64,000 nt of DNA from Acetobacter musti (lineage in GTDB: Bacteria > Pseudomonadota > Alphaproteobacteria > Acetobacterales > Acetobacteraceae). The stretch spans positions 62,001-126,000 of the forward strand of contig NZ_WOTB01000007.1 of NCBI RefSeq assembly GCF_011516835.1. The letters are read 5' to 3'. Position numbers and translations under genes: made by a program. The notes beneath the pieces are model-generated. The model was not told the origin of the DNA. It searched no databases and worked only from the letters and a program-made list of their open reading frames with translations. Below, piece after piece: positions 1 to 64,000 of the stretch (positions within the stretch are counted from its first letter, which is position 1; every line of letters begins with the position of its first letter).

Positions 1-73
1 CGCGGTTCTGCGACACTTCTGATGCGGCGAGCCCGGAAACAGGGATGCCGGACCGGGTCTGAAAGACAAAATA

Positions 74-1003
74 ATGAGCGAAGCGATCCTCATTCCGGAT
101 GAGCGGCTTGCGGCACTGCCATCTCTCGTCGCCGCGTCCTGGACGCGCTGCGCCACGGTTTACCGGCTTGATCCGGCTGTGCGGGCGTCGCCTGAGCTGC
201 TCTGTCGCGCTGAACTGCGGCAGGCCTGCGGCCGCATGGGGCCTCTGATGAAAATCGCTGAGCCGGAGCTCGACCGGCTGCATGGAATCGTTTCCACGCT
301 CGACTACACCGTGCTGATGTCCGACGCGGAGGGCGTGGTTCTGGTGCATCGGGGCGATCAGCCGCAGGAGAAGGGACACCGCCGCTGGCATCTCTGGCCG
401 GGCGCGCGGTGGGCGGAGAGGGAAGCGGGCACGAATGGTATCGGCACCAGTCTGTTCGAAGGCCGGCCCGTCACGGTCCATATGGAACAGCACTGGCGGC
501 TTGATCTGCGCTATCTCGCCTGCTCCGCCGTACCGTTTTATGGCCCTGACGGGCGGGTGGCCGGTGCGCTTGACGCAAGTTCAACCCATCCGGACCCGGA
601 CGGGCGGATCGCCGTCATGATGGAAGCCGTGCTGATCGATGCCGCCCGGCGCATCGAGCGCCGGAGCTTTCTCGAAGCGTTCCGGCGTCAGACCGTTGTT
701 CTGTTAGGGGAAAGCAGCGAAGTGTCGCTGCCAATGGTCGCGCTCGACGAGGCACGTGTTGTTGTCGGCGCGACTTTTGCCGCGCGAACCCTGCTCGGAC
801 TGCATGAAAACAGTTCGGCCAGTGTCTGCTTCGATCTCGGAACCCGTGGCCGGGGTATTCCCGATTTTCATGAAGCGGAACGCACCGTTATAGAAGGAGC
901 GCTGGCGATGTCAGGCGGCAAGATTGCTCCCGCCGCCCGTCTGCTGGGGATCAGCCGGTCCACGCTGCACCGGAAAATCCGCGGGATGCAGGAGAAGACC
1001 TGA
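74..1003 (+). CDS. GAF-domain / Fis-type HTH transcriptional regulator
   Basis: Probable cytoplasmic DNA-binding regulator of 309 aa. Residues about 60-200 look like a GAF sensor domain: the stretch with WAEREAGTNGIGTSL is typical of the N-terminal sensor of AcoR-type activators. The last 40 residues form a Fis-type helix-turn-helix (GGKIAPAARLLGISRSTLHR). The AAA+ sigma-54-contacting domain that AcoR-like proteins carry between these parts is absent: no Walker A or GAFTGA motif is visible and the length leaves no room for it. It may therefore act as a repressor or a sigma-54-independent regulator, which is inference. The 73 bases upstream hold no recognisable gene. Its target is unknown; the neighbours downstream are convergent and unrelated. 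Confidence 0.8.
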   Translation: MSEAILIPDERLAALPSLVAASWTRCATVYRLDPAVRASPELLCRAELRQACGRMGPLMKIAEPELDRLHGIVSTLDYTVLMSDAEGVVLVHRGDQPQEKGHRRWHLWPGARWAEREAGTNGIGTSLFEGRPVTVHMEQHWRLDLRYLACSAVPFYGPDGRVAGALDASSTHPDPDGRIAVMMEAVLIDAARRIERRSFLEAFRRQTVVLLGESSEVSLPMVALDEARVVVGATFAARTLLGLHENSSASVCFDLGTRGRGIPDFHEAERTVIEGALAMSGGKIAPAARLLGISRSTLHRKIRGMQEKT

Positions 1004-1084
1004 AGCCATCGCCGGCAGACGACTCTCCGGCAGCTTTATCTGGCGGACCGGATCAGCTTCTCTTTCTGGTCCGTGGCTGCAGGA

Positions 1085-1474
1085 TCACCAGGAACCGTAA
1101 GGCGAATAAGCCGGGTAGGACGGATACGGTGTCGCAACCGGATAAGGCGCCGGAGCCGCGTAGACTGGCGGGGCATAGGCTACCGGCGGAGTCGCCGTGT
1201 TTGCAATCGCCGCGCCGGCGAGGGCGCCCAGCGCGACGCCGCCAAGAACGCCGCCGACAACGGCGCCCGGTCCCCAGCCGGGACCGCGATGCCACCGCGC
1301 GCCAGGAGGCGGGCCGCCCCAGTGTGGACCGCCCCAGCGCGGACCATGCCAGCCGGGGCCGCCTCGCCGCATGTCGTAACCATGAGCGCCCGCCGTCGCG
1401 GGCAGAACGGCAGTTCCGGCGAGGACGCCGGCAAGGGCCGGAATCATCATGAGTGAACGGAATGATTTGCGCAT
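1085..1474 (-). CDS. small secreted Gly/Pro/Trp-rich protein
   Basis: Protein of 129 aa that I do not recognise as a named family. It begins with a basic n-region and hydrophobic core followed by a likely signal peptidase site around ATAGA, so it should be exported. The mature part has a His/Arg/Gly/Trp-rich segment (WHGPRWGGPHWGGPPPG), then a glycine-zipper-like hydrophobic stretch (VVGGVLGGVALGALAGAAIA), then a Pro/Ala/Tyr-rich tail ending in W. Glycine-zipper segments usually insert in membranes. The composition resembles small envelope proteins common in acetic acid bacteria. Several alternative frames are open here because of high GC, but only this one has a signal peptide. Function unknown. 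Confidence 0.65.
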   Translation of the reverse strand: MRKSFRSLMMIPALAGVLAGTAVLPATAGAHGYDMRRGGPGWHGPRWGGPHWGGPPPGARWHRGPGWGPGAVVGGVLGGVALGALAGAAIANTATPPVAYAPPVYAAPAPYPVATPYPSYPAYSPYGSW

Positions 1475-1615
1475 GTCATCTCTCCCTGACCGGACAGGCT
1501 CCTTGGAGCGTCCCGGTCCAGAAGATCATCTGGCACCCGATTCGTGGCGAATTGCGGGCACGAAACGCCACAAACCGTCACAAAGCGGTCCGGAGTCCTG
1601 CCTCCGGGCCGGCCG

Positions 1616-2089
1616 TCAGAGTTCCGCTGCGGCTTTCTCAACCAGGGCCACGTGCTCGGCCGGTTTCACGTTACGCCAGATCGCTTTGATGCGTCCGTCC
1701 GCGCCGATCAGGAACGAACTGCGTTCCATGCCGAAATACGTGCGTCCGTACATGGATTTCTCAACCCAGGTGCCATACTGGTCGGCAAGCTCATGCTCCG
1801 GATCGCTGGCGAGCGGAAATTCCAGCCCGTATTTGTCGGCGAATTTGTCGATCTTCGGCACCGGATCGGGGCTTACGCCGATCACCGTCAGGTGCAGCTT
1901 TCCCAGAGCGGGCAGAGCTTCCTGAATGCCACAGGCCTGCGTCGTGCAGCCAGGCGTATCCGCCTTCGGATAAAAATACAGCAGGTAAGGTTTGCCCGCG
2001 AGATCCGCACTCGACACGGTTCTGCCCCGGCTTGCCTGCAGGGTGAAATCAGGGGCCTTATCGCCCACGGTAACAGGTTCGTTGCTCAT
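1616..2089 (-). CDS. bcp: thioredoxin-dependent thiol peroxidase (peroxiredoxin Bcp/PrxQ)
   Basis: Cytoplasmic peroxiredoxin that reduces hydrogen peroxide and organic hydroperoxides with thioredoxin as electron donor. The protein shows the family start (GDKAPDFTLQ), the peroxidatic motif YPKADTPGCTTQACG, with the peroxidatic Cys and the resolving Cys five residues later as in the atypical 2-Cys PrxQ group, and the conserved region before the C terminus (GRIKAIWRNVKPAEHV). The frame is open to 2131, but the start is placed at MSNEPV because the family begins just before GDKAPDF; this gives 157 aa, the usual size. It stands alone between glnE and the small secreted protein, all on the minus strand. 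Confidence 0.93.
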   Translation of the reverse strand: MSNEPVTVGDKAPDFTLQASRGRTVSSADLAGKPYLLYFYPKADTPGCTTQACGIQEALPALGKLHLTVIGVSPDPVPKIDKFADKYGLEFPLASDPEHELADQYGTWVEKSMYGRTYFGMERSSFLIGADGRIKAIWRNVKPAEHVALVEKAAAEL

Positions 2090-2171
2090 GGCGTGAAGCC
2101 TGCCCGAGAGCGGTGCCACACGCAACGGCAATGCTTCGCCATACCGGAATTATGATGATCGTTCCTCTGCC

Positions 2172-5100
2172 TCACCCCTCTGTCTCCCCAGGTCCGGTGA
2201 CCGGTCCGATCAGACGGGTGAAAATATCCCGCACGGTCAGGGCGAGGCTTTCCACCCGCGCCGTCAGTTCAGGAGGGCCGGAAACGGCCATGTTCCGGCA
2301 CAGCAGTTCAAGCGTGGCGGGTGGAAGGTCGCGCATCGGGTCGGAGGGAAGGGAGGGACCCCAGAGCAGGCGCAGGAGACTCTGGAGACTGCGCCATGTC
2401 TCGTCCGCGTCGATCAGTATCCGCGCGTCTTCCCGGGACAGAACGCCGGCGCGGGAGAGGAGACGGAACGCGCGTGGGGTACACGGGGAACGGGCTGCCG
2501 CCGATCCGGCGACCAGTTGCAGCGCCTGGGCGATGAATTCCACTTCCATCAGGCCGCCTGCCCGACGTTTTATGTCCCACGGGCCGGACGGTGGCAGATC
2601 CCGTGCGAGACGGGACCGCATCGCTGCCGCCGCGGCCCGGATTTCATTCGCTGGCTGTGCAGCGGCTGTCCCGGTCAGGGCCTCATCGAGGTCATTGCGA
2701 AGTGTTGTCTTCAGGTTCTGTTTTGTGCCTGGTTCGCCGGCAGTCGCGACGATCCGCGCCCGTGTCAGCGCCATTCGCTCCCATGTCCAGGATGACCCGG
2801 CATGATACTGACGGAAAGCGGCGCGGGAGACGGCAACGGGTCCGGCCGCTCCGGACGGACGCAGCCGCATATCGACCTCATAAAGCGGTCCCTCGGCATC
2901 CGGGGCCGTCAGCGCCGCGATAAAGCTGTTGGCAAGACGAAGATAATATTGCGAGACCGACAGTTCACGGAAAGCCTGTCTCTCCATGTCCCTGAGTGGC
3001 GAACTGTGAGAGATGTCTTCCGGGTGATCGAAGATCAGCATCAGATCAAGATCGGAGCCGGTCATCATCTCGCGTGAGCCCGCCTTGCCGAGGGCCATCA
3101 CGCTGATTCCTCCGCCCTCGACCCGGCCGTGACGGAGGCGATGGGCGCGAAACACCGCATCCAGAAGCGCGGTCATGACCGTGTCGGCAACCGCCGTTCT
3201 GGCGTGGGCCGCATCGTCTTCGCCGAGCCGCCCTTCCAGCCGGGCGACGGAGAGTCTGAACTCCTCGGCGCGGACGACGGGCCGAAGACGTGTGACCAGA
3301 ATTTCGAGATCCGGTTTTTCGGCTGAAAGCAGCCGGATCTGCCCGGTCGCGGTGGTCAGCGCCGTGTCCTCGCCGTGCTGCGGTTCGAGCAGACCTTCCA
3401 GCGCGGACGGGGTATCGGCGAGATGATCCGCCAGAAACGGCGACGCATCGAAAATGGCGACGATCCGTGTGATCAGTATCGGATTGCGTTCCAGCAGGGA
3501 CAGCAGCTGCACCCCGGCCCGCTGCCGGGACAGCAGTGTATCGAAGTGACGCACACATCCCAGCGGATCACGTCCGGCAATGAAGCTGCTCAGCAATGCT
3601 GGCAGCAACCCCCGCAGCAGAGCATGCGCCCGCCCGGACCGGAGCGCCCGCCGGGTGTTGCCCGCCCAGTGCGACATAATGCCTGCCGCCGCGTCGCAGT
3701 CCGCTTCCGGAAAGCCTGCCGCACCGAGGCGCGCCGGGAGATCGTCGGCCGTCAGGTCGAAATCCAGCTCTTCTCCCGCGCCCTCGTGAACCGGCGTCGT
3801 GAAATGCCGCTCGAAAATCCGTCGCGCCGCCCGCATCTGAGGCAGAAGATCCAGCGCCAGGTCGCCACCGCTCGCATAGCCGAGGAACACGGCCAGCGCC
3901 CCGAAAGTGGCCTCGGTTTCCGGCAGCCGATGTGTCTGCTGATCGGCCCGCATCTGCACCCGATGCTCGATCTCACGCAGCAGCCGGTAGGCCCTGGCCA
4001 GCGTTTCGGCTTCCTCGCGTGGCATATGCCCGGATCGTGTGAGGGTTCGCAGGGCTCCCAGCGTCGTCCGGTCGCGCAGATTCGGTGTCCGTCCGCCCCA
4101 GACCAGCTGCATGGCCTGCGCGACGAATTCGATCTCGCGGATACCGCCTTCGCCGAGTTTGATGTTGTGTCCGAGCAGCCATTTTATACTGGCCCCGGCG
4201 TCGGTCAGGCAGGAGTCCGGCAGTGTTGCAAGTCCGGTGCGGCCGGGTTTGCGGTGCAGGTCGATCTTCGCCTTCATGTCATGAATGTCGTCGATCAGGG
4301 CGAAGTCGAGATTGCGTCGCCATACGAACGGATGAATGGCGCGGAGAAAGTCACGACCGAGTGTGATGTTGCCCGCGACTGGCCGGGCCTTGGTCATCGC
4401 CGCGCGTTCCCATGTCTGGCCCAGGCTTTCATAATAGGAAATGGCGGCTGGCATCGATACGGCCAGCGGCGTGGCGGACGGGTCCGGACGCAGGCGGAGA
4501 TCGGTGCGGAAGACGTAGCCATTCGCATCCCGCGCTTCCATGAGCCGGACAAGATCGCTAGTCATGCGGATGAAAACCTGCCGCGCGGAATCCGGATCCG
4601 TATGCAGACCGGCGTCGAACAGCGCCATGAGATCGATGTCCGAGGAGAAGTTCAGTTCCCGCGCGCCAAGCTTCCCCATTGCCAGTATCACGTAACCACT
4701 GCCGGCTGCGGGACGTGCCGGGTCCCTCAGCGAAAGGCGCCCGGCATCATGGGCTGCACGCAGCAGATGCCTGACAGCGATATCGAGCGCCGTATCCGCC
4801 AGCCGGCTCAGCGTCTGTGTGACCGATTCGAGTGGCCAGAATTTTCCTGTATCCGCCAGTGCGCTTGCGAGCGCCACGCGGCCTTTCGCCTGCCGCAGAG
4901 CGGCCGCGACCGTTTCCCGGTCGCATGTCACCGGCAGGCCGGCAATTCCGGCCAGGGCCATGTCGGTGAAATCGTCCGGCCCTTCCGCAAGCAGCCGGGC
5001 GAAATCATGCGGCGCGCGGAGAATGAGATCCGACAGATAAGGGCTGTTTCCGCCCACGCAGCGCAGCAGGGCCGGGACGCCTTCTTCGGTCAGCAGAGTG

Positions 5101-5378
5101 GAGTCAGGAAATTCCTCCTGCCAGAGCGTCGTCAGATCTTCGTGAAAACGGCGGGCGGCCTCCGGATCGGCCGCTTCCGGCCAGTCCGCCTCGGGCCAGC
5201 AGGGGTGGCGCCGCATCCGCCAGCCCGTGCCGGAGCGCGGTGCGGAATGCGGATCATGACTGCCGTCAGTGTCACAGGCGGGTGGGGTGGCGCCATATTT
5301 CCGGCGCATTGCGCCGGTTTTTACGGAAGAGCCAGCGGGAACCAGAGAGGTCGGACGAGAGTTTTTGTGCCGGGACAT
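2172..5378 (-). CDS. glnE: bifunctional glutamine synthetase adenylyltransferase/adenylyl-removing enzyme
   Basis: GlnE adds AMP to glutamine synthetase and removes it in response to PII, tuning ammonia assimilation in the cytoplasm. Both catalytic halves are visible: the N-terminal nucleotidyltransferase motif GKLGARELNFSSDIDL near residues 235-250, and the C-terminal one GKAGSREMMTGSDLDL near 765-780. Each half is followed by its helical region (EIEFVAQAMQLVWG; MEVEFIAQALQLVAG). The 1068-aa frame is somewhat long for the family. The first about 54 residues are low-complexity and lack a good ribosome site, so the true start may be Met24 (5309) or Met55 (5216), which would also leave room for promoters before the divergent AsmA-like gene. 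Confidence 0.95.
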   Translation of the reverse strand: MSRHKNSRPTSLVPAGSSVKTGAMRRKYGATPPACDTDGSHDPHSAPRSGTGWRMRRHPCWPEADWPEAADPEAARRFHEDLTTLWQEEFPDSTLLTEEGVPALLRCVGGNSPYLSDLILRAPHDFARLLAEGPDDFTDMALAGIAGLPVTCDRETVAAALRQAKGRVALASALADTGKFWPLESVTQTLSRLADTALDIAVRHLLRAAHDAGRLSLRDPARPAAGSGYVILAMGKLGARELNFSSDIDLMALFDAGLHTDPDSARQVFIRMTSDLVRLMEARDANGYVFRTDLRLRPDPSATPLAVSMPAAISYYESLGQTWERAAMTKARPVAGNITLGRDFLRAIHPFVWRRNLDFALIDDIHDMKAKIDLHRKPGRTGLATLPDSCLTDAGASIKWLLGHNIKLGEGGIREIEFVAQAMQLVWGGRTPNLRDRTTLGALRTLTRSGHMPREEAETLARAYRLLREIEHRVQMRADQQTHRLPETEATFGALAVFLGYASGGDLALDLLPQMRAARRIFERHFTTPVHEGAGEELDFDLTADDLPARLGAAGFPEADCDAAAGIMSHWAGNTRRALRSGRAHALLRGLLPALLSSFIAGRDPLGCVRHFDTLLSRQRAGVQLLSLLERNPILITRIVAIFDASPFLADHLADTPSALEGLLEPQHGEDTALTTATGQIRLLSAEKPDLEILVTRLRPVVRAEEFRLSVARLEGRLGEDDAAHARTAVADTVMTALLDAVFRAHRLRHGRVEGGGISVMALGKAGSREMMTGSDLDLMLIFDHPEDISHSSPLRDMERQAFRELSVSQYYLRLANSFIAALTAPDAEGPLYEVDMRLRPSGAAGPVAVSRAAFRQYHAGSSWTWERMALTRARIVATAGEPGTKQNLKTTLRNDLDEALTGTAAAQPANEIRAAAAAMRSRLARDLPPSGPWDIKRRAGGLMEVEFIAQALQLVAGSAAARSPCTPRAFRLLSRAGVLSREDARILIDADETWRSLQSLLRLLWGPSLPSDPMRDLPPATLELLCRNMAVSGPPELTARVESLALTVRDIFTRLIGPVTGPGETEG

Positions 5379-5416
5379 GAGCTTTACGGAATAAGGGGCC
5401 GGAAAGGGATGCGGCG

Positions 5417-8400
5417 ATGAGCGATCCCGGTCAAGCCGGTCCTGATGTCCCGCAGATATCCGGCTCTTCCGTTTTGCCGAAAAGGCGAAGGGTGAAACGT
5501 CTCGTCGTGGCCGGCATGGCGGCGGTCGGTGTTGTCGCCGGTCTCCCGCTGCTTGCCGGTTTCCTGCTGCTGGTCGCGATGATGTTCGGGCCGGTCGATA
5601 TGACGTCCGTTCTGCGCCCGTTTCTGCCTCTGGCGGTCATTGCCGGTGCAAAAGGCGATCCGCCGCGTGGCCGGCTGGATGTCGCTCACGCCCGGTTGCG
5701 CTGGACGGGTTTGCGCGACGGCTTCGGCTCGCCGGTTCTGCTTGAGGTCGATGACGCCCGTATTCTCGATTCCACCGGGCGGACGGTGGATCAGATCGAA
5801 TCGGGCGCCATTGCTCTCGATGCGTTTCCGCTGTTTCACGGGGCGCTCGCCGTCAGTGATCTGCGGGTCCGTGGTGCCCGTCTGCGTCTCCGGCGCGACG
5901 CGGCGGGGCAGGTGGATCTCGATCTGCCCGGTCGTCCGTCCCCGGCAAAAGGTGGCCTTGCGATCGATCCGTCGAAGCTTCGACGTCTGCTGCTGGGCGG
6001 GACCCATATTGTCATGGCTGATGACGCGCTGCACGCGGTCTGGACGATCGATCCGCTGGAAGCTGCCCTTACGCCGGTCTCTGTGAGGCATCGCCGGGGT
6101 CTGTCGGGAACACTGGCTGTCGGTGTAACCGCCCTGTCTGAGCAGTCCGGTGGTGCTCAGCCCTTTCACGCGAAACTCTCCGCCAGTGGCGCTCTGTCGC
6201 AGGACGGCGCCCTGATCTGGCATCTCGTGCTCGATCCTGTGACGCCTTCTACTCTGTCGCCCGTTCTGTCCGGGCCGGAAGCGGTGCGCGCGGCTGTGGG
6301 TGTGGATGCCACGGTAACGTTCCGGGCCGGACATGTCGGCAGGATCATGATGCCCGCGGATGTCGCCGCCAGGGTGACACTGGGGCAGGGGCAGATCGAG
6401 GCCGCGGGCTCGTCGCTGTTCACGGATCATGGCGCAGCCACGCTGCATCTGGTTCTCGATGAAAAGCAGGCACGCGCCTGGCCAGGCCATCTTACTGTCG
6501 ATAACGTCAGTGTCCGTCTCAGCGAGCCTCCCGGAGATACCACTCCGCCGGTTCCGGATGCCGTGCCACCGTCATCTTCCGCAGGGACTATGACACCGGC
6601 TGCCTCCTCTCCCGCCCCGTTTCCCACCCCGTTGCCGCCGCCTGAACTGACCGCGCATGGCCGGTTTGACTGGCCGGATCTCGGAGCGCCGCAAAAACTG
6701 ACCGGCACGGTCAGCGCGGCTCTGTCGGCTGTGCCTTTCACGAAGCTGGGCGATTACTGGCCGGCCCTGGCAGCGAAAGGCGCCCGGCTCTGGACCACAC
6801 GGAACATCACCGCAGGCACCGTGGAAAATCTGCATGTGGCCCTTGGCCTCGGTCCCGACCGGACGGGAAACGGTACGGATGTCACCAGTGTCTCGGGTGG
6901 TCTGGACGGGAGCGGCATGGAGCTGCACTGGCTCCGTCCGATCATTCCGATGGAGGGTGTTGATGCCCATCTCGAATTTGTCGATCCGCGCACGATCAGC
7001 ATCGCATTCCGCAACGGATATCAGCCGACAGTCCGCACAGGTCATAACGTCGGCGCGGATGGCACCGGAAGGCTGCTCCTGAAGCCGGGCAGCATGATCA
7101 TCAGCGATCTGGACAAGAAGGATCAGACCGGCACCATCCATGTCGAACTCAGCGGCGATCTCAGGGATCAGCTTGCTCTGCTCGCCGAACCGAGACTGCA
7201 TATTCTCTCCCGCCATCCGGTTCCGTTCACCCATCCGCGTGGTGACGCCGTGATTGCGTTTACGCTGCAGCTGCCTCTGCGCGCACGCGTCGGTACCGGC
7301 GACATGACGCTCGACGGTCATGCGCATCTGACACATGTTCATCTTGGTGACGTTGCCCTTGGCCGCGCCGTCGATGACGGCACGCTGGACACGAATGTGA
7401 CGATGCATGGCATGGATCTCGCCGGGCACGTCCTGTTCAGCCATATTCCGGCGGACGTTCATGCTGAAACGACTTTCGACAGTGTGCCCGCGGGCGGCAC
7501 CATCGATCATGTTGTCGCGCATCTGCATCTGACGCCCGATAACGTCGAGGCGGCAGGCATTCCTGTGGCCAGCTATTTCTATAATCGTGCGGAGCTGGCG
7601 GTAAATTACACGATGATCAGGGACCGGCCCGATACGGTCGCGCTCGATCTCGACATGGCCAGAGCCGGTATCCATCTGCCTGTCTGGAGCAAGCCGCCAT
7701 CCGTCGCCGCCACGGCCCACGCGCTCCTGTATATCGACAGTGGCAGGCTGCAGTCCGCCGAGGAAATCAGGGCGTCCGGTCCGGACCTCAGGCTCAACGG
7801 CGAGGCCAGATTCCGTCCGGGGGTTCCTCCGGAGCTTCTGCTGCCGGATTTCCGCGTCGGTCGTTCGTCCGGTTCGGCAAGGCTGACGATACCGCTCAGT
7901 GCCAGAGGCCCGATCGCCGTCAGTGTGCGGGCGTCGACGCTTGACCTCACTCCGCTGGTTCAGGGTGCGCCGAAAGAAGCCGGACCGGCTCCGACGACGA
8001 TTCATGTGCCTGAAGCGGCCAGCGGCCGGCTGAAGGGACCGCCCGGACGTCCATGGCTGATCGATATGACGGCTGATACGCTGTGGTACAGTAAAACCGG
8101 GGCTCTTGGCGGTGTGAAAGCCTATCTCGATCATAACGGTGTGCGTCTTGAGCGGATGCGTTTCTCGATGACCACGCCGGCGCCGGCCAGCGCCACGATC
8201 GAGCCGGTCGGGAGCATCCGGCGTCTGACGGCCGACATACCTGATTTCGGCATGCTGATGAACCGGTTCAATGTGACGGATATGGTGAGCGGAGGGCATG
8301 CCCGTGTCGAGGGTCGCTTCGATGACACCCGTGTCAATGCGCCGTTCCGGGGCCGGGTCGATGTTTCCCCCTTTGTTATCACAAAGGCTCCCGAGGCGCT

Positions 8401-8794
8401 TCAGGTCGCCCGGAACATGTCGATTTATGGCTGGCTGAACACGAAAAACGAAACTCAGTTCGAGGTGCGGCGCTTCGAAATGCCGGTCTGGTTTGCCGAT
8501 GGTGTGCTGCATATCCGTGATGGCCGGGCAGGCAACGGCGCTCTGGGGGCGACTCTGGAAGGGCCGGTCAATCTTGATGCGGGCACGCTCGATCTGTCCG
8601 GCACCATCGTGCCGGCTTTTGCTGTCAACGCCCTGCCCGGAGGACTGCCGGCCATCGGACATCTCTTTGCACCCGAAAAAGGCGGTGGGTTTCTCGCGGT
8701 GAAGTTCGGGCTTACCGGCAAGCTGGATGATCCCACGTTTTCCGTCAGTCCCTTCTCGATCTTCCTGCCTGGTGTGCTCCGCAAGGTCTTCTGA
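5417..8794 (+). CDS. AsmA-like / DUF3971 envelope protein (YhdP-like)
   Basis: Very large protein of 1125 aa with one N-terminal transmembrane helix (about residues 33-58) and a long extracytoplasmic part, the layout of AsmA/YhdP/TamB-type bridging proteins. These are thought to carry phospholipids between inner and outer membrane. The middle shows the beta-rich DUF3971 type of sequence, and the C terminus (about 940-1110) the AsmA-like C-terminal pattern, with ITKAPEALQVARNMSIYGWL and the ending FAPEKGGGFLAVKFGLTG. A Pro/Ser-rich linker sits near 370-410. The gene starts 38 bp from glnE on the opposite strand and ends before the CobW gene. Assignment to YhdP specifically, rather than another AsmA-like family, is tentative. 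Confidence 0.85.
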   Translation: MSDPGQAGPDVPQISGSSVLPKRRRVKRLVVAGMAAVGVVAGLPLLAGFLLLVAMMFGPVDMTSVLRPFLPLAVIAGAKGDPPRGRLDVAHARLRWTGLRDGFGSPVLLEVDDARILDSTGRTVDQIESGAIALDAFPLFHGALAVSDLRVRGARLRLRRDAAGQVDLDLPGRPSPAKGGLAIDPSKLRRLLLGGTHIVMADDALHAVWTIDPLEAALTPVSVRHRRGLSGTLAVGVTALSEQSGGAQPFHAKLSASGALSQDGALIWHLVLDPVTPSTLSPVLSGPEAVRAAVGVDATVTFRAGHVGRIMMPADVAARVTLGQGQIEAAGSSLFTDHGAATLHLVLDEKQARAWPGHLTVDNVSVRLSEPPGDTTPPVPDAVPPSSSAGTMTPAASSPAPFPTPLPPPELTAHGRFDWPDLGAPQKLTGTVSAALSAVPFTKLGDYWPALAAKGARLWTTRNITAGTVENLHVALGLGPDRTGNGTDVTSVSGGLDGSGMELHWLRPIIPMEGVDAHLEFVDPRTISIAFRNGYQPTVRTGHNVGADGTGRLLLKPGSMIISDLDKKDQTGTIHVELSGDLRDQLALLAEPRLHILSRHPVPFTHPRGDAVIAFTLQLPLRARVGTGDMTLDGHAHLTHVHLGDVALGRAVDDGTLDTNVTMHGMDLAGHVLFSHIPADVHAETTFDSVPAGGTIDHVVAHLHLTPDNVEAAGIPVASYFYNRAELAVNYTMIRDRPDTVALDLDMARAGIHLPVWSKPPSVAATAHALLYIDSGRLQSAEEIRASGPDLRLNGEARFRPGVPPELLLPDFRVGRSSGSARLTIPLSARGPIAVSVRASTLDLTPLVQGAPKEAGPAPTTIHVPEAASGRLKGPPGRPWLIDMTADTLWYSKTGALGGVKAYLDHNGVRLERMRFSMTTPAPASATIEPVGSIRRLTADIPDFGMLMNRFNVTDMVSGGHARVEGRFDDTRVNAPFRGRVDVSPFVITKAPEALQVARNMSIYGWLNTKNETQFEVRRFEMPVWFADGVLHIRDGRAGNGALGATLEGPVNLDAGTLDLSGTIVPAFAVNALPGGLPAIGHLFAPEKGGGFLAVKFGLTGKLDDPTFSVSPFSIFLPGVLRKVF

Positions 8795-8923
8795 ACCAGG
8801 GTCGCCTGGCTGGTCATCTTTGCCCTGGGGCGAGCGCGTGCCTATATGTGCCGTCGATCGTCAGGAACGCGGCGCGCCCGGCGCACCGGGGACCGCAGGA
8901 TACCGTCAGATAAGGAGAGAGCC

Positions 8924-9931
8924 ATGTCCGCGACACAGGATGCTTCGAGCGTCGCAAAACCCGGTTCCGATCCCGGCAGGCTGGTGCCGGTCACGGTTCT
9001 GACAGGCTTTCTCGGCGCCGGCAAAACGACCCTGCTGAACCATATTCTGACCGCCGCACACGGCAGGAAATATGCCGTCGTGATCAATGAATACGGCGAA
9101 CTCGGCGTGGATAATGACCTCGTGGTCGATGCCGATGAGGAAGTGTTCGAGATGAACAACGGCTGCATCTGCTGCACCGTGCGCGGCGATCTGATCCGCA
9201 TTCTCGGCAGCCTGATGAAACGCCGCACGAAATTCGACGGGATCATCGTGGAAACCACGGGCCTCGCGGACCCGGCTCCCGTCGCCCAGACGTTCTTCGT
9301 GGATGAGGATGTGCGCGGCAAAACCCGTCTGGATGCCGTTGTCACCGTCGTTGACGCCTTCAATGTCGTGCAGACCCTCGAAGAAAGCCCGGAAGCCGTT
9401 CATCAGGTCGCCTTTGCCGATGTCATCATCCTCAACAAGACCGACCTCGTCGATGAGGCGACACTTGCCGACATTGAAACCCGGCTGCGCCAGATCAACG
9501 CTTATGTCCGCATCCACCGGGCGCAGCGCGGCGATGTTCCGCTGACCGACGTGCTCGACCAGGGCGGCTTCGATCTTCAGCGCGCCCTGGCCTACGAGCC
9601 TGATTTCCTTGAAAACACTGAACACTCGCACGAGGAAGGCGTCTCCAGCGTTTCTTTCTCCGTTTCCGAGCCGCTGGATGAAGGCCGCTTCCACGCCTGG
9701 ATCAATGCGCTTCTTCAGGAGCAGGGCGCGGATATTCTGCGTTCCAAGGGGATTCTGAATTTCAAAGGCCGTGACGAACGTTTTGCGTTTCAGGCCGTCC
9801 ATATGATGGCCGATGGCGGTTATATCGGTCCGTGGAAAGACGGCGAAAAGCGGGAATCCCGTCTTGTTTTCATCGGAAAAAATCTCAATCGCCCGCGTCT
9901 GCGGCGTGGCTTCGAAAGCTGTCGCGCCTGA
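8924..9931 (+). CDS. CobW/ZNG1-family G3E GTPase (probable metallochaperone)
   Basis: G3E-family P-loop GTPase of 335 aa, thought to deliver a metal (zinc or cobalt) to client enzymes. Visible motifs are Walker A GFLGAGKTTLLNH, the metal-binding CxCC in NNGCICCTVRGDL, the switch-region ETTGLADPAP, and the guanine-recognition NKTDL. The C-terminal CobW_C domain is present (SVSFSVSEPLDEGRF onward). The frame is open from 8846, but the ATG at 8924 has a strong ribosome site (AAGGAGAG at 8912-8919), so it is chosen. It is followed by a WD40 gene in the same orientation, a pairing I recall near CobW genes in alphaproteobacteria. No clear Zur box was seen upstream. Confidence 0.92.
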   Translation: MSATQDASSVAKPGSDPGRLVPVTVLTGFLGAGKTTLLNHILTAAHGRKYAVVINEYGELGVDNDLVVDADEEVFEMNNGCICCTVRGDLIRILGSLMKRRTKFDGIIVETTGLADPAPVAQTFFVDEDVRGKTRLDAVVTVVDAFNVVQTLEESPEAVHQVAFADVIILNKTDLVDEATLADIETRLRQINAYVRIHRAQRGDVPLTDVLDQGGFDLQRALAYEPDFLENTEHSHEEGVSSVSFSVSEPLDEGRFHAWINALLQEQGADILRSKGILNFKGRDERFAFQAVHMMADGGYIGPWKDGEKRESRLVFIGKNLNRPRLRRGFESCRA

Positions 9932-10086
9932 CAGGTTTTCCATCCCGATCCGTCCGGAGCAACGGAAACATGTCAGCGGCTCTGTTTTCCGCAGCCTGAG
10001 CCGGGGGGAAACAGGGCGCGGAAATGCCGATCTGAAATACTGGCCTGCGTTATCGGGTCTGAACCACTGGAAAGAATGGAGCCGGA

Positions 10087-11148
10087 ATGAGCGGTCAGTC
10101 GTCAGAACCTGTTTTCGCCGGGATCGTGGAGCATCGCGGCGCTGAACGGACGATCGACGGGCACATTATCGCCTGCTGTGCCTCGCATGATAATACCCGC
10201 TTCGCTTTTGCGACCGGAGAAGGCGATCTCGTCATCGCGGAACGCGCCGATGTCAGAACATCCGGTTCATGGAAAACGGTCGAAGCGCATGATGGTCCCG
10301 TCCTCGCTCTTTCGCCCGATGTCACCGGCAACACTTTTCTGACAGGCGGGGAAGATTGCCGGCTGGCGCGCGTCTCGCCCGAAAGTTCCGTGACGCTTGC
10401 AAAGGGCCGCCGCTGGGTCGAACACGTCGCCTGTTACGCGGAAGGAAAGACAAGGATCATCGCCTGTGTCTCCGGGAAGGAGGTCCAGATCCGGGCCGGG
10501 GACGGCACGACCCTGCTGCGTACGCTCGAACATCCCTCAACCGTCTCTGGCATCGTCTTTGATGCGAAGGGCAAGCGGATTGCCGCCTCCCATTATAATG
10601 GCGCATCGCTCTGGTATGTACAGTCGAAGGAGAATAGGCCGCGCCTTCTGGAATGGAAGGGGAGCCATACCGGTATCGCCATGCATCCCGGCGGCGAGGC
10701 TCTTGTCACCTCCATGCAGGAAAATGATCTGCATGGGTGGCGTCTTTCGGATGGCCACAACATGCGTATGAGCGGCTACCCGACAAAGGTCGCGTCCCTG
10801 GCTTTTACCCGCAATGGAAAATGGCTGGCGACGAGTGGCGCGGACTGTGTCGTGCTGTGGCCGTTCTTCGGGGGCGGGCCGATGGGTAAACCTCCCGCCG
10901 AAATGCCGGGTATTCCGGGCGTTCTCTGCACGCGTGTCGTTACTCACCCGACGCAGGATCTTCTGATTGCCGGTTTTGCCAATGGCGCGGTTCTGATGAT
11001 CGATTACAACTCCCAGCGTGTTCTGCCGGTCTGTGCTCCGGATGAAAGCGCTATCACGGCGCTCGCCATCAGCCCGGATGGCTGCATGCTCGGGTATGGC
11101 ACCGAGGGTGGCCGGATTGGTCTGGTGGATCTCTCCGCGCCGTCCTGA
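10087..11148 (+). CDS. WD40-repeat protein next to CobW GTPase
   Basis: Protein of 353 aa predicted to fold as a beta-propeller: repeats of about 40 residues recur, with blades such as HDGPVLALSPD, STVSGIVFDAKGKRIAAS, KVASLAFTRNGKWLATSG and SAITALAISPDGCMLGYG. No signal peptide or membrane helix, so cytoplasmic. WD40 propellers are scaffolds; no catalytic residues are expected. It lies 155 bp after the CobW-family GTPase on the same strand, so a joint role in metal delivery is plausible but inferred from position only. A hairpin just downstream may end the unit. Confidence 0.85.
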   Translation: MSGQSSEPVFAGIVEHRGAERTIDGHIIACCASHDNTRFAFATGEGDLVIAERADVRTSGSWKTVEAHDGPVLALSPDVTGNTFLTGGEDCRLARVSPESSVTLAKGRRWVEHVACYAEGKTRIIACVSGKEVQIRAGDGTTLLRTLEHPSTVSGIVFDAKGKRIAASHYNGASLWYVQSKENRPRLLEWKGSHTGIAMHPGGEALVTSMQENDLHGWRLSDGHNMRMSGYPTKVASLAFTRNGKWLATSGADCVVLWPFFGGGPMGKPPAEMPGIPGVLCTRVVTHPTQDLLIAGFANGAVLMIDYNSQRVLPVCAPDESAITALAISPDGCMLGYGTEGGRIGLVDLSAPS

Positions 11149-11163
11149 CTGACACGTCCGGTC

Positions 11164-11193
11164 GGATGGCTGCGACAGGATCAGCAGCCATCC
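11164..11193 (+). terminator. hairpin after the WD40 gene
   Basis: A perfect 10-bp stem, GGATGGCTGC at 11164-11173 and GCAGCCATCC at 11184-11193, with a 10-base loop, starts 16 bases after the WD40 stop. No T-run follows, so it could be a weak terminator or an mRNA-stabilising hairpin. Confidence 0.5.
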
Positions 11194-11448
11194 GGCGACG
11201 TGACAGGTGTGCTATGACTTTCCATGCCTGCCCTTAATATCCGGTATAAACAGCATATTCTGAGTACGGAGAGCCGGGGTGTCGCCGGATTGTGACCCTG
11301 CGGGAATGGTGCGCGCGGGTCGGGTGGGCTGTAATTATCGCCGTGTGTCAGGCAGATTCGCATGGTCCGTGTGCCTGTTCCGGCGGACGGATCGAAGCTG
11401 GAAGAAGATCGAAGGCGGGTAAGACCGGCCTTCTGAAAGGTAAATTCC
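11194..11448. other. intergenic stretch upstream of the NDH-2 gene
   Basis: About 255 bases with no supportable gene. The short open frames here lack ribosome sites. The region should hold the promoter of the NADH dehydrogenase gene, but I see no convincing -35/-10 pair or operator. Confidence 0.4.
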
Positions 11449-12726
11449 GTGAGCAGAAAACCCCGGCTCGTAATCGTTGGTGGCGGCATCGCCGGTCTCG
11501 CGCTCGCAACGCGACTCGGTGATTCGCTCGGGCGAAAGGGACGCGCCGAGATCACGCTCGTTGATGAGAGTTTCTCTCATGTCTGGAAACCGATGCTGCA
11601 CTGCTTTGCGGCCGGCACCGCAGCGAATGAAGCCGACCGGATTCCTTTCGCGTCTCATGCCGCGGGTCATCATTTCGAATTCTGTTACGGTGCGATTTCA
11701 GGGCTGGACCGGGCGGCGCAACGTCTGACCCTTGCTCCGCTCATCGAAGACGGTGAGCGGGTTCTGGATGAACGGACCCTGGATTATGATGCGCTTGTGC
11801 TGGCGATTGGCAGCCGCGCGAACGATTTCGGCACGCCCGGTGTTGCGGAACACTGCCAGTTCATCGACAATCTCGTCGAAGCCAATGCTTTCAATGACAG
11901 GTTTCGCCGCGCCGTTCTGCAGGCTTTCACGCTGGGCAGGCCGCTGGACATTGCCATTGTCGGTGGTGGTGCGACCGGCGTGCAGCTTGCCGCCGAACTG
12001 CACAAGGCGCTTGATCTCGCCGCCCTGTACAGCTTCGTGCCTGGCAGGCCGGAACTGAATGTCAGCCTGCTGGAGGCTGGTCCGCGCATCCTCCCGGCTT
12101 TTCCGGAAAACGTTTCCCAGGCCGCAATCCGGCAACTTCGTGCGATCGGTATCGATGTGCGAACCGGCGCTATGGTCAGCGCTGCTGACGAAAAGGGATA
12201 CATTCTGAAGGATGGTTCGCGCGTCGATGCCAGCTTTCGGGTCTGGGCCGCCGGTGTTTGCGCCCCGGAGGTGACATCAGGCCTGGGGGGACTCGCCTGC
12301 GGCCGCTCCGGGCAGCTGCTGGTCACGCCGACGCTGCAGACGACGGAAGATTCCCGTATTTTTGCCGTGGGTGACTGCGCGAATATTACCGAAAGCCCCC
12401 TGGCGCCCACTGCGCAGGTTGCACGCCAGCAGGCTCACCATCTTGCCGAACATATGGGCGCCTGGCTTCTTGGCGATCCGATGCCGCCTTTTGAATACCA
12501 TGATAAAGGGGCGATCGTGTCCCTGGGTGACTATAATGGCTGGGGCGTGTTCGCCGACGGCAAAACCTTTGGCGGTGGCCGGCTGCGTGGTCTTTCCGCC
12601 CGCCTCGGTCACTCAGCCCTGTACCGTCAGCATCAGTTCGAACTGCACGGGATTGCACGGGGCACTGCCGCCTGTCTGGCTGACTGGTTCGCCGGCTACG
12701 TCCAGCCCTCTGTCCGTCTGGACTGA
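11449..12726 (+). CDS. ndh: type II NADH:quinone oxidoreductase (NDH-2)
   Basis: Membrane-associated flavoprotein that passes electrons from NADH to the quinone pool without pumping protons. Visible features are the FAD dinucleotide-binding motif at the N terminus (VIVGGGIAGLALA), the WKPMLH segment typical of NDH-2, the second Rossmann motif for NADH (IAIVGGGATGVQLAAEL, about residue 165), and the FAD-contacting GDCA motif (IFAVGDCANI). Length 425 aa is normal. The start is GTG, preceded by GAAAGGTAA. In acetic acid bacteria NDH-2 is important for high-rate oxidative metabolism and would share the quinone pool with the PQQ dehydrogenase encoded later in this window. It is convergent with the glycosyltransferase cluster. 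Confidence 0.92.
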   Translation: MSRKPRLVIVGGGIAGLALATRLGDSLGRKGRAEITLVDESFSHVWKPMLHCFAAGTAANEADRIPFASHAAGHHFEFCYGAISGLDRAAQRLTLAPLIEDGERVLDERTLDYDALVLAIGSRANDFGTPGVAEHCQFIDNLVEANAFNDRFRRAVLQAFTLGRPLDIAIVGGGATGVQLAAELHKALDLAALYSFVPGRPELNVSLLEAGPRILPAFPENVSQAAIRQLRAIGIDVRTGAMVSAADEKGYILKDGSRVDASFRVWAAGVCAPEVTSGLGGLACGRSGQLLVTPTLQTTEDSRIFAVGDCANITESPLAPTAQVARQQAHHLAEHMGAWLLGDPMPPFEYHDKGAIVSLGDYNGWGVFADGKTFGGGRLRGLSARLGHSALYRQHQFELHGIARGTAACLADWFAGYVQPSVRLD

Positions 12727-12809
12727 CGCGCCACGGGTCTGCCGGCGAAATTCTGTTTGCAGTCCGGATTCTGTTTCGACGGCTGTGACCGCCGGATCGG
12801 ATTCCGGAT

Positions 12810-14186
12810 TTACATTTTGCCCCTTCCCTCCGGGGAGGGAAGAGTCAGGCTGCCGCGAACCGTCTTGCGGGATGGTGTCGGCCGGGATGCCGTTTTTTTC
12901 TTAGCGGCTGTTGCAGGCGCTGTCTTTCGTTTCGTTTTCATTTTCGGCACGTCGGTCTGCGACGGTGACTTTCCAGTGAGCTGTTCAATCAGGTCTTCGT
13001 AACGGGCCAGATAATCGTCCAGGCAAAGCGTTGCTTCAGCTTCTGCCCGTGCCGCCTGACCGAGGCGCTTTGCCAAGCGACGGTCATCAAGAAGCTCAAG
13101 AACATTACCAGCAATTTTTGCAGGTTCCGTAAACGGTGTCAGCAGACCGGTGCGACGGTCCTCGATAAATTCGGAGACGGGCGCTGTATCGCTGCCGACG
13201 ATCGGACATCCCATCGCCATGGCTTCGCGCAGCGACCAGGACGCCACAAACGGATAGGTCAGATAAACATGCGCGTCAGACCGTTTCAGGAGAGCGCGGA
13301 AATCGTCATAACTGACTTTCCCCACGAAATGAATCTGGTCCAGATCCAGCGTTCCCTGCAGTTCGGAAAGCATACGTTCCCGCCAGGATCCGTTCACGAG
13401 GCGTGATCCGTAGCTGACCCCGTCGCCGCCTACCATGACAATGCGCGCCTGCGGACATTCCTTCTGAATGCGGGACAGGGAACGCATGAAGACGTGGAAA
13501 CCGCGATAAGGCTCCAGATCACGCGAAACATACGTGACCAGCCTGTCTTTTGGTGAAATCGTAACGTCTTTGATTTTCAGAGTCCGTTTCGCGGCCCCGG
13601 AATCTGGCGCGCAGAGATTCAGATCGACGCCCTCGCGCAGGACGGTAATCCGTGACTGTGCCCAGTCCGGATAAGTATTGCGCTGGAACAGTGTCGGTGT
13701 CTGACCCCAGCCGGGATTGTTCAGGGCCTGAAGATTGATCGCGTTCTTGGCCCGGATTTTCGGGAGCATTTCCGGGACGACCGGGAATTCCGGATCGAAG
13801 CCGACATCATATTTATCTGTATGATAGAAAAACTCGAAATACCCGAGCAGAGGAACAGCCGGAAAGACATCCTGAAGATTGAGAAGCTCGCCCCATCCAT
13901 GATGTCCGATGATAATATCGGGAACAAATCCAAGACTGCGCAGCGTCATCGCGGCTTTCGCCACAGCATCCGCGCGCGTCAGCCCAAGGTCGAACTCACG
14001 CGCTCCCGGATGAACTGAGTCCGTCTGTCGTCCCGGCATCCGGTAAATGACACGTCTGACACCAGAGATTGCATTTTCGTTGCCTTCGCTGATGAAGACG
14101 ACGTCATGATTTCCCTGTTTTGCAAGATGCCGCACAATATGCAGAAACTGGCCTGGAAAATTCTGGTGTACAAAAAGGAATTTCAA
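12810..14186 (-). CDS. GT4-family glycosyltransferase with basic C-terminal tail
   Basis: Cytoplasmic glycosyltransferase of the GT-B fold. The N terminus (MKFLFVHQNFPGQF) and the C-terminal donor-binding region (SDAHVYLTYPFVASWSLREAMAMGCPIVGSD, quoted in part) are typical of GT4 enzymes. The catalytic core ends near residue 400. A tail of about 55 residues follows, rich in Lys, Arg, Thr and Ala, ending in SLTLPSPEGRGKM, which is encoded partly by a REP-like palindrome. Substrates cannot be read from the sequence. It is last of the minus-strand cluster and separated from the gene before it by two hairpins, so it may be transcribed on its own. Confidence 0.88.
   Translation of the reverse strand: MKFLFVHQNFPGQFLHIVRHLAKQGNHDVVFISEGNENAISGVRRVIYRMPGRQTDSVHPGAREFDLGLTRADAVAKAAMTLRSLGFVPDIIIGHHGWGELLNLQDVFPAVPLLGYFEFFYHTDKYDVGFDPEFPVVPEMLPKIRAKNAINLQALNNPGWGQTPTLFQRNTYPDWAQSRITVLREGVDLNLCAPDSGAAKRTLKIKDVTISPKDRLVTYVSRDLEPYRGFHVFMRSLSRIQKECPQARIVMVGGDGVSYGSRLVNGSWRERMLSELQGTLDLDQIHFVGKVSYDDFRALLKRSDAHVYLTYPFVASWSLREAMAMGCPIVGSDTAPVSEFIEDRRTGLLTPFTEPAKIAGNVLELLDDRRLAKRLGQAARAEAEATLCLDDYLARYEDLIEQLTGKSPSQTDVPKMKTKRKTAPATAAKKKTASRPTPSRKTVRGSLTLPSPEGRGKM
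12823..12842. repeat. REP-like palindrome inside the 3' end of the GT4 gene
   Basis: CTTCCCTCC at 12823-12831 and GGAGGGAAG at 12834-12842 form a 9-bp perfect stem with a two-base loop. On the minus strand it encodes the LPSPEGRG end of the glycosyltransferase. Such 'LTLPSPEGRG' peptides are familiar translations of dispersed GC-rich palindromes in proteobacteria. It may also act as a terminator between the convergent NDH-2 and GT4 genes. Confidence 0.55.
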
Positions 14187-14246
14187 AATCGTGATCCGAC
14201 TTCAGAATGTGCTCCGCCACAGTGCTCCCTGCCTGAGGCGTTCAGA

Positions 14247-14276
14247 GACCTGCTGTTTCGTCACGAACAGCAGGTC
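14247..14276 (-). terminator. hairpin between GT4 gene and basic-tail protein
   Basis: An 11-bp perfect stem (GACCTGCTGTT at 14247-14257 with AACAGCAGGTC at 14266-14276) and an 8-base loop. It lies in the gap between two minus-strand genes. No T-run is seen, so termination is plausible but unproven. Confidence 0.45.
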
Positions 14277-14302
14277 AGGAAACCGAAAAATGCACAGGAT
14301 GC

Positions 14303-14341
14303 CATCCTGGCGGAACGCCCGGTGATGTTCCGCCAGGGATG
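14303..14341 (-). terminator. hairpin directly after the basic-tail protein gene
   Basis: CATCCTGGCGGAAC at 14303-14316 pairs with GTTCCGCCAGGGATG at 14327-14341, with one bulged G. It begins seven bases past the stop of the upstream minus-strand gene and is the better terminator candidate of the pair. Confidence 0.5.
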
Positions 14342-14347
14342 GTGATA

Positions 14348-15526
14348 TCAGCGGCGCGTACCCTTCCGGGTTGTCGCGGTCTTGCCGGTTTTTGCAGCCG
14401 GTCTGGTGGTTCTGGCTGAGGATGCCGGCTTGGCGGATGTGCCCTTTTTCATGACTGGCAGTTCGCGGGACAGGGCCGGAGAGACCTTCTTCTCCGCCCG
14501 GGGTTTGGCGGCAGGACGGGGTGCTTTTGCCGGTTGCCGGCCTGTGCCGGAGCGCCGGACCGGCGCCGCGACGGCTTCTGTAAGCTCTTCCAGTTCAGCG
14601 GCGGCTTCGAGAAGCTCAAGATCATCTTCAATCTCTTCTTCCAGAAGTTCTTCCGGAGCGGGCTGCGATTTCTTCTTCTGCCCGACAGGTGTGATTGTGA
14701 CCCGGAACGCTTCGAGGGGCGCCAGATTTTCGGACTCCACTGCTTCCGCGTCGTCCACCGGTCCGATTTCCGTGCCGTCCGTGAATGTCGCTTCGACCTC
14801 GCAGGTGTATTTTTTCGCAGCATCTCCCTTCAGACGCACTCTCAGACCAAGAATAGGGAGCGCCATGCCGCGGCTGCCACAATACTGACCTCCTTCGGCC
14901 CAGGGAGATAGCCAGCCTTTACCCAGCACTGCCTGGTATTCGATATCCTCCGGACCGATCAGCGTGTCCGGGGAAATCCCGAAACCTTCAATCCAGGCCC
15001 GGCTGCCCGGTTTGCCCATCCATTCGCCCAGACGCGCGCCAACATCTCCGCGACGCTGAATATGCGCGGCAACTTCGGCGGGTTTCCGGGCTGCGCCCGC
15101 AGCAGCGGCAGCGGGTTGCGGAGCGCCGGGCACGGCAGGCTGCGCAGGGGGCCGGGCCGCCGTCTGCTGTGTGGCCGCTGTCGCGTCACTCAGCCGCACG
15201 ACCTGAAGGCGAGGCGCTTCATGCTGCGTGTCCGGTTCCTGATAGACGGTGACGAGCACCTGGGCCGGGCCGCGTACAACACGGATCAGGGCTGCATTAT
15301 TCGCACCGCCGAGCCAGCCCGTCTGGTCAAACGTCGAGATTGTCACATTATCATTGGGAACAGGCGGAAGTGTAATGCGGACGCCCGGAAGGCCGGCCGG
15401 GCTCGGAGCTTCCTGAGAGGGAGCGTGAAATACGCAGAATAAACCCTGGTCTAATGTCATCAGATGACCGGACACCTTGAGATCGGCGATACGGTTCTGA
15501 TTGGGAATCTGGCCACTCTGGGACAT
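14348..15526 (-). CDS. unknown protein with Trp/Gly motif domain and histone-like tail
   Basis: Protein of 392 aa, family not recognised. Residues about 1-120 form a beta-rich segment. A Pro/Ala/Gln linker follows (about 120-160). About 175-275 is a domain with aromatic/glycine spacing (GWLSPWAEGGQYCGSRG then LPILGLRVRL) that reminds me of the clostripain-type ChW repeat pattern; this is only a resemblance. Then comes a very acidic helix (EELLEEEIEDDLELLEAAAE) and a strongly basic Lys/Arg/Ala/Thr tail of about 70 residues like histone H1 or AlgP. No signal peptide. It sits in the glycosyltransferase/type I secretion cluster and its tail resembles that of the neighbouring GT4 enzyme. Confidence 0.7.
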   Translation of the reverse strand: MSQSGQIPNQNRIADLKVSGHLMTLDQGLFCVFHAPSQEAPSPAGLPGVRITLPPVPNDNVTISTFDQTGWLGGANNAALIRVVRGPAQVLVTVYQEPDTQHEAPRLQVVRLSDATAATQQTAARPPAQPAVPGAPQPAAAAAGAARKPAEVAAHIQRRGDVGARLGEWMGKPGSRAWIEGFGISPDTLIGPEDIEYQAVLGKGWLSPWAEGGQYCGSRGMALPILGLRVRLKGDAAKKYTCEVEATFTDGTEIGPVDDAEAVESENLAPLEAFRVTITPVGQKKKSQPAPEELLEEEIEDDLELLEAAAELEELTEAVAAPVRRSGTGRQPAKAPRPAAKPRAEKKVSPALSRELPVMKKGTSAKPASSARTTRPAAKTGKTATTRKGTRR

Positions 15527-15619
15527 AAATCTTGTTCCGTAAGTTATATAATAAAGTCAGATTAACCTGACAGAGCCGGCCGGAGCCGGAGAATGCCAGG
15601 TGTCAATCTCCTGTTTCGG

Positions 15620-18600
15620 TCAGCCATACAGGGCCGACGTTCCTGCTGAACGCTGGCACAGGGATATCAATATCACGTTAAGTCGCGCTGCCGATATACC
15701 GGGCGGCAGAACAACGCCCCTTTCTGTCGCACGTATCCGATCCGCCACAGCGCCGAGATCGAAGGCCGCCACACGCAGTCCGGCCCGCCATGCAACACCG
15801 AGCGCCAGACACCATGTCTCCGGCCAGACTGACGGAATCAGCCCGTAATCGGCCTGCTGCGCCCGCACGAGAGAGACTGCTTCCTCTTCTTTATACGCTC
15901 CCGTAACGTACACATGGCCGGTTTCCATCAGCGCCTGATCATCCGGCGTATGACCGACGACAATATAGTCCAGCGGCAATGCCTTTTCACGGGCGTCGCG
16001 GGCCGCCTCAAGCAGAACGTCATATCCCTTTTCACGCCCGATCGCTCCGACCACACAGATACGGAACCGGTCTGGCCGCAGCATCGCGACGGGCGCGGGA
16101 AGCTCTGCCCTGCCATCGGTCATCAGACTGCTGAATTGCGTAAGATCAAGATCAGGCCTGTCATCTTCCGGCTGCTCCACGCGGCACGGCAGGCCCGGAA
16201 AGTGCCGGCGCATGCGTCTGGCGGCATCTTCGGAAGGCGTAATGACGGTGCGGGCCGATTTCAGTTCTTTAGCGGAACGGGCAACATAATCCGCGACCGG
16301 AATGTCGTCTCCGACGTTGCGTCCCAGAGTTGTCACGCAGATTTCACATTCTGCCGTATCGGGCTCGCCGCAATAGCGCCCTGCGGGACCCATCAGAGAA
16401 ATACGCGGGCAGAACCAGATATAATCATGCACATATACGTCATAGGGAGCGCCGATTTCCGCCGCGAGTTCACGCATTGCCATGTGGTGGCCGCTGGCAT
16501 GGTGCCATTCAATGTGAAGAACAGGATCGGCTGTCAGAAGCCGGAGCAGCATCGGCCATTCCGCCGGAAGCCTGAACCGGAGATTCGGATAAAGTCCCGA
16601 TGCGGCATCAGCCTGTTTCGCGTCGCCTGAAGGCTCTCGTCTCTGCTCAGGAGAGCGCCAGCCTTCGACCCGGCATCCGCCTTCAACAGGTCTGACAACG
16701 ATCGGACGGATGCCTTCCTCCCGGAGCCTGCGTGCCCGTTCGGAGACCACACGCTCGACGCCGCCGCCATAATCATGCGTCACCAGAATAACTGAAGATC
16801 GCGAAGAGTCCGTTTTCCTGTCACGTGATTTCCGGTTTGTGCCGCGTTTCGCCGGTATTCCGGCATCGCGGTCCAGCCGCCACCGCAGCAGATCGATCCG
16901 CCGCCGGGCTTCAAACAACGGGTCCAGAGCCACATGAGCGCTGATGAGCGCGTCATAGCCGGGATGCAGCCGGTTCAGCAGCCCCAGATTTCGTGTCAGA
17001 AGCGCATTGCGCGTTCCGCCGAAAGAGACTGACCCGACATGCGCCACATAGGCTCCGGGCGCGGCGACATTACGCCATCCGAAGCAGCGCGCGCGAAGAG
17101 AGAAATCGTTTTCCTCGCCATATCCCTGCGCGAAGAGGTCCGCCCGGAACAACCCGGTCTGCGTGAGGCAGTCATGCCGGATATACATGCAGAATCCGTG
17201 AGCCGTAGGCACGTCGACCGCCGTTCCGCCATTGACCGCCCGGGCCATTCGCATTGTCCGCAGTGTCTGCGGAGCGGTCGGGACCGCATTTCCCGCAAGA
17301 TCGGGATAGGACATGATCGTTGCGTCGCCGGACAGAGGCGTGACCGTTCCGATCGCGGCATCTGACCACGCGACCGTCTGCAATTCCTCCAGCCATCCTT
17401 CTGCGACAAGTGTATCGCTGTTGAGCAGGACGACGTCGCATCCTCTGTCAGTTCCGGGGCGCCGGTTCCGCGTCTTTGCGGGCAGCGCCATCTGCAGCCC
17501 GATATTGACCGAGGCCGAAAATCCCAGATTGCGGGCGTTGCGATGCACGGTGACCCGGTTATCCCGTGCAATCTCCCCGAGCATTTCAGTCATTCCGGGT
17601 TCGGGCGATGCATCATCGATAATCAGTACATGCGTCTTTGCCGCTGGCCTGTTCTTTCCCGCCGGAAGCGATGCAAGGAGACTTTCAAGGCAGGATCGCG
17701 TCCGGATGAGGTCCCGGTAGACGGGCACAATGACGATGATGTCAGGGCGTGTTCCGGCAGCGAAGCGGCTGGAAACAGGCGGTTTCGCGCAGGGTGTCGT
17801 TGCGACCGGAACTGGCAGAAATGGCGGTGGTGGATCGGAAACCCGATCATTCCGGGCAGCCGCCAGGTTCGCCTGTCTGGCCGCCCATATCGCGGCACGA
17901 CGCTCGAGCCCGGCATCGATCGGACTTCCGGCGAGATCGTTGCCTGCTTCGTTGAAAACGTGAACCGGACCGTCGGGAAGATCACTCTGCGGAATCGAAA
18001 ACGCGCGGTAACGGGCGACCGGGATGTCGGAACTGACATCGTCAGAAAATGTTTCCACGGTCAGCGAAAACAGCATGTCTCCCGTCGTCGCATCCGCGAT
18101 CCGGATGATCGGTGGCCGCTCCGGATTGTTCGGGTGCCAGACCCAGCCTGTCAGCCCTTCCGGTCCTGCCTGGACAAACCCTTCGGTCTGCATGGCGACG
18201 GAAGGCCTGAGTGGCGATCCGGGTAATGGCCGGCCGCTGACCTTCACGGAAACCGTATCGGTGCGTCCCCATGGGCCGGAGCAGGCCGGATCTTTCTCCG
18301 TCACAGCAGGCCACAGCAACCCGTCAGTAAAAATGGCCAGCTTGTCGGTGATGCCGTCGATTTCGATGGACAGACCTGCGGGCAGAGTTTTCTGCACCGG
18401 TCTGCTACGGCCCCGCGTTCTGCCTTTTTCCGGTGTGGCGCGGGTGGATTCTGAAGACAACGGGGCCAGACTCGAAAGGATGGCGCCGCCGAGGCGAACG
18501 GTGCCGCGATCATCAATCCCGCACCAGCCAGGCAGTTGCGCTTCAGCCGTGATGAGGTCCGCCAGGCGGGCAAGATCATCGTCACAGGCATGACGCGATA

Positions 18601-19111
18601 AGGCCTCCGAGAGCGCCTCCGCAGCCTCATCGGGACAGCCGGCCCTGAGAAGGGATGCCGCCAGAAGCGACCATCCCTGGCGGAAATCGTAACGGCGCGT
18701 CAGCGTTCTGAGCAGATCGATGGCTGCGGAACCAAAGCCGTTCGCCTGACGGACCACTGCCAGAAAAAAGGCCACGTTGGGGCTTTTCGGCGCCATGCGA
18801 TGCGCCCGTTCCAGCCAGCGCATTGCTGCCGCCTGATCGCCTTTCTCCCAGCTTTGCTGACCCTGCCGAAAGGATTCCTGTGCCTGCTCATCCGCCCAGC
18901 GCTGCCAGACAGCCCGGTCTTCCTGGGAAACAAGTCCGGCTGGTGAGAGAGCGGTGCGTCTGCGCGCGGCTGGTTCCGAACCCAGATTTTCCGTTTCCGG
19001 CAGCAGCGCCCGGGCAGCCTCTTCTGACGAGTCAGGCTTGTCGTCTCCGGCTGTCCTGCGTCGTCCGGCCCTGCTCCCTCTGTCCGACCGGACCGTCCTA
19101 GCCAACAGCAT
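15620..19111 (-). CDS. multidomain TPR-GT2-GT4 glycosyltransferase
   Basis: Very large cytoplasmic glycosyltransferase, 1163 aa from the chosen start. In order: an Arg-rich leader, TPR-like helical repeats (about 60-200), a beta-rich region (about 270-420), a GT2 GT-A domain (about 450-720, with VIVPVYRDLIRTRSCLESL, the DxD-like LLNSDTLVAEGW and the late GYGEENDFSLRA), and a GT4-type GT-B domain (about 780-1150, VILVTHDYGGGVERVVSERA). Such fusions usually build surface glycans or modify exported proteins. The frame is open to 19231; the ATG at 19111 is preferred because it overlaps the Sel1 gene stop by only 14 bases and has GGAG just before it, suggesting coupling. Confidence 0.87.
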   Translation of the reverse strand: MLLARTVRSDRGSRAGRRRTAGDDKPDSSEEAARALLPETENLGSEPAARRRTALSPAGLVSQEDRAVWQRWADEQAQESFRQGQQSWEKGDQAAAMRWLERAHRMAPKSPNVAFFLAVVRQANGFGSAAIDLLRTLTRRYDFRQGWSLLAASLLRAGCPDEAAEALSEALSRHACDDDLARLADLITAEAQLPGWCGIDDRGTVRLGGAILSSLAPLSSESTRATPEKGRTRGRSRPVQKTLPAGLSIEIDGITDKLAIFTDGLLWPAVTEKDPACSGPWGRTDTVSVKVSGRPLPGSPLRPSVAMQTEGFVQAGPEGLTGWVWHPNNPERPPIIRIADATTGDMLFSLTVETFSDDVSSDIPVARYRAFSIPQSDLPDGPVHVFNEAGNDLAGSPIDAGLERRAAIWAARQANLAAARNDRVSDPPPPFLPVPVATTPCAKPPVSSRFAAGTRPDIIVIVPVYRDLIRTRSCLESLLASLPAGKNRPAAKTHVLIIDDASPEPGMTEMLGEIARDNRVTVHRNARNLGFSASVNIGLQMALPAKTRNRRPGTDRGCDVVLLNSDTLVAEGWLEELQTVAWSDAAIGTVTPLSGDATIMSYPDLAGNAVPTAPQTLRTMRMARAVNGGTAVDVPTAHGFCMYIRHDCLTQTGLFRADLFAQGYGEENDFSLRARCFGWRNVAAPGAYVAHVGSVSFGGTRNALLTRNLGLLNRLHPGYDALISAHVALDPLFEARRRIDLLRWRLDRDAGIPAKRGTNRKSRDRKTDSSRSSVILVTHDYGGGVERVVSERARRLREEGIRPIVVRPVEGGCRVEGWRSPEQRREPSGDAKQADAASGLYPNLRFRLPAEWPMLLRLLTADPVLHIEWHHASGHHMAMRELAAEIGAPYDVYVHDYIWFCPRISLMGPAGRYCGEPDTAECEICVTTLGRNVGDDIPVADYVARSAKELKSARTVITPSEDAARRMRRHFPGLPCRVEQPEDDRPDLDLTQFSSLMTDGRAELPAPVAMLRPDRFRICVVGAIGREKGYDVLLEAARDAREKALPLDYIVVGHTPDDQALMETGHVYVTGAYKEEEAVSLVRAQQADYGLIPSVWPETWCLALGVAWRAGLRVAAFDLGAVADRIRATERGVVLPPGISAARLNVILISLCQRSAGTSALYG

Positions 19112-20921
19112 GCTCCGGAGCGGTGTCGGCAACAACGGATGCTGCCTCGTCCGGTCTGCTCTTATCCCGCGTGTCAGATGCCGCCAGGGTCCGGTCAAGC
19201 TGCGAAAGTTCGACCGCGGCCTGCGCGACACCCTGGGCTTCCGCTTTCAGATACCACCGGCGTCCCGCTGCAATATCGGTGTGCCCTGCAAGGCCCCGTG
19301 TCAGATAGCGACCCATCATGAGCTGTGCCGCGGAATGGCCGCGAGCCGCTGCCCGGCTGAACCATTCGAAAGCCCGTTCCCGATCCGTGGGAATATCGTG
19401 ACCGCCCCCCAGCATCGCCCCGAGCGAGAACATGGCCACGACATTATCCCGGACTGCCGCCCTCTCGAACAGCCGTGCCGCTTCCTTATGATCGCGTGGT
19501 CCGCCGCGTCCGGAAAGAAGGAGCTGGCCATAAAGCACTTCGGCGTCGATCATCCCTGCTTCGGCGGCCTTGCTTACCCAGTCGCGGCCTTCCTCATCCC
19601 GGCCCGGTCCAACGCGTCCCTCAAGGAGCATCCGTCCGTACCAGTACTGCGCGTTGACGACGCCTTCGGCGGCCTTGAGCATCCATTCAGCCGCCTGCTG
19701 TTCGTCCCGCTCCGCGCCGACTCCTTCGGCCAGACAGACGCCGTAGTTGAAGGCGGCGACCAGATCTCCGCTCCGCGCCGCCTTTTCATATTGCTCGCGT
19801 GTCGTGACACGGTCCTGTTCCGACCCGGCGCCCATCAGAATGAGATTGGCCAGATCGGCGGTGCCTGCTGAATCACCGCGCTCGGAGGCAACTCTGAACC
19901 AGTGGGCTGCCTGAGCGGCATCGCGGGAAACGCCGGAACCTGTGAGATAAAGCAGGCCGAGCGCGCGGGCCGACGCAGCGTGTCCGCCTTCGGCAGCGAG
20001 CCGGTACCAGTTGGCAGCCTCAAGGTAGTTCGGTGCGAAATCGCCGCCACGCGCATGAAGGTCGCCGAGCAGGGCTGCAGCTTCCGGGTCACCGGAAAGA
20101 GCGGCCTTACGCAGCCATGTCTCGCCACGGACCAGGTCCCGTTCGATGCCGCGGCCTTCGATCAGCGCCAGACCATAGCGTGCCTGACCGGAACGAATGT
20201 TATGTTCGGCGGCCTCGCCGTAATAAGCCGTTGCGCGGGCAATATCCTGCGGCACACCGGCGCCGCGCTCACAGATGACGCCCATGAGGTAAAGGGCGGA
20301 GCCGACTTTCCCTTCCGCCGCAATGCGGAGGTGGTGGACGGCTTTGTTCTGTTCTTTTTCGGTGGTCGCCGTATTGAGTCCGGCCAGACCGAGACCGAGA
20401 TGGCCCTGGGCGCAGCCTGCTTCCGCGGCGCGCTCATACCATGTCAGCGCTTCTTCAGGATTTCTGAGCCCATCGGGGCCGACGGTGAGAACGTAGCCAT
20501 AAAGCGCCTGCGCATCCGCCGATCCGTCCCGCGCCGCCAGCGATGCCCAGTGAGCTGCCTTGCGGTAGTCCGCCTCGCCGGTGAAATTCTGCGCCACATC
20601 GGACAGCACGAACTCATCATTTTCAACGGCGTCCGGGAGTCCGACGAGATAAAGCGTGGCCAGAACGAAGCGGGCCTCGTTCCATCCCGCCTGCGCGGCG
20701 CGGCGTGTCCATCGCGCGCCCTCAACGAGATCGCGGGGAATGCCGATGCCGTCGAGATAGAGTCGCCCGAGACGGAACTGCGCTTCGGGCAGATCACTTC
20801 GGGCGGCGGCACCGATTTCGGTGAAAGCGCCGGCGAAATCTTCTTCTTCGATCAGGCGCAGGCCGTGTTCCAGCCTCGCCTGGGGCGACCGGCGTGCGAT
20901 CAGACGTGAAAACAGACCCAA
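19098..20921 (-). CDS. Sel1-like repeat (SLR) protein
   Basis: Protein of 607 aa made almost entirely of Sel1-like repeats, helical units of about 36 residues. The first is AQFRLGRLYLDGIGIPRD; later ones include AQYWYGRMLLEGRVGPGRD and AEVLYGQLLLSGRGGPRD. I count roughly a dozen or more. SLR proteins act as protein-binding scaffolds, several of them in exopolysaccharide synthesis or secretion. There is no signal peptide, and the N terminus (MGLFSRLIARRSPQARLEHG) is basic and amphipathic, so it is probably cytoplasmic or peripheral to the membrane. The gene directly overlaps the TPR-GT2-GT4 gene downstream, which suggests they act together. Confidence 0.9.
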   Translation of the reverse strand: MGLFSRLIARRSPQARLEHGLRLIEEEDFAGAFTEIGAAARSDLPEAQFRLGRLYLDGIGIPRDLVEGARWTRRAAQAGWNEARFVLATLYLVGLPDAVENDEFVLSDVAQNFTGEADYRKAAHWASLAARDGSADAQALYGYVLTVGPDGLRNPEEALTWYERAAEAGCAQGHLGLGLAGLNTATTEKEQNKAVHHLRIAAEGKVGSALYLMGVICERGAGVPQDIARATAYYGEAAEHNIRSGQARYGLALIEGRGIERDLVRGETWLRKAALSGDPEAAALLGDLHARGGDFAPNYLEAANWYRLAAEGGHAASARALGLLYLTGSGVSRDAAQAAHWFRVASERGDSAGTADLANLILMGAGSEQDRVTTREQYEKAARSGDLVAAFNYGVCLAEGVGAERDEQQAAEWMLKAAEGVVNAQYWYGRMLLEGRVGPGRDEEGRDWVSKAAEAGMIDAEVLYGQLLLSGRGGPRDHKEAARLFERAAVRDNVVAMFSLGAMLGGGHDIPTDRERAFEWFSRAAARGHSAAQLMMGRYLTRGLAGHTDIAAGRRWYLKAEAQGVAQAAVELSQLDRTLAASDTRDKSRPDEAASVVADTAPEHAVG

Positions 20922-21171
20922 GACTACCCTCCCTGGCCATGGTCATAAATCATATGACATCTCCGGAAGGTAAGCCGGACCATGCACAGCCTGCCTGCCT
21001 TACATTCAGTATATATGACCGGCCCGGACGAAAAAGATCAGCCTGTTCAGGCTTCACCGGTTCCCGTCCCGGCCATCATATTGCGCGTCGCGGCCGCTGT
21101 CAGCCGCGCCGTCCTTCTGACTGCTTTCCGGTCCGGTCATCAGACCGGCTGCGGAAAGACGATCCGTCTCC

Positions 21172-22632
21172 TTACGGTTCTCTCATGCCATCGGTAATGA
21201 GAGGCATGATGCTGTTCAGCAGGAACTGCATGATTGTCCGCTTGCCGACCTGAATATCCGCTGTCACGGGCATGCCCGGCTGCGGATGGAAAAAGGACGG
21301 GACGCCATGCAGCGTATAGCGGTCAACCCGGAGCCTGACGCGATAGAACGTCTCTGTCGAACTGCTCTGATCCGGTGCCTGTCCGGCCGGATTTCCGGCA
21401 CCTGAGGCCGGTTTGCCCTGAGAACCAAATGAATCCGCGCTGATCTCACGGACAGTCGCCTCGGCGCCGCCATACTGCGAGAACGGGAATGTCGCGAATT
21501 TCAGCAGCGCCTTGTCGCCGAGCCGGACGAAGCCGGCATCCGTGCCGCGCAGGCTCGCCTCGACCTCGAGACCGCTGCCGACCGGGACGAGAGTCATCAG
21601 TTCGGACCCTGTCGTGATGACGGACCCCATCGACAGCTTGGCGATCGTCAGCACGATCGCGTCCTCGCCCGTTTTCAGCGTCGTCATGCTCTTGCGCAGC
21701 TTCGCCTTCTGATAGCTGCTCTGCGCTTCCGACAGTTTGCGCTGGGAATCGCTGAGATCCTTATAGATTTCAGCTTTCCAGGTCTCGATATATCCCTGAC
21801 GTTCGGCCGTCAGCGCCCGCAGCTTGCTGCGTGTGGACGCCGCCTGCTGCTGGGCCGAAATCTCGGAACGCTCCACTTCCATCAGGTCGTTCTGCGCGCC
21901 CAGAGTGGAAAGACGGCTGCCAACCTGATCGGCCTGCAGCCGCAGCCGCATGTTGTGAACGTCCTTCGCGACCTTCGCACGGGCCGCATACATGGCGGCG
22001 TTCGCCTCAAAGCCCTGCAGATCACTGCTCTGCGCGGCAATCTGCTCCTGATAATTGCTCATCTTCGCGTCAAATTCGGCCTTGCGCCGAAGGAACGTCG
22101 CCGCCTGCTGCACCGAAGCGGGATCGCCCGGGTCCGGTGTGTAATCCCGCCCTTCGGCCTCTGCCGTCAGGCGGTCGACTTCGGCGCCATAGCTCTTTGA
22201 CAGGACAAGCATATTGTTGAGGTCAGCGTCGTTAACCGTGGGGTCGAGATGCGCAAGAACCTGTCCTTTATGAACAAAGTCGCCCTCATGCACGTCGATG
22301 CTGCGGATAATCGAGGTCTCGAGAGGCTGCACCACCAGGGTCTGCTGGGTCGAGACGATCTTGCCCGGTGTGGACACCACACGATCCAGCGGGAAAACGG
22401 ACATCACGACGACGCTGGCGACGGTCAGTCCTCCGATCAGCCAGGCGATATACTGCGCCGCGGGTGTCGGCGGCATGTTGACGAGCGCCGCGCTCGGAGA
22501 ATGGAATTCAAGCAGCGCGGGGGGCAGATCGCCCGGTGAGAAAGGGTCATCCGCCTGAGGGAGAAAATCCCTGGGCTTCGTGTTTTCTTTTTCTTCGTCG
22601 CCGGTGGCCGGCACAATATCCTGAGCGGTCAT
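21172..22632 (-). CDS. type I secretion membrane fusion protein (HlyD family)
   Basis: Periplasmic adaptor of a type I secretion system, 486 aa. It has a cytoplasmic N-terminal part, one transmembrane helix near residues 63-85 (IAWLIGGLTVASVVVMSVFP), the first half of the biotinyl-lipoyl-like domain (PGKIVSTQQTLVVQPLETSIIRSIDVHEGDFV, quoted in part), a long periplasmic coiled-coil hairpin (about 150-310), and the C-terminal HlyD signature region ending with GMPVTADIQVGKRTIMQFLL, which is characteristic of type I adaptors. Three bases separate its start from the stop of the ABC transporter upstream, so they form one operon. The outer membrane TolC partner is not in the window. Confidence 0.94.
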   Translation of the reverse strand: MTAQDIVPATGDEEKENTKPRDFLPQADDPFSPGDLPPALLEFHSPSAALVNMPPTPAAQYIAWLIGGLTVASVVVMSVFPLDRVVSTPGKIVSTQQTLVVQPLETSIIRSIDVHEGDFVHKGQVLAHLDPTVNDADLNNMLVLSKSYGAEVDRLTAEAEGRDYTPDPGDPASVQQAATFLRRKAEFDAKMSNYQEQIAAQSSDLQGFEANAAMYAARAKVAKDVHNMRLRLQADQVGSRLSTLGAQNDLMEVERSEISAQQQAASTRSKLRALTAERQGYIETWKAEIYKDLSDSQRKLSEAQSSYQKAKLRKSMTTLKTGEDAIVLTIAKLSMGSVITTGSELMTLVPVGSGLEVEASLRGTDAGFVRLGDKALLKFATFPFSQYGGAEATVREISADSFGSQGKPASGAGNPAGQAPDQSSSTETFYRVRLRVDRYTLHGVPSFFHPQPGMPVTADIQVGKRTIMQFLLNSIMPLITDGMREP

Positions 22633-22635
22633 TGT

Positions 22636-24951
22636 TCAGTCTCCATCAGCGATCAGGGACGCGGCATCATCTTTCTGCGCGCCGCGGCTCGACGTGTGCC
22701 GGTTCTGCTGCATCCACAGAGTACGATAGATCGCACAGCGTTCGAGCAGAACCTCATGCGGGCCGATATCAGCGACCTGTCCGCGTTCCATCACCAGAAT
22801 CTGGTCGCAGTTCACCAGCGAGGACAGGCGGTGAGACACGATCACCATCGTCCGGCCCTTGCCGATCCGTTCCAGGTTCGCATTGACCAGCGCCTCACTC
22901 TCCGGATCGAGCGCTGACGTCGCTTCGTCAAGAATCATCAGCTTGGGATCGGAGATCACCGCACGGGCAATCGCGAGACGCTGTCTCTGACCACCGGAAA
23001 TATTGGTCGATCCCTCTTCGATCCATGTTTCATATCCGGCCGGCATACGCTCGATAAATTCTTCCGCGCCCGCCAGTCGTGCGGCCCTCACGACATCGTC
23101 GATCGTCAGTCCCGGCCGTCCCGCGGTGATGTTGTCGCGGATCGTGCCACGGAACAGGAAGTTGTCCTGAAGCACCACGCCGAAGGAACGCCGCAGATGA
23201 TTCAGATTGATCTCACGCAGATCGACGCCGTCGAGCTTCAGATAACCCGTATAGGACCGGCTGACGCCCTGAAGCAGGCGGGTGATCGTCGACTTGCCTG
23301 AGCCCGAACGCCCCACGAGACCCAGCATTGTGCCGGCCGGAATCTCGAAGCAGACATCGTTGAGCGCCTTGCCCGTGCTTCCCGGATACGAGAAGTTCAC
23401 ATCAATGAACGACAGAGCGCCCTTGATGCGCGGACGCATACCGGTCGTCAGGGCCTTGGTCTCGGTTGGCTGATTGAGGACGGAACCGGCTTCACCCAGA
23501 GACGTCGTGACCTCGTTCATATCGTCGAGCAGTTTCGCGAGGTTTGTCAGCGGCGATGCGACGCGGCCGCCAAGCATCATGAAAGCAACCAGTGCGCCGA
23601 CGCCAACGCTGGACACATTGGTCAGCACGAGATAGGCCCCGACAAGAATGATGCCGCGGTTGATGAACATTTCGAGCGGCATGCTCAGCGTCATTGGCCA
23701 GTTTGCCATGCGGCCTGCGGCCAGCTTCCAGCGGACCACGTCGGCCGTTTTCACGTCCCATTCCTGCTTACGGGCCGGTTCGAGCGCCAGAGTCTTGATA
23801 GTCCGGATACCCGCGACCGACTCATACATGACCGAGGACCGCTCCATGTCAGCCTTGACCATCCGGCCGTAAATGCGCCCCATTGGCCCCATGAAGATCA
23901 CGACGATCAGACCGATCAGACCGGAAGCCGCCACGGTCATCCATGCCAGGGTGGAACTGAGGTAAAAAAGGAATGGCAGAATGACCACGAGTGTGAACAT
24001 GTCGAGAAATGTCGACATGAGCCGGCCGGTCATGAAGTCGCGCACCTTATAGATCGCCATCACGCGACCGATAATGTTACCGGCCTGCTGCCGCTCGAAA
24101 TACTCGAGGGGCAGGGCCAGAAGGCGCGTGAAAATGTGCAGCGAAATCCGTGTGTCGATACGCGTGGTCAGAACGAGCGTCAGTTCCCGGCGTCCGTAGG
24201 ACAGGAGAACTTCGTAGAATGACAGTACGAGAACGATTGCGACAATGGACACGAGTGTCGCCATCGAACGGTTGTTCACAACGCGGTCGATGACCTGCAT
24301 GACGATCAGAGGCGGAAAAATCTGCAGAACGCTCAGCGTCATCGAGGAGATGGCGATGTCGCGCAGGGATCTCTTCTCGCGCAGAACCATTTTGGCGAGC
24401 CAGGCGGCATTGATCGGCGCATCGGCTTCATTCTGGTCCCGCCGGCGCTTGATCAGCAGGATGTCCCCGGTCCAGACCTGCGTCAGCCGCATCTCGTCGA
24501 CGGGGACCGGTGGCTGACCTTCGTCGGAAAGCGGATCACGCAGCCAGACAACGCCGCGCTCTGCGTCCGCGTTAACCATGAGGGCCGCCGAACCGTCGCG
24601 GAACATCAGCACGATCGGCGGGGAATTGCTCATCCGGACGAGATAGCGCCACTTGATGCGCATCGCCTTGGCGACCGCCCCCTGGTCGTTGAGCCAGCGG
24701 GTCAGAGTGGCGGGCGAGGGGACGGGTTCACCCGGCTCCGCCATAAAATCGCGGATGTCGAGTTCAAGACCGTGAAAATGAGCCGCCGCAATAACCGCCC
24801 GCAACCGGATGATCACCGGAGACGGGCGCTCCGTCCGGTCTGGTAAAGAGCCGGTCCCGGTTCCTTCAGATGCGTCACGGGAGTGCCCGTCCGGGTCGGG
24901 AGCGCCATGCGCGTGATCGGCTGAATCCACAGATCGTCCTCTACAAAACAT
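22636..24951 (-). CDS. type I secretion ABC transporter with C39-like domain
   Basis: Inner membrane exporter that powers type I secretion, 771 aa. Order: a variable Gly/Asp/Ser-rich leader (1-45), a C39-like domain (about 45-170) lacking the catalytic Cys (no QxxxxC motif), six transmembrane helices (about 200-480), and an ATPase domain with Walker A GLVGRSGSGKST, signature ISGGQRQRLAIARA and Walker B LMILDEATSALD followed by the H-loop VSHRLSS. A C39-like domain without Cys is the mark of exporters for RTX or giant adhesin substrates with a C-terminal signal, as opposed to double-glycine leader peptides. No such substrate gene is seen here. Confidence 0.95.
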   Translation of the reverse strand: MFCRGRSVDSADHAHGAPDPDGHSRDASEGTGTGSLPDRTERPSPVIIRLRAVIAAAHFHGLELDIRDFMAEPGEPVPSPATLTRWLNDQGAVAKAMRIKWRYLVRMSNSPPIVLMFRDGSAALMVNADAERGVVWLRDPLSDEGQPPVPVDEMRLTQVWTGDILLIKRRRDQNEADAPINAAWLAKMVLREKRSLRDIAISSMTLSVLQIFPPLIVMQVIDRVVNNRSMATLVSIVAIVLVLSFYEVLLSYGRRELTLVLTTRIDTRISLHIFTRLLALPLEYFERQQAGNIIGRVMAIYKVRDFMTGRLMSTFLDMFTLVVILPFLFYLSSTLAWMTVAASGLIGLIVVIFMGPMGRIYGRMVKADMERSSVMYESVAGIRTIKTLALEPARKQEWDVKTADVVRWKLAAGRMANWPMTLSMPLEMFINRGIILVGAYLVLTNVSSVGVGALVAFMMLGGRVASPLTNLAKLLDDMNEVTTSLGEAGSVLNQPTETKALTTGMRPRIKGALSFIDVNFSYPGSTGKALNDVCFEIPAGTMLGLVGRSGSGKSTITRLLQGVSRSYTGYLKLDGVDLREINLNHLRRSFGVVLQDNFLFRGTIRDNITAGRPGLTIDDVVRAARLAGAEEFIERMPAGYETWIEEGSTNISGGQRQRLAIARAVISDPKLMILDEATSALDPESEALVNANLERIGKGRTMVIVSHRLSSLVNCDQILVMERGQVADIGPHEVLLERCAIYRTLWMQQNRHTSSRGAQKDDAASLIADGD

Positions 24952-25136
24952 GCCCGCGTCTCACCTGCGGGTAAAACGCTGACCGGCCTCTACCACACAA
25001 ACCGCGAGGTCGCTGCCTCTGAATTCGTTGCGACATCATGGTCTGTTCTCCGGCAAAGCTGCCGGTTCCGCGTCCCGGATGTCGGCTGCACTGCGCAGTT
25101 CATCCGGTGTCTTATAGGAAGAAGAATGATTTTTTG

Positions 25137-25610
25137 TTACCCTCCCGTCTGAATATCAAACAGGCTGCAAATGGTGGGATCCGCGGCAAGCGCCCTGCTG
25201 ACAGCCGTTACCCGGTTTGCCGGAACGGCCAGGACAATATGCCGGAAAAACGCGCATTGTCCCCTTGCCCGTGCCTGAAACAATGACAGAAGCCGCAGAG
25301 TCAGAGGATTGCGTGCGGCGCAGCATGGGCATGATTGTCCGTGAAATGCTGTGCCTGGAGCAGGCCTCATACCGGTCCCGGCCCGGTCTGATTTGGCATC
25401 CTCCGCCGACAGGGCGCGAAATCCGGGTAAACCTGCGCTTTCATGCTGTGTTTCCAGCCAGCCGCCATCTTTCGGGCCGAATTCTGATCGTGCGCTGGTC
25501 ATATCCAGCAGCAGGGCATCTCTTTTCGCTTCGGTCTGCCAGACCGCGAGCTGTTCCGGTGTGGCGACTGTCAGAGGGATTCCGTGAATTCTGTGTGACT
25601 CTGCCGCCAT
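25137..25610 (-). CDS. unknown small protein with CPCC motif
   Basis: Protein of 157 aa in my start choice, not assigned to a named family. It has an N-terminal segment (IHGIPLTVATPEQLAVWQTEAKRDALLLDM), a variable middle, a CPCC cluster (GQSCPCCAARNPLTLRLLSLF) that could bind a metal or be redox active, and a C-terminal alpha/beta segment (RHIVLAVPANRVTAVSRAL). The frame stays open to 25943 into metH on the opposite strand. The ATG at 25608-25610 is preceded by GGGGAG at a good distance, so it is the likely start. It is divergent from metH with 144 bp between, so a shared regulatory region is possible. Confidence 0.55.
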   Translation of the reverse strand: MAAESHRIHGIPLTVATPEQLAVWQTEAKRDALLLDMTSARSEFGPKDGGWLETQHESAGLPGFRALSAEDAKSDRAGTGMRPAPGTAFHGQSCPCCAARNPLTLRLLSLFQARARGQCAFFRHIVLAVPANRVTAVSRALAADPTICSLFDIQTGG

Positions 25611-25754
25611 AAGTCTCCCCGCCCGTTTCACTGCTCCCGGGAGGGCCATCAAAGCATTCTGGACAGCCGACCCGCCCTCTGTGATAACCGCCGTCCTCCC
25701 ATGCACCGCATGCGGAGCCCATCCCGTTTTCCCCGAATCCCGGTGCACAGGCAA

Positions 25755-28700
25755 ATGACCTCGGCCAGATCTCCACGTCCCCCCATCCTGGAAGCCCTCC
25801 GCGAACAGGTTCTCCTCTGCGACGGCGGCATGGGATCGCGCATCCAGGTTCTCGACCTCGATACCGAACGGGATTACCGGGGTCAGGAAAACTGCACCGA
25901 AATCCTGAACCTGTCCCGGCCGGAACTCATCAGAGAAATCCATCGTGGTTATTTCGAGGCCGGGGCCGACATGGTCGAGACCAACAGCTTCGGCGGCTCA
26001 CCCATCACCCTGTCCGAATTCGGCCTCCAGGATCAGGCCCGCGAAATCAACCGCATCGCCGCAACCCTGGCGCGGGAAGCCGCCGAAAGTTTCGATGACG
26101 ACCGCCACCGCTATGTCATCGGCTCCGTCGGCCCCGGCACCAAACTGCCTTCTCTCGGCAATATCGATTACGACACGCTGGAAGCTGGTCTCGCCGAACA
26201 GGGCAGGGGACTGATCGAAGGCGGCGTCGACGCCATCCTCATCGAAACCTGTCAGGACACGCTTCAGATCAAAGCCGCCGTCAACGGCATGAAAATCGCC
26301 CGCGACGAATTCGGCACGAAAACGCCGATCTTCGTCCAGGTCACCGTCGAGACCACCGGCACCCTCCTCGTCGGCCCGGATATCGCCGCCGCCGCAACTG
26401 TCATTCACAGCCTTGGCGTCGATCTGATGGGCCTCAACTGCGCTACCGGCCCGCAGGAAATGGCCGAACATGTCCGCTGGCTCGCCGAAAACTGGCCCGG
26501 ACTCCTCTCCGTCCAGCCCAATGCCGGCCTGCCCGAACTCGTCAACGGCGAAACCTATTACCCGCTCAGCCCGGAAGAAATGGCCAGCTGGGTCGAGCGT
26601 TTCATCGCCGAGGATGGCCTGAACATCGTCGGCGGCTGCTGCGGCACCTCCACACCCCATATCGCCGCGCTGGACGCCATGCTCCGCAGCCGCGCCCCTT
26701 CCGGAAAACACCGTCCGGCCCCGGTAAAGCGCAGCCCGAACTGGGTCCCTTCCGTCGCCAGCCTGTACAGCCAGACCCCGCTGCGTCAGGAAAACGCGTA
26801 CTTTTCTATAGGAGAGCGCTGCAACGCCAACGGCTCGAAAAAATGGCGGGAACTCCAGGAAGCTCATGACTGGGACGGCTGCGTCGCCATCGGTCGCGAA
26901 CAGGCCGCCGAGGGCTCCAACGCGCTCGATATCTGCACCGCTTTCGTCGGCCGCAACGAAACCGCCGAAATGGACGAGGTCATCCGCCGCTTCACCTCCT
27001 CGGTGAACGCGCCGCTGGTCATCGACTCCACCGAAACCCCGGTCATCGAATCCGCCCTGAAACTCCACGGCGGCAAACCCATCATCAACTCGATCAATTT
27101 CGAGGACGGCGAACACATCGCGCATGAGCGCATGAAGCTCGCCCGTAAATTCGGCGCCGCCGTCGTCGCCCTGACCATCGACGAAACCGGCATGGCCAAA
27201 ACCCCGGAAGACAAACTCCGGATCGCCACCCGCCTCGTAGACTTCGCCTGCACGCAGTACGGCCTGCCGCAGTCGGATCTCATGATCGATCCACTGACCT
27301 TCACCATCGCCACCGGCGTCGAGGACGACCGCAAGCTCGGCGAATGGACCCTGGAAGGCATTCACCTGATCCGTGAGCGTTTCCCCGACATCCAGATCGT
27401 TCTCGGCCTCTCGAACATCTCCTTCGGCCTGAACCCCGCCGCCCGCGCCGTGCTGAACTCGGTCTTCCTCGATCACGCCGTCCGTGCCGGCATGACCGGC
27501 GCCATCGTCCACGTCTCGAAGATCCGCCCGCTGCACCTCATCCCCGAGGAAGAAGTCCGCGTTGCCGAAGACCTCATCTTCGACCGCCGCCGCGAGGACT
27601 ACGATCCCCTCCAGCGTCTGCTCGAACTCTTCGCCGGCCGTAAAGCCGCCGACGTCGCCAAAAAAGCGAAAGCCGAAACCGCCCCCGAGCGCCTGAAAGA
27701 CCGTATCATTGACGGCGACCGCAAAGGCCTCGAAGCCGATCTCGAAGAGGCGATGCAGACCATGCCGCCGCTCGACATCATCAACACCGTTCTGCTCGAC
27801 GGCATGAAAGTCGTTGGCGAGCTCTTCGGCTCCGGCAAAATGCAGCTCCCCTTCGTGCTGCAGTCCGCCGAAACCATGAAAGCCGCCGTCGCGTATCTCG
27901 AACCGCATATGGAGCGGAAAGAAGGCCAGGCCCGCGGCACCATCGTCCTGGCCACTGTCAAGGGCGACGTGCATGACATCGGCAAGAACCTCGTCGATAT
28001 CATCCTGACCAATAATGGTTACCGTGTCGTCAATCTCGGCATCAAAATCCCCGTTCAGGACATGATCGACGCCGCCCGTGCCGAAAAAGCCGACGCCATC
28101 GGCATGTCCGGCCTGCTGGTGAAGTCCACCGTCATCATGCGCGAGAATCTTCAGGAAATCGCCCGGCAGGATATGGATCTTCCCGTCATCCTCGGCGGCG
28201 CCGCCCTGACCCGCAACTATGTCGAGGAAGACTGTGTCGCCGCCTATGGTACAAATGGCCGCGTGGTCTATGCCCGTGACGCCTTCGACGGCCTCTCCCT
28301 TATGGACCATGTCGTCCAGGGCAAATTCGACGATTATCGCGCCGCCATCGCCAAACGCCGGGAAGGCAAGGTCAGCCGCAACGCCCCCCGCACGCCGGAA
28401 GTCGCCGAGGAACGCGGCTTCGGTCCCGTCGATGTCGCCGCCGTGCAGAAACGCCGTCATCGTCTGACAAAAGACGAACCCGTCATCACGCCGCCCTTCT
28501 GGGGGCCGCGCACCCTTGAGGCCGACACGAACGCCGTTCTGCCGTTCCTCAATAAACGCTCGCTCTACCAGTTTCAGTGGGGCTTCAAAAAACAGGGCCG
28601 CTCACTTGAGGATTTCCTCGCCTGGGCCGATCAGGAGCTGCGCCCGGTCCTGCGCCGGATGCTCACCCTCGCCGAGGCCGATGGCATCCTCAGACCCCGC

Positions 28701-29270
28701 GCCTCCTACGGCTACTGGAAAGCCGCCGGCCAGGCCAACGACCTGATCCTCTTCGCCGAAGACGGTACCACCGAAGTCGCCCGCTTCACCATGCCCCGCC
28801 AGCCCCGTGAGGACGGCGAGTGCATCGCCGATTTCGTCCGCGACGTGGATGACGAGCAGCGCGACGTCATCGGCCTCCAGGTCGTTACCGTCGGTCAGAA
28901 AGCCTCCGACATCGCCCGCGACTGGTTCGAGGAAAACCGTTATCAGGACTACCTCTATCTCCACGGCCTGTCCGTCGAGGTCGCTGAGGCCATGGCCGAA
29001 TACACCCATAAGCGCATCCGCGCCGAACTAGGCTTCTCCGGCGAGGACGACCGCGACATGGATAAACTCCTTAGCCAGGGGTATCGCGGCTCACGCTACT
29101 CCTTCGGCTATCCCGCCTGCCCCCGTCTGGAAGATCAGGAACCCATCCTGAAACTCCTCGACGCCGGACGCATCGGTGTCTCTCTCTCCGACGGTTTCCA
29201 GCTTCATCCCGAGCAGTCCACCTCGGCGCTGGTGATCCTGAATCCGAAGGCGAAATACTTCACTGTTTAG
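25755..29270 (+). CDS. metH: cobalamin-dependent methionine synthase
   Basis: Cytoplasmic enzyme that moves a methyl group from 5-methyltetrahydrofolate to homocysteine through methylcobalamin. All modules are present: homocysteine domain (about 1-320, zinc cysteines in VGGCCGTSTPHIAA), pterin domain (about 350-620), cobalamin cap (about 650-740), B12 domain with the cobalt-ligand motif GDVHDIGKN and GMSGLLVKST, and the SAM-dependent reactivation domain at the C terminus with GYRGSRYSFGYPACP. The start at MTSARSP gives 1171 aa, near the family norm; an upstream ATG at 25701 is less likely. Third codon positions are dominated by C, unlike the G-rich ones in yggS, kup and hemW downstream. No B12 riboswitch was recognised upstream. 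Confidence 0.97.
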   Translation: MTSARSPRPPILEALREQVLLCDGGMGSRIQVLDLDTERDYRGQENCTEILNLSRPELIREIHRGYFEAGADMVETNSFGGSPITLSEFGLQDQAREINRIAATLAREAAESFDDDRHRYVIGSVGPGTKLPSLGNIDYDTLEAGLAEQGRGLIEGGVDAILIETCQDTLQIKAAVNGMKIARDEFGTKTPIFVQVTVETTGTLLVGPDIAAAATVIHSLGVDLMGLNCATGPQEMAEHVRWLAENWPGLLSVQPNAGLPELVNGETYYPLSPEEMASWVERFIAEDGLNIVGGCCGTSTPHIAALDAMLRSRAPSGKHRPAPVKRSPNWVPSVASLYSQTPLRQENAYFSIGERCNANGSKKWRELQEAHDWDGCVAIGREQAAEGSNALDICTAFVGRNETAEMDEVIRRFTSSVNAPLVIDSTETPVIESALKLHGGKPIINSINFEDGEHIAHERMKLARKFGAAVVALTIDETGMAKTPEDKLRIATRLVDFACTQYGLPQSDLMIDPLTFTIATGVEDDRKLGEWTLEGIHLIRERFPDIQIVLGLSNISFGLNPAARAVLNSVFLDHAVRAGMTGAIVHVSKIRPLHLIPEEEVRVAEDLIFDRRREDYDPLQRLLELFAGRKAADVAKKAKAETAPERLKDRIIDGDRKGLEADLEEAMQTMPPLDIINTVLLDGMKVVGELFGSGKMQLPFVLQSAETMKAAVAYLEPHMERKEGQARGTIVLATVKGDVHDIGKNLVDIILTNNGYRVVNLGIKIPVQDMIDAARAEKADAIGMSGLLVKSTVIMRENLQEIARQDMDLPVILGGAALTRNYVEEDCVAAYGTNGRVVYARDAFDGLSLMDHVVQGKFDDYRAAIAKRREGKVSRNAPRTPEVAEERGFGPVDVAAVQKRRHRLTKDEPVITPPFWGPRTLEADTNAVLPFLNKRSLYQFQWGFKKQGRSLEDFLAWADQELRPVLRRMLTLAEADGILRPRASYGYWKAAGQANDLILFAEDGTTEVARFTMPRQPREDGECIADFVRDVDDEQRDVIGLQVVTVGQKASDIARDWFEENRYQDYLYLHGLSVEVAEAMAEYTHKRIRAELGFSGEDDRDMDKLLSQGYRGSRYSFGYPACPRLEDQEPILKLLDAGRIGVSLSDGFQLHPEQSTSALVILNPKAKYFTV

Positions 29271-29282
29271 GAATGTTTTTCA

Positions 29283-29537
29283 GAGACTGTTTTAAAAGCC
29301 TGCTCGTGAAATCTCTGATTAATTACAGAGAAGTTTTTGGTGAAGCTTTTCTCAAAAAGCTTCAGAAGACGCCGCCTTTTTGAAAAAGGCGGCACCCAAA
29401 AACTTTTGTTTTTATCAAAGATTTATCGTTCAGTGCCCTTTGATCCCGACTGAAGTAAACGGGCGGTCGGGAAAAAGAATAACATTATCAGTTTGTTGTG
29501 AGAATTTTTGTGCATTTAAGGCTTTTGAAACAGTCTC
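29283..29537. mobile_element. MITE-like element with 19-bp terminal inverted repeats
   Basis: A 255-bp non-coding element between metH and yggS. GAGACTGTTTTAAAAGCCT at 29283-29301 and its near-perfect inverse (18 of 19) at 29519-29537 bound it. It is flanked by TCA (29280-29282) and TTA (29538-29540), compatible with a TNA target duplication as made by some IS5-family elements, with one mutation. No transposase frame exists inside, so it would need help in trans. It starts 12 bases after the metH stop. The interior holds the palindromic repeat listed separately. The region is clearly AT-richer than its surroundings. Confidence 0.6.
29331..29408. repeat. cloverleaf-like palindromic repeat
   Basis: Three nested inverted repeats: an outer stem AAGTTTTTGGTG (29331-29342) with CACCCAAAAACTT (one bulge, from 29393), a first inner hairpin GAAGCTTTT/AAAAGCTTC (29342-29350, 29355-29363), and a second GCCGCCTTTT/AAAAGGCGGC (29371-29380, 29384-29393). 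Together they could fold as a three-way junction. From memory, near-identical 'AAGTTTTTGGTGAAGCTTTT' sequences are scattered between genes of acetic acid bacteria. It may also act as a terminator for metH. Confidence 0.65.
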
Positions 29538-29756
29538 TTAAACTCTGTGCGGAGTGTTTCTGACGTCCTTTCATTATCGCGGACGAGGCTCCGGAAGCAT
29601 GCTGACTATATGTAATGACCACCCGCAATCGGGACGGCAGCGTTTCGAACGCAGAGAATGTCATAGCGGGCTGGTGGTCACAGGGCAGAAACAGAGAAGG
29701 CCGGCGTTCTGCGCACGTCACTTGACCCTGCTGTATAAACGATCATCCTTACGGTC

Positions 29757-30461
29757 ATGAACAGACAACCTCCGACGATGGCGCCCTTCGATAATGCTGT
29801 TGCCGGCGCGCTGGCGCGGGTCCGGTCAGAAATAGAGGCTGCGGCAATCACGGCGGGCCGGGACGCAAAGTCGGTTGACCTGGTCGCTGTCTCAAAGTTC
29901 CATCCAGTTGAGGCCGCAGAGGCGGCGCTTGCGGCGGGGCAGCGCATATTCGGAGAGAACCGGGTTCAGGAGGCGGCGGGGAAGTTTCCGGTGCTCAGGA
30001 CACGGTATCCCGATCTGAGGCTGCATCTGATCGGCGGACTGCAGACGAACAAGGCGCGGGAGGCGGTGCGGCTGGCGGACGTCATTGAAAGTCTGGACCG
30101 TCTTTCCCTTGCGGACGCGCTGATGAAGGCGGCGGACCAGGAAGGGAGGCTGCCGGAACTGCTGATTGAGGTGAATACAGGCGACGAGCCGCAGAAATTC
30201 GGAGTGCCCCGTGAGGAGGCGGACCGGTTTATCCGGGACTGCCGGGTGCGGTTCGGGGACCGGCTGCGGGGGCTGATGTGTATTCCGCCGGCGAACGAAG
30301 ATCCGGTGCCGCATTTCCGGTTTCTGCGTTCTCTGGCGGATGAGCACGGATTGCCGGTGCGGTCGATGGGGATGTCAGCGGATTTCCCTCTCGCCATTGC
30401 GGAGGGTGCAACGCTGGTGCGCGTGGGGACGGCAATCTTCGGGGCGCGGCCATCAGCCTGA
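29757..30461 (+). CDS. yggS: YggS/PROSC-family PLP homeostasis protein
   Basis: Cytoplasmic pyridoxal phosphate-binding protein with an alanine-racemase-like TIM barrel and no known catalytic activity; the family controls PLP pools and amino acid balance. The PLP lysine lies in VAVSKFHPVEA, followed by FGENRVQEA, LHLIGGLQTNKAREAV, FGVPREEA and the phosphate-binding end MGMSADFPLAIAEG with VRVGTAIFGAR, all family hallmarks. Length 234 aa is normal. It follows the MITE-like element and precedes kup by 197 bp on the same strand. Confidence 0.95.
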   Translation: MNRQPPTMAPFDNAVAGALARVRSEIEAAAITAGRDAKSVDLVAVSKFHPVEAAEAALAAGQRIFGENRVQEAAGKFPVLRTRYPDLRLHLIGGLQTNKAREAVRLADVIESLDRLSLADALMKAADQEGRLPELLIEVNTGDEPQKFGVPREEADRFIRDCRVRFGDRLRGLMCIPPANEDPVPHFRFLRSLADEHGLPVRSMGMSADFPLAIAEGATLVRVGTAIFGARPSA

Positions 30462-30658
30462 CTTTGATGGCTGCTGGCGGGCTGTCGTGGGAGGGTGAGC
30501 CGGAAAGGGCTTTCGGGGAGCATGGGTGATGGTCCGGCGAGCCGGGTGGTGCGGGGTTGCCGTCACAGCGGCGTTCGCCGTAAGTCGATCGTGGCGCAAT
30601 TTACCGCGAGCGCGGGCCGGATGCACCGCATGGCCGCGCGAGGGAGTCTGACTGAACC

Positions 30659-32731
30659 ATGACTGGAACCGCGACATCGTCTGGGGATCACAACGCCACG
30701 CCCGCTTCGGGTGCAGGCGCGAGTGACAAGGGTGCCGCTGGCAAGGCAGCAGGAGCGCGCGATAGCGGGCATCCTGATACCGGGCATCCGGACGCAGGGC
30801 ATACAGGTGCGGCGGCGAAACGTGTTCCGCATATTACCGAGTTCGACGCGGACGCACCGCAACATGCGGCGGCTCCGGTAGGGTTCGCGGCTCTGCTGAG
30901 TGTGCTTGGTGTTGTTTATGGCGATATCGGCACGAGCCCGCTTTATGCGCTGCGGTCCACGATCGAGGTCGTGACGGGACATCATCAGATTCAGGATTCG
31001 GAAGTGATGGGCATCTGCAGCCTCATCTTCTGGACGCTGATTGTGGTGGTGACGGTCAAATACGTCATGCTGGTGATGCGGGCGGACCACAACGGCGAGG
31101 GCGGAATTCTGGCTCTGACCTCGCTGGCGCAGCGCGTGGTTTCCACCCCTAAGGCCCGTCTGGTGCTCGGACTGACGGGCATTGCGGGGGCCTGTCTGTT
31201 CTTTGGCGATGGTGTGATCACTCCGGCGATTTCCGTTCTTTCGGCCATTGAGGGGGTCGAGGTCAGCCTGCCGGGCGCGCGGGACTTCGTGATCCCGATG
31301 GCGATTGCGGTGATTATCGGTCTGTTCAGCGTGCAGTGGCTCGGGACGGGCAAGGTCGGGACGATTTTCGGTCCGGTCATGCTGCTCTGGTTCGGCTCGC
31401 TGGGGCTGATGGGGCTGGTGGAGATTCTGCACCATCCCGGAATTCTGTTTGCGTTGCTGCCCACCTACGCCCTGATGTTCATCATTCATCACGGAGCGCT
31501 GTCGTTTATGGCGCTCGGCTCCGTGGTGCTGTGTGTGACCGGTGCGGAGGCGCTTTACGCGGATATGGGGCATTTCGGCGCGCAGCCGATCCGCTATGCG
31601 TGGAATTTCTTCGTTCTGCCGATGCTGGTGCTGAACTATTTCGGGCAGGGGGCGCTGATCATTGCCGAGCCGGGTGCGCTGGCCAATCCCTTCTTTATGC
31701 TGGCGCCGCACGCGATGCAGGTCCCGCTGGTTATTCTGGCGACGTTTGCGACGGTGATTGCCAGTCAGGCAGGGATTTCCGGCGGCTTTCAGGTATGTCG
31801 CCAGCTGATTCAACTCGGCTATCTGCCGCGGATGCGGATCGTGCACACCAATGCCGAGGAGGAAGGGCAGATCTATCTGCCGGACTTCAACCGGTTTCTC
31901 GCGGTGGGTGCCATTCTGCTGGTGATTGCGTTCCGCAGTTCGGACGCGCTGGCGGCGGCTTATGGCATCGCGGTGACGGGAACGTTCATCTGCACGACCT
32001 GTCTGTGTTTCGTGGTGTTCCGGCGGCATTTCAAATGGTCGGAACGGGCGACACTGGCGACGTTCATCCCCTTTCTGATCATTGACACGACATTCTTTTC
32101 AGCCAATGCCCTGAAAATTCCCGATGGTGGCTGGGTGCCGCTGATGCTGGGCTGTGTGCTGACTCTGATGATGACGACGTGGAAACGGGGCCGGAGCCTG
32201 ATCATTGCGCGGCAGGGGCAGGACAGTCTGCCGATGGGGTCGTTCATCGCCCGTCTGCCGCAGTCCCGGACTATCCGCGTCCCCGGCATGGCCGTGTTTC
32301 TGACGGCGACGCCGGAGTTTGTGCCGCCCTGCCTGCTTCACAATCTGAAGCACAACAAGGTTCTGCACGATCATGTGCTGTTTGTGACGATCGAGAACCT
32401 GGATCAGCCGGAAGCGGATCGCGGGCATCGCGTCGCGGTGGAAGAACTGGCGCACGATATGTACCGGGTCATCCTGCGTTATGGCTTTATGGAAACACCG
32501 AACATTCCGCGTGCGCTGGTGGAACTGAAGGCGAATGGCGTGGACTTCGATCCGCTGCAGGCGTCCTACTTCATTTCGCGTGAGCTGGTGACGCGCTCCT
32601 CGATTCCGAAAATGGCGCGGTGGCGGCTGTCGCTGTTCCTGTTCATGGCGCGCAATGCGACGCCGGCGACGGAATTCTTCCGGATTCCGATGGATCGCGT
32701 GGTCGAACTGGGCGTAAAAGTAGCGATCTGA
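30659..32731 (+). CDS. kup: Kup-family potassium uptake transporter
   Basis: Inner membrane K+/H+ symporter of the Kup/HAK/KT family, 690 aa. After a polar His/Asp/Gly-rich N-terminal leader of about 75 residues, longer than usual, come about 12 transmembrane helices starting at [20 protein letters not shown], the family signature. Other hallmarks are [19 protein letters not shown] and [17 protein letters not shown] hydrophilic C-terminal domain of about 160 residues follows, ending [11 protein letters not shown]. The repeated Asp-Ser-Gly-His-Pro motif of the leader ([12 protein letters not shown]) is unusual and may be disordered. HemW lies 145 bp downstream. Confidence 0.96.
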
Positions 32732-32876
32732 GGGGAGCGCCGCATCCGGGGCTCTGTCCGAAACCGGGCGGCGTTCGCAGGCGCGTCCGGATGCCGTTTT
32801 GTAACACAGATCAGGATGCGGGAAGCCTTGCTTCCTGCCGGCTCCGGGCAGAGTCTGGAAAAGCAGGATCAAAGCG

Positions 32877-34058
32877 ATGACAGCCACCCCGCCGCCGGAA
32901 GTGCAGGCTGATGAGCCGCTGGCACTGTATATTCACTGGCCGTTCTGTCTTTCCAGATGTCCCTATTGCGACTTCAACAGCCATGTCCGGGAGCGGATTC
33001 CGGCGGAACGGTTCATCGTCGCGTTGCGGCGCGAACTGGCATATGAGGCGGCGCTGCTCGGGCGAAGGCGGCTGACATCGATCTTCTTCGGGGGTGGTAC
33101 GCCATCGCTGATGCCGCCGGACGGCGTGGCCGCGCTGATTGAGGATGCGCGAACGCTGTTCGATGCGGCTTCTGATATCGAGATCACCATGGAGGCCAAT
33201 CCGACGAGTGTGGAGGCGGCGCGGCTGCGGGGGTTCCGGGAGGCTGGAGTCAACCGGGTTTCTCTGGGGATTCAGTCGCTGCGGAGCGATGTGCTGACAT
33301 TTCTGGGGCGGGAACATTCGGCGGAGCAGGCGGTTGCGGCGCTGGGGATGGCACGGATGCTGTTTCCACGGGTGACGTTCGATCTGATTTACGCGCGGCC
33401 GGAGCAGTCGCTGGCTGACTGGCGGGAGGAGCTGGACCAGGCGCTGACGCTGGTGGCGGATCATGTGTCGCTTTATCAGCTGACAATCGAGCAGGGTACA
33501 CGGTTTGAAGGACTGCATCGACAGGGGGAGATCGTGCTGCCGGACGAAGAACTGGCGGCGGCACTGTATGCGGAGACGGGCGACGTAGCGGCGCGGCATG
33601 GACTTGAAGCGTATGAGGTGTCGAATTACGCGGCGCCCGGAGCGGAAAGCCGGCACAATCTGACGTACTGGCATTATGGCGATTATCTGGGGATCGGGCC
33701 GGGCGCGCATGGGCGGGTGACGCGTGGTGGCGCTCTGCTGGCGACACGGCGGCATCGGGCACCGGAGTCCTGGGCGGATCTGGTGGAACGAACGGGATCG
33801 GGGCAGACCGGAGCCGATCCTCTGGAGGCGCGGGACCGGGCGCGGGAGATGCTGCTCATGGGACTGCGATTGTCGGAGGGTGTGGACGCGGGACGGTTCC
33901 GGATGCGGACGGAGATGGCTCTGGAGGATGCGATTGATGCCGCCGTTCTCGAGATGTGTGTGGACGAGGGATATCTGGAGCGGACGAGCGGCGGAATCCG
34001 GGCGACACCCGAAGGACGGCTGCGGCTGGAGGCGATTCTGCCCCGGCTGGTATTGTGA
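32877..34058 (+). CDS. hemW: HemW-type radical SAM protein (haem chaperone)
   Basis: Cytoplasmic radical SAM protein of 393 aa, once annotated as oxygen-independent coproporphyrinogen III oxidase but now considered a haem chaperone. The [4Fe-4S] motif CLSRCPYCDFNSH (CxxxCxxC plus a nearby Cys position replaced by F in the HemN-type fourth site) lies near residue 25-35. The SAM-binding GGGTPSLMP and TMEANPTS follow, as does GVNRVSLGIQS. The C terminus has the HemW/HemN_C domain (ALEAYEVSNYAAPGAES, LMGLRLSEGVDAGRF). True HemN has extra N-terminal residues that this protein lacks. The start ATG lies 145 bp after kup. Confidence 0.93.
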   Translation: MTATPPPEVQADEPLALYIHWPFCLSRCPYCDFNSHVRERIPAERFIVALRRELAYEAALLGRRRLTSIFFGGGTPSLMPPDGVAALIEDARTLFDAASDIEITMEANPTSVEAARLRGFREAGVNRVSLGIQSLRSDVLTFLGREHSAEQAVAALGMARMLFPRVTFDLIYARPEQSLADWREELDQALTLVADHVSLYQLTIEQGTRFEGLHRQGEIVLPDEELAAALYAETGDVAARHGLEAYEVSNYAAPGAESRHNLTYWHYGDYLGIGPGAHGRVTRGGALLATRRHRAPESWADLVERTGSGQTGADPLEARDRAREMLLMGLRLSEGVDAGRFRMRTEMALEDAIDAAVLEMCVDEGYLERTSGGIRATPEGRLRLEAILPRLVL

Positions 34059-34266
34059 GGCCGACGTTCTCTTCCGCCGATAAAGGGCGCGCCGTTGCGG
34101 ATAGCCGGCCGTGCTGGCCTCATGTGTTAATAATGAGGTAAACCCAACGCGGCACGTTGCCCGTCATTTAAAATCGTCTACGACAGAAGGCGGCCTTTGA
34201 TGGCGTAAATCCGCAAGGCGCGATACCGCGCTCCGGAAGTCTCTGGAGAAAGTTCGTTCAGCTGAC

Positions 34267-34734
34267 ATGACGCGCAAGAGTCAAATGCCCGATGTCCCGG
34301 TTGTCTCTGATGCAACCGCGTCTTCCCCGCTTCAGACGATTGCGTGGCTGGTGACGCCGCCGGCAGGGAAGAGCTGGGTGACAAATGACGATCCGGAACG
34401 ATATCGCACTCTGGGCTATGTGATTGAGCCGCTTGTGCTGGAAACGGCTGCCCGGGAGGCAGTTTCAGGCGCGGTGGAAAAAGAGCGTCGGACCGGAGCA
34501 GCGCGGCATGCGGACGATCTTGTGGCTCTCGCCCAGATTGTCAGACGACTAAGGCATATCGTTGAAAACGACTATGACTATGACAACCAGAAGATTCGCG
34601 AAGATCTGATGAAATGGGGATTTGTCGAGCAACGTGCCGGACCGCCGTTGCTGCCGACAAAAGAGGGACGGCGTCTGGATAATATTCTGGAGCTGGAATG
34701 GCTGCGAACGAAAGCCCGCTGGGGAGTCCGATAG
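34267..34734 (+). CDS. unknown protein, 155 aa
   Basis: Family not recognised. A disordered N terminus of about 20 residues precedes a mixed alpha/beta core. Helical segments are visible at about 70-125 (AREAVSGAVEKERRTGAARHA, quoted in part; LVALAQIVRRLRHIVE), followed by a winged-helix-like segment (IREDLMKWGFVEQR then LLPTKEGRRLDNILELEWL). That last part resembles the recognition/wing portion of small winged-helix domains, but no standard family fits. No signal peptide. Codon use matches its neighbours, and the antisense frames are weaker, so it is probably real. Confidence 0.6.
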   Translation: MTRKSQMPDVPVVSDATASSPLQTIAWLVTPPAGKSWVTNDDPERYRTLGYVIEPLVLETAAREAVSGAVEKERRTGAARHADDLVALAQIVRRLRHIVENDYDYDNQKIREDLMKWGFVEQRAGPPLLPTKEGRRLDNILELEWLRTKARWGVR

Positions 34735-34950
34735 AGCGGCAGTCGCCGGGGCACATGCGACCGGGAACAGTCGAACCGATTTTTCAGACGGCCAGATGCC
34801 GGATACTCCGGCGCGGGACTGAGGGCTGTTCCGCAACACATAAATTTTTTCACCCGGAAACCGGCAGATTACGTTGACTGTAAAATACAGCGATGCGTAA
34901 CGGACAGATCAGCGCCGTGTCATGTCTGGCGAACAATGAAATGGAAGACT

Positions 34951-35820
34951 ATGCGCCTGGGTGACGAGAGAGAAAGCAGCAACATCGAAGACCGTCGTGG
35001 TCAGGGTGGCGGTAGCAGAGTGCCGGTCCGGATTGGCGGGATTGGTGGGGTAATCCTTGTTCTGGGCGCGCTTTACTTCGGCGTTGATCCTCAGCTGGTG
35101 CTTAATCTGCTCAATGGCGCGCAGTCTTCCGGCGATACGGCGCCGGTCGCATCTCAGGCCCCGGCGGCGGGAGATGATGCCGGTAAGGTTTTTATTGCCA
35201 GGGTGCTGGCCTCCACTGAGGATGTCTGGACGTCTTATTTCCAAGCAATGGGGCAAACCTATCATGCTCCGCATCTCGTGCTTTTTACGGACGGCGTACA
35301 GTCCGCCTGTGGCTTCGCGCAGACTTCCTCAGGACCGTTTTACTGCCCTGCCGACCAGAAAGTGTATCTGGACCTCGGATTCTTCAGGGAGTTGCGGGAC
35401 CGGCTGGGAGCGGGAGGAGATTTTGCGCAGGCTTACGTCGTGGCGCACGAGGTTGGGCATCATGTTCAGAATGAACTTGGTATCATGTCCAGGACTGACC
35501 GGCAGCGTCGCGCGGGTCTGACAGATGACGGGCCGGCGGGTCTGTCCGTCAGAACAGAACTTCAGGCTGACTGTTTCGCCGGTGTATGGGCGAAACGGGC
35601 TGACGATGCGAAGAAGATTTTGCAGTCCGGGGATATAGAGCAGGGGCTCAATGCGGCAGCGGCTGTGGGGGACGACAGGCTGCAGAAAGAAACCCAGGGC
35701 TATGTCGTGCCGGACAGTTTCACTCATGGCACGTCCGCACAGCGTGCCGGATGGTTCCGTCGTGGCCTGCAGTCAGGCGACGTAAAGCAATGCGATACGT
35801 TCGGAGCGCCTTCCCTCTGA
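34951..35820 (+). CDS. ypfJ: YpfJ-family neutral zinc metallopeptidase
   Basis: Membrane-anchored putative metallopeptidase of 289 aa. The N terminus has the family hallmark RESSNIEDRRG, then one transmembrane helix (about 30-50, GIGGVILVLGALYFGV) and an extracytoplasmic catalytic domain with the zinc motif AHEVGHHVQN (HEVGH) and a downstream ELQADCFAGVWA, which supplies the third ligand. The ending DTFGA is also typical. An earlier ATG at 34936 exists, but the one at 34951 has GGAAG at the right distance. The substrate of this family is unknown. It stands alone between an unknown gene and the MFS-tpm pair. Confidence 0.9.
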   Translation: MRLGDERESSNIEDRRGQGGGSRVPVRIGGIGGVILVLGALYFGVDPQLVLNLLNGAQSSGDTAPVASQAPAAGDDAGKVFIARVLASTEDVWTSYFQAMGQTYHAPHLVLFTDGVQSACGFAQTSSGPFYCPADQKVYLDLGFFRELRDRLGAGGDFAQAYVVAHEVGHHVQNELGIMSRTDRQRRAGLTDDGPAGLSVRTELQADCFAGVWAKRADDAKKILQSGDIEQGLNAAAAVGDDRLQKETQGYVVPDSFTHGTSAQRAGWFRRGLQSGDVKQCDTFGAPSL

Positions 35821-35952
35821 ACGGACACGACTGAAGGTTGCTGCCGCTGCTTACTGATCTTCCCGGCCCGACGTGATCACAGCGAGGCTCCTGTGCTCAT
35901 GCAGGGAAATCCTGTCATCCTCCGCTTTTTCTGACCCAGGCTTTCGCAGTTT

Positions 35953-37233
35953 ATGTCTTCTTTCCGGAACGCTTCGTTCTCTCCCGCCGGCTCCGCATTC
36001 CTGCAGATGCGTACCTTTGCGCTTGCATCTCTGGGCGGAGCGCTGGAATTTTACGATTTTGTGATCTTTGCCTTTCTGACAAAGATAATTGCGGCGCATT
36101 TTTTCCCGCTCACTCAGGCGGACTGGCTGCGGCAGACCGAGACGTTCGGTCTGTTTGGCGCCGGATATCTGGCCAGGCCACTCGGAGGGCTGGTGATGGC
36201 GCATTTTGGCGATGTGTCCGGCCGGAAAAAGGTATTCACATTCAGCGTGTTGCTGATGGCGGTCCCCACACTGATGATGGGGCTTTTACCGGGATATGAC
36301 GTGCTTGGCGCCGGCGCCCCGCTGATCCTGCTGATTTTGCGGGTGATGCAGGGTGCGGCGATTGGAGGAGAGGCTCCCGGTGGATGGGTGTTTGTCTCGG
36401 AGCATGCACCACCCGGACGTGCCGGGCTTGCGGTCGGGTTGCTGACCGGCGGGCTGACTGGCGGCATTCTGCTTGGCTCCACGGTAATTCTCGCCATGCA
36501 CGGTTTCATGACGGCGGACGAGATCGCTGATCATGGCTGGAGAATTCCGTTTCTTCTGGGTGGCATCTTTGGTCTGGGCGCCATGGTGTTGCGGCGCTGG
36601 CTGGACGAGACGCCGGTGTTTCGCGAGATGCATGCGCGGGCGGAAATTTCGGACACGCTTCCGGTCTGGATTTTACTGAAGCGGCATCGGCGGGCCGTAT
36701 TGTGTTCGATGGCGACGACCTGGACACTGACGGCGGCAATCGTCGTTCTTGTCCTGATGATGCCGCCTCTGATGCAGACGCTGCATCATATTTCTCCCGA
36801 AGAAACGATGCGGGCCAGTCTGGCGTCAACATTATGCCTGACATTTTCCGTTATTATATCAGGAGCATTAACGGATTTTCTTCCTTTGCGGAGGCTGGCG
36901 CTGCTTTACGCAGGAATACTCGCTCTGGGTGCATCCGCACTGTACGGGCTGGCTCCGCGCTGGCCGGGTACTCTGGTGGAATGGGCTGCTGTAAGCGGGC
37001 TTTGCTGTGGCTTTGTGGCGCTGGTTCCGGTGGGAATGCTGCGGGCTTTTCCGCCCGCTGTCCGGTTTTCGGGTGTTTCTCTGTCCTACAATATTTCCTA
37101 CGCTGTTTTCGGTGGTCTGACGCCGGCCATGATTTCGTCTCTCGTGCCGCAAACGCCGCTTGCGCCGGCGCTTTATGTCTCAGGGACGGCTCTTGTCGGA
37201 CTGATCGGGCTCTGGTTTTCACCGGAAGAGTAG
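35953..37233 (+). CDS. MFS transporter, metabolite:H+ symporter type
   Basis: Inner membrane carrier of 426 aa with about 12 transmembrane helices. The opening FALASLGGALEFYDFVIFAF and the loop GHFGDVSGRKKVFTFSVLLM-like segment (AHFGDVSGRKKVFTFS) are the signature of the metabolite:H+ symporter branch (ProP, KgtP, ShiA relatives). LILRVMQGAAIGGEAPGGWV is the matching helix 4-5 signature. The substrate, probably an organic acid or amino acid derivative, cannot be told from the sequence. The thiopurine methyltransferase-like gene begins 15 bases downstream, so the two are probably cotranscribed. Confidence 0.92.
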   Translation: MSSFRNASFSPAGSAFLQMRTFALASLGGALEFYDFVIFAFLTKIIAAHFFPLTQADWLRQTETFGLFGAGYLARPLGGLVMAHFGDVSGRKKVFTFSVLLMAVPTLMMGLLPGYDVLGAGAPLILLILRVMQGAAIGGEAPGGWVFVSEHAPPGRAGLAVGLLTGGLTGGILLGSTVILAMHGFMTADEIADHGWRIPFLLGGIFGLGAMVLRRWLDETPVFREMHARAEISDTLPVWILLKRHRRAVLCSMATTWTLTAAIVVLVLMMPPLMQTLHHISPEETMRASLASTLCLTFSVIISGALTDFLPLRRLALLYAGILALGASALYGLAPRWPGTLVEWAAVSGLCCGFVALVPVGMLRAFPPAVRFSGVSLSYNISYAVFGGLTPAMISSLVPQTPLAPALYVSGTALVGLIGLWFSPEE

Positions 37234-37248
37234 AGGTTACCCTGAATC

Positions 37249-37890
37249 ATGGAACGGGATTTCTGGCTTTCACGCTGGAAAAATCAGCAGATCGGATTTC
37301 ATGAGGGTGTGCCGAACATTTTTTTCACGGAACATTTTTCGAAGCTCTCCGTCCCGCCTGGCGGAAGAATTTTTGTGCCGTTCTGTGGGAAAAGTCAGGA
37401 TATTATCTGGCTGTGTAATCATGGATTTTCTGTTGCCGGCATTGAACTCAGCCGGCTGGCGATTGAACAGTTCTTTTCAGAATCCGGACTTGTGCCAGAA
37501 ATCACTGCCGCCGGTCCGCTGGAGCGGTTTGAAGCCGGTCGTATTACGCTGTTTGCCGGTGATCTCTTTGATCTGACCGCAGACATTCTGCAACATGTCG
37601 ATGCCGTCTATGATCGGGCGGCGCTGGTGGCCTTGCCGGGCTCCATGCGGCAGGACTATGCCCGGCATGTGATTACGCTGACTGCCGGGGCGCCGGAATT
37701 TCTCATTACCCTCGACTATGACCAGTCGGCTGTAACGGGTCCTCCGTTTGCGGTTCCGGAAGCGGAACTTCGTTCATATTACGGGGCGAGTTTCAATCTG
37801 GATTGTATCGGGAGCCGGGATATTCCGGGAGGAATGAAGGGGCGTTGTCCCGCGCGCGAGTATGCCTGGTTGCTGTCACGGCTTCGCTGA
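37249..37890 (+). CDS. tpm: thiopurine S-methyltransferase (TPMT) family
   Basis: SAM-dependent methyltransferase of 213 aa. The opening FWLSRWKNQQIGFHEG, the SAM-binding region FVPFCGKSQDIIWLC with GFSVAGIELSRLAIEQFF, and YDRAALVALPGSMRQDYA are diagnostic for bacterial TPMT, which methylates thiopurines and, in some bacteria, selenium or tellurium species. It shares a probable operon with the MFS carrier 15 bases upstream, so transport and methylation of one compound is possible; that is inference. Confidence 0.93.
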   Translation: MERDFWLSRWKNQQIGFHEGVPNIFFTEHFSKLSVPPGGRIFVPFCGKSQDIIWLCNHGFSVAGIELSRLAIEQFFSESGLVPEITAAGPLERFEAGRITLFAGDLFDLTADILQHVDAVYDRAALVALPGSMRQDYARHVITLTAGAPEFLITLDYDQSAVTGPPFAVPEAELRSYYGASFNLDCIGSRDIPGGMKGRCPAREYAWLLSRLR

Positions 37891-37930
37891 CGGCGGCCGG
37901 AAAACAGTATTCGTGAAGAATTTTACGTAA

Positions 37931-39346
37931 TTATGAAAATTCGCTTATAACATGACACGTAGGGGCAGAGAGTTCCCACATGACACCATCCGGATTATAG
38001 GTATAGACGACGGAGCTTCCCCGGACAGCGCGTGGATTACGTTCAATGATTGTCGTGCCGAAACCACGATGAGCAGGAGGTCTGACCTCCGGACCGCCTG
38101 CTTCTTTCCATCGCAGAACGAAAAATTCCCCGTCGGTCCGATCTTTTGTGGTCCAGTCTATTGTTATTGTTCCGCAGTCGTTTGAAAGAGCGCCGTATTT
38201 AATCGCATTCGTCGTCAGTTCGTGGATGGCAAGGCCGATTTTTTCTGCTGTCTCCGGACGCAGTTTCAGCTCGGGATCACCGGTCAGATGCAGTCGCTTC
38301 TCCCGCACGTCTCCGGCGATGGCTGTCTGAGAAATCGCGACCTTATGCATCGTGGCGCCTGTCCATGCGCCATGAATAAGGAGATCCTGGCTTTTTGCGA
38401 TCGACGCGATGCGCTGGCAGATGATTTTAACGAATGCGGCGTCCGGATCAGGGATGGTGCGTCTGACAAGGGCCTGAACCACGGAAAGCATGTTTTTTGA
38501 GCGATGGTTCAGTTCATGCAGAAGCAGGGCGATCCGTCGCTCACTTTCACGCTGCGCCGTGACGTCACGGGAGACGCAGAGTATCGCTTCCACGGACTTG
38601 TCCGGATTGATAAGAGGTGTCAGCATGTTATCCCAGTAACGTGCTTCCTCGCCAGGCAGATGGCTGACACCGGTGAACCGTGCGTTATGACCTGCTGCGG
38701 CTTCTTTGAGAGCGTCCTGTCCCGGTGTCCGGGCCTCCTGTGGCAGGAGGCCGAGCCATTCCATGCCAAAGCCTGAGTGCTCATCGACATTAAGGGCCGT
38801 GCATCCGGCCCTGTTCATATGGGACAGGGTGCCGTCATCATTGATGACTTTGATGCAGTCGACGCTCACATTGAGCATTTCGGTACGGATTTGCGCCTGA
38901 CGAATGAGATTGTTCTCACGAAGTTTTCTTTCGTGAATATCGGTCAGGACGCAGAACCAGAAACTGACAGCGTTCCGCTCATCCATTTTCGGATGGATAC
39001 GGAGCATGAACCAGCGACTGTCACCGGTATCGCTGCAAAGCCGGATATCAGTCTCTCCGGCCTGACCGGAACTCAGGGCATCGCTGAGTAAGGCGTCGGC
39101 CCTGCTGCGTTCGGGTTCGCAGACCCGTTCAAGCCACTGGTCTGAACCGAACGTATCGGGCAGGCCGTCGTTATAGTTTCGCCAGGCGGTGTTGAAATAC
39201 GAATATATACCGTCCGTCGTGACGATGCAGATCATATCTGTCAGGAAATCAAGTGTCTCGACTGCAATACCGGGAGTAATATTATTCTGCTTTCCCAGGT
39301 GGTATGTCGTCATTCTGTCAGTGAGTCCTGTTGCATGATTTCTCAT
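37931..39346 (-). CDS. PAS-PAS HWE-type sensor histidine kinase
   Basis: Soluble sensor kinase of 471 aa with no transmembrane helix. Two PAS domains are visible: about 25-140 (DMICIVTTDGIYSYFNTAWR) and about 150-265 (VSVDCIKVINDDGTLSHMNRAG), the second followed by a PAC-like segment. The kinase part carries the phospho-acceptor block LLHELNHRSKNMLSVVQALV, the N-box IHELTTNAIKYGAL and the HWE-defining LRWKEAGGPEVRPPAHRGFG. HWE kinases are common in alphaproteobacteria and often act in general stress or light responses. No partner response regulator is adjacent. Neither PAS shows the LOV cysteine motif GRNCRFLQ. Confidence 0.92.
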   Translation of the reverse strand: MRNHATGLTDRMTTYHLGKQNNITPGIAVETLDFLTDMICIVTTDGIYSYFNTAWRNYNDGLPDTFGSDQWLERVCEPERSRADALLSDALSSGQAGETDIRLCSDTGDSRWFMLRIHPKMDERNAVSFWFCVLTDIHERKLRENNLIRQAQIRTEMLNVSVDCIKVINDDGTLSHMNRAGCTALNVDEHSGFGMEWLGLLPQEARTPGQDALKEAAAGHNARFTGVSHLPGEEARYWDNMLTPLINPDKSVEAILCVSRDVTAQRESERRIALLLHELNHRSKNMLSVVQALVRRTIPDPDAAFVKIICQRIASIAKSQDLLIHGAWTGATMHKVAISQTAIAGDVREKRLHLTGDPELKLRPETAEKIGLAIHELTTNAIKYGALSNDCGTITIDWTTKDRTDGEFFVLRWKEAGGPEVRPPAHRGFGTTIIERNPRAVRGSSVVYTYNPDGVMWELSAPTCHVISEFS

Positions 39347-39539
39347 CGTCCGGGGAGACTTAGTGTGTGATCGGCATTCTGTAAAATGATACGATGCTGT
39401 TTATTATGACAGGCGGATGGAATGCCTGCATTGTCGTATGCTGACAGCCGCTGCTTCCATATCGGACACCGGTTCTTTCAGAACAGATATGCCATGCGAT
39501 CCGGTTCGCGGGGGTGGAGCGGGCTGATACCGGGAAAGC

Positions 39540-41390
39540 TCAGTTCTGAAATGGATAATAACGGAACGTGACAAAAACGGTATTACCGCTTGCCGTAGGT
39601 CGGGAGACCATGCCGGCATCATCTGTTCCGCGGAATGCAAATTTACGCACATATGTGTACTGAACACCGGACATGATGCTGCCGTAACGGCCGTCAAGGA
39701 GATGCCACCAGCCGCCGAACGTGTATGAAGCGAGAGTGTGGGTCTCTGCGTTGCACGTCCCCAGCATGATCGCGCATCCGGAGAGATTGGTATCCGGAGA
39801 ACCGTAACCATAATAATTACCGTCTTCGCCCATATACGTAGAGCGCCGTGCATCTTCGACACCCGCATAAGTATAGAGCAGAAGATTACTGGTCGGATGA
39901 CCAATCAGGCCGACCGAGCCATTGATCTGTCTGAGGGGAGCAGGCGCTCCGGTGCCGGTAAAGGTCATATCGGGAAGCTGGCCGGGACCGTACCGGCCGA
40001 TGCCCTGTCCCGCGAGAACATCTCCGACGAACTGAATTTTGTCGGAGAGAAGAGGCACTGCCATGGAACCGCCGACACCGCCGCCAAAGGCGACGTGAGG
40101 TCGGACCTGGCCGCTGTATCCGCTGCCTGCGACCGTCACCGTGCGGAACCAGCGGGCGAGACCATACACTTCGTAATGTCCGGCGGATGTGTCTACCGCG
40201 CCTTTCAGGACGATGTCGGGGGCGACGTCGAGGCTGTAGTGAGCTTCCGGATCAAGCATTCCGGAACCGGTGCTGTTATAAATGACATGAGGACCTGTGC
40301 TTTCCCCGGCTGCGGCCGGAAGGACACCTCCGGACGTGAGACTGGAATCGTCAAAGCCGATTGTTGCCTGAGGCGCTTCGACGGAAAGACCCAGCCACCA
40401 CTTGCGATTGAAGTCCTTGATGAAGCGGACCTGCGGCACCCGGGTGAACGTGACGCCCGGGATGAGGTTGCTGTCGACCACAGGAGGGAGCTGCTCATGA
40501 CGCCGCAAAAGGGTTTTGGTGTATCCGGTAGCCAGGCTCCAGGCCTGTCCTGCCAGGAAGTGCAGACCAAGACTGTCGTCGTCAGCGGCGAGATAGGCCT
40601 GCCTCATGCGGGGGACGTAACTGTTGGTCTGAACACCGTTCGAATTGCTGCCGGAACCGCCAAAATCGCCTTCGACATAGGCTTCGACGGTAACGTCCCG
40701 GGATGGTTTGCCTTCGACCAGCATACTGAAGCGGCTCAGCTGCGCTGAAGGCCGGTATTCCGAGACATGGGCGTTCGGATTGCCGGAATAGGGAAAGGAG
40801 CCCCAGGGCGTCGCGGGGCCTGCGGTCAGGTTTTTGTCACGGAAGATATTTGACATATCGACAAAGCCGCCGAGTTTCACGGAGACAGAGCCGATACGAA
40901 AGACAGCCGGTGCGGTATCGACGCCTGTCTGTGTCAGGAAGGCTGGACTGGAAGAGGACAGGTTGATTTCCGGCACGGCGACCGGTTCGCCGGCGACGGT
41001 CAGGGGCTGGCCTGCCACCGTGACAGGCACAGGGTTCATATCGACCGAATATGGTGGAACGGCACGGCCATCGATCCGCATTGGTCCGGTAAAATCCGGA
41101 GCGCCATGTTGCGCGAGGACGGGTGTTTCGGAAATGAAGCGGGGCCGGGCACGGGGAAGATTGTCGGTGCGGGTGGTGGCAGCATGTCGCCCGGCGGGTT
41201 TTTGCTGTTGCTGAAGTTGTTTCACCTGGCTCTGAAGTTGCAGGACCATGCGCCGGAGCTCGGCGATTTCAGCGCCGCTGTTATCCGCATAAGAGCGATC
41301 AGGAATAAGGATGAATAAGGTAGCCGTACACAGAATGCTGAATGAGAAAAAACCGGAGGTTTTCTTCCGGCGAAAGCGAGACTGGTTCAC
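39540..41390 (-). CDS. DcaP-like outer membrane porin
   Basis: Exported outer membrane protein of 616 aa. It has a signal peptide (basic start MNQSRFRRKKTSG, hydrophobic core, cut near SYA), a short coiled coil (IAELRRMVLQLQSQVKQLQQ) typical of DcaP-type trimeric porins, a Pro-rich linker, then the barrel beginning near residue 168 (SVSVKLGGFVDMSNIFRD) with alternating aromatic strands and ending in an aromatic C terminus (VFVTFRYYPFQN). DcaP porins take up small organic acids. It stands between the HWE kinase and the glucosidase on the same strand, with 190 and 450 bases of non-coding DNA on either side. Confidence 0.88.
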   Translation of the reverse strand: MNQSRFRRKKTSGFFSFSILCTATLFILIPDRSYADNSGAEIAELRRMVLQLQSQVKQLQQQQKPAGRHAATTRTDNLPRARPRFISETPVLAQHGAPDFTGPMRIDGRAVPPYSVDMNPVPVTVAGQPLTVAGEPVAVPEINLSSSSPAFLTQTGVDTAPAVFRIGSVSVKLGGFVDMSNIFRDKNLTAGPATPWGSFPYSGNPNAHVSEYRPSAQLSRFSMLVEGKPSRDVTVEAYVEGDFGGSGSNSNGVQTNSYVPRMRQAYLAADDDSLGLHFLAGQAWSLATGYTKTLLRRHEQLPPVVDSNLIPGVTFTRVPQVRFIKDFNRKWWLGLSVEAPQATIGFDDSSLTSGGVLPAAAGESTGPHVIYNSTGSGMLDPEAHYSLDVAPDIVLKGAVDTSAGHYEVYGLARWFRTVTVAGSGYSGQVRPHVAFGGGVGGSMAVPLLSDKIQFVGDVLAGQGIGRYGPGQLPDMTFTGTGAPAPLRQINGSVGLIGHPTSNLLLYTYAGVEDARRSTYMGEDGNYYGYGSPDTNLSGCAIMLGTCNAETHTLASYTFGGWWHLLDGRYGSIMSGVQYTYVRKFAFRGTDDAGMVSRPTASGNTVFVTFRYYPFQN

Positions 41391-41843
41391 CTCTCACTGA
41401 TCCCTGACAGGTGACTGTTCCGAACTATTCCGATGTCAGTCACAGACAGTCAGGTCGCTTAACGGAAAACCCGCTCGCGCAGACGTGTAAATATCGGGCA
41501 TCAGATGGACGGATTGCGGGATGACCCGGGATTATGAAGGGGAAACAGAGGTAATTTTTCCCGTGTGACGGGTTTTCTGAACGGCTGCTGCCGGTGCTGA
41601 CCCTTCCCGGTGAGCCGGCAGCGACGACCTCAGCAGGTGGCCTGCCGGGCGGTTTTTCAGCCTGCAGCGTGTTGCTTCTGAGGTTGTGTAAAATGAATGA
41701 CCAGTTCCGCTGGCTGTCCGGGAGAAACAGGTATCAGGCGGCTCTGTAAACACGCCCGGATTTGCGGGTCTGAGACATGTCAGTCCCATGTGGGCGTAAC
41801 AACCAGTGGGAAGTCGGGGATGAGTATCGCAGGCAGATTTGTG
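41391..41843. other. 453-bp intergenic stretch before the porin gene
   Basis: No supportable gene. It should hold the porin promoter and the 3' region of the glucosidase gene. Two hairpins are visible: GCTGCCGG (41587-41594) with CCGGCAGC (41615-41622), and CCCG TGTGA CGGG followed by TTTT at 41560-41576, which has the form of a short plus-strand terminator though no plus-strand gene precedes it. An 85-residue minus-strand frame at 41532-41789 lacks a ribosome site and protein-like composition. Confidence 0.4.
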
Positions 41844-44093
41844 TCAGTTGATGATCTGCATACGGATTGAGCTGGAACGCTCGACGACATTAATAGCGAC
41901 TTCTTCTCCGGCACGGACAACCCGGACAGTAAGGGATTCTCCTCCGACCGCGAGATTGAAGAGGGTCAGAGACTCTATGGACTCCGGCAGGCCGGGACGG
42001 GTGAATTCGACGGAGACGGTGCCCGGATCATAGCGCAGACCAAGCACTGCCTGAAGCAGGGCTGGCAGAGTTGCCGCGGCCCAGGCCTGCGGGGAACATG
42101 CAACGGGATAACGCACGGGGCCTTCGGAACGGGAACGTGTGAAGCCACAGAACAATTCGGGCAGTCTTCTCAGATCTGTATAGAGAGCGGCGTCAAACAG
42201 AGCCTGGAAAACACGGGTCGCTTCCTGACGGTATCCATGGCGCGCGAAGCCCATCGCGATCAGGGCATTATCGTGCGGCCAGACAGATCCGTTGTGATAC
42301 GCCATCGGATTGTAGCGCGCTTCGCCTTCCGGAATGGTCCGGATTCCCCAGCCTGAGAAAGAACTGCGGTGCATCAGGCAATTTACAACCTTTGCGGCCC
42401 GCGCGGCGGGAACGATATCAGTAAGCAGGACATGGCCGGCATTGGACGAACGGACGGCGCATTGCCGCTTTTTTCCATCCAGTGCGATGACGTAGGTTCC
42501 GATATCATCGTTCCAGAACGAAAGATTAAAGGCGACGCGTAATGCTTCGGCTTTTTCATCCTGGTGAGCGGCGTAAGCTGTCTGGCCCAGGCGGCGTCCT
42601 ATTGCCGCCGCTGCACGGCGGGCTGCATAAACATATGCCTGAACTTCACAGAGGGCTATTGGTCCCTCGGCCAGCGCTCCGTCCGCATGAAAGATGCTGT
42701 CGTAACTGTCCTTCCATCCCTGGTTGACGAGACCGTCCTTATTGCGACGCCCGTATTCTACGAAACCGTCGCCATCCCGGTCGCCGAAACGTTCAATCCA
42801 GTCGATCGCGCGGGTGACATGGGGCCAGAGTTCGCTGAGCGTTCCGACGTCGCCGGTGCGCTCCAGGTAGTCTCCGGCGAGCATGACAAAGAGCGGAGTG
42901 GCATCGACGGAGCCGTAGTACCGGCGGAATGGGACCTCTCCCAGTTCGGCCATTTCTCCAAGCCGGACTTCATGCAGAATTTTACCAGGTTCCGCATCTG
43001 CCTGGGGATCTTCCTTTTCCGCCTGATTGATTGCCAGATATTTCAGAACGCCCTTTGCAATAAGAGGATCTATCCACAGTGTCTGCATCGCCGTAATCAG
43101 GCCGTCGCGACCAAAGACCGTGCTGTACCAGGGCACACCGGCGTAAGGGTAGGGGCCGGTTCTCTTTTCGGTCAGCAGCATATAAATGTCACAGATACAG
43201 CGACGGATAGCCTCGTTAAAAATTTCATTCGACGTCGCAATCGCTGTGGCACGTGATGAAGCGAGCCTCAGACTGCGGCGGGCCGCGACAGCTCCCTGCA
43301 GGAAAGCGCGATTGGGTGGCAGCGTACTGCAGCTGGCCGGATCGCACTGCACCTCGATGTGAATGAGAATCTTTTCTCCGGGGGCAATGGAGAAATCGTA
43401 AGTCGCATGATCCGATGAGAGTGTTTTCGGTCTGGGGGAAAACAGAATTCGCGTTGTCCGGACACGATCATCCAGCCCGCGATAAGACAGGCTGACATCG
43501 GATTCACCTATAGAGGGTTCCAGGTTTTCTCCACGTTTCTTTCGCTTCATTCCGCGGGCTTCAAACAGATCCGCGAAATCAGCAAAGAAATGCATGTCAC
43601 AGGAAATATCGTGCCGGAGAACATCGAAATTACGGATTTCGATCCGCTCGAAACATTTGCCTTCCCATAGAAACCTGGAACGCAGCACGTGCAGAAGATC
43701 ATGAGAAAGGTGGGTACCGTCGCTGAGGGTCAGTGTCTCATTGGTCAGATTGACCGACAGCATCACATTGTTTTCGCGCACGACGGAAGAAAGCAATACA
43801 GGGCGCTGTCCTCCGATCCGGAAAGTAAGACCTGAGAGGTACCGCGTATCGTGGTAATATAAACCATCCGCGATATCCTGACCCCATAGGATATCGCCTG
43901 TCTGATCAAAGACGCCAAACAGGTCACCCTGCTTGAGGGCATGGATACGACGGCTGGAAAGCAGTGAGCTGCCGGCAGGCGAGAACTCATCAAGTTGTGA
44001 TGGTTCGGGAAAAGAGGATGTAACGGTGGCAGCCGGCGTGACAGAAGAGGGGCCTTCACCAGCCGGAGGGCTGGTGTCCTGAAATTCCACCAT
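41844..44093 (-). CDS. GDE-type amylo-alpha-1,6-glucosidase
   Basis: Protein of 749 aa with the two-domain build of bacterial 'glycogen debranching' enzymes: an N-terminal beta-sandwich domain (about 50-280, KQGDLFGVFDQTGDILWGQD and DGLYYHDTRYLSGLTFRIGG) and a C-terminal (alpha/alpha)6 barrel (about 310-720). The barrel carries GVPWYSTVFGRDGLITAMQ, NQGWKDSYDSIFHADG and NPMAYHNGSVWPHDNALIA, the expected active site regions. It probably cleaves alpha-1,6 or related alpha-glucosidic bonds in storage or osmoprotective glucans. No signal peptide. It is divergent from sldBA with 246 bases between. Confidence 0.92.
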   Translation of the reverse strand: MVEFQDTSPPAGEGPSSVTPAATVTSSFPEPSQLDEFSPAGSSLLSSRRIHALKQGDLFGVFDQTGDILWGQDIADGLYYHDTRYLSGLTFRIGGQRPVLLSSVVRENNVMLSVNLTNETLTLSDGTHLSHDLLHVLRSRFLWEGKCFERIEIRNFDVLRHDISCDMHFFADFADLFEARGMKRKKRGENLEPSIGESDVSLSYRGLDDRVRTTRILFSPRPKTLSSDHATYDFSIAPGEKILIHIEVQCDPASCSTLPPNRAFLQGAVAARRSLRLASSRATAIATSNEIFNEAIRRCICDIYMLLTEKRTGPYPYAGVPWYSTVFGRDGLITAMQTLWIDPLIAKGVLKYLAINQAEKEDPQADAEPGKILHEVRLGEMAELGEVPFRRYYGSVDATPLFVMLAGDYLERTGDVGTLSELWPHVTRAIDWIERFGDRDGDGFVEYGRRNKDGLVNQGWKDSYDSIFHADGALAEGPIALCEVQAYVYAARRAAAAIGRRLGQTAYAAHQDEKAEALRVAFNLSFWNDDIGTYVIALDGKKRQCAVRSSNAGHVLLTDIVPAARAAKVVNCLMHRSSFSGWGIRTIPEGEARYNPMAYHNGSVWPHDNALIAMGFARHGYRQEATRVFQALFDAALYTDLRRLPELFCGFTRSRSEGPVRYPVACSPQAWAAATLPALLQAVLGLRYDPGTVSVEFTRPGLPESIESLTLFNLAVGGESLTVRVVRAGEEVAINVVERSSSIRMQIIN

Positions 44094-44339
44094 AGGACCA
44101 TGCCTTCTTCTGGTATTTCGCCTTCGATACTGCGCCGCGCTCAGGCACAGTGCTCAACCGGCGCCGTTGCTGCGCCAGTGCGTAATCTGGTGAGCCTCAT
44201 CGCCACCATATCATCATTCCCGAAAAACTGAACGTCTGATGCAGATTATCGTCATCACCGATCACGAAAAAATTTCAATGGTTTTCAAAGCTAACAGGCT
44301 GTTCATGCGTTCTGAGCGAGACTTTGCCGGAGATATCTG
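44094..44339. promoter_or_regulatory. divergent region between glucosidase and sldBA
   Basis: A 246-bp non-coding gap between divergent genes, so promoters for both must lie here or within the gene starts. A good ribosome site (CGGAG, eight bases before the sldB ATG) is visible. I see no firm -35/-10 pair or known operator. Confidence 0.45.
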
Positions 44340-44726
44340 ATGACAGGCCTGCATAAACCTCGCAGCGGAACAGAATGGGCCACAGTTTGTGTGGCAGTTC
44401 TGCTTGTTCTTCTCGGACTGCCGCTTCTGATCATGGGCGCTCAGCTCGCGATGATCGGTGGCTCTTTTTATTATGTTCTCTTTGGCGCTGCGCTCATAGC
44501 GGCGGGCGCCCTGATGCTCTCCGGCTCCGTAAACGGTGCCCTGCTTTACCTGGCCGCCTGGGCACTGACGTGGCCCTGGGCGTTCTGGGAGGTGGGGCTC
44601 GATGGCTGGGGACTTCTGCCCCGTCTTTTCGGCCCGACGCTCGTTGCCGTAGCCGTCGCGCTGACCATTCCGGTTCTGCGCCGCATCGGAACCTCTGCGA
44701 CATCCGCGACCGGGAGCGTTGTGTAA
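44340..44726 (+). CDS. sldB: PQQ-dependent polyol dehydrogenase, small membrane subunit
   Basis: Small hydrophobic subunit of 128 aa with about four to five transmembrane helices (VCVAVLLVLLGLPLLIMGAQ, quoted in part). It matches the membrane domain found at the N terminus of one-chain PQQ glucose dehydrogenases, but is a separate protein, as in the SldBA polyol (glycerol/sorbitol/arabitol) dehydrogenase of acetic acid bacteria. It anchors the catalytic subunit to the periplasmic side of the inner membrane and passes electrons to ubiquinone. Its stop TAA overlaps the start of sldA (TAATG), so translation is coupled. Confidence 0.93.
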   Translation: MTGLHKPRSGTEWATVCVAVLLVLLGLPLLIMGAQLAMIGGSFYYVLFGAALIAAGALMLSGSVNGALLYLAAWALTWPWAFWEVGLDGWGLLPRLFGPTLVAVAVALTIPVLRRIGTSATSATGSVV

Positions 44727-46930
44727 TGCAAAGAACGTCACTGATGACGGCTACAGCCGTTTTTGGACTCACTTTCGCCGCTGTCCTGCCGGTTCCGTTT
44801 AACGCTTCCTTTGCCCAGACGCCGCCAAAGGAAAGCGCACCGGGGCCGGGCAACGCGACGACCGGACATGACGCAGAGAAAAGTTCCGACAAGTTCGCGG
44901 CTCCGTCGCCTTATGCGCCTCAGGCTCCTGGTGTGAATGCCGCAAATATTCCGGACGGACCGCCAGCGGAGGCCAGTGAGGCCACGCCACCTGTGGACCA
45001 GATCAGCGCCAGTCCGGCGCATGACGACTGGCCGGCTTATGGCCGGGATACGAATGCGACACGTTATTCACCGCTGGATCAGATAACGCCGGAAAACGTC
45101 GGGCATCTGACACGCGCATTTGTCTATCATACAGGCAGCAAACCGGCAGCCGGGCAGATCAATAAGTGGGCAGCGGAGACAACGCCGATCAAAGTAGGGG
45201 ACGGTCTTTATACCTGTTCAGCAGTGGACGACATCATCAAGCTCGATCCCGGTACGGGTAAGGAAATCTGGCGGCATAATTCAGGTGTGAAATACGAGAG
45301 CATTCCTTATACGGCGGCCTGCAAAGGTGTCGTCTATTATACGGCATCGACCGTTCCTGAAGGACAGCCATGTCATAACCGGATTCTTGTCGGGACACTG
45401 GACATGCGGCTGATCGAGGTCGACGCGGCGGATGGCAAGCTCTGTGAGGGTTTTGGCTATCACGGGCAGGTCAATCTGATGAAAGGCATGGGAGAATCTG
45501 TTCCCGGCTTCGTGTCCATTACAGCGCCCCCTCCGGTTGTGAATGGTGCTGTGGTCGTTAATCATGAGGTTCTGGACGGGCAGCGCCGCTGGGCGCCGTC
45601 CGGGGTCATTCGCGGTTATGATGCCGAAACCGGTCGCTTTTTATGGGCTTGGGATGTCAATCGTCCTGATCAGCATGGCGAGCCGCAGCCGGGTCAGCAT
45701 TACAGCCGTGGCACGCCCAATTCATGGGCAACCATGACGGGCGATAATGAACTCGGCCTTGTCTATGTTCCCACCGGAAACTCGGCGGCGGACTATTACA
45801 GTGCGCTTCGTTCTCCTGAAGAGAATAAAGTTTCGTCTGCGGTCGTGGCCATCGACGTAAAGACCGGCTCTCCGCGCTGGGTATTCCAGACCGTCCATAA
45901 AGATGTCTGGGATTACGATATTGGCTCGCAGCCGACACTTATGGATTTTCCCGGCAAAGACGGTCCGGTTCCCGCGCTGATCATGCCCACGAAACGTGGC
46001 CAGACATTTGTTCTGGATCGCAGGGATGGCAAGCCAGTTTTGCCGGTTGAAGAACGGGCTGCTCCGACCCGGACGGATGTTCCGGATGATCCTCGTGCGC
46101 CCACGCAGCCATGGTCCACGGGAATGCCGCGCCTTGGCGTGCCGGATCTGAAGGAGACGGACATGTGGGGCATGTCTCCCATTGATCAGCTTTATTGCCG
46201 GCTCAAATATCGCCGGGCAAAATATCTCGGGGAGTTCACGGCTCCGGAGATCAGCAGACCCTGGCTGGAATATCCTGGTTATAACGGCGGAAGCGACTGG
46301 GGAAGCATGGCTTACGACGCGAAGGCCGGCGTGCTGATCGCGAACTGGAATATCACGCCGATGTATGACCAGCTCGTCAGCCGGAAGAAAGCGGACGAAC
46401 TCGGGTTAATGCCTGTGGACGATCCGAATTTCAGTCCGTCCGCGGGAGGAGCCGAGGGGGCCGGCGCAATGGCCGATACGCCGTACGGCATCGTTGTGTC
46501 GCCTTTCTGGAATGAATTCACACACATGATGTGTAACAAACCACCTTATGGAATGATCACGGCAATCGACATGCACACGCAGAAGGTGCTGTGGCAGCAT
46601 CCGCTGGGCAGTGCGCGTGCCAACGGACCGTGGGGGCTGCCAACTCATCTGCCGCTCACCATAGGCACACCGAATAACGGAGGTCCGATCATCACTGCTG
46701 GGGGGCTGATCTTTGTTGCGGCAACGACAGATAATCTGATTCACGCTTTTGACGCGAAAACAGGGAAAGAATTATGGAATGATGTACTGCCTGGAGGAGG
46801 GCAGGCCACGCCCATGACGTATGAATATAACGGCAGGCAATATGTTGCCATCATGGCGGGCGGCCATCATTTCATGATGACGCCGGTAAGTGACGAACTT
46901 GTGGTTTACGCGCTGCCTGAACGGAAATAA
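44726..46930 (+). CDS. sldA: PQQ-dependent polyol dehydrogenase, catalytic subunit
   Basis: Periplasmic quinoprotein of 734 aa that oxidises sugar alcohols such as glycerol, sorbitol or arabitol regioselectively to ketoses. It starts with a signal peptide (MQRTSLMTATAVFGL, cut near SFA), then an eight-bladed propeller. Long stretches agree with the Gluconobacter SldA sequence as I remember it: SPYAPQAPGVNAAN, YHTGSKPAAGQINKWAAETT, VVNHEVLDGQRRWAPSGVI, WDYDIGSQPTLMD, ETDMWGMSPIDQLYCRLK and GGHHFMMTPVSDELVVYAL. The start ATG at 44726 is fixed by its overlap with the sldB stop and by GGGAG upstream; the open frame to 44375 lies inside sldB. Confidence 0.95.
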   Translation: MQRTSLMTATAVFGLTFAAVLPVPFNASFAQTPPKESAPGPGNATTGHDAEKSSDKFAAPSPYAPQAPGVNAANIPDGPPAEASEATPPVDQISASPAHDDWPAYGRDTNATRYSPLDQITPENVGHLTRAFVYHTGSKPAAGQINKWAAETTPIKVGDGLYTCSAVDDIIKLDPGTGKEIWRHNSGVKYESIPYTAACKGVVYYTASTVPEGQPCHNRILVGTLDMRLIEVDAADGKLCEGFGYHGQVNLMKGMGESVPGFVSITAPPPVVNGAVVVNHEVLDGQRRWAPSGVIRGYDAETGRFLWAWDVNRPDQHGEPQPGQHYSRGTPNSWATMTGDNELGLVYVPTGNSAADYYSALRSPEENKVSSAVVAIDVKTGSPRWVFQTVHKDVWDYDIGSQPTLMDFPGKDGPVPALIMPTKRGQTFVLDRRDGKPVLPVEERAAPTRTDVPDDPRAPTQPWSTGMPRLGVPDLKETDMWGMSPIDQLYCRLKYRRAKYLGEFTAPEISRPWLEYPGYNGGSDWGSMAYDAKAGVLIANWNITPMYDQLVSRKKADELGLMPVDDPNFSPSAGGAEGAGAMADTPYGIVVSPFWNEFTHMMCNKPPYGMITAIDMHTQKVLWQHPLGSARANGPWGLPTHLPLTIGTPNNGGPIITAGGLIFVAATTDNLIHAFDAKTGKELWNDVLPGGGQATPMTYEYNGRQYVAIMAGGHHFMMTPVSDELVVYALPERK

Positions 46931-46964
46931 TTCAGCGCTGTCCATGGAGGCTGACGTATTTCCG

Positions 46965-46993
46965 GCCCCTTCAGTCTTCCGGGCTGAAGGGGC
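46965..46993. terminator. hairpin between sldA and the prophage
   Basis: GCCCCTTCAG (46965-46974; one extra G before) and CTGAAGGGGC (46984-46993) form a 10-bp perfect stem with a 9-base loop, 35 bases after the sldA stop. It lies between convergent genes and could stop transcription from both sides, though no clear T-run follows. Confidence 0.6.
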
Positions 46994-47073
46994 TGTTATG
47001 TCGTGTAAGGTCTGTTCAATGCGTCTTCCGCCCGGATATTTCCTGTTTGAGCCGCGGTGTAAGGAATGGTGTA

Positions 47074-47643
47074 TCAGGCGCTATCAACAGCAATAAAAAC
47101 GTCGATACCCTCTGCCTTTGTCGCGGATACAACAGATGATACCTGGGCCTGGTCAGTGCCGGCAACGCACTCCACAAACACGGTCCCGGGCGCTGTTCGT
47201 GAGCCGTACCGTGTAGCGCTGCCTCCATACGTATCCCGTCCGAAGCACACACTGTCCGGTGCCCGCCATGGCTCGAATATCGACGCTCCTTCAGTGACCA
47301 GACTCAGCTGATATTCCAGAGCCGCCCGGGTGTTTCGTTTTACCCGAAATTCGCTCTGAATTCTTGCGATATAGGAGGCATCGGTCTCGCCTGTGAGTCT
47401 CGGCACACCTGTGCCGAAATAATCTGCAGCGGCCATATCGACGAAGTTTCCTGTGCTGGTCAGGAGCCTCGATTGCTGCTTTGTATAGAATAACAGCTGA
47501 TAAAACATAGCCCAGGGCCATGCCAGACCGGCAAGCACTCCGTCGAGCACAGGCGTCGCCTGTTCCGAGACTGCCGGAAACCATCCCGCAGGTAATACCG
47601 CTCTGATTCTTGCGGCTATGTCGTCCAGATCGCCTGTAGCCAT
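47074..47643 (-). CDS. phage baseplate protein, Mu gp48 / YmfQ-like
   Basis: Tail-tip protein of 189 aa. DDIAARIRAVLPAGWFPAVS at the start, the Trp-rich helix VLAGLAWPWAMFYQLLFY and ASYIARIQSEFRVKRNTRAA agree with the YmfQ/DUF2313 family of contractile phage tails, which sits between the baseplate wedge and the tail fibre. It is the last prophage gene before the chromosome; in related phages the tail fibre gene would come next, but none is present. 31 bases separate it from the baseplate J gene. Confidence 0.75.
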   Translation of the reverse strand: MATGDLDDIAARIRAVLPAGWFPAVSEQATPVLDGVLAGLAWPWAMFYQLLFYTKQQSRLLTSTGNFVDMAAADYFGTGVPRLTGETDASYIARIQSEFRVKRNTRAALEYQLSLVTEGASIFEPWRAPDSVCFGRDTYGGSATRYGSRTAPGTVFVECVAGTDQAQVSSVVSATKAEGIDVFIAVDSA

Positions 47644-47680
47644 ATTAAAACTCTGCTTCCGAATGACCGGTTTTCATCTT

Positions 47681-48823
47681 TTACGCCCCGCTGTTCGTAA
47701 CGGTCACAGACGCTATACGCACGACACTGCCTGTTGTGCCACCGATATCAGCCACGACACCATTCACCGTAACAACGCCCATGCTCGCTACGAGACTTCC
47801 AGCGGCCTGCAGGGCAATACTGGAAACGGTCGTGTACTGGCACACATCTCCTACGGGCAGCGCGTTGACGTACGTCGTAATTGCGTTGCTGACCGCTGTC
47901 TGCACCGAGGTGAGCTGCACGCCTGCTGCCAGAGTGACCGGGACGATTACAGTGGCCTGAATGACGGATGCCCGTAAGGTGGAGGTTTCTACTCCGCAGG
48001 CTCGCGTGGCCTCAATTGCCCTCTCGACGGAACTTAAGGTTGTATCGGGCACATCACCTGAGCCGTCATCAATTGTCGCGAAAAAATAACCGCCACGATA
48101 GAGGCCGTCAGGAGTCTGATTTTCAACGATCTGATAAGTTAAATTTGACGCCACACCGGAAATTGCCGCTTCAACCGCGGTCAGTGTCGCCGATGACAAT
48201 GAAGAAAACCACAATACCATTCGGTTTTTGACGGCAGCATCAGTTTCCTCATCCGATCCGTTACTTACATCAGACAGATTGGTGCATGTATCAATGCCGG
48301 ATATCTGTGTGCCGAGAAGATTTATGACGCCAGCAGAAACGTTTCCCGCGGACCCATTTATATTACACTGCACAGGACATGTAACAGAAGCCACGCCCTG
48401 GGGCCTGACATAACCAGAAGCCGTATCTGACCAGTATTCATTTGTTGAATCCTGAGTGACGGTGAATGAGATGCTTCCATCAGATGTCTTGACCACCGCA
48501 CCAACAGGCACAACAGCCGATGATGACTCAGGGGAAAGACAAATAAATGTCTCGACTGTTGTCGCAGCTGTCGCACCGAGGCGGCTTACGCCGTATTGTG
48601 CAATCCATGTATCTACATCGGAGCCAAAAGAGGTGGACAGGCGGGTTATGGAAAGAACCTGAACGATCTGATATTGAATCCAGAGAGCGACAGTCGCATT
48701 GGCTTCCATAAGCGCACGGGCAACCGAGCCGGTCGTAAAATCAAGCAGCGCTGAACATGCGCCCTGCGCGGCTGCCGCGGAGTTTGATACCAGCGTCGAA
48801 AAATTCTGCAGTGATAAATTCAT
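47681..48823 (-). CDS. baseplate J / Mu gp47-like wedge protein
   Basis: Baseplate wedge protein of 380 aa from the start used here. Family hallmarks are FTTGSVARALMEANATVALWIQYQ near the N terminus (quoted in part as GSVARALMEANA), the middle VTCPVQCNINGSAGNVSAGVINLL and the segment GSDEETDAAVKNRM. The frame is open to 48862, but the ATG at 48823 follows the stop of the gp46-like gene at once and matches family starts. The C terminus is an Ig-like or beta-rich extension. Confidence 0.88.
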   Translation of the reverse strand: MNLSLQNFSTLVSNSAAAAQGACSALLDFTTGSVARALMEANATVALWIQYQIVQVLSITRLSTSFGSDVDTWIAQYGVSRLGATAATTVETFICLSPESSSAVVPVGAVVKTSDGSISFTVTQDSTNEYWSDTASGYVRPQGVASVTCPVQCNINGSAGNVSAGVINLLGTQISGIDTCTNLSDVSNGSDEETDAAVKNRMVLWFSSLSSATLTAVEAAISGVASNLTYQIVENQTPDGLYRGGYFFATIDDGSGDVPDTTLSSVERAIEATRACGVETSTLRASVIQATVIVPVTLAAGVQLTSVQTAVSNAITTYVNALPVGDVCQYTTVSSIALQAAGSLVASMGVVTVNGVVADIGGTTGSVVRIASVTVTNSGA

Positions 48824-48824
48824 T

Positions 48825-49181
48825 TTATATTTCCAGCGCCACGGTGTCTCCGGTCGACGCACTCATATAAGTTACCGAGATGCTGCGCTTTCCGGTGCCA
48901 ATATTCTGAACATCGACAACCGGAACGGGGCTCGATGATACTATGGGTTCCAGTGTCATCTGCTGCAGGATAATGGCCTGCAGATCTGCTGGCGTATCTG
49001 TTCCACCCACCCGTGAAGGCAGGCCGGCGCCATAATCAGGAGTAAAAATATAATCGCCTGCATTCGTTGTGAGACGCCGCAGAACACGCTGCATTCCGGC
49101 ATCGTTACCAGTTGCAAGATCCAGTTGTCCGGTGTCGGTAATTACCAGGTCAGACCCACTGATATGAAACAAATCCGCCAT
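48825..49181 (-). CDS. phage GP46-like baseplate wedge protein
   Basis: Protein of 118 aa matching the Mu gp46 type. DAGMQRVLRRLTTNAGDYIFTP and PDYGAGLPSRVGG are the typical gp25/gp46 core, which joins the baseplate to the sheath and tube start. Its stop lies two bases from the baseplate J start, so the two are coupled. Confidence 0.85.
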   Translation of the reverse strand: MADLFHISGSDLVITDTGQLDLATGNDAGMQRVLRRLTTNAGDYIFTPDYGAGLPSRVGGTDTPADLQAIILQQMTLEPIVSSSPVPVVDVQNIGTGKRSISVTYMSASTGDTVALEI

Positions 49182-49232
49182 AATAAATAATTTTAGTTCC
49201 AGTATAAATTATATAAAAATAAGCGCTCTGGT

Positions 49233-49763
49233 TTATAATTTTTCCGGCGTTTCTGTCATGCTTTCTCCGGCCTGAACGCCGCCATGCACATGCTGAACAA
49301 AGGAAATTCCGGCAATATTAACATCACCTGATACCGAAATATCACCATCGACACTGAGTTTACCTTTAAACATGACACCATCGGATGTGATGGCCAGTTC
49401 AGTCTCTCCGATTTTTATTCCGAATTCACCTGGACTTAAAACATTGTTTTCCAGGCAGGAAAATTTTACCGGTGGGGTTATTGCATCAAAAACCCGCGCA
49501 ACCACCACATAATTATCCCCGTCTCCCTGCGCTGTTTCAACAAGAACATGGTTCCTCACTTCAGACGGGACATAACAGGTGGCCGTTCCGACAGAAATCG
49601 CTGCATCGCATATCCATCCAGTCTCGGTATTTGCTGGTGGAAGACGTACTTTAACGAGCCCTGATGATGGATCCACTGCGCTTACCACGCCAAACCCCGC
49701 TCGTCCGATGCGATTGGTATGAGAGTGCATCATCATATCCAGCGCGCCACGAATGTGCTTCAC
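49233..49763 (-). CDS. baseplate spike/assembly protein, gpV / Mu gp45-like
   Basis: Membrane-piercing spike or its carrier, 176 aa. An OB-fold-like N-terminal part (AGFGVVSAVDPSSGLVKVRL) is followed by a beta-helical repeat region (DGVMFKGKLSVDGDISVSGD) and an ending with VQHVHGGVQAGESM, where the His-rich motif is typical of metal-binding spike tips. The start is GTG at 49763 with GGAGGA eight bases before it, overlapping the stop of the hub gene by four bases. Confidence 0.85.
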   Translation of the reverse strand: MKHIRGALDMMMHSHTNRIGRAGFGVVSAVDPSSGLVKVRLPPANTETGWICDAAISVGTATCYVPSEVRNHVLVETAQGDGDNYVVVARVFDAITPPVKFSCLENNVLSPGEFGIKIGETELAITSDGVMFKGKLSVDGDISVSGDVNIAGISFVQHVHGGVQAGESMTETPEKL

Positions 49764-50875
49764 GAGAGATCCTCCGTCCCGCCTCGTACTCTCAGAGTAA
49801 TATTTTTTGAAATTCCTCTAGAATCGTATAAGAAAAACACTTCATCTACGGTATATATTACTGAATCAAACGTAGTCCCTGTGCCCTGCAGCCTGATCCG
49901 CTGACGTGGCGAAATATCGAGTTCCGGATGAACGGTCATCCTGAGCATTCTTTCGTGAGCCGTCAGATCATTAAACCGTAACTTCGCTAATTTCAGACAC
50001 TGATCCTGCGTAGTCCCCACAGCGGCTGTAAAGTTATATCCGGCTGAAGTTGTATTTTCATCGGACGGATATGTGGCTGAATGAATACACCTTTGCCGCG
50101 CATCCCATGAAGATACCGTCACAGACGCATTGCGCGGATACGTAAAACGCCTTGCCAGTGTCAGGTTGTTTACTGGACCAGCGGGACAGGAAGAGGCAGA
50201 GGAGGCGGCAGTCCAGTCGAGCGTTAGCGGAGAAGACGAGATGTCAGGAGCGCGGAAGTGGAGTGTTTTGTCATCGACCCACAGATCATAGCCATATTCT
50301 CTTTGCATCCCTACACAGAAATCCCATCCTGTCTGGTATCTGTGCATGCCGGGAACGCCCCGGGCTTTATGCTCATACTGGTAAAACTGTCCGACAAGCC
50401 CATCAGTAGAATCGATATCCGTCTCCAGGCCAACTTCCTCCGCCAGAGTCCTGAGTGCATCAGATGCGCTCATATTCAAAAATGACGTTTCAGACAGTTC
50501 ATATTCGATCAGCCTGCATGCCCAGTCGCGACCACTCGCAACGACGACCTGAGTCTCAGGGTGATATTCGATATAATCGACAAGCCCGGAAAAGATTCTG
50601 CTAAATGATTCTGTGCCTTCCGCTGATCCGCTATCCAGAAATCCACAAAATATTTCGATATCAATTTCATTTGTGGACGTGTCTGTGGGATCGAACCACT
50701 GGGCCGTCAGGCCTTCTACAGGAATAACGGCAGTAAACATGCTTATTTCTGCCATTCTCGAACGATGAATTTCGAGGCGCTGAGGCGAAGGAAGACTTAC
50801 TCCACCAGATTTAAGTGTAATTCGCGGTCTGATAACACCGGAAAACATTGAAATCTGATCAGTCATCGATGTCAT
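49760..50875 (-). CDS. baseplate hub protein, gpD / Mu gp44-like
   Basis: Late control D-type hub protein of 371 aa that seats the spike under the tail tube. The family pattern is seen in AQWFDPTDTSTNEIDIEIF, the catalytic-like ASDALRTLAEEVGLETDID and WDFCVGMQREYGYDLWVDDKTL, followed by a beta-rich end. It overlaps the spike gene by four bases. Confidence 0.85.
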   Translation of the reverse strand: MTSMTDQISMFSGVIRPRITLKSGGVSLPSPQRLEIHRSRMAEISMFTAVIPVEGLTAQWFDPTDTSTNEIDIEIFCGFLDSGSAEGTESFSRIFSGLVDYIEYHPETQVVVASGRDWACRLIEYELSETSFLNMSASDALRTLAEEVGLETDIDSTDGLVGQFYQYEHKARGVPGMHRYQTGWDFCVGMQREYGYDLWVDDKTLHFRAPDISSSPLTLDWTAASSASSCPAGPVNNLTLARRFTYPRNASVTVSSWDARQRCIHSATYPSDENTTSAGYNFTAAVGTTQDQCLKLAKLRFNDLTAHERMLRMTVHPELDISPRQRIRLQGTGTTFDSVIYTVDEVFFLYDSRGISKNITLRVRGGTEDLS

Positions 50876-50930
50876 TAAAATAATCCGGGCAGGCGTTAAT
50901 TTAAAAAACTGTAAAATTTACAAATATTAT

Positions 50931-51122
50931 TTAATGATCAATTCCGCCAGTCTGTGTTGCATCGACCGGAGGCAGAATAATAGTCTGAACAGACGTAATC
51001 CATGTATCTGATAACCCATTAAGGCTCATGATCCGATTTGCCTGTGTAGCGTCACCGAGAAATTTTGCAGCAACATGCCATAAGGATATATTACTCGGAC
51101 CGATTTGTATGGTTTTGGACAA
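50931..51122 (-). CDS. LysM-like tail protein (gpX type)
   Basis: Small protein of 63 aa resembling a single LysM-like module (ISLWHVAAKFLGDATQANRI and the ending WITSVQTIILPP), as in tail protein X, which sits between hub and tube. The start codon is TTG at 51122, supported by GGAGAG nine bases upstream and by conserved position before the hub gene. Confidence 0.75.
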   Translation of the reverse strand: MSKTIQIGPSNISLWHVAAKFLGDATQANRIMSLNGLSDTWITSVQTIILPPVDATQTGGIDH

Positions 51123-51169
51123 TATTTACTCTCCGGGTTTTTTTGGGATAATTTTAATATGTTCCTTTT

Positions 51170-52102
51170 TTAATCGGATATTACACTTCCGTTTGAAAGG
51201 CCAACATTCACGGTTGCTCTGGAAAGATATGCATTAGCCTGAGCAGTCGATGCAACGACACCTGAATGAGCGACACTTGCAGCCAGTGCGCCTGAATCCG
51301 GTACAAGATCCGTTCCTGCATTTGACGCTATCGATGAAAGCTCCGTCCCCGATATTGTCATCACGGATGACACCGCCGATTGACTCGAGGCAAGCTCGGT
51401 GCCGACGGTATTAATCGCCGACTGGCTGCTGACAGACGACAAAGCGCCCGCGTCTGTTGCAACGCCAGATAATGTTGCGGATACGCTCGATAATTGTCCG
51501 CCGGCACCAAACAGGTTTGCCAGAGGTGTTATCTGGCCGGCATATGTCGAGATCGCTTCTGCTGAAGAAGATACGTAGGAGCCTACGGTATCGACAAGTC
51601 CGCTGATTTCACTCACGGCTGAACTGGCATCGTCTCCTATGAGGCCTGCCAGTGCAGACTTCGTGCCATTGGCAGCGCCAGCGACGGCAGGGACAATTTC
51701 ACAAACAATACTATAGGGAATGACAGTGCCATTATCTGTGTATATTGCTTCAAACGCTGTAATAATAACCTGTCGCGACAGACCCGCTCCGGCAAATGTA
51801 TAAATGCCGCCACTCCGGACCATCGTCGCGACCAGATTTGCACGCGACCAGGCATTATAGCCGCGAAATACACCTTTCCATGCCAGTGGCTCTTCATAAT
51901 AGCCTGAAAGGGAGATAGTTTTGCCGCCGCCAGGACGGTGCATAATCGCCGTGTCCTGATATCCTCCCCATTGTAAGGACGAAGGGACTTCCGTATCCAG
52001 AAATTCGACTGTTCCCAGTGTAAACGACTGAGTCCCAATAGCGGAACCGACAGCCCCGATGACGCCCAGTAAGCTGGTCACAGATGCACTCCGGGATAAC
52101 AT
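51170..52102 (-). CDS. phage tail/baseplate protein (gp43 position)
   Basis: Protein of about 310 aa placed between the tape-measure slot and the LysM-like gene, the position of Mu gp43 / DNA-circularisation-type proteins. The N-terminal domain (about 20-150) has QSFTLGTVEFLDTEVPSSLQ, RPGGGKTISLSGYYEEPLAW and GLSRQVIITAFEAIY, a pattern I have seen in tail proteins that bind the hub. The C-terminal half is Ala/Ser-rich and low in complexity. The frame is open to 52150; the ATG at 52102 leaves a 25-base overlap with the gene upstream and is my choice, without a strong ribosome site. Confidence 0.65.
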   Translation of the reverse strand: MLSRSASVTSLLGVIGAVGSAIGTQSFTLGTVEFLDTEVPSSLQWGGYQDTAIMHRPGGGKTISLSGYYEEPLAWKGVFRGYNAWSRANLVATMVRSGGIYTFAGAGLSRQVIITAFEAIYTDNGTVIPYSIVCEIVPAVAGAANGTKSALAGLIGDDASSAVSEISGLVDTVGSYVSSSAEAISTYAGQITPLANLFGAGGQLSSVSATLSGVATDAGALSSVSSQSAINTVGTELASSQSAVSSVMTISGTELSSIASNAGTDLVPDSGALAASVAHSGVVASTAQANAYLSRATVNVGLSNGSVISD

Positions 52103-53145
52103 GGAGTGCTTTGCACCCATGAAAGAGGTGAAGTTGTGGGTGCAGAACAAAGACCGTTGCCGAATTTCTGCGCGACTGCATCCGCGATTTCAGAGATATT
52201 GGAAACGTGCACCGTCCCGGATTGAGTGTCGATTCTCCGGCCAGATGCCAGTTCATTTATTTCTCCAGACTTGGAGTTACCGGTCAGTTGACGCGAGGTC
52301 TGCGCATCTGATTCGCCGCGTTCAGGAAGATCCTGTCGGCGTTCTGTTTGTGAACTCGTTCTGCTGTTTGTAATTTTTCCATATCGGATGAACGATGCCG
52401 ACAACGAGTAGTCTCTCCTGCGGGCGAAATAATCAGGCGTCAAGGTATGGGTGCCTGCTGACATATCTCTGATTTTCCGATTCTGGTCTCGCATAGAAGC
52501 TGGATTAGCGATGTGCCCTGTATTGCGAGATGATAGCGAAGGTCCCGCGAATCCGTTCATTTGTATAATACGTGTCTTTTGCCCGATGGTATTATTTGAC
52601 CGGAAGTAATCCGCATTATCCCGTCTGGCGGAGGAAATGGATCGCTCCAATAAGGGCAACGCCCGATATTGGGTTTCACGGTGGCGATCAGTTATCCCCC
52701 TCTCCATATTTATTACTTTGGCAGCAGAAACGGGATCATTCTGCCGAAGACTAAGTTTATATTTTCCAGGATCTGCTTCAGTAATTCCTGCAAAATTTTT
52801 TGTTTCTCTTGCGGTTTTCTGGTTGGATAATAGCGTAATTATCGGCTGGATTTTTTTTGTGCCGGGAGCCTGGTCTGAGGTTTCGCCGATTCTCTTTCCG
52901 GTCTGGTCAGGTTTGTATAATCCCCGGGATACGAGTGAGGAGTTAATTTCTGTTCTGGCGACTTCTGCAGGACGAGAACTCGACGGGAGGACTGTCTCCC
53001 GTCGTCTGCGCGATCTATGGTCATCTACATAATCATTCAGACTATTAATGTTTCTGTTTACGGCCAGTCGTGCGGTAATCTGACCGTCTGTAGCGCCGTT
53101 CCGTTTGTGCGGCATACGGATAACTTCCCGCTTATCAGAAACCAT
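52078..53145 (-). CDS. protein in the tape-measure slot, probably 5'-truncated by a frameshift
   Basis: A 355-aa open frame in the place where a tape-measure protein is expected. The composition is very polar (many Arg, Ser, Asn, Thr), with no hydrophobic segments or long coiled coil, unlike usual tape measures. The C terminus (GTVHVSNISEIADAVAQKFG) does resemble the ending of tape measures, a beta strand followed by a short amphipathic helix. The first Met has no ribosome site. A T8 tract at 53168-53175, just upstream, separates it from another open frame with a good start (see 53058-53324). If joined, the protein would be about 415 aa, predicting a short tail. Confidence 0.55.
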   Translation of the reverse strand: MVSDKREVIRMPHKRNGATDGQITARLAVNRNINSLNDYVDDHRSRRRRETVLPSSSRPAEVARTEINSSLVSRGLYKPDQTGKRIGETSDQAPGTKKIQPIITLLSNQKTARETKNFAGITEADPGKYKLSLRQNDPVSAAKVINMERGITDRHRETQYRALPLLERSISSARRDNADYFRSNNTIGQKTRIIQMNGFAGPSLSSRNTGHIANPASMRDQNRKIRDMSAGTHTLTPDYFARRRDYSLSASFIRYGKITNSRTSSQTERRQDLPERGESDAQTSRQLTGNSKSGEINELASGRRIDTQSGTVHVSNISEIADAVAQKFGNGLCSAPTTSPLSWVQSTPCYPGVHL

Positions 53146-53324
53146 ATGGGATGAGCGCAGGAAACGTAAAAAAAACCGGAAGCATACGACTCCTTATGAA
53201 GTCGCATGCCATATTTCGTGGCCATGCCGGCATTCCGCACAATACCAGCAGCTCCGATTTTATTGCGAAATAATCCGTGAACTTGGGAATGTTTACGGTG
53301 ATTGTGTAGTATATCCAGGTTCAC
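53058..53324 (-). CDS. likely 5' part of the tape-measure-slot gene (other frame)
   Basis: From GTG at 53322-53324, preceded by AGGAAGAG, an open frame encodes (M)NLDILHNHRKHSQVHGLF and so on, running into the T8 tract at 53168-53175 after about 50 residues and ending at 53058 inside the next frame. A -1 slip on GGT TTT TTT TAC (heptamer T_TTT_TTT) or one extra T would fuse it to the 355-aa frame. Whether this is a true frameshift mutation, programmed slippage or a sequencing error cannot be decided here. Confidence 0.45.
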   Translation of the reverse strand: MNLDILHNHRKHSQVHGLFRNKIGAAGIVRNAGMATKYGMRLHKESYASGFFYVSCAHPIWFLISGKLSVCRTNGTALQTVRLPHDWP

Positions 53325-53449
53325 ACTGCTCTTCCTGAGCAGCGACGAACTGTCAAATCGGGATAAAGTCACACAGCCTCGCAAAATTAATCATCAGGAA
53401 AGTAATATCCTGTTATGGAATCCACTCTTCAACATCGGAAGGTATAAAG

Positions 53450-53946
53450 TCATTCAGTCCAGATGGCTCGTTCCCAGCAATATTCCCCCCCGTCCAGCCG
53501 GCCCGCTACCACGAGGGCCGCAGCACGAATTCGCCAGTCCCATTGTTGTATGACTTCATAAGGGACATTCGCACGCAGGAGCGTCATAATTGTCCAGAGG
53601 GACGGGGAGGATGCTAGTTTTTTATTTCTTCCATCTGTTCCTGACGGTCAATTGTCTGTTTTGACGAAATATAATCTTCTACCGCGTTAATTCCATCTGT
53701 GCCTAAACGGTTTACAAGATCCCTGATTCCGTCCTTGTTGCGAGGGAACGGCATTGGAACACCATCTATCGTACGCACAGAACACCAGGACTGGGCTGCA
53801 TTCAGATAGACTTCGTTTGCTGAGCCATCATTCCCGCAGGCAAGAAGAAAATCCAGAATTTCACCGGGATTCATTTCCCGATACTCGATTTTCTTTCCGT
53901 TTCCGGACGTGATTTCAACGTTATCAGTGACAGAATTACCAGACAT
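53450..53946 (-). CDS. tail assembly chaperone, -1 frameshift product (E+E' type)
   Basis: Predicted fusion made when ribosomes slip by -1 at 53617-53623. Residues 1-110 come from the chaperone frame, then 55 more from the -1 frame (53617-53453), stopping at TGA 53452-53450, for about 165 aa. The extension contains SLWTIMTLLRANVPYEVIQQ and WDWRIRAAALVVAGRLDGGE, protein-like sequence of the kind seen at the end of tail assembly chaperones. In P2, lambda and many phages such products guide tail tube assembly around the tape measure. Confidence 0.75.
53614..53946 (-). CDS. tail assembly chaperone (short form, gpE / Mu gp41-like)
   Basis: Unshifted product of 110 aa located between the tube and tape-measure slot. 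It has a beta-rich start (VEITSGNGKKIEYREMNPGE), an alpha-helical core with acidic residues, and ends EQMEEIKN. Position, size and the frameshift signal at its end identify it as the short tail chaperone. The start overlaps the tube stop by one base (TAATG). Confidence 0.8.
   Translation of the reverse strand: MSGNSVTDNVEITSGNGKKIEYREMNPGEILDFLLACGNDGSANEVYLNAAQSWCSVRTIDGVPMPFPRNKDGIRDLVNRLGTDGINAVEDYISSKQTIDRQEQMEEIKN
53617..53623 (-). promoter_or_regulatory. programmed -1 frameshift site A_AAA_AAC
   Basis: The chaperone frame ends ATA AAA AAC TAG, so the heptamer A_AAA_AAC sits in the exact zero-frame phase for tandem slippage and the stop codon follows at once. The -1 frame is open for 55 codons. 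A_AAA_AAC is among the best-known slippery heptamers in phage chaperone genes. Confidence 0.8.
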
Positions 53947-54371
53947 TATATAGCCCTGCGCTGACTGGCGAAAAATTGTACGGTCTGAGTGACGATATCT
54001 TCCGCATTAAATTTCCCTGCATTGGAAAATGATAATGTCAGTCCCGAGTATTCATACTTTGATGTTGATCCGTCGGTTTCCTGAATATAGCAATACAGCA
54101 CTCCGGAGGAAATTGTATTGCTGTTCCAGAACGCGAGTTCATCCGCATTGAACAGATCGTCGAGAGCATAATTTCCCCGGTCGATCGTAAAGCTTCCCCG
54201 CCATCCAGCCGGAGTATTAAATTCAATGGGAGGCTTGTTTAAAGGATTCGTTCGCTGAACTTTAATTTCCTGACGAACCTGAAAATCGACGACATCTTCG
54301 AGATCGATTCTCGTTCCATTCCATATCAAAATGATAGAGCCCTGACGACCAATGGTGTACAATGAAGACAT
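53946..54371 (-). CDS. phage tail tube protein
   Basis: Tail tube protein of 141 aa. The N-terminal half (GSIILIWNGTRIDLEDVVDF) and the C-terminal strand pattern (KYEYSGLTLSFSNAGKF, then VTQTVQFFASQRRAI) resemble Mu gpM / P2-type tubes. It lies between sheath and chaperone with one-base overlaps on both sides, so translation is coupled along the chain. Confidence 0.85.
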   Translation of the reverse strand: MSSLYTIGRQGSIILIWNGTRIDLEDVVDFQVRQEIKVQRTNPLNKPPIEFNTPAGWRGSFTIDRGNYALDDLFNADELAFWNSNTISSGVLYCYIQETDGSTSKYEYSGLTLSFSNAGKFNAEDIVTQTVQFFASQRRAI

Positions 54372-55933
54372 TAGCTATTCGTCACCGTAACGTCGGCGCC
54401 CCCGTTTATATTTACAATAAACATTCTGTTTACGCCCAGGTATGTCACTGAGACATCAGCCTGCAGATAACCCAGCGCAATTCTTGATTGAGGATTATTT
54501 GTCGTTGAACACACGACTGAGTAGGCAGTGCTTCCCGACGCTGTCCCAATGATGCCCTGTGATTGCAAATCAGATAGAAATCCTGTTAATGTCGCCTCGA
54601 CATTAGAAAATAACGTCGGTGAGATGGCGAGACCAATATAGATTCCCATGCCATTTGAAATTGTTTCAGCAATAAAATTCGTTACCCGGGTATACTCGTC
54701 ACCGTCTATTTCCGGATTGCTGGAGACATTAAATCCGCCTCTCACGCACCAGTAGGCGCCTCCGGGAGCCGGATTGCAGATAACATCGATGCCGTTTTCG
54801 AACAAAGATGTCAGTTCAGCGGATGAATAAGTCAGTGTCTGACCGCTGGAGGATAACCCGGCTTTCTGACTGCCAACAATTCCATATAACTGTTTATTGA
54901 GGCTTGGTAATTCCGGTGATAAAACTGAAAGTCGTCCGGCGACAAATCCTTGCGGCGATACAAGTCGTGTGACAGAGTTTTCTGAATCGTACCAGTATAG
55001 CCAGTCTCCCAACATTACTTTCAAAGCATAGCTATCAACGCCCGCAGCGGCGCGTCGGGAAACTGCGTCCGAAATCAGCTCTCCGGAGGGACCTGCTGCA
55101 ATCATATAGACTCCTTCACCAAGACCGAAAGAAATCTGAGTCGACCAGGTCGAAGAGTCAGTTACTCCGGCCAGGACGCCTATGCTGCAGCTCTGTCCGC
55201 GCAGCGCGTACATGCCGGATCTGGATGTTCCGTCCGAGCCAACGAGCTGCTCAGCCGATACAGAAGTATTACCGTCTGCGCCGTTCATGAGGGTCTGATT
55301 TGTAATGGCAGACGGACTTACACTGGAATTTGTTCCGGCGGTCGCTACGACCAGAGCGCTCGGGCCGCGTAATGATGACTGGCCGCTGTTGACTGCGGTC
55401 ACAAGATCAGACCAGAACGAGGCATTCCCTTCCGATACAGAAAGATTATCAAATGACTCCGGAAGAGCATTTGGCATCTGCAATACCAGTTTCCATGTGC
55501 CGGGTGCCGATCCTGTAGTCAGTTCGACGCTTATTGTATTTCCAGCGCTGCCGGTATATTTCGCAGCCAGCAGGACGGGGTAAGTTCCCGCAACTGAGTC
55601 ATAAAGCATTGCATAGGATGCAGCGACATCTGTCCCATCGGTAACACGCACGCCCGTAAATGAACTTGCGCCCTGCACGATGGCAGTAGAAACAACAGTA
55701 GCAAGATCATATGCGGAGGTCTGCATAGGGCCGAATGCAGCGATGCGTTCCTGGGAAGTTCCGAATACAACAGGTGTATTTACCGGTCCCCAGCTTGCGG
55801 TGCCCACGACGCCAATCACATTTGTCGACGCTCCGGAAAGCGAGGTACTGCCGGAGGTCTGAATCTGAACATACAGATCCGGGACAGTCAGAGCTGCCGT
55901 GTTAATAGATCCGCTTTGAGAAATTATACCCAT
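54371..55933 (-). CDS. phage tail sheath protein
   Basis: Contractile sheath subunit of 520 aa, showing that this is a myovirus-type phage. The N terminus has VPDLYVQIQTSG and NVIGVVGTASWGPVNTPVVF, the standard sheath entry, and the C-terminal domain has TRVTNFIAETISNGMGIYIG with IVNINGGADVTV as the last strand. Ser/Thr/Gly-rich in between. Together with the tube it would form the contractile tail. Confidence 0.92.
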   Translation of the reverse strand: MGIISQSGSINTAALTVPDLYVQIQTSGSTSLSGASTNVIGVVGTASWGPVNTPVVFGTSQERIAAFGPMQTSAYDLATVVSTAIVQGASSFTGVRVTDGTDVAASYAMLYDSVAGTYPVLLAAKYTGSAGNTISVELTTGSAPGTWKLVLQMPNALPESFDNLSVSEGNASFWSDLVTAVNSGQSSLRGPSALVVATAGTNSSVSPSAITNQTLMNGADGNTSVSAEQLVGSDGTSRSGMYALRGQSCSIGVLAGVTDSSTWSTQISFGLGEGVYMIAAGPSGELISDAVSRRAAAGVDSYALKVMLGDWLYWYDSENSVTRLVSPQGFVAGRLSVLSPELPSLNKQLYGIVGSQKAGLSSSGQTLTYSSAELTSLFENGIDVICNPAPGGAYWCVRGGFNVSSNPEIDGDEYTRVTNFIAETISNGMGIYIGLAISPTLFSNVEATLTGFLSDLQSQGIIGTASGSTAYSVVCSTTNNPQSRIALGYLQADVSVTYLGVNRMFIVNINGGADVTVTNS

Positions 55934-55935
55934 TT

Positions 55936-56109
55936 CTATTCGCCCTTCTGCTCCACAGTGCGAGCTTTAGTGGCATTCGGCACGTTCACCGTAATGACAA
56001 ATTTCGCGTAATATGAGCTTATAATGCTTGCTATAGTAACAGTATTTTCTATCAGATCTCCTTTTTTATAATTCGCAAAATCTGAAATCACCAATAACGC
56101 TTTTTGCAT
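55936..56109 (-). CDS. small phage protein, 57 aa (DUF2635-like position)
   Basis: Short frame from ATG at 56107-56109 to TAG at 55936-55938, translated MQKALLVISDFANYKKGDLI and so on to VEQKGE. It is too short for usual gene cut-offs but fills the gap between the hydrolase-fusion gene and the sheath gene and has GAGAG seven bases upstream. In Mu-like phages a small protein of this size often precedes the sheath. Beta-rich, with a likely N-terminal strand; no known function. Confidence 0.6.
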   Translation of the reverse strand: MQKALLVISDFANYKKGDLIENTVTIASIISSYYAKFVITVNVPNATKARTVEQKGE

Positions 56110-56117
56110 CGATCTCT

Positions 56118-58061
56118 CTATGTAATAAAAGGCAGATCTGGAAACACGCTTTCCCGTGTTGCATCAGTTATAGCTGACCCTACCGCCAGAATACGGTCGG
56201 TTACGGGACCGTCTGCCGAGTATGTCGGCGCAAGCCAGCCGCCTTCAGCGAATTCATTCCAGGCGTAAATCAGTCCCACTGACGCCGGAGATGCGGAAGA
56301 GCTCTGTAAAAATCGAGCCATGTTCATAATATGATTTGCGATGTCAGGCGCTGATGCATCTTCGTAGTAATTATTGTCGGTCAGGGCTGAGCTCAGCGGA
56401 TAGAACTCCTGAGGTCGCTCTACAAGGGGTCTTTGATCCCACCCCGTCATAGCAGTCGGAATCATTGGGAAACCCGTTGCGGCCCTGTCGGCCCAGTCAC
56501 TTTCCGCCGCATGAACCAGAGCAGAATATGGCTGCGGGGCTCCTGACAGGCGTGGCGTGCAGTAAGCGCCTGCAGCATCCGCCCCTGCGGCCTGCGCCGC
56601 AGAAGTATTATTATAGTCGGCAAGCGCAGCGCCCGAGAGATAGACAATGTAAGGAGTCACGCCAATGGCGTCCGACACCGAGTCCCGGACAAATGTAATC
56701 GCCGTATTCAGGCCTCCGGGAAGCTCTGCCAGTTGTTCCGAGCTTGCATCAAGTACAAAATACAAGGGTCTTTCACCCATGACGGTCATATATTCAGAAC
56801 GGGCCATGAGAGCTATATCTCTCTTCAGGATATCTGAGTAACCGTCAGAACTGTTTTGATCTGACCAGTTCGATGACTGGCCGATCATGCAAAATTGAAG
56901 TCCATTCTTTTCGCTGCTCGACAAATATAGCGAAAGCGCGAGACTCAGAGTATTGTCTTTATCATATGAGTCAAAGGCCCAGAATGATAATCCACATGAA
57001 ACAGCCAGAGCGATTTCAGCATCAATCGAAGCCTGTGTCGCGGTGGGCCATGATACTGATCCGGTACTGTTTACAGCAGAATTGCCGGGCAGGCGGTAGT
57101 ACCATTCCGGGTCGCTCAGGGCATCTGCGCATTGCTGGTCGATTGTATTATTCATATCATACCAGGCATCGAATCTGATAGCTCCCAGTGGCGGCAAGGC
57201 AGCGGGAGTTTCTGTACCGGCGACGCCAAATGCCCAGGCCGAATTCACGATTCCGACTGGCCAGAGCACGGGAGCAGACTGTGCAGATTCGGTCCAGGCG
57301 ATCTCTGTTTTCCAGACGAGATCCAGACGATACAGGTTTGCGTTAAGGTTTGTGTCCACCAGCTCTCTGCTGGAAAATCTGAGATAACCTAATTCGTTTT
57401 TATCGATATCAGGCAGTTTCTGTTCCAGAAGAGCCGATGTTACAGCCTGTTCTATCGTGTCGCGCATTTCTATTGATGGAGCAAATATCGAAATGCTGAA
57501 TCCCTGTTCTGTTCGGGATAACTCACGGTATATTTCAACAGTCTCAGCCGCTTTTCCGTATATGGTATCAGACGACGCAACAGTTAATGTCGTGTCTGAA
57601 CACGACAATGCGGCCTCACCTACGTTATTCACTTTTGCGGCGATTGTCTGAGCGATTAGAGTTGCTGAATCACCAGTTTTGACCGCGGCAGGATAAGCGA
57701 CGTCATTAATAACAACACCAGCTACCCCATTGCGCGCTGCTGTGCCCTGAAACGTAACGGCGTTACCTGTATTTGCAGTCAGCACTGTTAGGCCAAAAGG
57801 AGTATCATTTCCCTTTTCGAACCAGTTGCGCCGGTAACGTGTTTTATTGGTTGCACTGTCGGGCTTTTGATTTACGGTAATCCACCCTGTCCCAGGTGCT
57901 GACATAACGTCGTTACCCAGTTCGGTTTCCTGTGGCCAGCCCCGGCAGATTTTTACATCGAATCCTAAAACTGAGACCAGTGTGCCGTTTGTCTGCGGAG
58001 GATATATATAATTGGCTATAGCCTTCGCCAGCGCAGCTTCTACCTCACAAACCTGTGCCAT
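56118..58061 (-). CDS. phage neck/terminator-like protein fused to GH99/WbsX-like glycoside hydrolase
   Basis: Fusion protein of 647 aa. Residues about 1-260 look like a phage neck or tail-terminator protein (ALAKAIANYIYPPQTNGTLV, VKICRGWPQETELGND, TRYRRNWFEKGNDTPF). Residues about 290-640 have the pattern of the GH99/WbsX-like TIM barrel: AIRFDAWYDMNN, a helix of the type IDAEIALAVSCGLSFWAFDS, FCMIGQSSNWSD, RPLYFVLDAS and the late motif LIYAWNEFAEGGWLAPT, where WNE-x-x-EG is typical. It would cleave or bind a glycan, perhaps host exopolysaccharide. The start overlaps the upstream stop by one base. The catalytic assignment rests on motif resemblance only. Confidence 0.7.
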   Translation of the reverse strand: MAQVCEVEAALAKAIANYIYPPQTNGTLVSVLGFDVKICRGWPQETELGNDVMSAPGTGWITVNQKPDSATNKTRYRRNWFEKGNDTPFGLTVLTANTGNAVTFQGTAARNGVAGVVINDVAYPAAVKTGDSATLIAQTIAAKVNNVGEAALSCSDTTLTVASSDTIYGKAAETVEIYRELSRTEQGFSISIFAPSIEMRDTIEQAVTSALLEQKLPDIDKNELGYLRFSSRELVDTNLNANLYRLDLVWKTEIAWTESAQSAPVLWPVGIVNSAWAFGVAGTETPAALPPLGAIRFDAWYDMNNTIDQQCADALSDPEWYYRLPGNSAVNSTGSVSWPTATQASIDAEIALAVSCGLSFWAFDSYDKDNTLSLALSLYLSSSEKNGLQFCMIGQSSNWSDQNSSDGYSDILKRDIALMARSEYMTVMGERPLYFVLDASSEQLAELPGGLNTAITFVRDSVSDAIGVTPYIVYLSGAALADYNNTSAAQAAGADAAGAYCTPRLSGAPQPYSALVHAAESDWADRAATGFPMIPTAMTGWDQRPLVERPQEFYPLSSALTDNNYYEDASAPDIANHIMNMARFLQSSSASPASVGLIYAWNEFAEGGWLAPTYSADGPVTDRILAVGSAITDATRESVFPDLPFIT

Positions 58062-58741
58062 TATGTCTGATCCGCCAGTACAGCTATGCGTGTTCCAAAC
58101 GTCGTCATTTCGACACTATAGATATGGTATGCTACCCCGTGAGATGTTTTGACGCGCAATCCCTGATGCAAAGTGACGTTCGGAATTGCGGGCATAAGGA
58201 TTTCAAAACTACCGGATGGAATATCTGTTCCCAGCCGGGAGGCGGGACGATTACCGGTGCCGCTTTTCAGCATTGATACCGGCCAGTTTTCAGCGATTAT
58301 TCTGTCCGACTTCCATGTCGGTCCTTCCGGAGGGCGAAGTCCCACAGATTTATCGTCCGATGAAACATCGCTTTCGAATATTGATATAACTTCGTTGGTT
58401 AAAACGACGAGGATCGGCCTGGTCGGTTCAATCCGTGCTATAAAATAGGTATCCTGAGGGTAAGATAATAATTCCGTATCTGACTGGACCACAAGATAAT
58501 CGCCGCACTTTGATGCTGACGTATTTATTGCGGCGAAAGCGAATTTGTGTCCCCAGATCAATGGCGACGTACCGGAAAGTGATGCTGCAGAGTCAAACAG
58601 GCAGAGAGTGTTGAAAAGATATCCGTTCTCATACGGACCAGTAGAATCCGTTGCTCTGTATAATTTCACGTTTACGCCGAGAATTGACGCCACCTTACTG
58701 AGACCAGCAGCAATTTTATTCTGCAGACAGGTTAGCCTCAT
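58061..58741 (-). CDS. phage neck protein, unknown family
   Basis: Protein of 226 aa from the ATG at 58741, whose first base is the last of the upstream stop codon (TGATG). It starts with a helix (LQNKIAAGLSKVASILGVNV) and continues with a beta-rich body (YLVVQSDTELLSYPQDTYFI; FEILMPAIPNVTLHQGLRV). The position between capsid and tail genes suggests a head-tail joining or structural role. Family not recognised. Confidence 0.65.
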   Translation of the reverse strand: MRLTCLQNKIAAGLSKVASILGVNVKLYRATDSTGPYENGYLFNTLCLFDSAASLSGTSPLIWGHKFAFAAINTSASKCGDYLVVQSDTELLSYPQDTYFIARIEPTRPILVVLTNEVISIFESDVSSDDKSVGLRPPEGPTWKSDRIIAENWPVSMLKSGTGNRPASRLGTDIPSGSFEILMPAIPNVTLHQGLRVKTSHGVAYHIYSVEMTTFGTRIAVLADQT

Positions 58742-59145
58742 CACACGACAAACCGAATTGTATTCGGACAATATCCTGGCCCTGGCTCGACTCCGAGAAA
58801 CCGGACCAGTTCAAGTCTTTGCTGATAAAACAGATGAATTCTTTCTTTTACTTCTGTTTTGTTATGTGTCCATACAGATGCTTTGTCAGTATCGATATTT
58901 TGTGCCGCCTGTGACGGACCTGCCTCAAGACAGGACAGTGTTCCCAGCATCGATCTGAGAACACCGATTTCAGGCTCAGATAAATTATTCAATTTATATT
59001 CGAAGTCACCATATTTATCAAAATAGGGCCATGTATTTCTTATGCTTGTGTCAGATCCCAACGCAGGATACCAGCAATATCGCCGCACGTTTACCTTTTC
59101 GGCATCCGACAGACTAATCGACAGCAATCCATTAGTCATGATCAA
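58741..59145 (-). CDS. phage head-tail connector-type protein
   Basis: Protein of 134 aa directly after the capsid gene. Predicted mostly helical, with a C-terminal helix (VKERIHLFYQQRLELVRFLG) and ending in GYCPNTIRFVV. Size and place agree with a connector/adaptor of the gp36 or gp6 type, but the sequence itself is not diagnostic. A second ATG lies two codons into the frame. Confidence 0.55.
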   Translation of the reverse strand: MIMTNGLLSISLSDAEKVNVRRYCWYPALGSDTSIRNTWPYFDKYGDFEYKLNNLSEPEIGVLRSMLGTLSCLEAGPSQAAQNIDTDKASVWTHNKTEVKERIHLFYQQRLELVRFLGVEPGPGYCPNTIRFVV

Positions 59146-59203
59146 TATCCGTATTATAATAACAGAGAATGTGACCCGTCATTAACGGGTCACTTGTCTT
59201 CTT

Positions 59204-60571
59204 TCAGAGACTTTCTATGACTACACCACGTTTCAGATAACTATTCGTGGAGGTCGGAATAATCGACGGATTGACTGTCGCATCTGTTGGCAGGGCAAAT
59301 CCACCGATCCAGTACCAGGACTGGGCGATAATCTGTTTCAGACGATCCAGAGGCTCTCGTGTAATCATCATGATTCCGTCGACATTTTCTACGAGAGCTC
59401 TGTCGCTGTCCGGAATATCGAGAGTACCGTTGTAGTCTCCTTCAATGAGGGCGCCCTGTCCGCATACAATAGCACGATGAATTACGCCTGCGCCCAGCGA
59501 GGCCTGCAACGGGGCCTCTGTGGTTGGTATAAACCGAACACCAAGAAGTTCAACGACAGAGCCAGCCCGGTATGTTTCGCTTCCATACGCACCGCGATAG
59601 AGATATTTAAAATCGCCATCACGGAACAGCCCGAGCATCTGCTGATCATCAAGATAACAATGATATGCGCCGTCGATTGTCGGAACGTTATTCATCCGGA
59701 GCGCAGCCACAGCGGCGAGTACTGTCTGAATACCGAGGGTATCTCCGGCGACGTACGTGCTGGAGCCATAGTTCCCCACCGGAGCGACAAGCCCTGCTGT
59801 CGTAAGCCTGTTGTTGGGGCGCAGAACAAGCGGTGCCGTGGAGGCTACGACCGGATTGCCTGCGGTAGCATCCGCAACGGACACCGATGTCGAAAAAGTT
59901 AATTTGCCGGACTGGCCAAGAGGGGCTGTGGATGTATTGACGGCGTCTGCGCTCACACCCACCAGCGTGTAGGCATTGCTGCCGACAGTTACAGTCATCC
60001 CGGAAGACTGATCTACCGAGACGACCTGACCTGCCGAACTGAGTACACGTTCGAAACCACGAATGTCGTCTACGGAGACCTGAGTTCCCGAAGTGCTCAG
60101 TGTTACTGCGATACGGGTGTTGCCCCCCATATAACCGCCTACGCCTGAGGAACCCCCGCCGAACAGTGTGTTGCGGGCGATACGGTCCAGTGACTGAAGG
60201 GCCTGGATGCCGTTCGTATTTGCATTAGCCAGAAACTGATCTGCGATTCCTACGCCTTCGCTGACCACATTGAGATCGATTGTATCCCCATACTGGTTGA
60301 TGGAGAGGGTATACTGCTCGACGGACCACGTAGACGGGGTCAGACCATTATCAAAGTTCGTATTCTGCGTGGGGTTCATAGGCGTTGTGACAGGCGCCTT
60401 AAGACCTTTACGTGTTTTCGTAATGCTTTCGCCAATCCGATTCGGAAAAATCTCACGGTCGGCAATCGCTCTGAATGCGATGCGCGACTGAAGAGCAGCT
60501 CCAAACTCACGAGCGAGGTAGCCCTCCTGAATAATTGGCTGTAGCTGTGCAGGAAAATTATCAATAGCCAC
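59204..60571 (-). CDS. phage major capsid protein
   Basis: Capsid subunit of 455 aa. The helix LQPIIQEGYLAREFGAALQS, the entry FPNRIGESITKTRKGL and the ending with PLDRLKQIIAQSWYWIGGFA agree with HK97-fold capsid proteins of the P22/N4gp56-like sort. A Thr/Ser/Gly/Val-rich insertion spans about 150-270. The start is GTG at 60569-60571, with AAAGGA eight bases upstream. It follows the scaffold-like gene. Confidence 0.85.
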   Translation of the reverse strand: MAIDNFPAQLQPIIQEGYLAREFGAALQSRIAFRAIADREIFPNRIGESITKTRKGLKAPVTTPMNPTQNTNFDNGLTPSTWSVEQYTLSINQYGDTIDLNVVSEGVGIADQFLANANTNGIQALQSLDRIARNTLFGGGSSGVGGYMGGNTRIAVTLSTSGTQVSVDDIRGFERVLSSAGQVVSVDQSSGMTVTVGSNAYTLVGVSADAVNTSTAPLGQSGKLTFSTSVSVADATAGNPVVASTAPLVLRPNNRLTTAGLVAPVGNYGSSTYVAGDTLGIQTVLAAVAALRMNNVPTIDGAYHCYLDDQQMLGLFRDGDFKYLYRGAYGSETYRAGSVVELLGVRFIPTTEAPLQASLGAGVIHRAIVCGQGALIEGDYNGTLDIPDSDRALVENVDGIMMITREPLDRLKQIIAQSWYWIGGFALPTDATVNPSIIPTSTNSYLKRGVVIESL

Positions 60572-60583
60572 GTTTAAAATCCT

Positions 60584-61150
60584 TTAATTATAACGTCGTG
60601 AGTAGGAGGGCGCAATTTTCTTAAGAGAAGCTTTGTAGTCCGACTCTGTCATTTCGCGTACTGATGTCGGACCAGCCGCTTTTACCCTCGGTGCGGCGAC
60701 GAATTTCGCAGTTCCTGTTGATTTTCCTTCTTTGTCGCGAGATGGAAACAGGAATGGTTTACGTGTCTTCAGCTCCGAAAAGGCTTCATCAACACCGATA
60801 ACATTTCCGTCCGAATCTACTGAAACGCCTGACGTATCGAGCAATGGGAGACAATCCATGTCGACGAGACCGGATGTGACAGCCGCCGCTTTAATGGCCG
60901 CGCTTCGTCTTACCTCGGCTATTTCTGCTGCCCGTATCTCGTTTGCGGATGACACTTCAACACGAGCGCGCTCGAGTTCTGCTTCCATTGCCGCATTCCG
61001 CGCTCGTGCTTCAGCAAGATCAGCCTGTGTCTGCGCGAGCTGATTCGAAAACGCATCAGCGACACTGTCCGCAGCCGATCGATTCAACGGATTAGCCTCT
61101 CCCGAACCTCCTTCTTCTGGGGAACAGGTAATTCTTTCAAATAATTTCAT
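60584..61150 (-). CDS. probable capsid scaffolding protein
   Basis: Protein of 188 aa with a central coiled coil rich in Ala, Glu and Arg (about 35-90, AEARARNAAMEAELERARVE), flanked by polar segments and a basic C terminus (DYKASLKKIAPSYSRRYN). Place between portal and capsid, size and a basic tail are those of scaffolding proteins (GP20-like). No protease domain is visible. Confidence 0.75.
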   Translation of the reverse strand: MKLFERITCSPEEGGSGEANPLNRSAADSVADAFSNQLAQTQADLAEARARNAAMEAELERARVEVSSANEIRAAEIAEVRRSAAIKAAAVTSGLVDMDCLPLLDTSGVSVDSDGNVIGVDEAFSELKTRKPFLFPSRDKEGKSTGTAKFVAAPRVKAAGPTSVREMTESDYKASLKKIAPSYSRRYN

Positions 61151-62656
61151 TTATACCTCAGTTGGATCGCGGTCCTGAACCTGCCCGTCCAATGCTCTCA
61201 GACGCTCATCATGCTTTTTAATGTCATTAAGTATTTTGTTTTTCTCTTCACCAACATGCTGAACATGCGTTGCAGGGCGCATCATCCTGACTGCCGAGTC
61301 CATCGATACCGCATTTGCAGAACGAGCGGCCTGAACCGCATTAGCCATAGTCTGCATGTCTCCAAATGTTGGTTCAAACCACGGAGGCCATACCAGGGAA
61401 ATATTTCCCGACTTAACAGGTCCATGAACGCGTCCGGCTATGCGGAGATCCGGAACGGCCTGGCTGATTCGACATATAAGATTCAAAATTGAAATGAGGC
61501 CGAATTCGCCATAAGATCTGCGTAGTCGTCCTGTCAGCCAGGTCAGTCCCAGACACATCAATTCCATAGCGCGGCCTGACTGGGCAGCCGTAAGCCGGTC
61601 TCCCTGAGCTCTGTTTCCGTGCATAGCTTCAAGTGCGAGCGACCGTAATGCTTCCCACATATTGAGAGATGCCGTTGCTCCGGTACCGTTTATTTCCAGA
61701 AGCTTTGCATCGCCACCCTGAGGGAGTGAGATGGCATGAGAGGCGTCCTTCGGCATCTGCTGCGTCATGCCGCCGGGCAACTGATATTCGTCGGTCGAAA
61801 GTACCATTGTCGGGTCGGCTGAATACCGCAGTCCCCGAACGGTTTGTGACAGCAGATAATCTGCATCGATCATCGCATCGATACCGGCCGAAAATGTACA
61901 CTTTCCATCAGGGGAGCCCGGATCTGTTCCCGGAAGGTTTTTTATCCAGACAATCGGGACAACACCCAGTCCATGAATGACTGATCTCGTGTTGTCTCTT
62001 ATAAGACCGTCATCGGTATGTGGAGCACTTCCCAGCTTTATCGGCTGATACCAGACAGTCTCATTTTCTGTAAAATCTCTCGTGAACCAGTAATTTCCGG
62101 GTGGAAACTCACCAAGACCGGCCCGCATAAGACCATCGGCGTCCACGACGTACTGCTCCCGTACTTTCACCAGTCTTCTGGCGTCAAACAGTGAGAATAC
62201 AGGCTCAAGAAAGCAGGTTCTTTTTATTTCGATAATGAGTTCGTCATCAATAGCCTGAACAAGGACTGCGACAGATCCTACGGAACCCATGACGGCTGCC
62301 TGTTCCATTACTGACGCCAGATGGAGATCCGCAATGATATTTCTGATCAGATGTTCGCGGTCGTTATCATCTGCGCCGTCATCTGTCTTTACGACCACGG
62401 CTGGCCAGTGCGACTGACTGAAAAGAAGCGAAGCTGAATCGTCAACCACTGTACTGCAAAGGTGAGTTCGTATTGACGGTCGTCGTCTGTTTACCGGAAT
62501 ATATGTGCCATCACTGTCGCAACTTTTAAAAAAAGGATGTGGTATATGATTGTACATTGTACCATCAAGAACCTTTTCTAAGGCAAGAAGGTTTTTTGTC
62601 CGGCACGAGTAAGTCGATGGAAACATCATCGTCTTTTTGAGCTCTACCCAGTCCAT
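61151..62656 (-). CDS. phage portal protein
   Basis: Portal subunit of 501 aa of the SPP1 gp6-like type. Family features are the entry DDSASLLFSQSHWPAVVV, the FFLEPVFSLFDARR-like region (CFLEPVFSLFDARRLVKVRE, 20 residues), the stem/clip region and the long C-terminal helix ending in a charged tail. It forms the DNA entry ring and binds the terminase encoded just before it. One base separates it from the scaffold gene. Confidence 0.85.
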   Translation of the reverse strand: MDWVELKKTMMFPSTYSCRTKNLLALEKVLDGTMYNHIPHPFFKSCDSDGTYIPVNRRRPSIRTHLCSTVVDDSASLLFSQSHWPAVVVKTDDGADDNDREHLIRNIIADLHLASVMEQAAVMGSVGSVAVLVQAIDDELIIEIKRTCFLEPVFSLFDARRLVKVREQYVVDADGLMRAGLGEFPPGNYWFTRDFTENETVWYQPIKLGSAPHTDDGLIRDNTRSVIHGLGVVPIVWIKNLPGTDPGSPDGKCTFSAGIDAMIDADYLLSQTVRGLRYSADPTMVLSTDEYQLPGGMTQQMPKDASHAISLPQGGDAKLLEINGTGATASLNMWEALRSLALEAMHGNRAQGDRLTAAQSGRAMELMCLGLTWLTGRLRRSYGEFGLISILNLICRISQAVPDLRIAGRVHGPVKSGNISLVWPPWFEPTFGDMQTMANAVQAARSANAVSMDSAVRMMRPATHVQHVGEEKNKILNDIKKHDERLRALDGQVQDRDPTEV

Positions 62657-62705
62657 AATTATGGATATCCTCTTCTGGTGATTTGTACTAAATTCTGTGA
62701 ATTGA

Positions 62706-64000
62706 TTATCGCTCGAGTATTCTGGAAAGAGGCGGTGACGTGTCCGGCTTTAAAAATCTGAAAAAGAAATAGTATCCTGTTGCATCGACAAGATGATCAA
62801 ACCCACCATTTTTGTCAGGCTCTGAAGTTCCGCTGCGATAAATATATCGTTCATAACTTTCAATGCTTTTTCGGCAAACCGGAGATACGTATGCACGTCT
62901 CTCTCCTGCGGAATTTTCAAACATTGCATTTGTAATGTTTAATCGTTCTCTTACTTTCGGGGCCTTTTTCATTACGTTTATATTGAAGCCAAATGATTTC
63001 AGAATGGATATATCAGTTCGGCCACATGATGATGTTCTGTTCGCCTGTCCGGATGGATCGGGGTATATTGTTATATGATCGCAATCAGCAGACTCTTCTC
63101 CGGAAAATAAAATCTTCTTTTTACCATATCTTCGTAAAATTTCCTGGGCAATTTCATCAGTGTTTGAGGTTGGTAAAACGATTTCATCTATCTGGAATGA
63201 TGTTATATTCCCATTTTCGTCTGTTTTTTCCTGCCAGACAGTTGCCGATATGGGATTAACGTTAAAGTCCAGACCGATATGGACTGCCTGCTCAGCGTTG
63301 TAACTCATATTTCTTATTGATTTTTCACGGGAAAAAGCATAGAGGCAACGTCCGGAAAATGTTTCGAACGATGCTTCATATTCTTGCCGAAACTGACGAA
63401 TATCAAGACATTGTCTTGCATTCTCAATTTCTGCCGGGGGAACGTTCCCGCCATCCAGTGTTGTGTAAGAGCATGACCACCACCCTGGCTCTTTTCCTGG
63501 TCCGTCCTGCCCCTTCAGATATAAGTCGTGGAAATGGTCCCGTCCTTTTGGTGTTCCAATAAAAAGCGCGTGGCCCTGTGCAGTTGAAAGCATAGGCCTC
63601 AGAATCTCATTCCATACTTCAGGTTTTACGTCAGCCCATTCATCCCCTAAAAAGAAGAATAATCCTGATCCACGTAATGCATCGTAATTTTCAAGTCCTA
63701 CTACCCGAACGATATGTCCGTAAGGTCTGATTGTCAGAGCCAGATCAGATTCACGCGGGGCCGATTTCAGCCAGTGCCGTGGTACAGTACTTTTAAGACG
63801 AGGCCAGAATATTTTTTTTGCCTGCTTATATGTGGGCGCTCCATACCATATTTCATTTTCAGGACTTATATTTTCTCGAACAGCAAATTTTATTGCCCTC
63901 CGCATTTCCTCTGCAGCTTCAAATGTTTTACCAAACCGCCGGCCACATACAGCTACTCTGAAGCGCGAATCCGATTTCCATCCCGCCTGATAAATATCCA
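62706..64000 (-). CDS. phage terminase large subunit (5' end cut by window)
   Basis: ATPase/nuclease that packages DNA into the prohead. The frame continues through the first Met at 63905 to the window edge, and the upstream part holds the Walker A motif VCGRRFGKTFEAAEE near 63960-63915, so the gene starts beyond 64000. Walker B is LFFFLGDEWADV. The coupling motif follows (ALFIGTPKGRDHF). The RNase H-like nuclease has IGLDFNVNP, an acidic ESADCDH/DPSG segment and FDHLVDATGYYF. No small terminase is visible in the window. Confidence 0.92.
   Translation of the reverse strand, partial: DIYQAGWKSDSRFRVAVCGRRFGKTFEAAEEMRRAIKFAVRENISPENEIWYGAPTYKQAKKIFWPRLKSTVPRHWLKSAPRESDLALTIRPYGHIVRVVGLENYDALRGSGLFFFLGDEWADVKPEVWNEILRPMLSTAQGHALFIGTPKGRDHFHDLYLKGQDGPGKEPGWWSCSYTTLDGGNVPPAEIENARQCLDIRQFRQEYEASFETFSGRCLYAFSREKSIRNMSYNAEQAVHIGLDFNVNPISATVWQEKTDENGNITSFQIDEIVLPTSNTDEIAQEILRRYGKKKILFSGEESADCDHITIYPDPSGQANRTSSCGRTDISILKSFGFNINVMKKAPKVRERLNITNAMFENSAGERRAYVSPVCRKSIESYERYIYRSGTSEPDKNGGFDHLVDATGYYFFFRFLKPDTSPPLSRILER

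What the first reader, a model, noticed from the sequence alone, without database searches (positions are those of the whole stretch)
56118..58061. Glycoside hydrolase-like domain fused to a phage neck/terminator-type protein
The C-terminal half carries a GH99/WbsX-like pattern (LIYAWNEFAEGGWLAPT and several upstream TIM-barrel segments) attached to an N-terminal domain located between capsid and sheath genes. Phage carbohydrate-active domains usually sit on tail fibres or spikes at the other end. In this prophage no tail fibre is visible, so receptor glycan processing may have moved to the neck or to whiskers at the head-tail joint. The hosts make exopolysaccharides that could be targets.
Basis: partly seen in the sequence, partly recalled or inferred. 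Interest (0 to 1): 0.8.

Follow-up and report, generated by a model that had tools for sequence, protein, structure and literature searches.

The report
Sugar-cutting-type enzyme on phage neck
A phage-like particle encoded in an acetic-acid bacterium carries, fused to the ring protein that joins head and tail, a barrel of the type that cuts or grips sugar chains, and the same barrel sits on several other kinds of head-tail joint protein in related phages.

Summary
Confirmed and extended. The ORF is on the MINUS strand (56118-58061, 647 aa). Residues 1-266 are a neck (tail-terminator-type) protein of family phrog_13532; the model matches solved phage necks (812, E217) with good E-values but modest superposition. 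Residues 290-639 fold as a (beta/alpha)8 barrel (pLDDT 91) nearest to GH99 enzymes (VIA Z 24.0, 21.8), with the GH99 pair N-E-x-x-E (E603, E606). By sequence it is nearest WbsX (PF14307), below Pfam's cut-off. The barrel is optional: 130 of 299 genomes of the host's family carry the neck protein, 8 of the 299 with the barrel fused; 97 of 99 unfused homologues examined end within 28 residues. The same barrel clade (100/98) also sits on three other joint-protein families (Mu gp37-like, lambda FII-like, phrog_6774). Best reading: six outward glycan-active modules at the neck, probably hydrolases; 4 of 26 neck-borne copies lack the first catalytic Glu, so binding may suffice in some. 'No tail fibre' holds only for the cluster: a tail-fibre gene lies on another contig. 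The element is compact (~18 kb), has no listed integrase nearby and is under purifying selection, so it resembles a gene transfer agent as much as a prophage.

The parts
57264..58061 (-). N-terminal neck / tail-terminator-type domain, residues 1-266 (phrog_13532)
   Evidence: phrog_13532 3.8e-37; full-length model hits neck chains 8qkh_G 3.1e-7, 8fvh_M 4.7e-5, 9cc7_F 5.2e-5, 9b42_G 5.2e-5 (that these rows fall on the N-domain is inferred, the table gives no ranges)
57582..57770 (-). Insertion of about 63 residues (98-160) inside the neck domain, resembling a stretch of tail sheath proteins
   Evidence: phrog_165 tail sheath 1.4e-6 over residues 98-160
57195..57263 (-). Short C-terminal segment plus flexible linker, residues 267-289; its first part corresponds to the C-terminus of unfused homologues
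   Evidence: 97 of 99 unfused homologues end 13-28 aa after the domain; pLDDT below 50 at 268-273 and 275-286
56145..57194 (-). GH99/WbsX-like (beta/alpha)8 barrel, residues 290-639
   Evidence: AF2 pLDDT 91.2, pTM 0.91; PDB GH99 matches; hhalign to WbsX Prob 98.0, E 3e-13
56241..56261 (-). Catalytic-type motif WNEFAEG (W601-G607); E603 and E606 align with the two Glu of N-E-W-H-E in BtGH99
   Evidence: HMMER alignment to 4acz/4acy; second Glu in 54 of 54, first Glu in 50 of 54 distinct homologues
58061..58771 (-). 236-aa gene directly upstream, connector by position (phrog_14605, unknown function)
58741..59145 (-). 134-aa gene, head-tail adaptor by position (phrog_14539, unknown function)
59204..60571 (-). 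Major capsid protein
   Evidence: phrog_1357 2.1e-51
55936..56109 (-). 57-aa ORF between this gene and the sheath gene; small ORFs lie at the same place in some relatives (82 aa in L040, 68 aa in G169, 67 aa in phiKX2)
   Evidence: read
54371..55933 (-). Tail sheath
   Evidence: phrog_23 3.7e-46
53946..54371 (-). Tail tube by position and conservation (phrog_12993, unknown function)
47074..47643 (-). Last baseplate-type gene of the cluster; the convergent host gene on the plus strand ends 143 bp away (PQQ-dehydrogenase by eye only)
   Evidence: phrog_26379 3.7e-32, phrog_7378 baseplate 9.6e-6

Best explanation
The protein is the tail-terminator/neck ring protein of a small contractile phage-like particle with a GH99/WbsX-type barrel appended after its short C-terminal segment. 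Shown by computation: the sequence, the predicted folds, the conserved catalytic pair, the gene position, the optional nature of the barrel, and its recurrence on four differently classified joint-protein families. Inferred: by analogy with E217 gp29, a hexamer whose C-terminal extensions reach outward to the first sheath proteins and swing about 25 degrees on contraction, six barrels stand out around the collar. There they act on polysaccharide of the host or of sibling cells (EPS or O-antigen). Most likely they are endo-glycosidases using E603/E606, which loosen the matrix during approach or free progeny from EPS; in some relatives they may serve only as glycan-binding modules.
For: Neck family, position and fold; outward C-terminal extension of gp29: PMC10329688 passages. 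Barrel and GH99 match. Catalytic pair; in MANEA E404/E407 are catalytic and E404Q is called inactivating (PMC11025385 passages). Barrel placed after the short C-terminus. Purifying selection on the barrel, dN/dS 0.085 and 0.17 in two species pairs. Barrel 57-62% identical to five relatives whose neck domain is only 27-32% identical. Barrels on Mu gp37-like, FII-like and phrog_6774 joint proteins in one clade with the window's, 100/98. Three of nine non-neck relatives in the 299-genome sample have a giant WbsX-type ORF nearby.
Against: No activity or virion localisation was measured. Four neck-borne copies lack the first Glu (Q, N, D, D), which argues against catalysis in those. The GH99 H-I-E-P motif is not conserved, so the substrate cannot be read off. 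TM-scores of the neck matches are below 0.5. The relative placement of the two domains is not predicted (pTM 0.60, linker pLDDT <50). The comparable neck collar of phage TP901-1 was reported non-essential for infection (PMC6669499 passage). The element may be a defective prophage.
Confidence: 0.55

Rival explanations
1. Non-catalytic adhesin: the barrel has become a lectin that only grips host polysaccharide, like the carbohydrate-binding modules on lactococcal neck passage structures or the RcGTA head spikes.
For: Four of 26 neck-borne copies have replaced the first catalytic Glu (Q in L081, N in L087, D in L242 and L044) against 0 of 28 others; chance of all four falling in the neck group 0.047, computed after the pattern was seen. 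E404Q is called inactivating in MANEA. A neck CBM of phage PhiA.16 bound host cells, though only a proportion of them (PMC6669499 passages); RcGTA head spike and tail fibre bind capsule (PMC10218006 abstract).
Against: Both Glu are kept in 22 of 26 neck-borne copies including the window, and the second Glu in 54 of 54. A pure lectin would not need both.
Confidence: 0.27
2. Structural collar decoration or stabiliser with no glycan function; the enzyme fold is a relic.
For: Most homologues of the neck protein that were examined lack it, so it is dispensable for assembly there.
Against: Catalytic-site residues are among the most conserved positions; the barrel is better conserved than the neck domain; a mere stabiliser would not be expected to recur on four joint-protein families.
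Confidence: 0.1
3. The element is a decaying prophage and the fusion has no present role.
For: No PF00589 integrase within 20 kb of the element among the listed matches; no lysis or replication gene recognised beside it in the window's genome, most ORFs there being read by eye only; the fibre gene is on another contig.
Against: All 17 segments compared have dN/dS between 0 and 0.36 in the pairs L025-L026 and L024-L026 (the window-L023 pair was mostly saturated in dS); the cluster lies beside the same transporter gene in three Acetobacter genomes (by eye).
Confidence: 0.08

Closest known systems
GH99 endo-alpha-mannosidases/mannanases (human MANEA, BtGH99, BxGH99, OpGH99A 5ngw)
   Same: (beta/alpha)8 barrel over about 290-300 residues (Z 24.0 to 5ngw; 21.8 to MANEA 6zdf), N-E-x-x-E pair after the last strand
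   Different: 10-13% identity (VIA rows); the H-I-E-P motif of BtGH99 is replaced; tethered to a neck protein; substrate unknown
WbsX family PF14307 (annotated glycosyltransferase)
   Same: Nearest by sequence: hhalign Prob 98.0, E 3e-13; shared A-W-N-E-x-x-E-G end and FC[ML]...NW stretch by eye; 18 of 27 members of A5 hit PF14307 at E<=0.1
   Different: The window protein is below Pfam's cut-off (17.9 against 25.1 bits); it is encoded among phage structural genes, not in a giant glycan-locus-type protein
Neck / tail-terminator proteins: E217 gp29 gateway, phage 812, PhiTE and Pa193 necks
   Same: Foldseek matches of the full model, E 3.1e-7 to 5.2e-5 (8fvh_M has 182 residues, as gp29); gene between connectors and sheath; gp29 hexameric
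   Different: 63-residue sheath-like insertion and a 350-residue barrel at the C-terminus; TM-scores below 0.5
Neck passage structures of lactococcal 936 and TP901-1 phages
   Same: Carbohydrate-directed domains at the neck, optional (about two thirds of 113 phages have an NPS); groups D-G give HHpred hits named pectin, alginate and carbohydrate esterase (PMC6669499 passages)
   Different: Siphophages of Gram-positive hosts; a separate collar protein, not a fusion to the tail terminator; other folds
RcGTA head spikes and TspA tailspike
   Same: Phage-derived alphaproteobacterial particle with capsule-binding parts on the head; biofilm-degrading enzyme (abstracts)
   Different: Other proteins, attached to head or tail; relation to the barrel not tested
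Temperate phages phiKX1/phiKX2 of Komagataeibacter xylinus
   Same: Homologue of the neck domain (33% to that of L085) in the same gene order, in a study of mitomycin-inducible myovirus-type particles
   Different: No barrel: the phiKX2 gene is 882 bp; PHAST called phiKX1 incomplete and phiKX2 questionable

Membership tests
GH99 | (beta/alpha)8 barrel of the GH99 type | tested here: met
GH99 | Catalytic pair E-W-[HG]-E (E404/E407 in MANEA) | tested here: met
   N-E603-F-A-E606 aligns with N-E-W-H-E of BtGH99; both Glu met, the two residues between differ
GH99 | H-[IL]-E-P-Y motif | tested here: not met
   FHIEPF of BtGH99 aligns with family consensus Fclllql; the window has FCMIGQ
GH99 | Endo-alpha-mannosidase/mannanase activity | not testable with these tools
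   no assay
WbsX PF14307 | Score over the Pfam gathering cut-off | tested here: not met
   17.9 bits against 25.1; the profile-profile relation is strong
GH71 | Fold similarity to solved GH71 members | tested here: inconclusive
   AnGH71C and agn1 Z 18.3-19.0, lower than GH99
Contractile-phage neck / tail terminator | Fold of the terminator ring protein | tested here: met
   812, E217, PhiTE and Pa193 neck chains, Foldseek probability 1.00, E 3.1e-7 to 5.2e-5, but TMt only 0.34-0.47 and rmsd 8.9-12.7; neck-terminator and tail-completion names in the viral library
Contractile-phage neck / tail terminator | Gene between head-tail connectors and sheath | tested here: met
   window and the relatives whose locus covers it
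Contractile-phage neck / tail terminator | Hexamer present in virions | not testable with these tools
   needs particles
Gene transfer agent (whole element) | Compact structural cluster without integrase, at conserved chromosomal sites, under purifying selection | tested here: inconclusive
   points that way, but only PF00589 was sought, the weakest matches were not listed, and flanks were compared by eye
Gene transfer agent (whole element) | Packages and transfers random host DNA | not testable with these tools
   no particle data

The most novel reading that the evidence does not exclude
The head-tail joint is a recurrent mounting point for one mobile glycan-active module: a single clade of GH99/WbsX-like barrels has moved between at least four joint-protein families (phrog_13532 ring, Mu gp37-like, lambda FII-like, phrog_6774 tail terminator) in contractile phages, FII-type phages and GTA-like elements of Acetobacteraceae. 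It gives these particles a neck enzyme, or an enzyme turned lectin, six copies strong, that works on the producer family's own exopolysaccharide.
Probability: 0.5. Interest if true: 0.78.

Novelty: new variant of a known kind. Interest (0 to 1): 0.64.

Why it matters
Phage depolymerases are normally looked for on tail fibres and spikes. A glycosidase-fold module that recurs at the head-tail joint on several kinds of joint protein points to a second, little-studied place for glycan handling on virions. It also offers a testable link between EPS-forming acetic-acid bacteria and a widespread, possibly domesticated, contractile particle: the neck protein is present in 130 of 299 sampled genomes of the family, and natural fused and unfused versions provide ready comparison.

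Tried and rejected
Chance ORF: rejected. Anti-phage function: PADLOC found nothing. Hydrolase against transferase: no test here separates them beyond the GH99 pair. Known phage with the fusion: none in 50,697 phage records with the full protein or with the barrels of L043 and L091; only the unfused neck homologue in phiKX1/phiKX2.

'The barrel replaces long tail fibres': of eight unfused elements with a visible far end, G051, G062 and G217 carry long fibre-type ORFs (one of them checked: 917 aa, phrog_16641 tail fibre 5.5e-30; the others by eye), the other five shorter ones or none that I recognised; eight fused ones show a 427-473-aa fibre-type ORF after the last baseplate gene (two of this type checked). 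Too weak to claim, and the window's genome has a fibre gene elsewhere.

Sequence homology between the four joint-protein families: hhalign of A2 against single sequences of the other three gave Prob <1; inconclusive, and a shared terminator fold is possible for some. PHROGs gave no hit for the L043 and L089 fusions and only a weak 'head closure Hc1' for L091; their FII assignment rests on Pfam and, for L043, NCBIfam. N-domain patterns for a collection scan failed with A2; a narrower alignment A3 worked. PDB sequence search with A1 gave nothing at E<=1; A5 gave OpGH99A 0.0039 and BtGH99 0.13. A near-copy of the stand-alone L094 barrel, L097, has no sheath gene that I identified beside it.

Literature: searches for GH99 with WbsX (0 papers), tail terminator/glycoside hydrolase/phage neck/collar (4 papers), GTA with Acetobacteraceae (6 papers) and GH99/endo-mannosidase/E333/phage (12 of 180 listed) showed no title or abstract start describing this fusion. 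Only open-licence PMC papers are held, so this is weak evidence of absence.

Full report
OBSERVATION. The reported ORF is real: 56118-58061, 647 aa, on the minus strand. The plus-strand reading is closed by stops. In gene order (minus strand) it follows terL, portal, scaffold, major capsid protein and two genes in connector position (134 and 236 aa), and precedes a 57-aa ORF, the sheath, and the tube-position gene. TerL, portal and scaffold are named from position and conservation, with a weak Pfam hit for terL (PF17289, 21.0 bits against 22.6).

N-DOMAIN. Residues 1-274 match phrog_13532 (function unknown, 3.8e-37); residues 98-160 also match a tail sheath family (phrog_165, 1.4e-6). With the full-length AlphaFold model (pLDDT 88.8, pTM 0.60, 45 rows), Foldseek against the PDB lists neck chains of phage 812 (8qkh_G 3.1e-7; 8q01_M 2.8e-6), E217 (8fvh_M 4.7e-5), PhiTE (9cc7_F 5.2e-5) and Pa193 (9b42_G 5.2e-5) among and below the GH99 and GH71 rows; TM-scores by target length are only 0.34-0.47. 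That these rows fall on the N-domain is inferred, since the table gives no ranges and neck proteins have no barrel. Against viral models it lists neck-terminator, tail-completion and sheath-stabiliser names. In E217 the gateway gp29 resembles the lambda tail terminator, is hexameric, and its C-terminal extensions reach outward to six sheath proteins and swing about 25 degrees on contraction (PMC10329688, passages).

C-DOMAIN. Residues 285-647, predicted alone from 27 rows, give pLDDT 91.2 and pTM 0.91 with eight beta strands alternating with helices. Foldseek: the first 36 rows are all GH99 (MANEA, BtGH99, BxGH99; best 2.3e-10), followed by GH71 and GH164. VIA-align: 5ngw Z 24.0, 301 aligned, 3.7 A; MANEA 6zdf Z 21.8; GH71 18.3-19.0; GH164 15.5-15.8; other TIM barrels 13.8-14.4 (5ngw is named OpGH99A). 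By profile, A5 hits OpGH99A (E 0.0039) and BtGH99 (E 0.13). In the latter, a sub-threshold second stretch (-1.3 bits) sets YAWNefaEGG against TSFNEWHEGT at 325-334, so E603 and E606 correspond to residues 329 and 332 of that chain (that these are BtGH99's catalytic residues is recalled). The matching residues of MANEA, E404 and E407, are catalytic and E404Q is called inactivating (PMC11025385, passages); PDB titles list inactive E404Q variants and E333Q and E336Q variants. The GH99 motif H-[IL]-E-P is not kept. By sequence the nearest named family is WbsX PF14307: 15.8-17.9 bits, below the cut-off of 25.1, but A5 against four WbsX domains gives Prob 98.0, E 3e-13 over 275 columns. PF14307 is hit by 18 of 27 members of A5 at E<=0.1.

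OPTIONAL MODULE. Of 299 sampled genomes of the host's family, 130 carry phrog_13532 and 20 carry the barrel. Of the 20, 8 are fused to phrog_13532, 3 to other joint proteins (G190, G020, G191) and 9 are in other settings, 3 of them (G104, G130, G177) with a giant WbsX-type ORF in the fetched stretch. In a sample of 395 genomes of the order, 72 match A5 at E<=0.001, 26 of them above 190 bits; the matching genomes listed are in the same family, and many weak ones are partial matches to giant frames. Among 90 phrog_13532 proteins from viral contigs (80 loci, the best of 416 from the A3 scan, plus 10 of the 22 loci of the A1 scan; three fused ones are duplicates), 75 end 13-21 residues after the domain and 15 carry 367-386 residues, always this barrel. 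In a larger, overlapping set of 99 unfused proteins 97 end 13-28 residues after the domain and two 76-78; in fused ones a short segment in the same place is followed by a linker and the barrel. The remaining matches outside the 30 loci read were not examined for their C-termini. On a tree of 119 neck domains (L088 left out as too short) the fused label needs 2 changes: one gain and one loss, or two gains.

SAME MODULE ON OTHER JOINT PROTEINS. L040 (frame open at the contig start): N-part PF08873 Mu gp37 (9.3e-5, 23.0 bits against a cut-off of 25) and phrog_490 (5.1e-17, labelled portal), followed by a phrog_208 ORF, sheath (phrog_165 8.5e-123) and tube. L043, L089/L095 and L091: PF05354 head-tail attachment (36.9, 43.1 and 40.1 bits, cut-off 26), with a capsid-protease gene upstream in L043 and L089 and a portal gene in L089; PHROGs did not name L043 or L089. 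L044: phrog_6774 (8.3e-19) and weakly the tail terminator phrog_4204 (2.8e-4), followed by sheath (phrog_165 7.3e-143) and tube (PF10618 1.2e-33). L094: a stand-alone barrel directly before a sheath gene (phrog_23 7.2e-96), in another part of the tree. On the tree of 45 barrels (proteins over 850 aa, short matches and some near-copies were dropped) all barrels fused to joint proteins form one clade of 25 (100/98) without cellular ones. Inside it L159 (phrog_13532) pairs with L044 (98/93), and L088 (phrog_13532) falls with the Mu gp37-like and FII-like ones (100/98 for the five). So the barrel has moved between joint proteins, though some rows have long branches. Lack of detectable homology among the N-domains rests on single sequences and does not exclude a shared terminator fold.

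SELECTION AND CATALYTIC STATE. Barrel dN/dS is 0.17 (L025-L026) and 0.085 (L024-L026); all 17 segments compared in those pairs lie between 0 and 0.36; for the window against L023 dS was mostly saturated. To five more distant relatives the barrel keeps 57-62% identity while the neck domain keeps 27-32%. In 54 distinct barrels (frames over 850 aa and truncated ones left out) the second Glu is always present and the first in 50; the four exceptions (Q L081, N L087, D L242, D L044) are all neck-borne (4 of 26 against 0 of 28; 0.047 by a count made after the pattern was seen). The window keeps both.

CONTEXT. The cluster spans about 18 kb (window 47074 to about 1.3 kb beyond the window's end, G000:C7:109,074-127,267, if three small ORFs upstream of terL belong to it) at 44-52% G+C in 2-kb steps against 54-65% before position 48,000. 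In 18 genomes no PF00589 integrase lies within 20 kb of the element on its contig among the listed matches (nearest in the window's genome about 32 kb away; the weakest matches were not listed). Unfused G025, G022 and G250 (genus codes g26, g23, g54) share chromosomal flanking genes by eye; fused G086, G181, G251 and G132 all have an UppP-like gene nearby (name by eye); three Acetobacter genomes have the same transporter-like gene beside the cluster (by eye). A tail-fibre gene (472 aa, phrog_863/phrog_4209) lies on another contig in the window's genome and away from the cluster in four more Acetobacter genomes; it directly follows the last baseplate gene in L027's genome, as do its homologues in seven other fused elements. 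G301 and G302 also hold a second, more distant baseplate-fibre gene pair. This resembles the scattered layout of gene transfer agents; that comparison is from memory apart from the RcGTA abstracts. Mitomycin-inducible myovirus-type particles are known in acetic-acid bacteria, and two of the phages sequenced in that study, phiKX1 (predicted incomplete) and phiKX2 (questionable), hold the unfused neck homologue (PMC8566455 passages).

MECHANISM AND RIVALS. The barrel follows the segment that in E217 docks outward on the sheath, so six copies at the collar is the simplest geometry (inference). The enzyme pair, the WbsX/GH99 relation and the setting of some cellular relatives point to polysaccharide. 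Whether it cuts or only binds is open; I favour cutting for the window. Precedents for carbohydrate-directed domains at phage necks exist (lactococcal NPS, PMC6669499 passages; the TP901-1 collar was reported non-essential for infection), so the idea is not new in kind. The GH99-type fold, the fusion to tail terminators and the spread across joint proteins appear new within the searches named in Tried and rejected.

Noticed in passing
window 47074-64000 and L181 (G000:C7 to about 127,267): Compact contractile element with terL, portal and capsid, no listed integrase nearby, related versions with shared flanks in several genera, under purifying selection: a candidate contractile-tail gene transfer agent of Acetobacteraceae.
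   Followed up: partly
L209 7933-9351 (G000:C18): Solitary 472-aa tail-fibre gene with an HTH_17 ORF beside it, among metabolic-type genes; likewise detached from the cluster in G299, G300, G301 and G302.
   Followed up: partly
window 52078-53145: The ORF at the tape-measure position (355 aa) is polar, poorly conserved, and matches only one family of unknown function weakly; the tail length cannot be inferred.
   Followed up: no
window 57582-57770: A sheath-like insertion inside the neck domain, suggesting exchange of a small domain between sheath and terminator.
   Followed up: no
L037, L038, L039, L047: Small 147-148-aa proteins beginning M[YF][VI]P[PS][YF]D lie near giant WbsX-type proteins and/or the barrel gene.
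   Followed up: no
L041 3276-5429, L042 8116-10149: Barrel at the N-terminus followed by RHS-repeat matches in 677-717-aa proteins.
   Followed up: no
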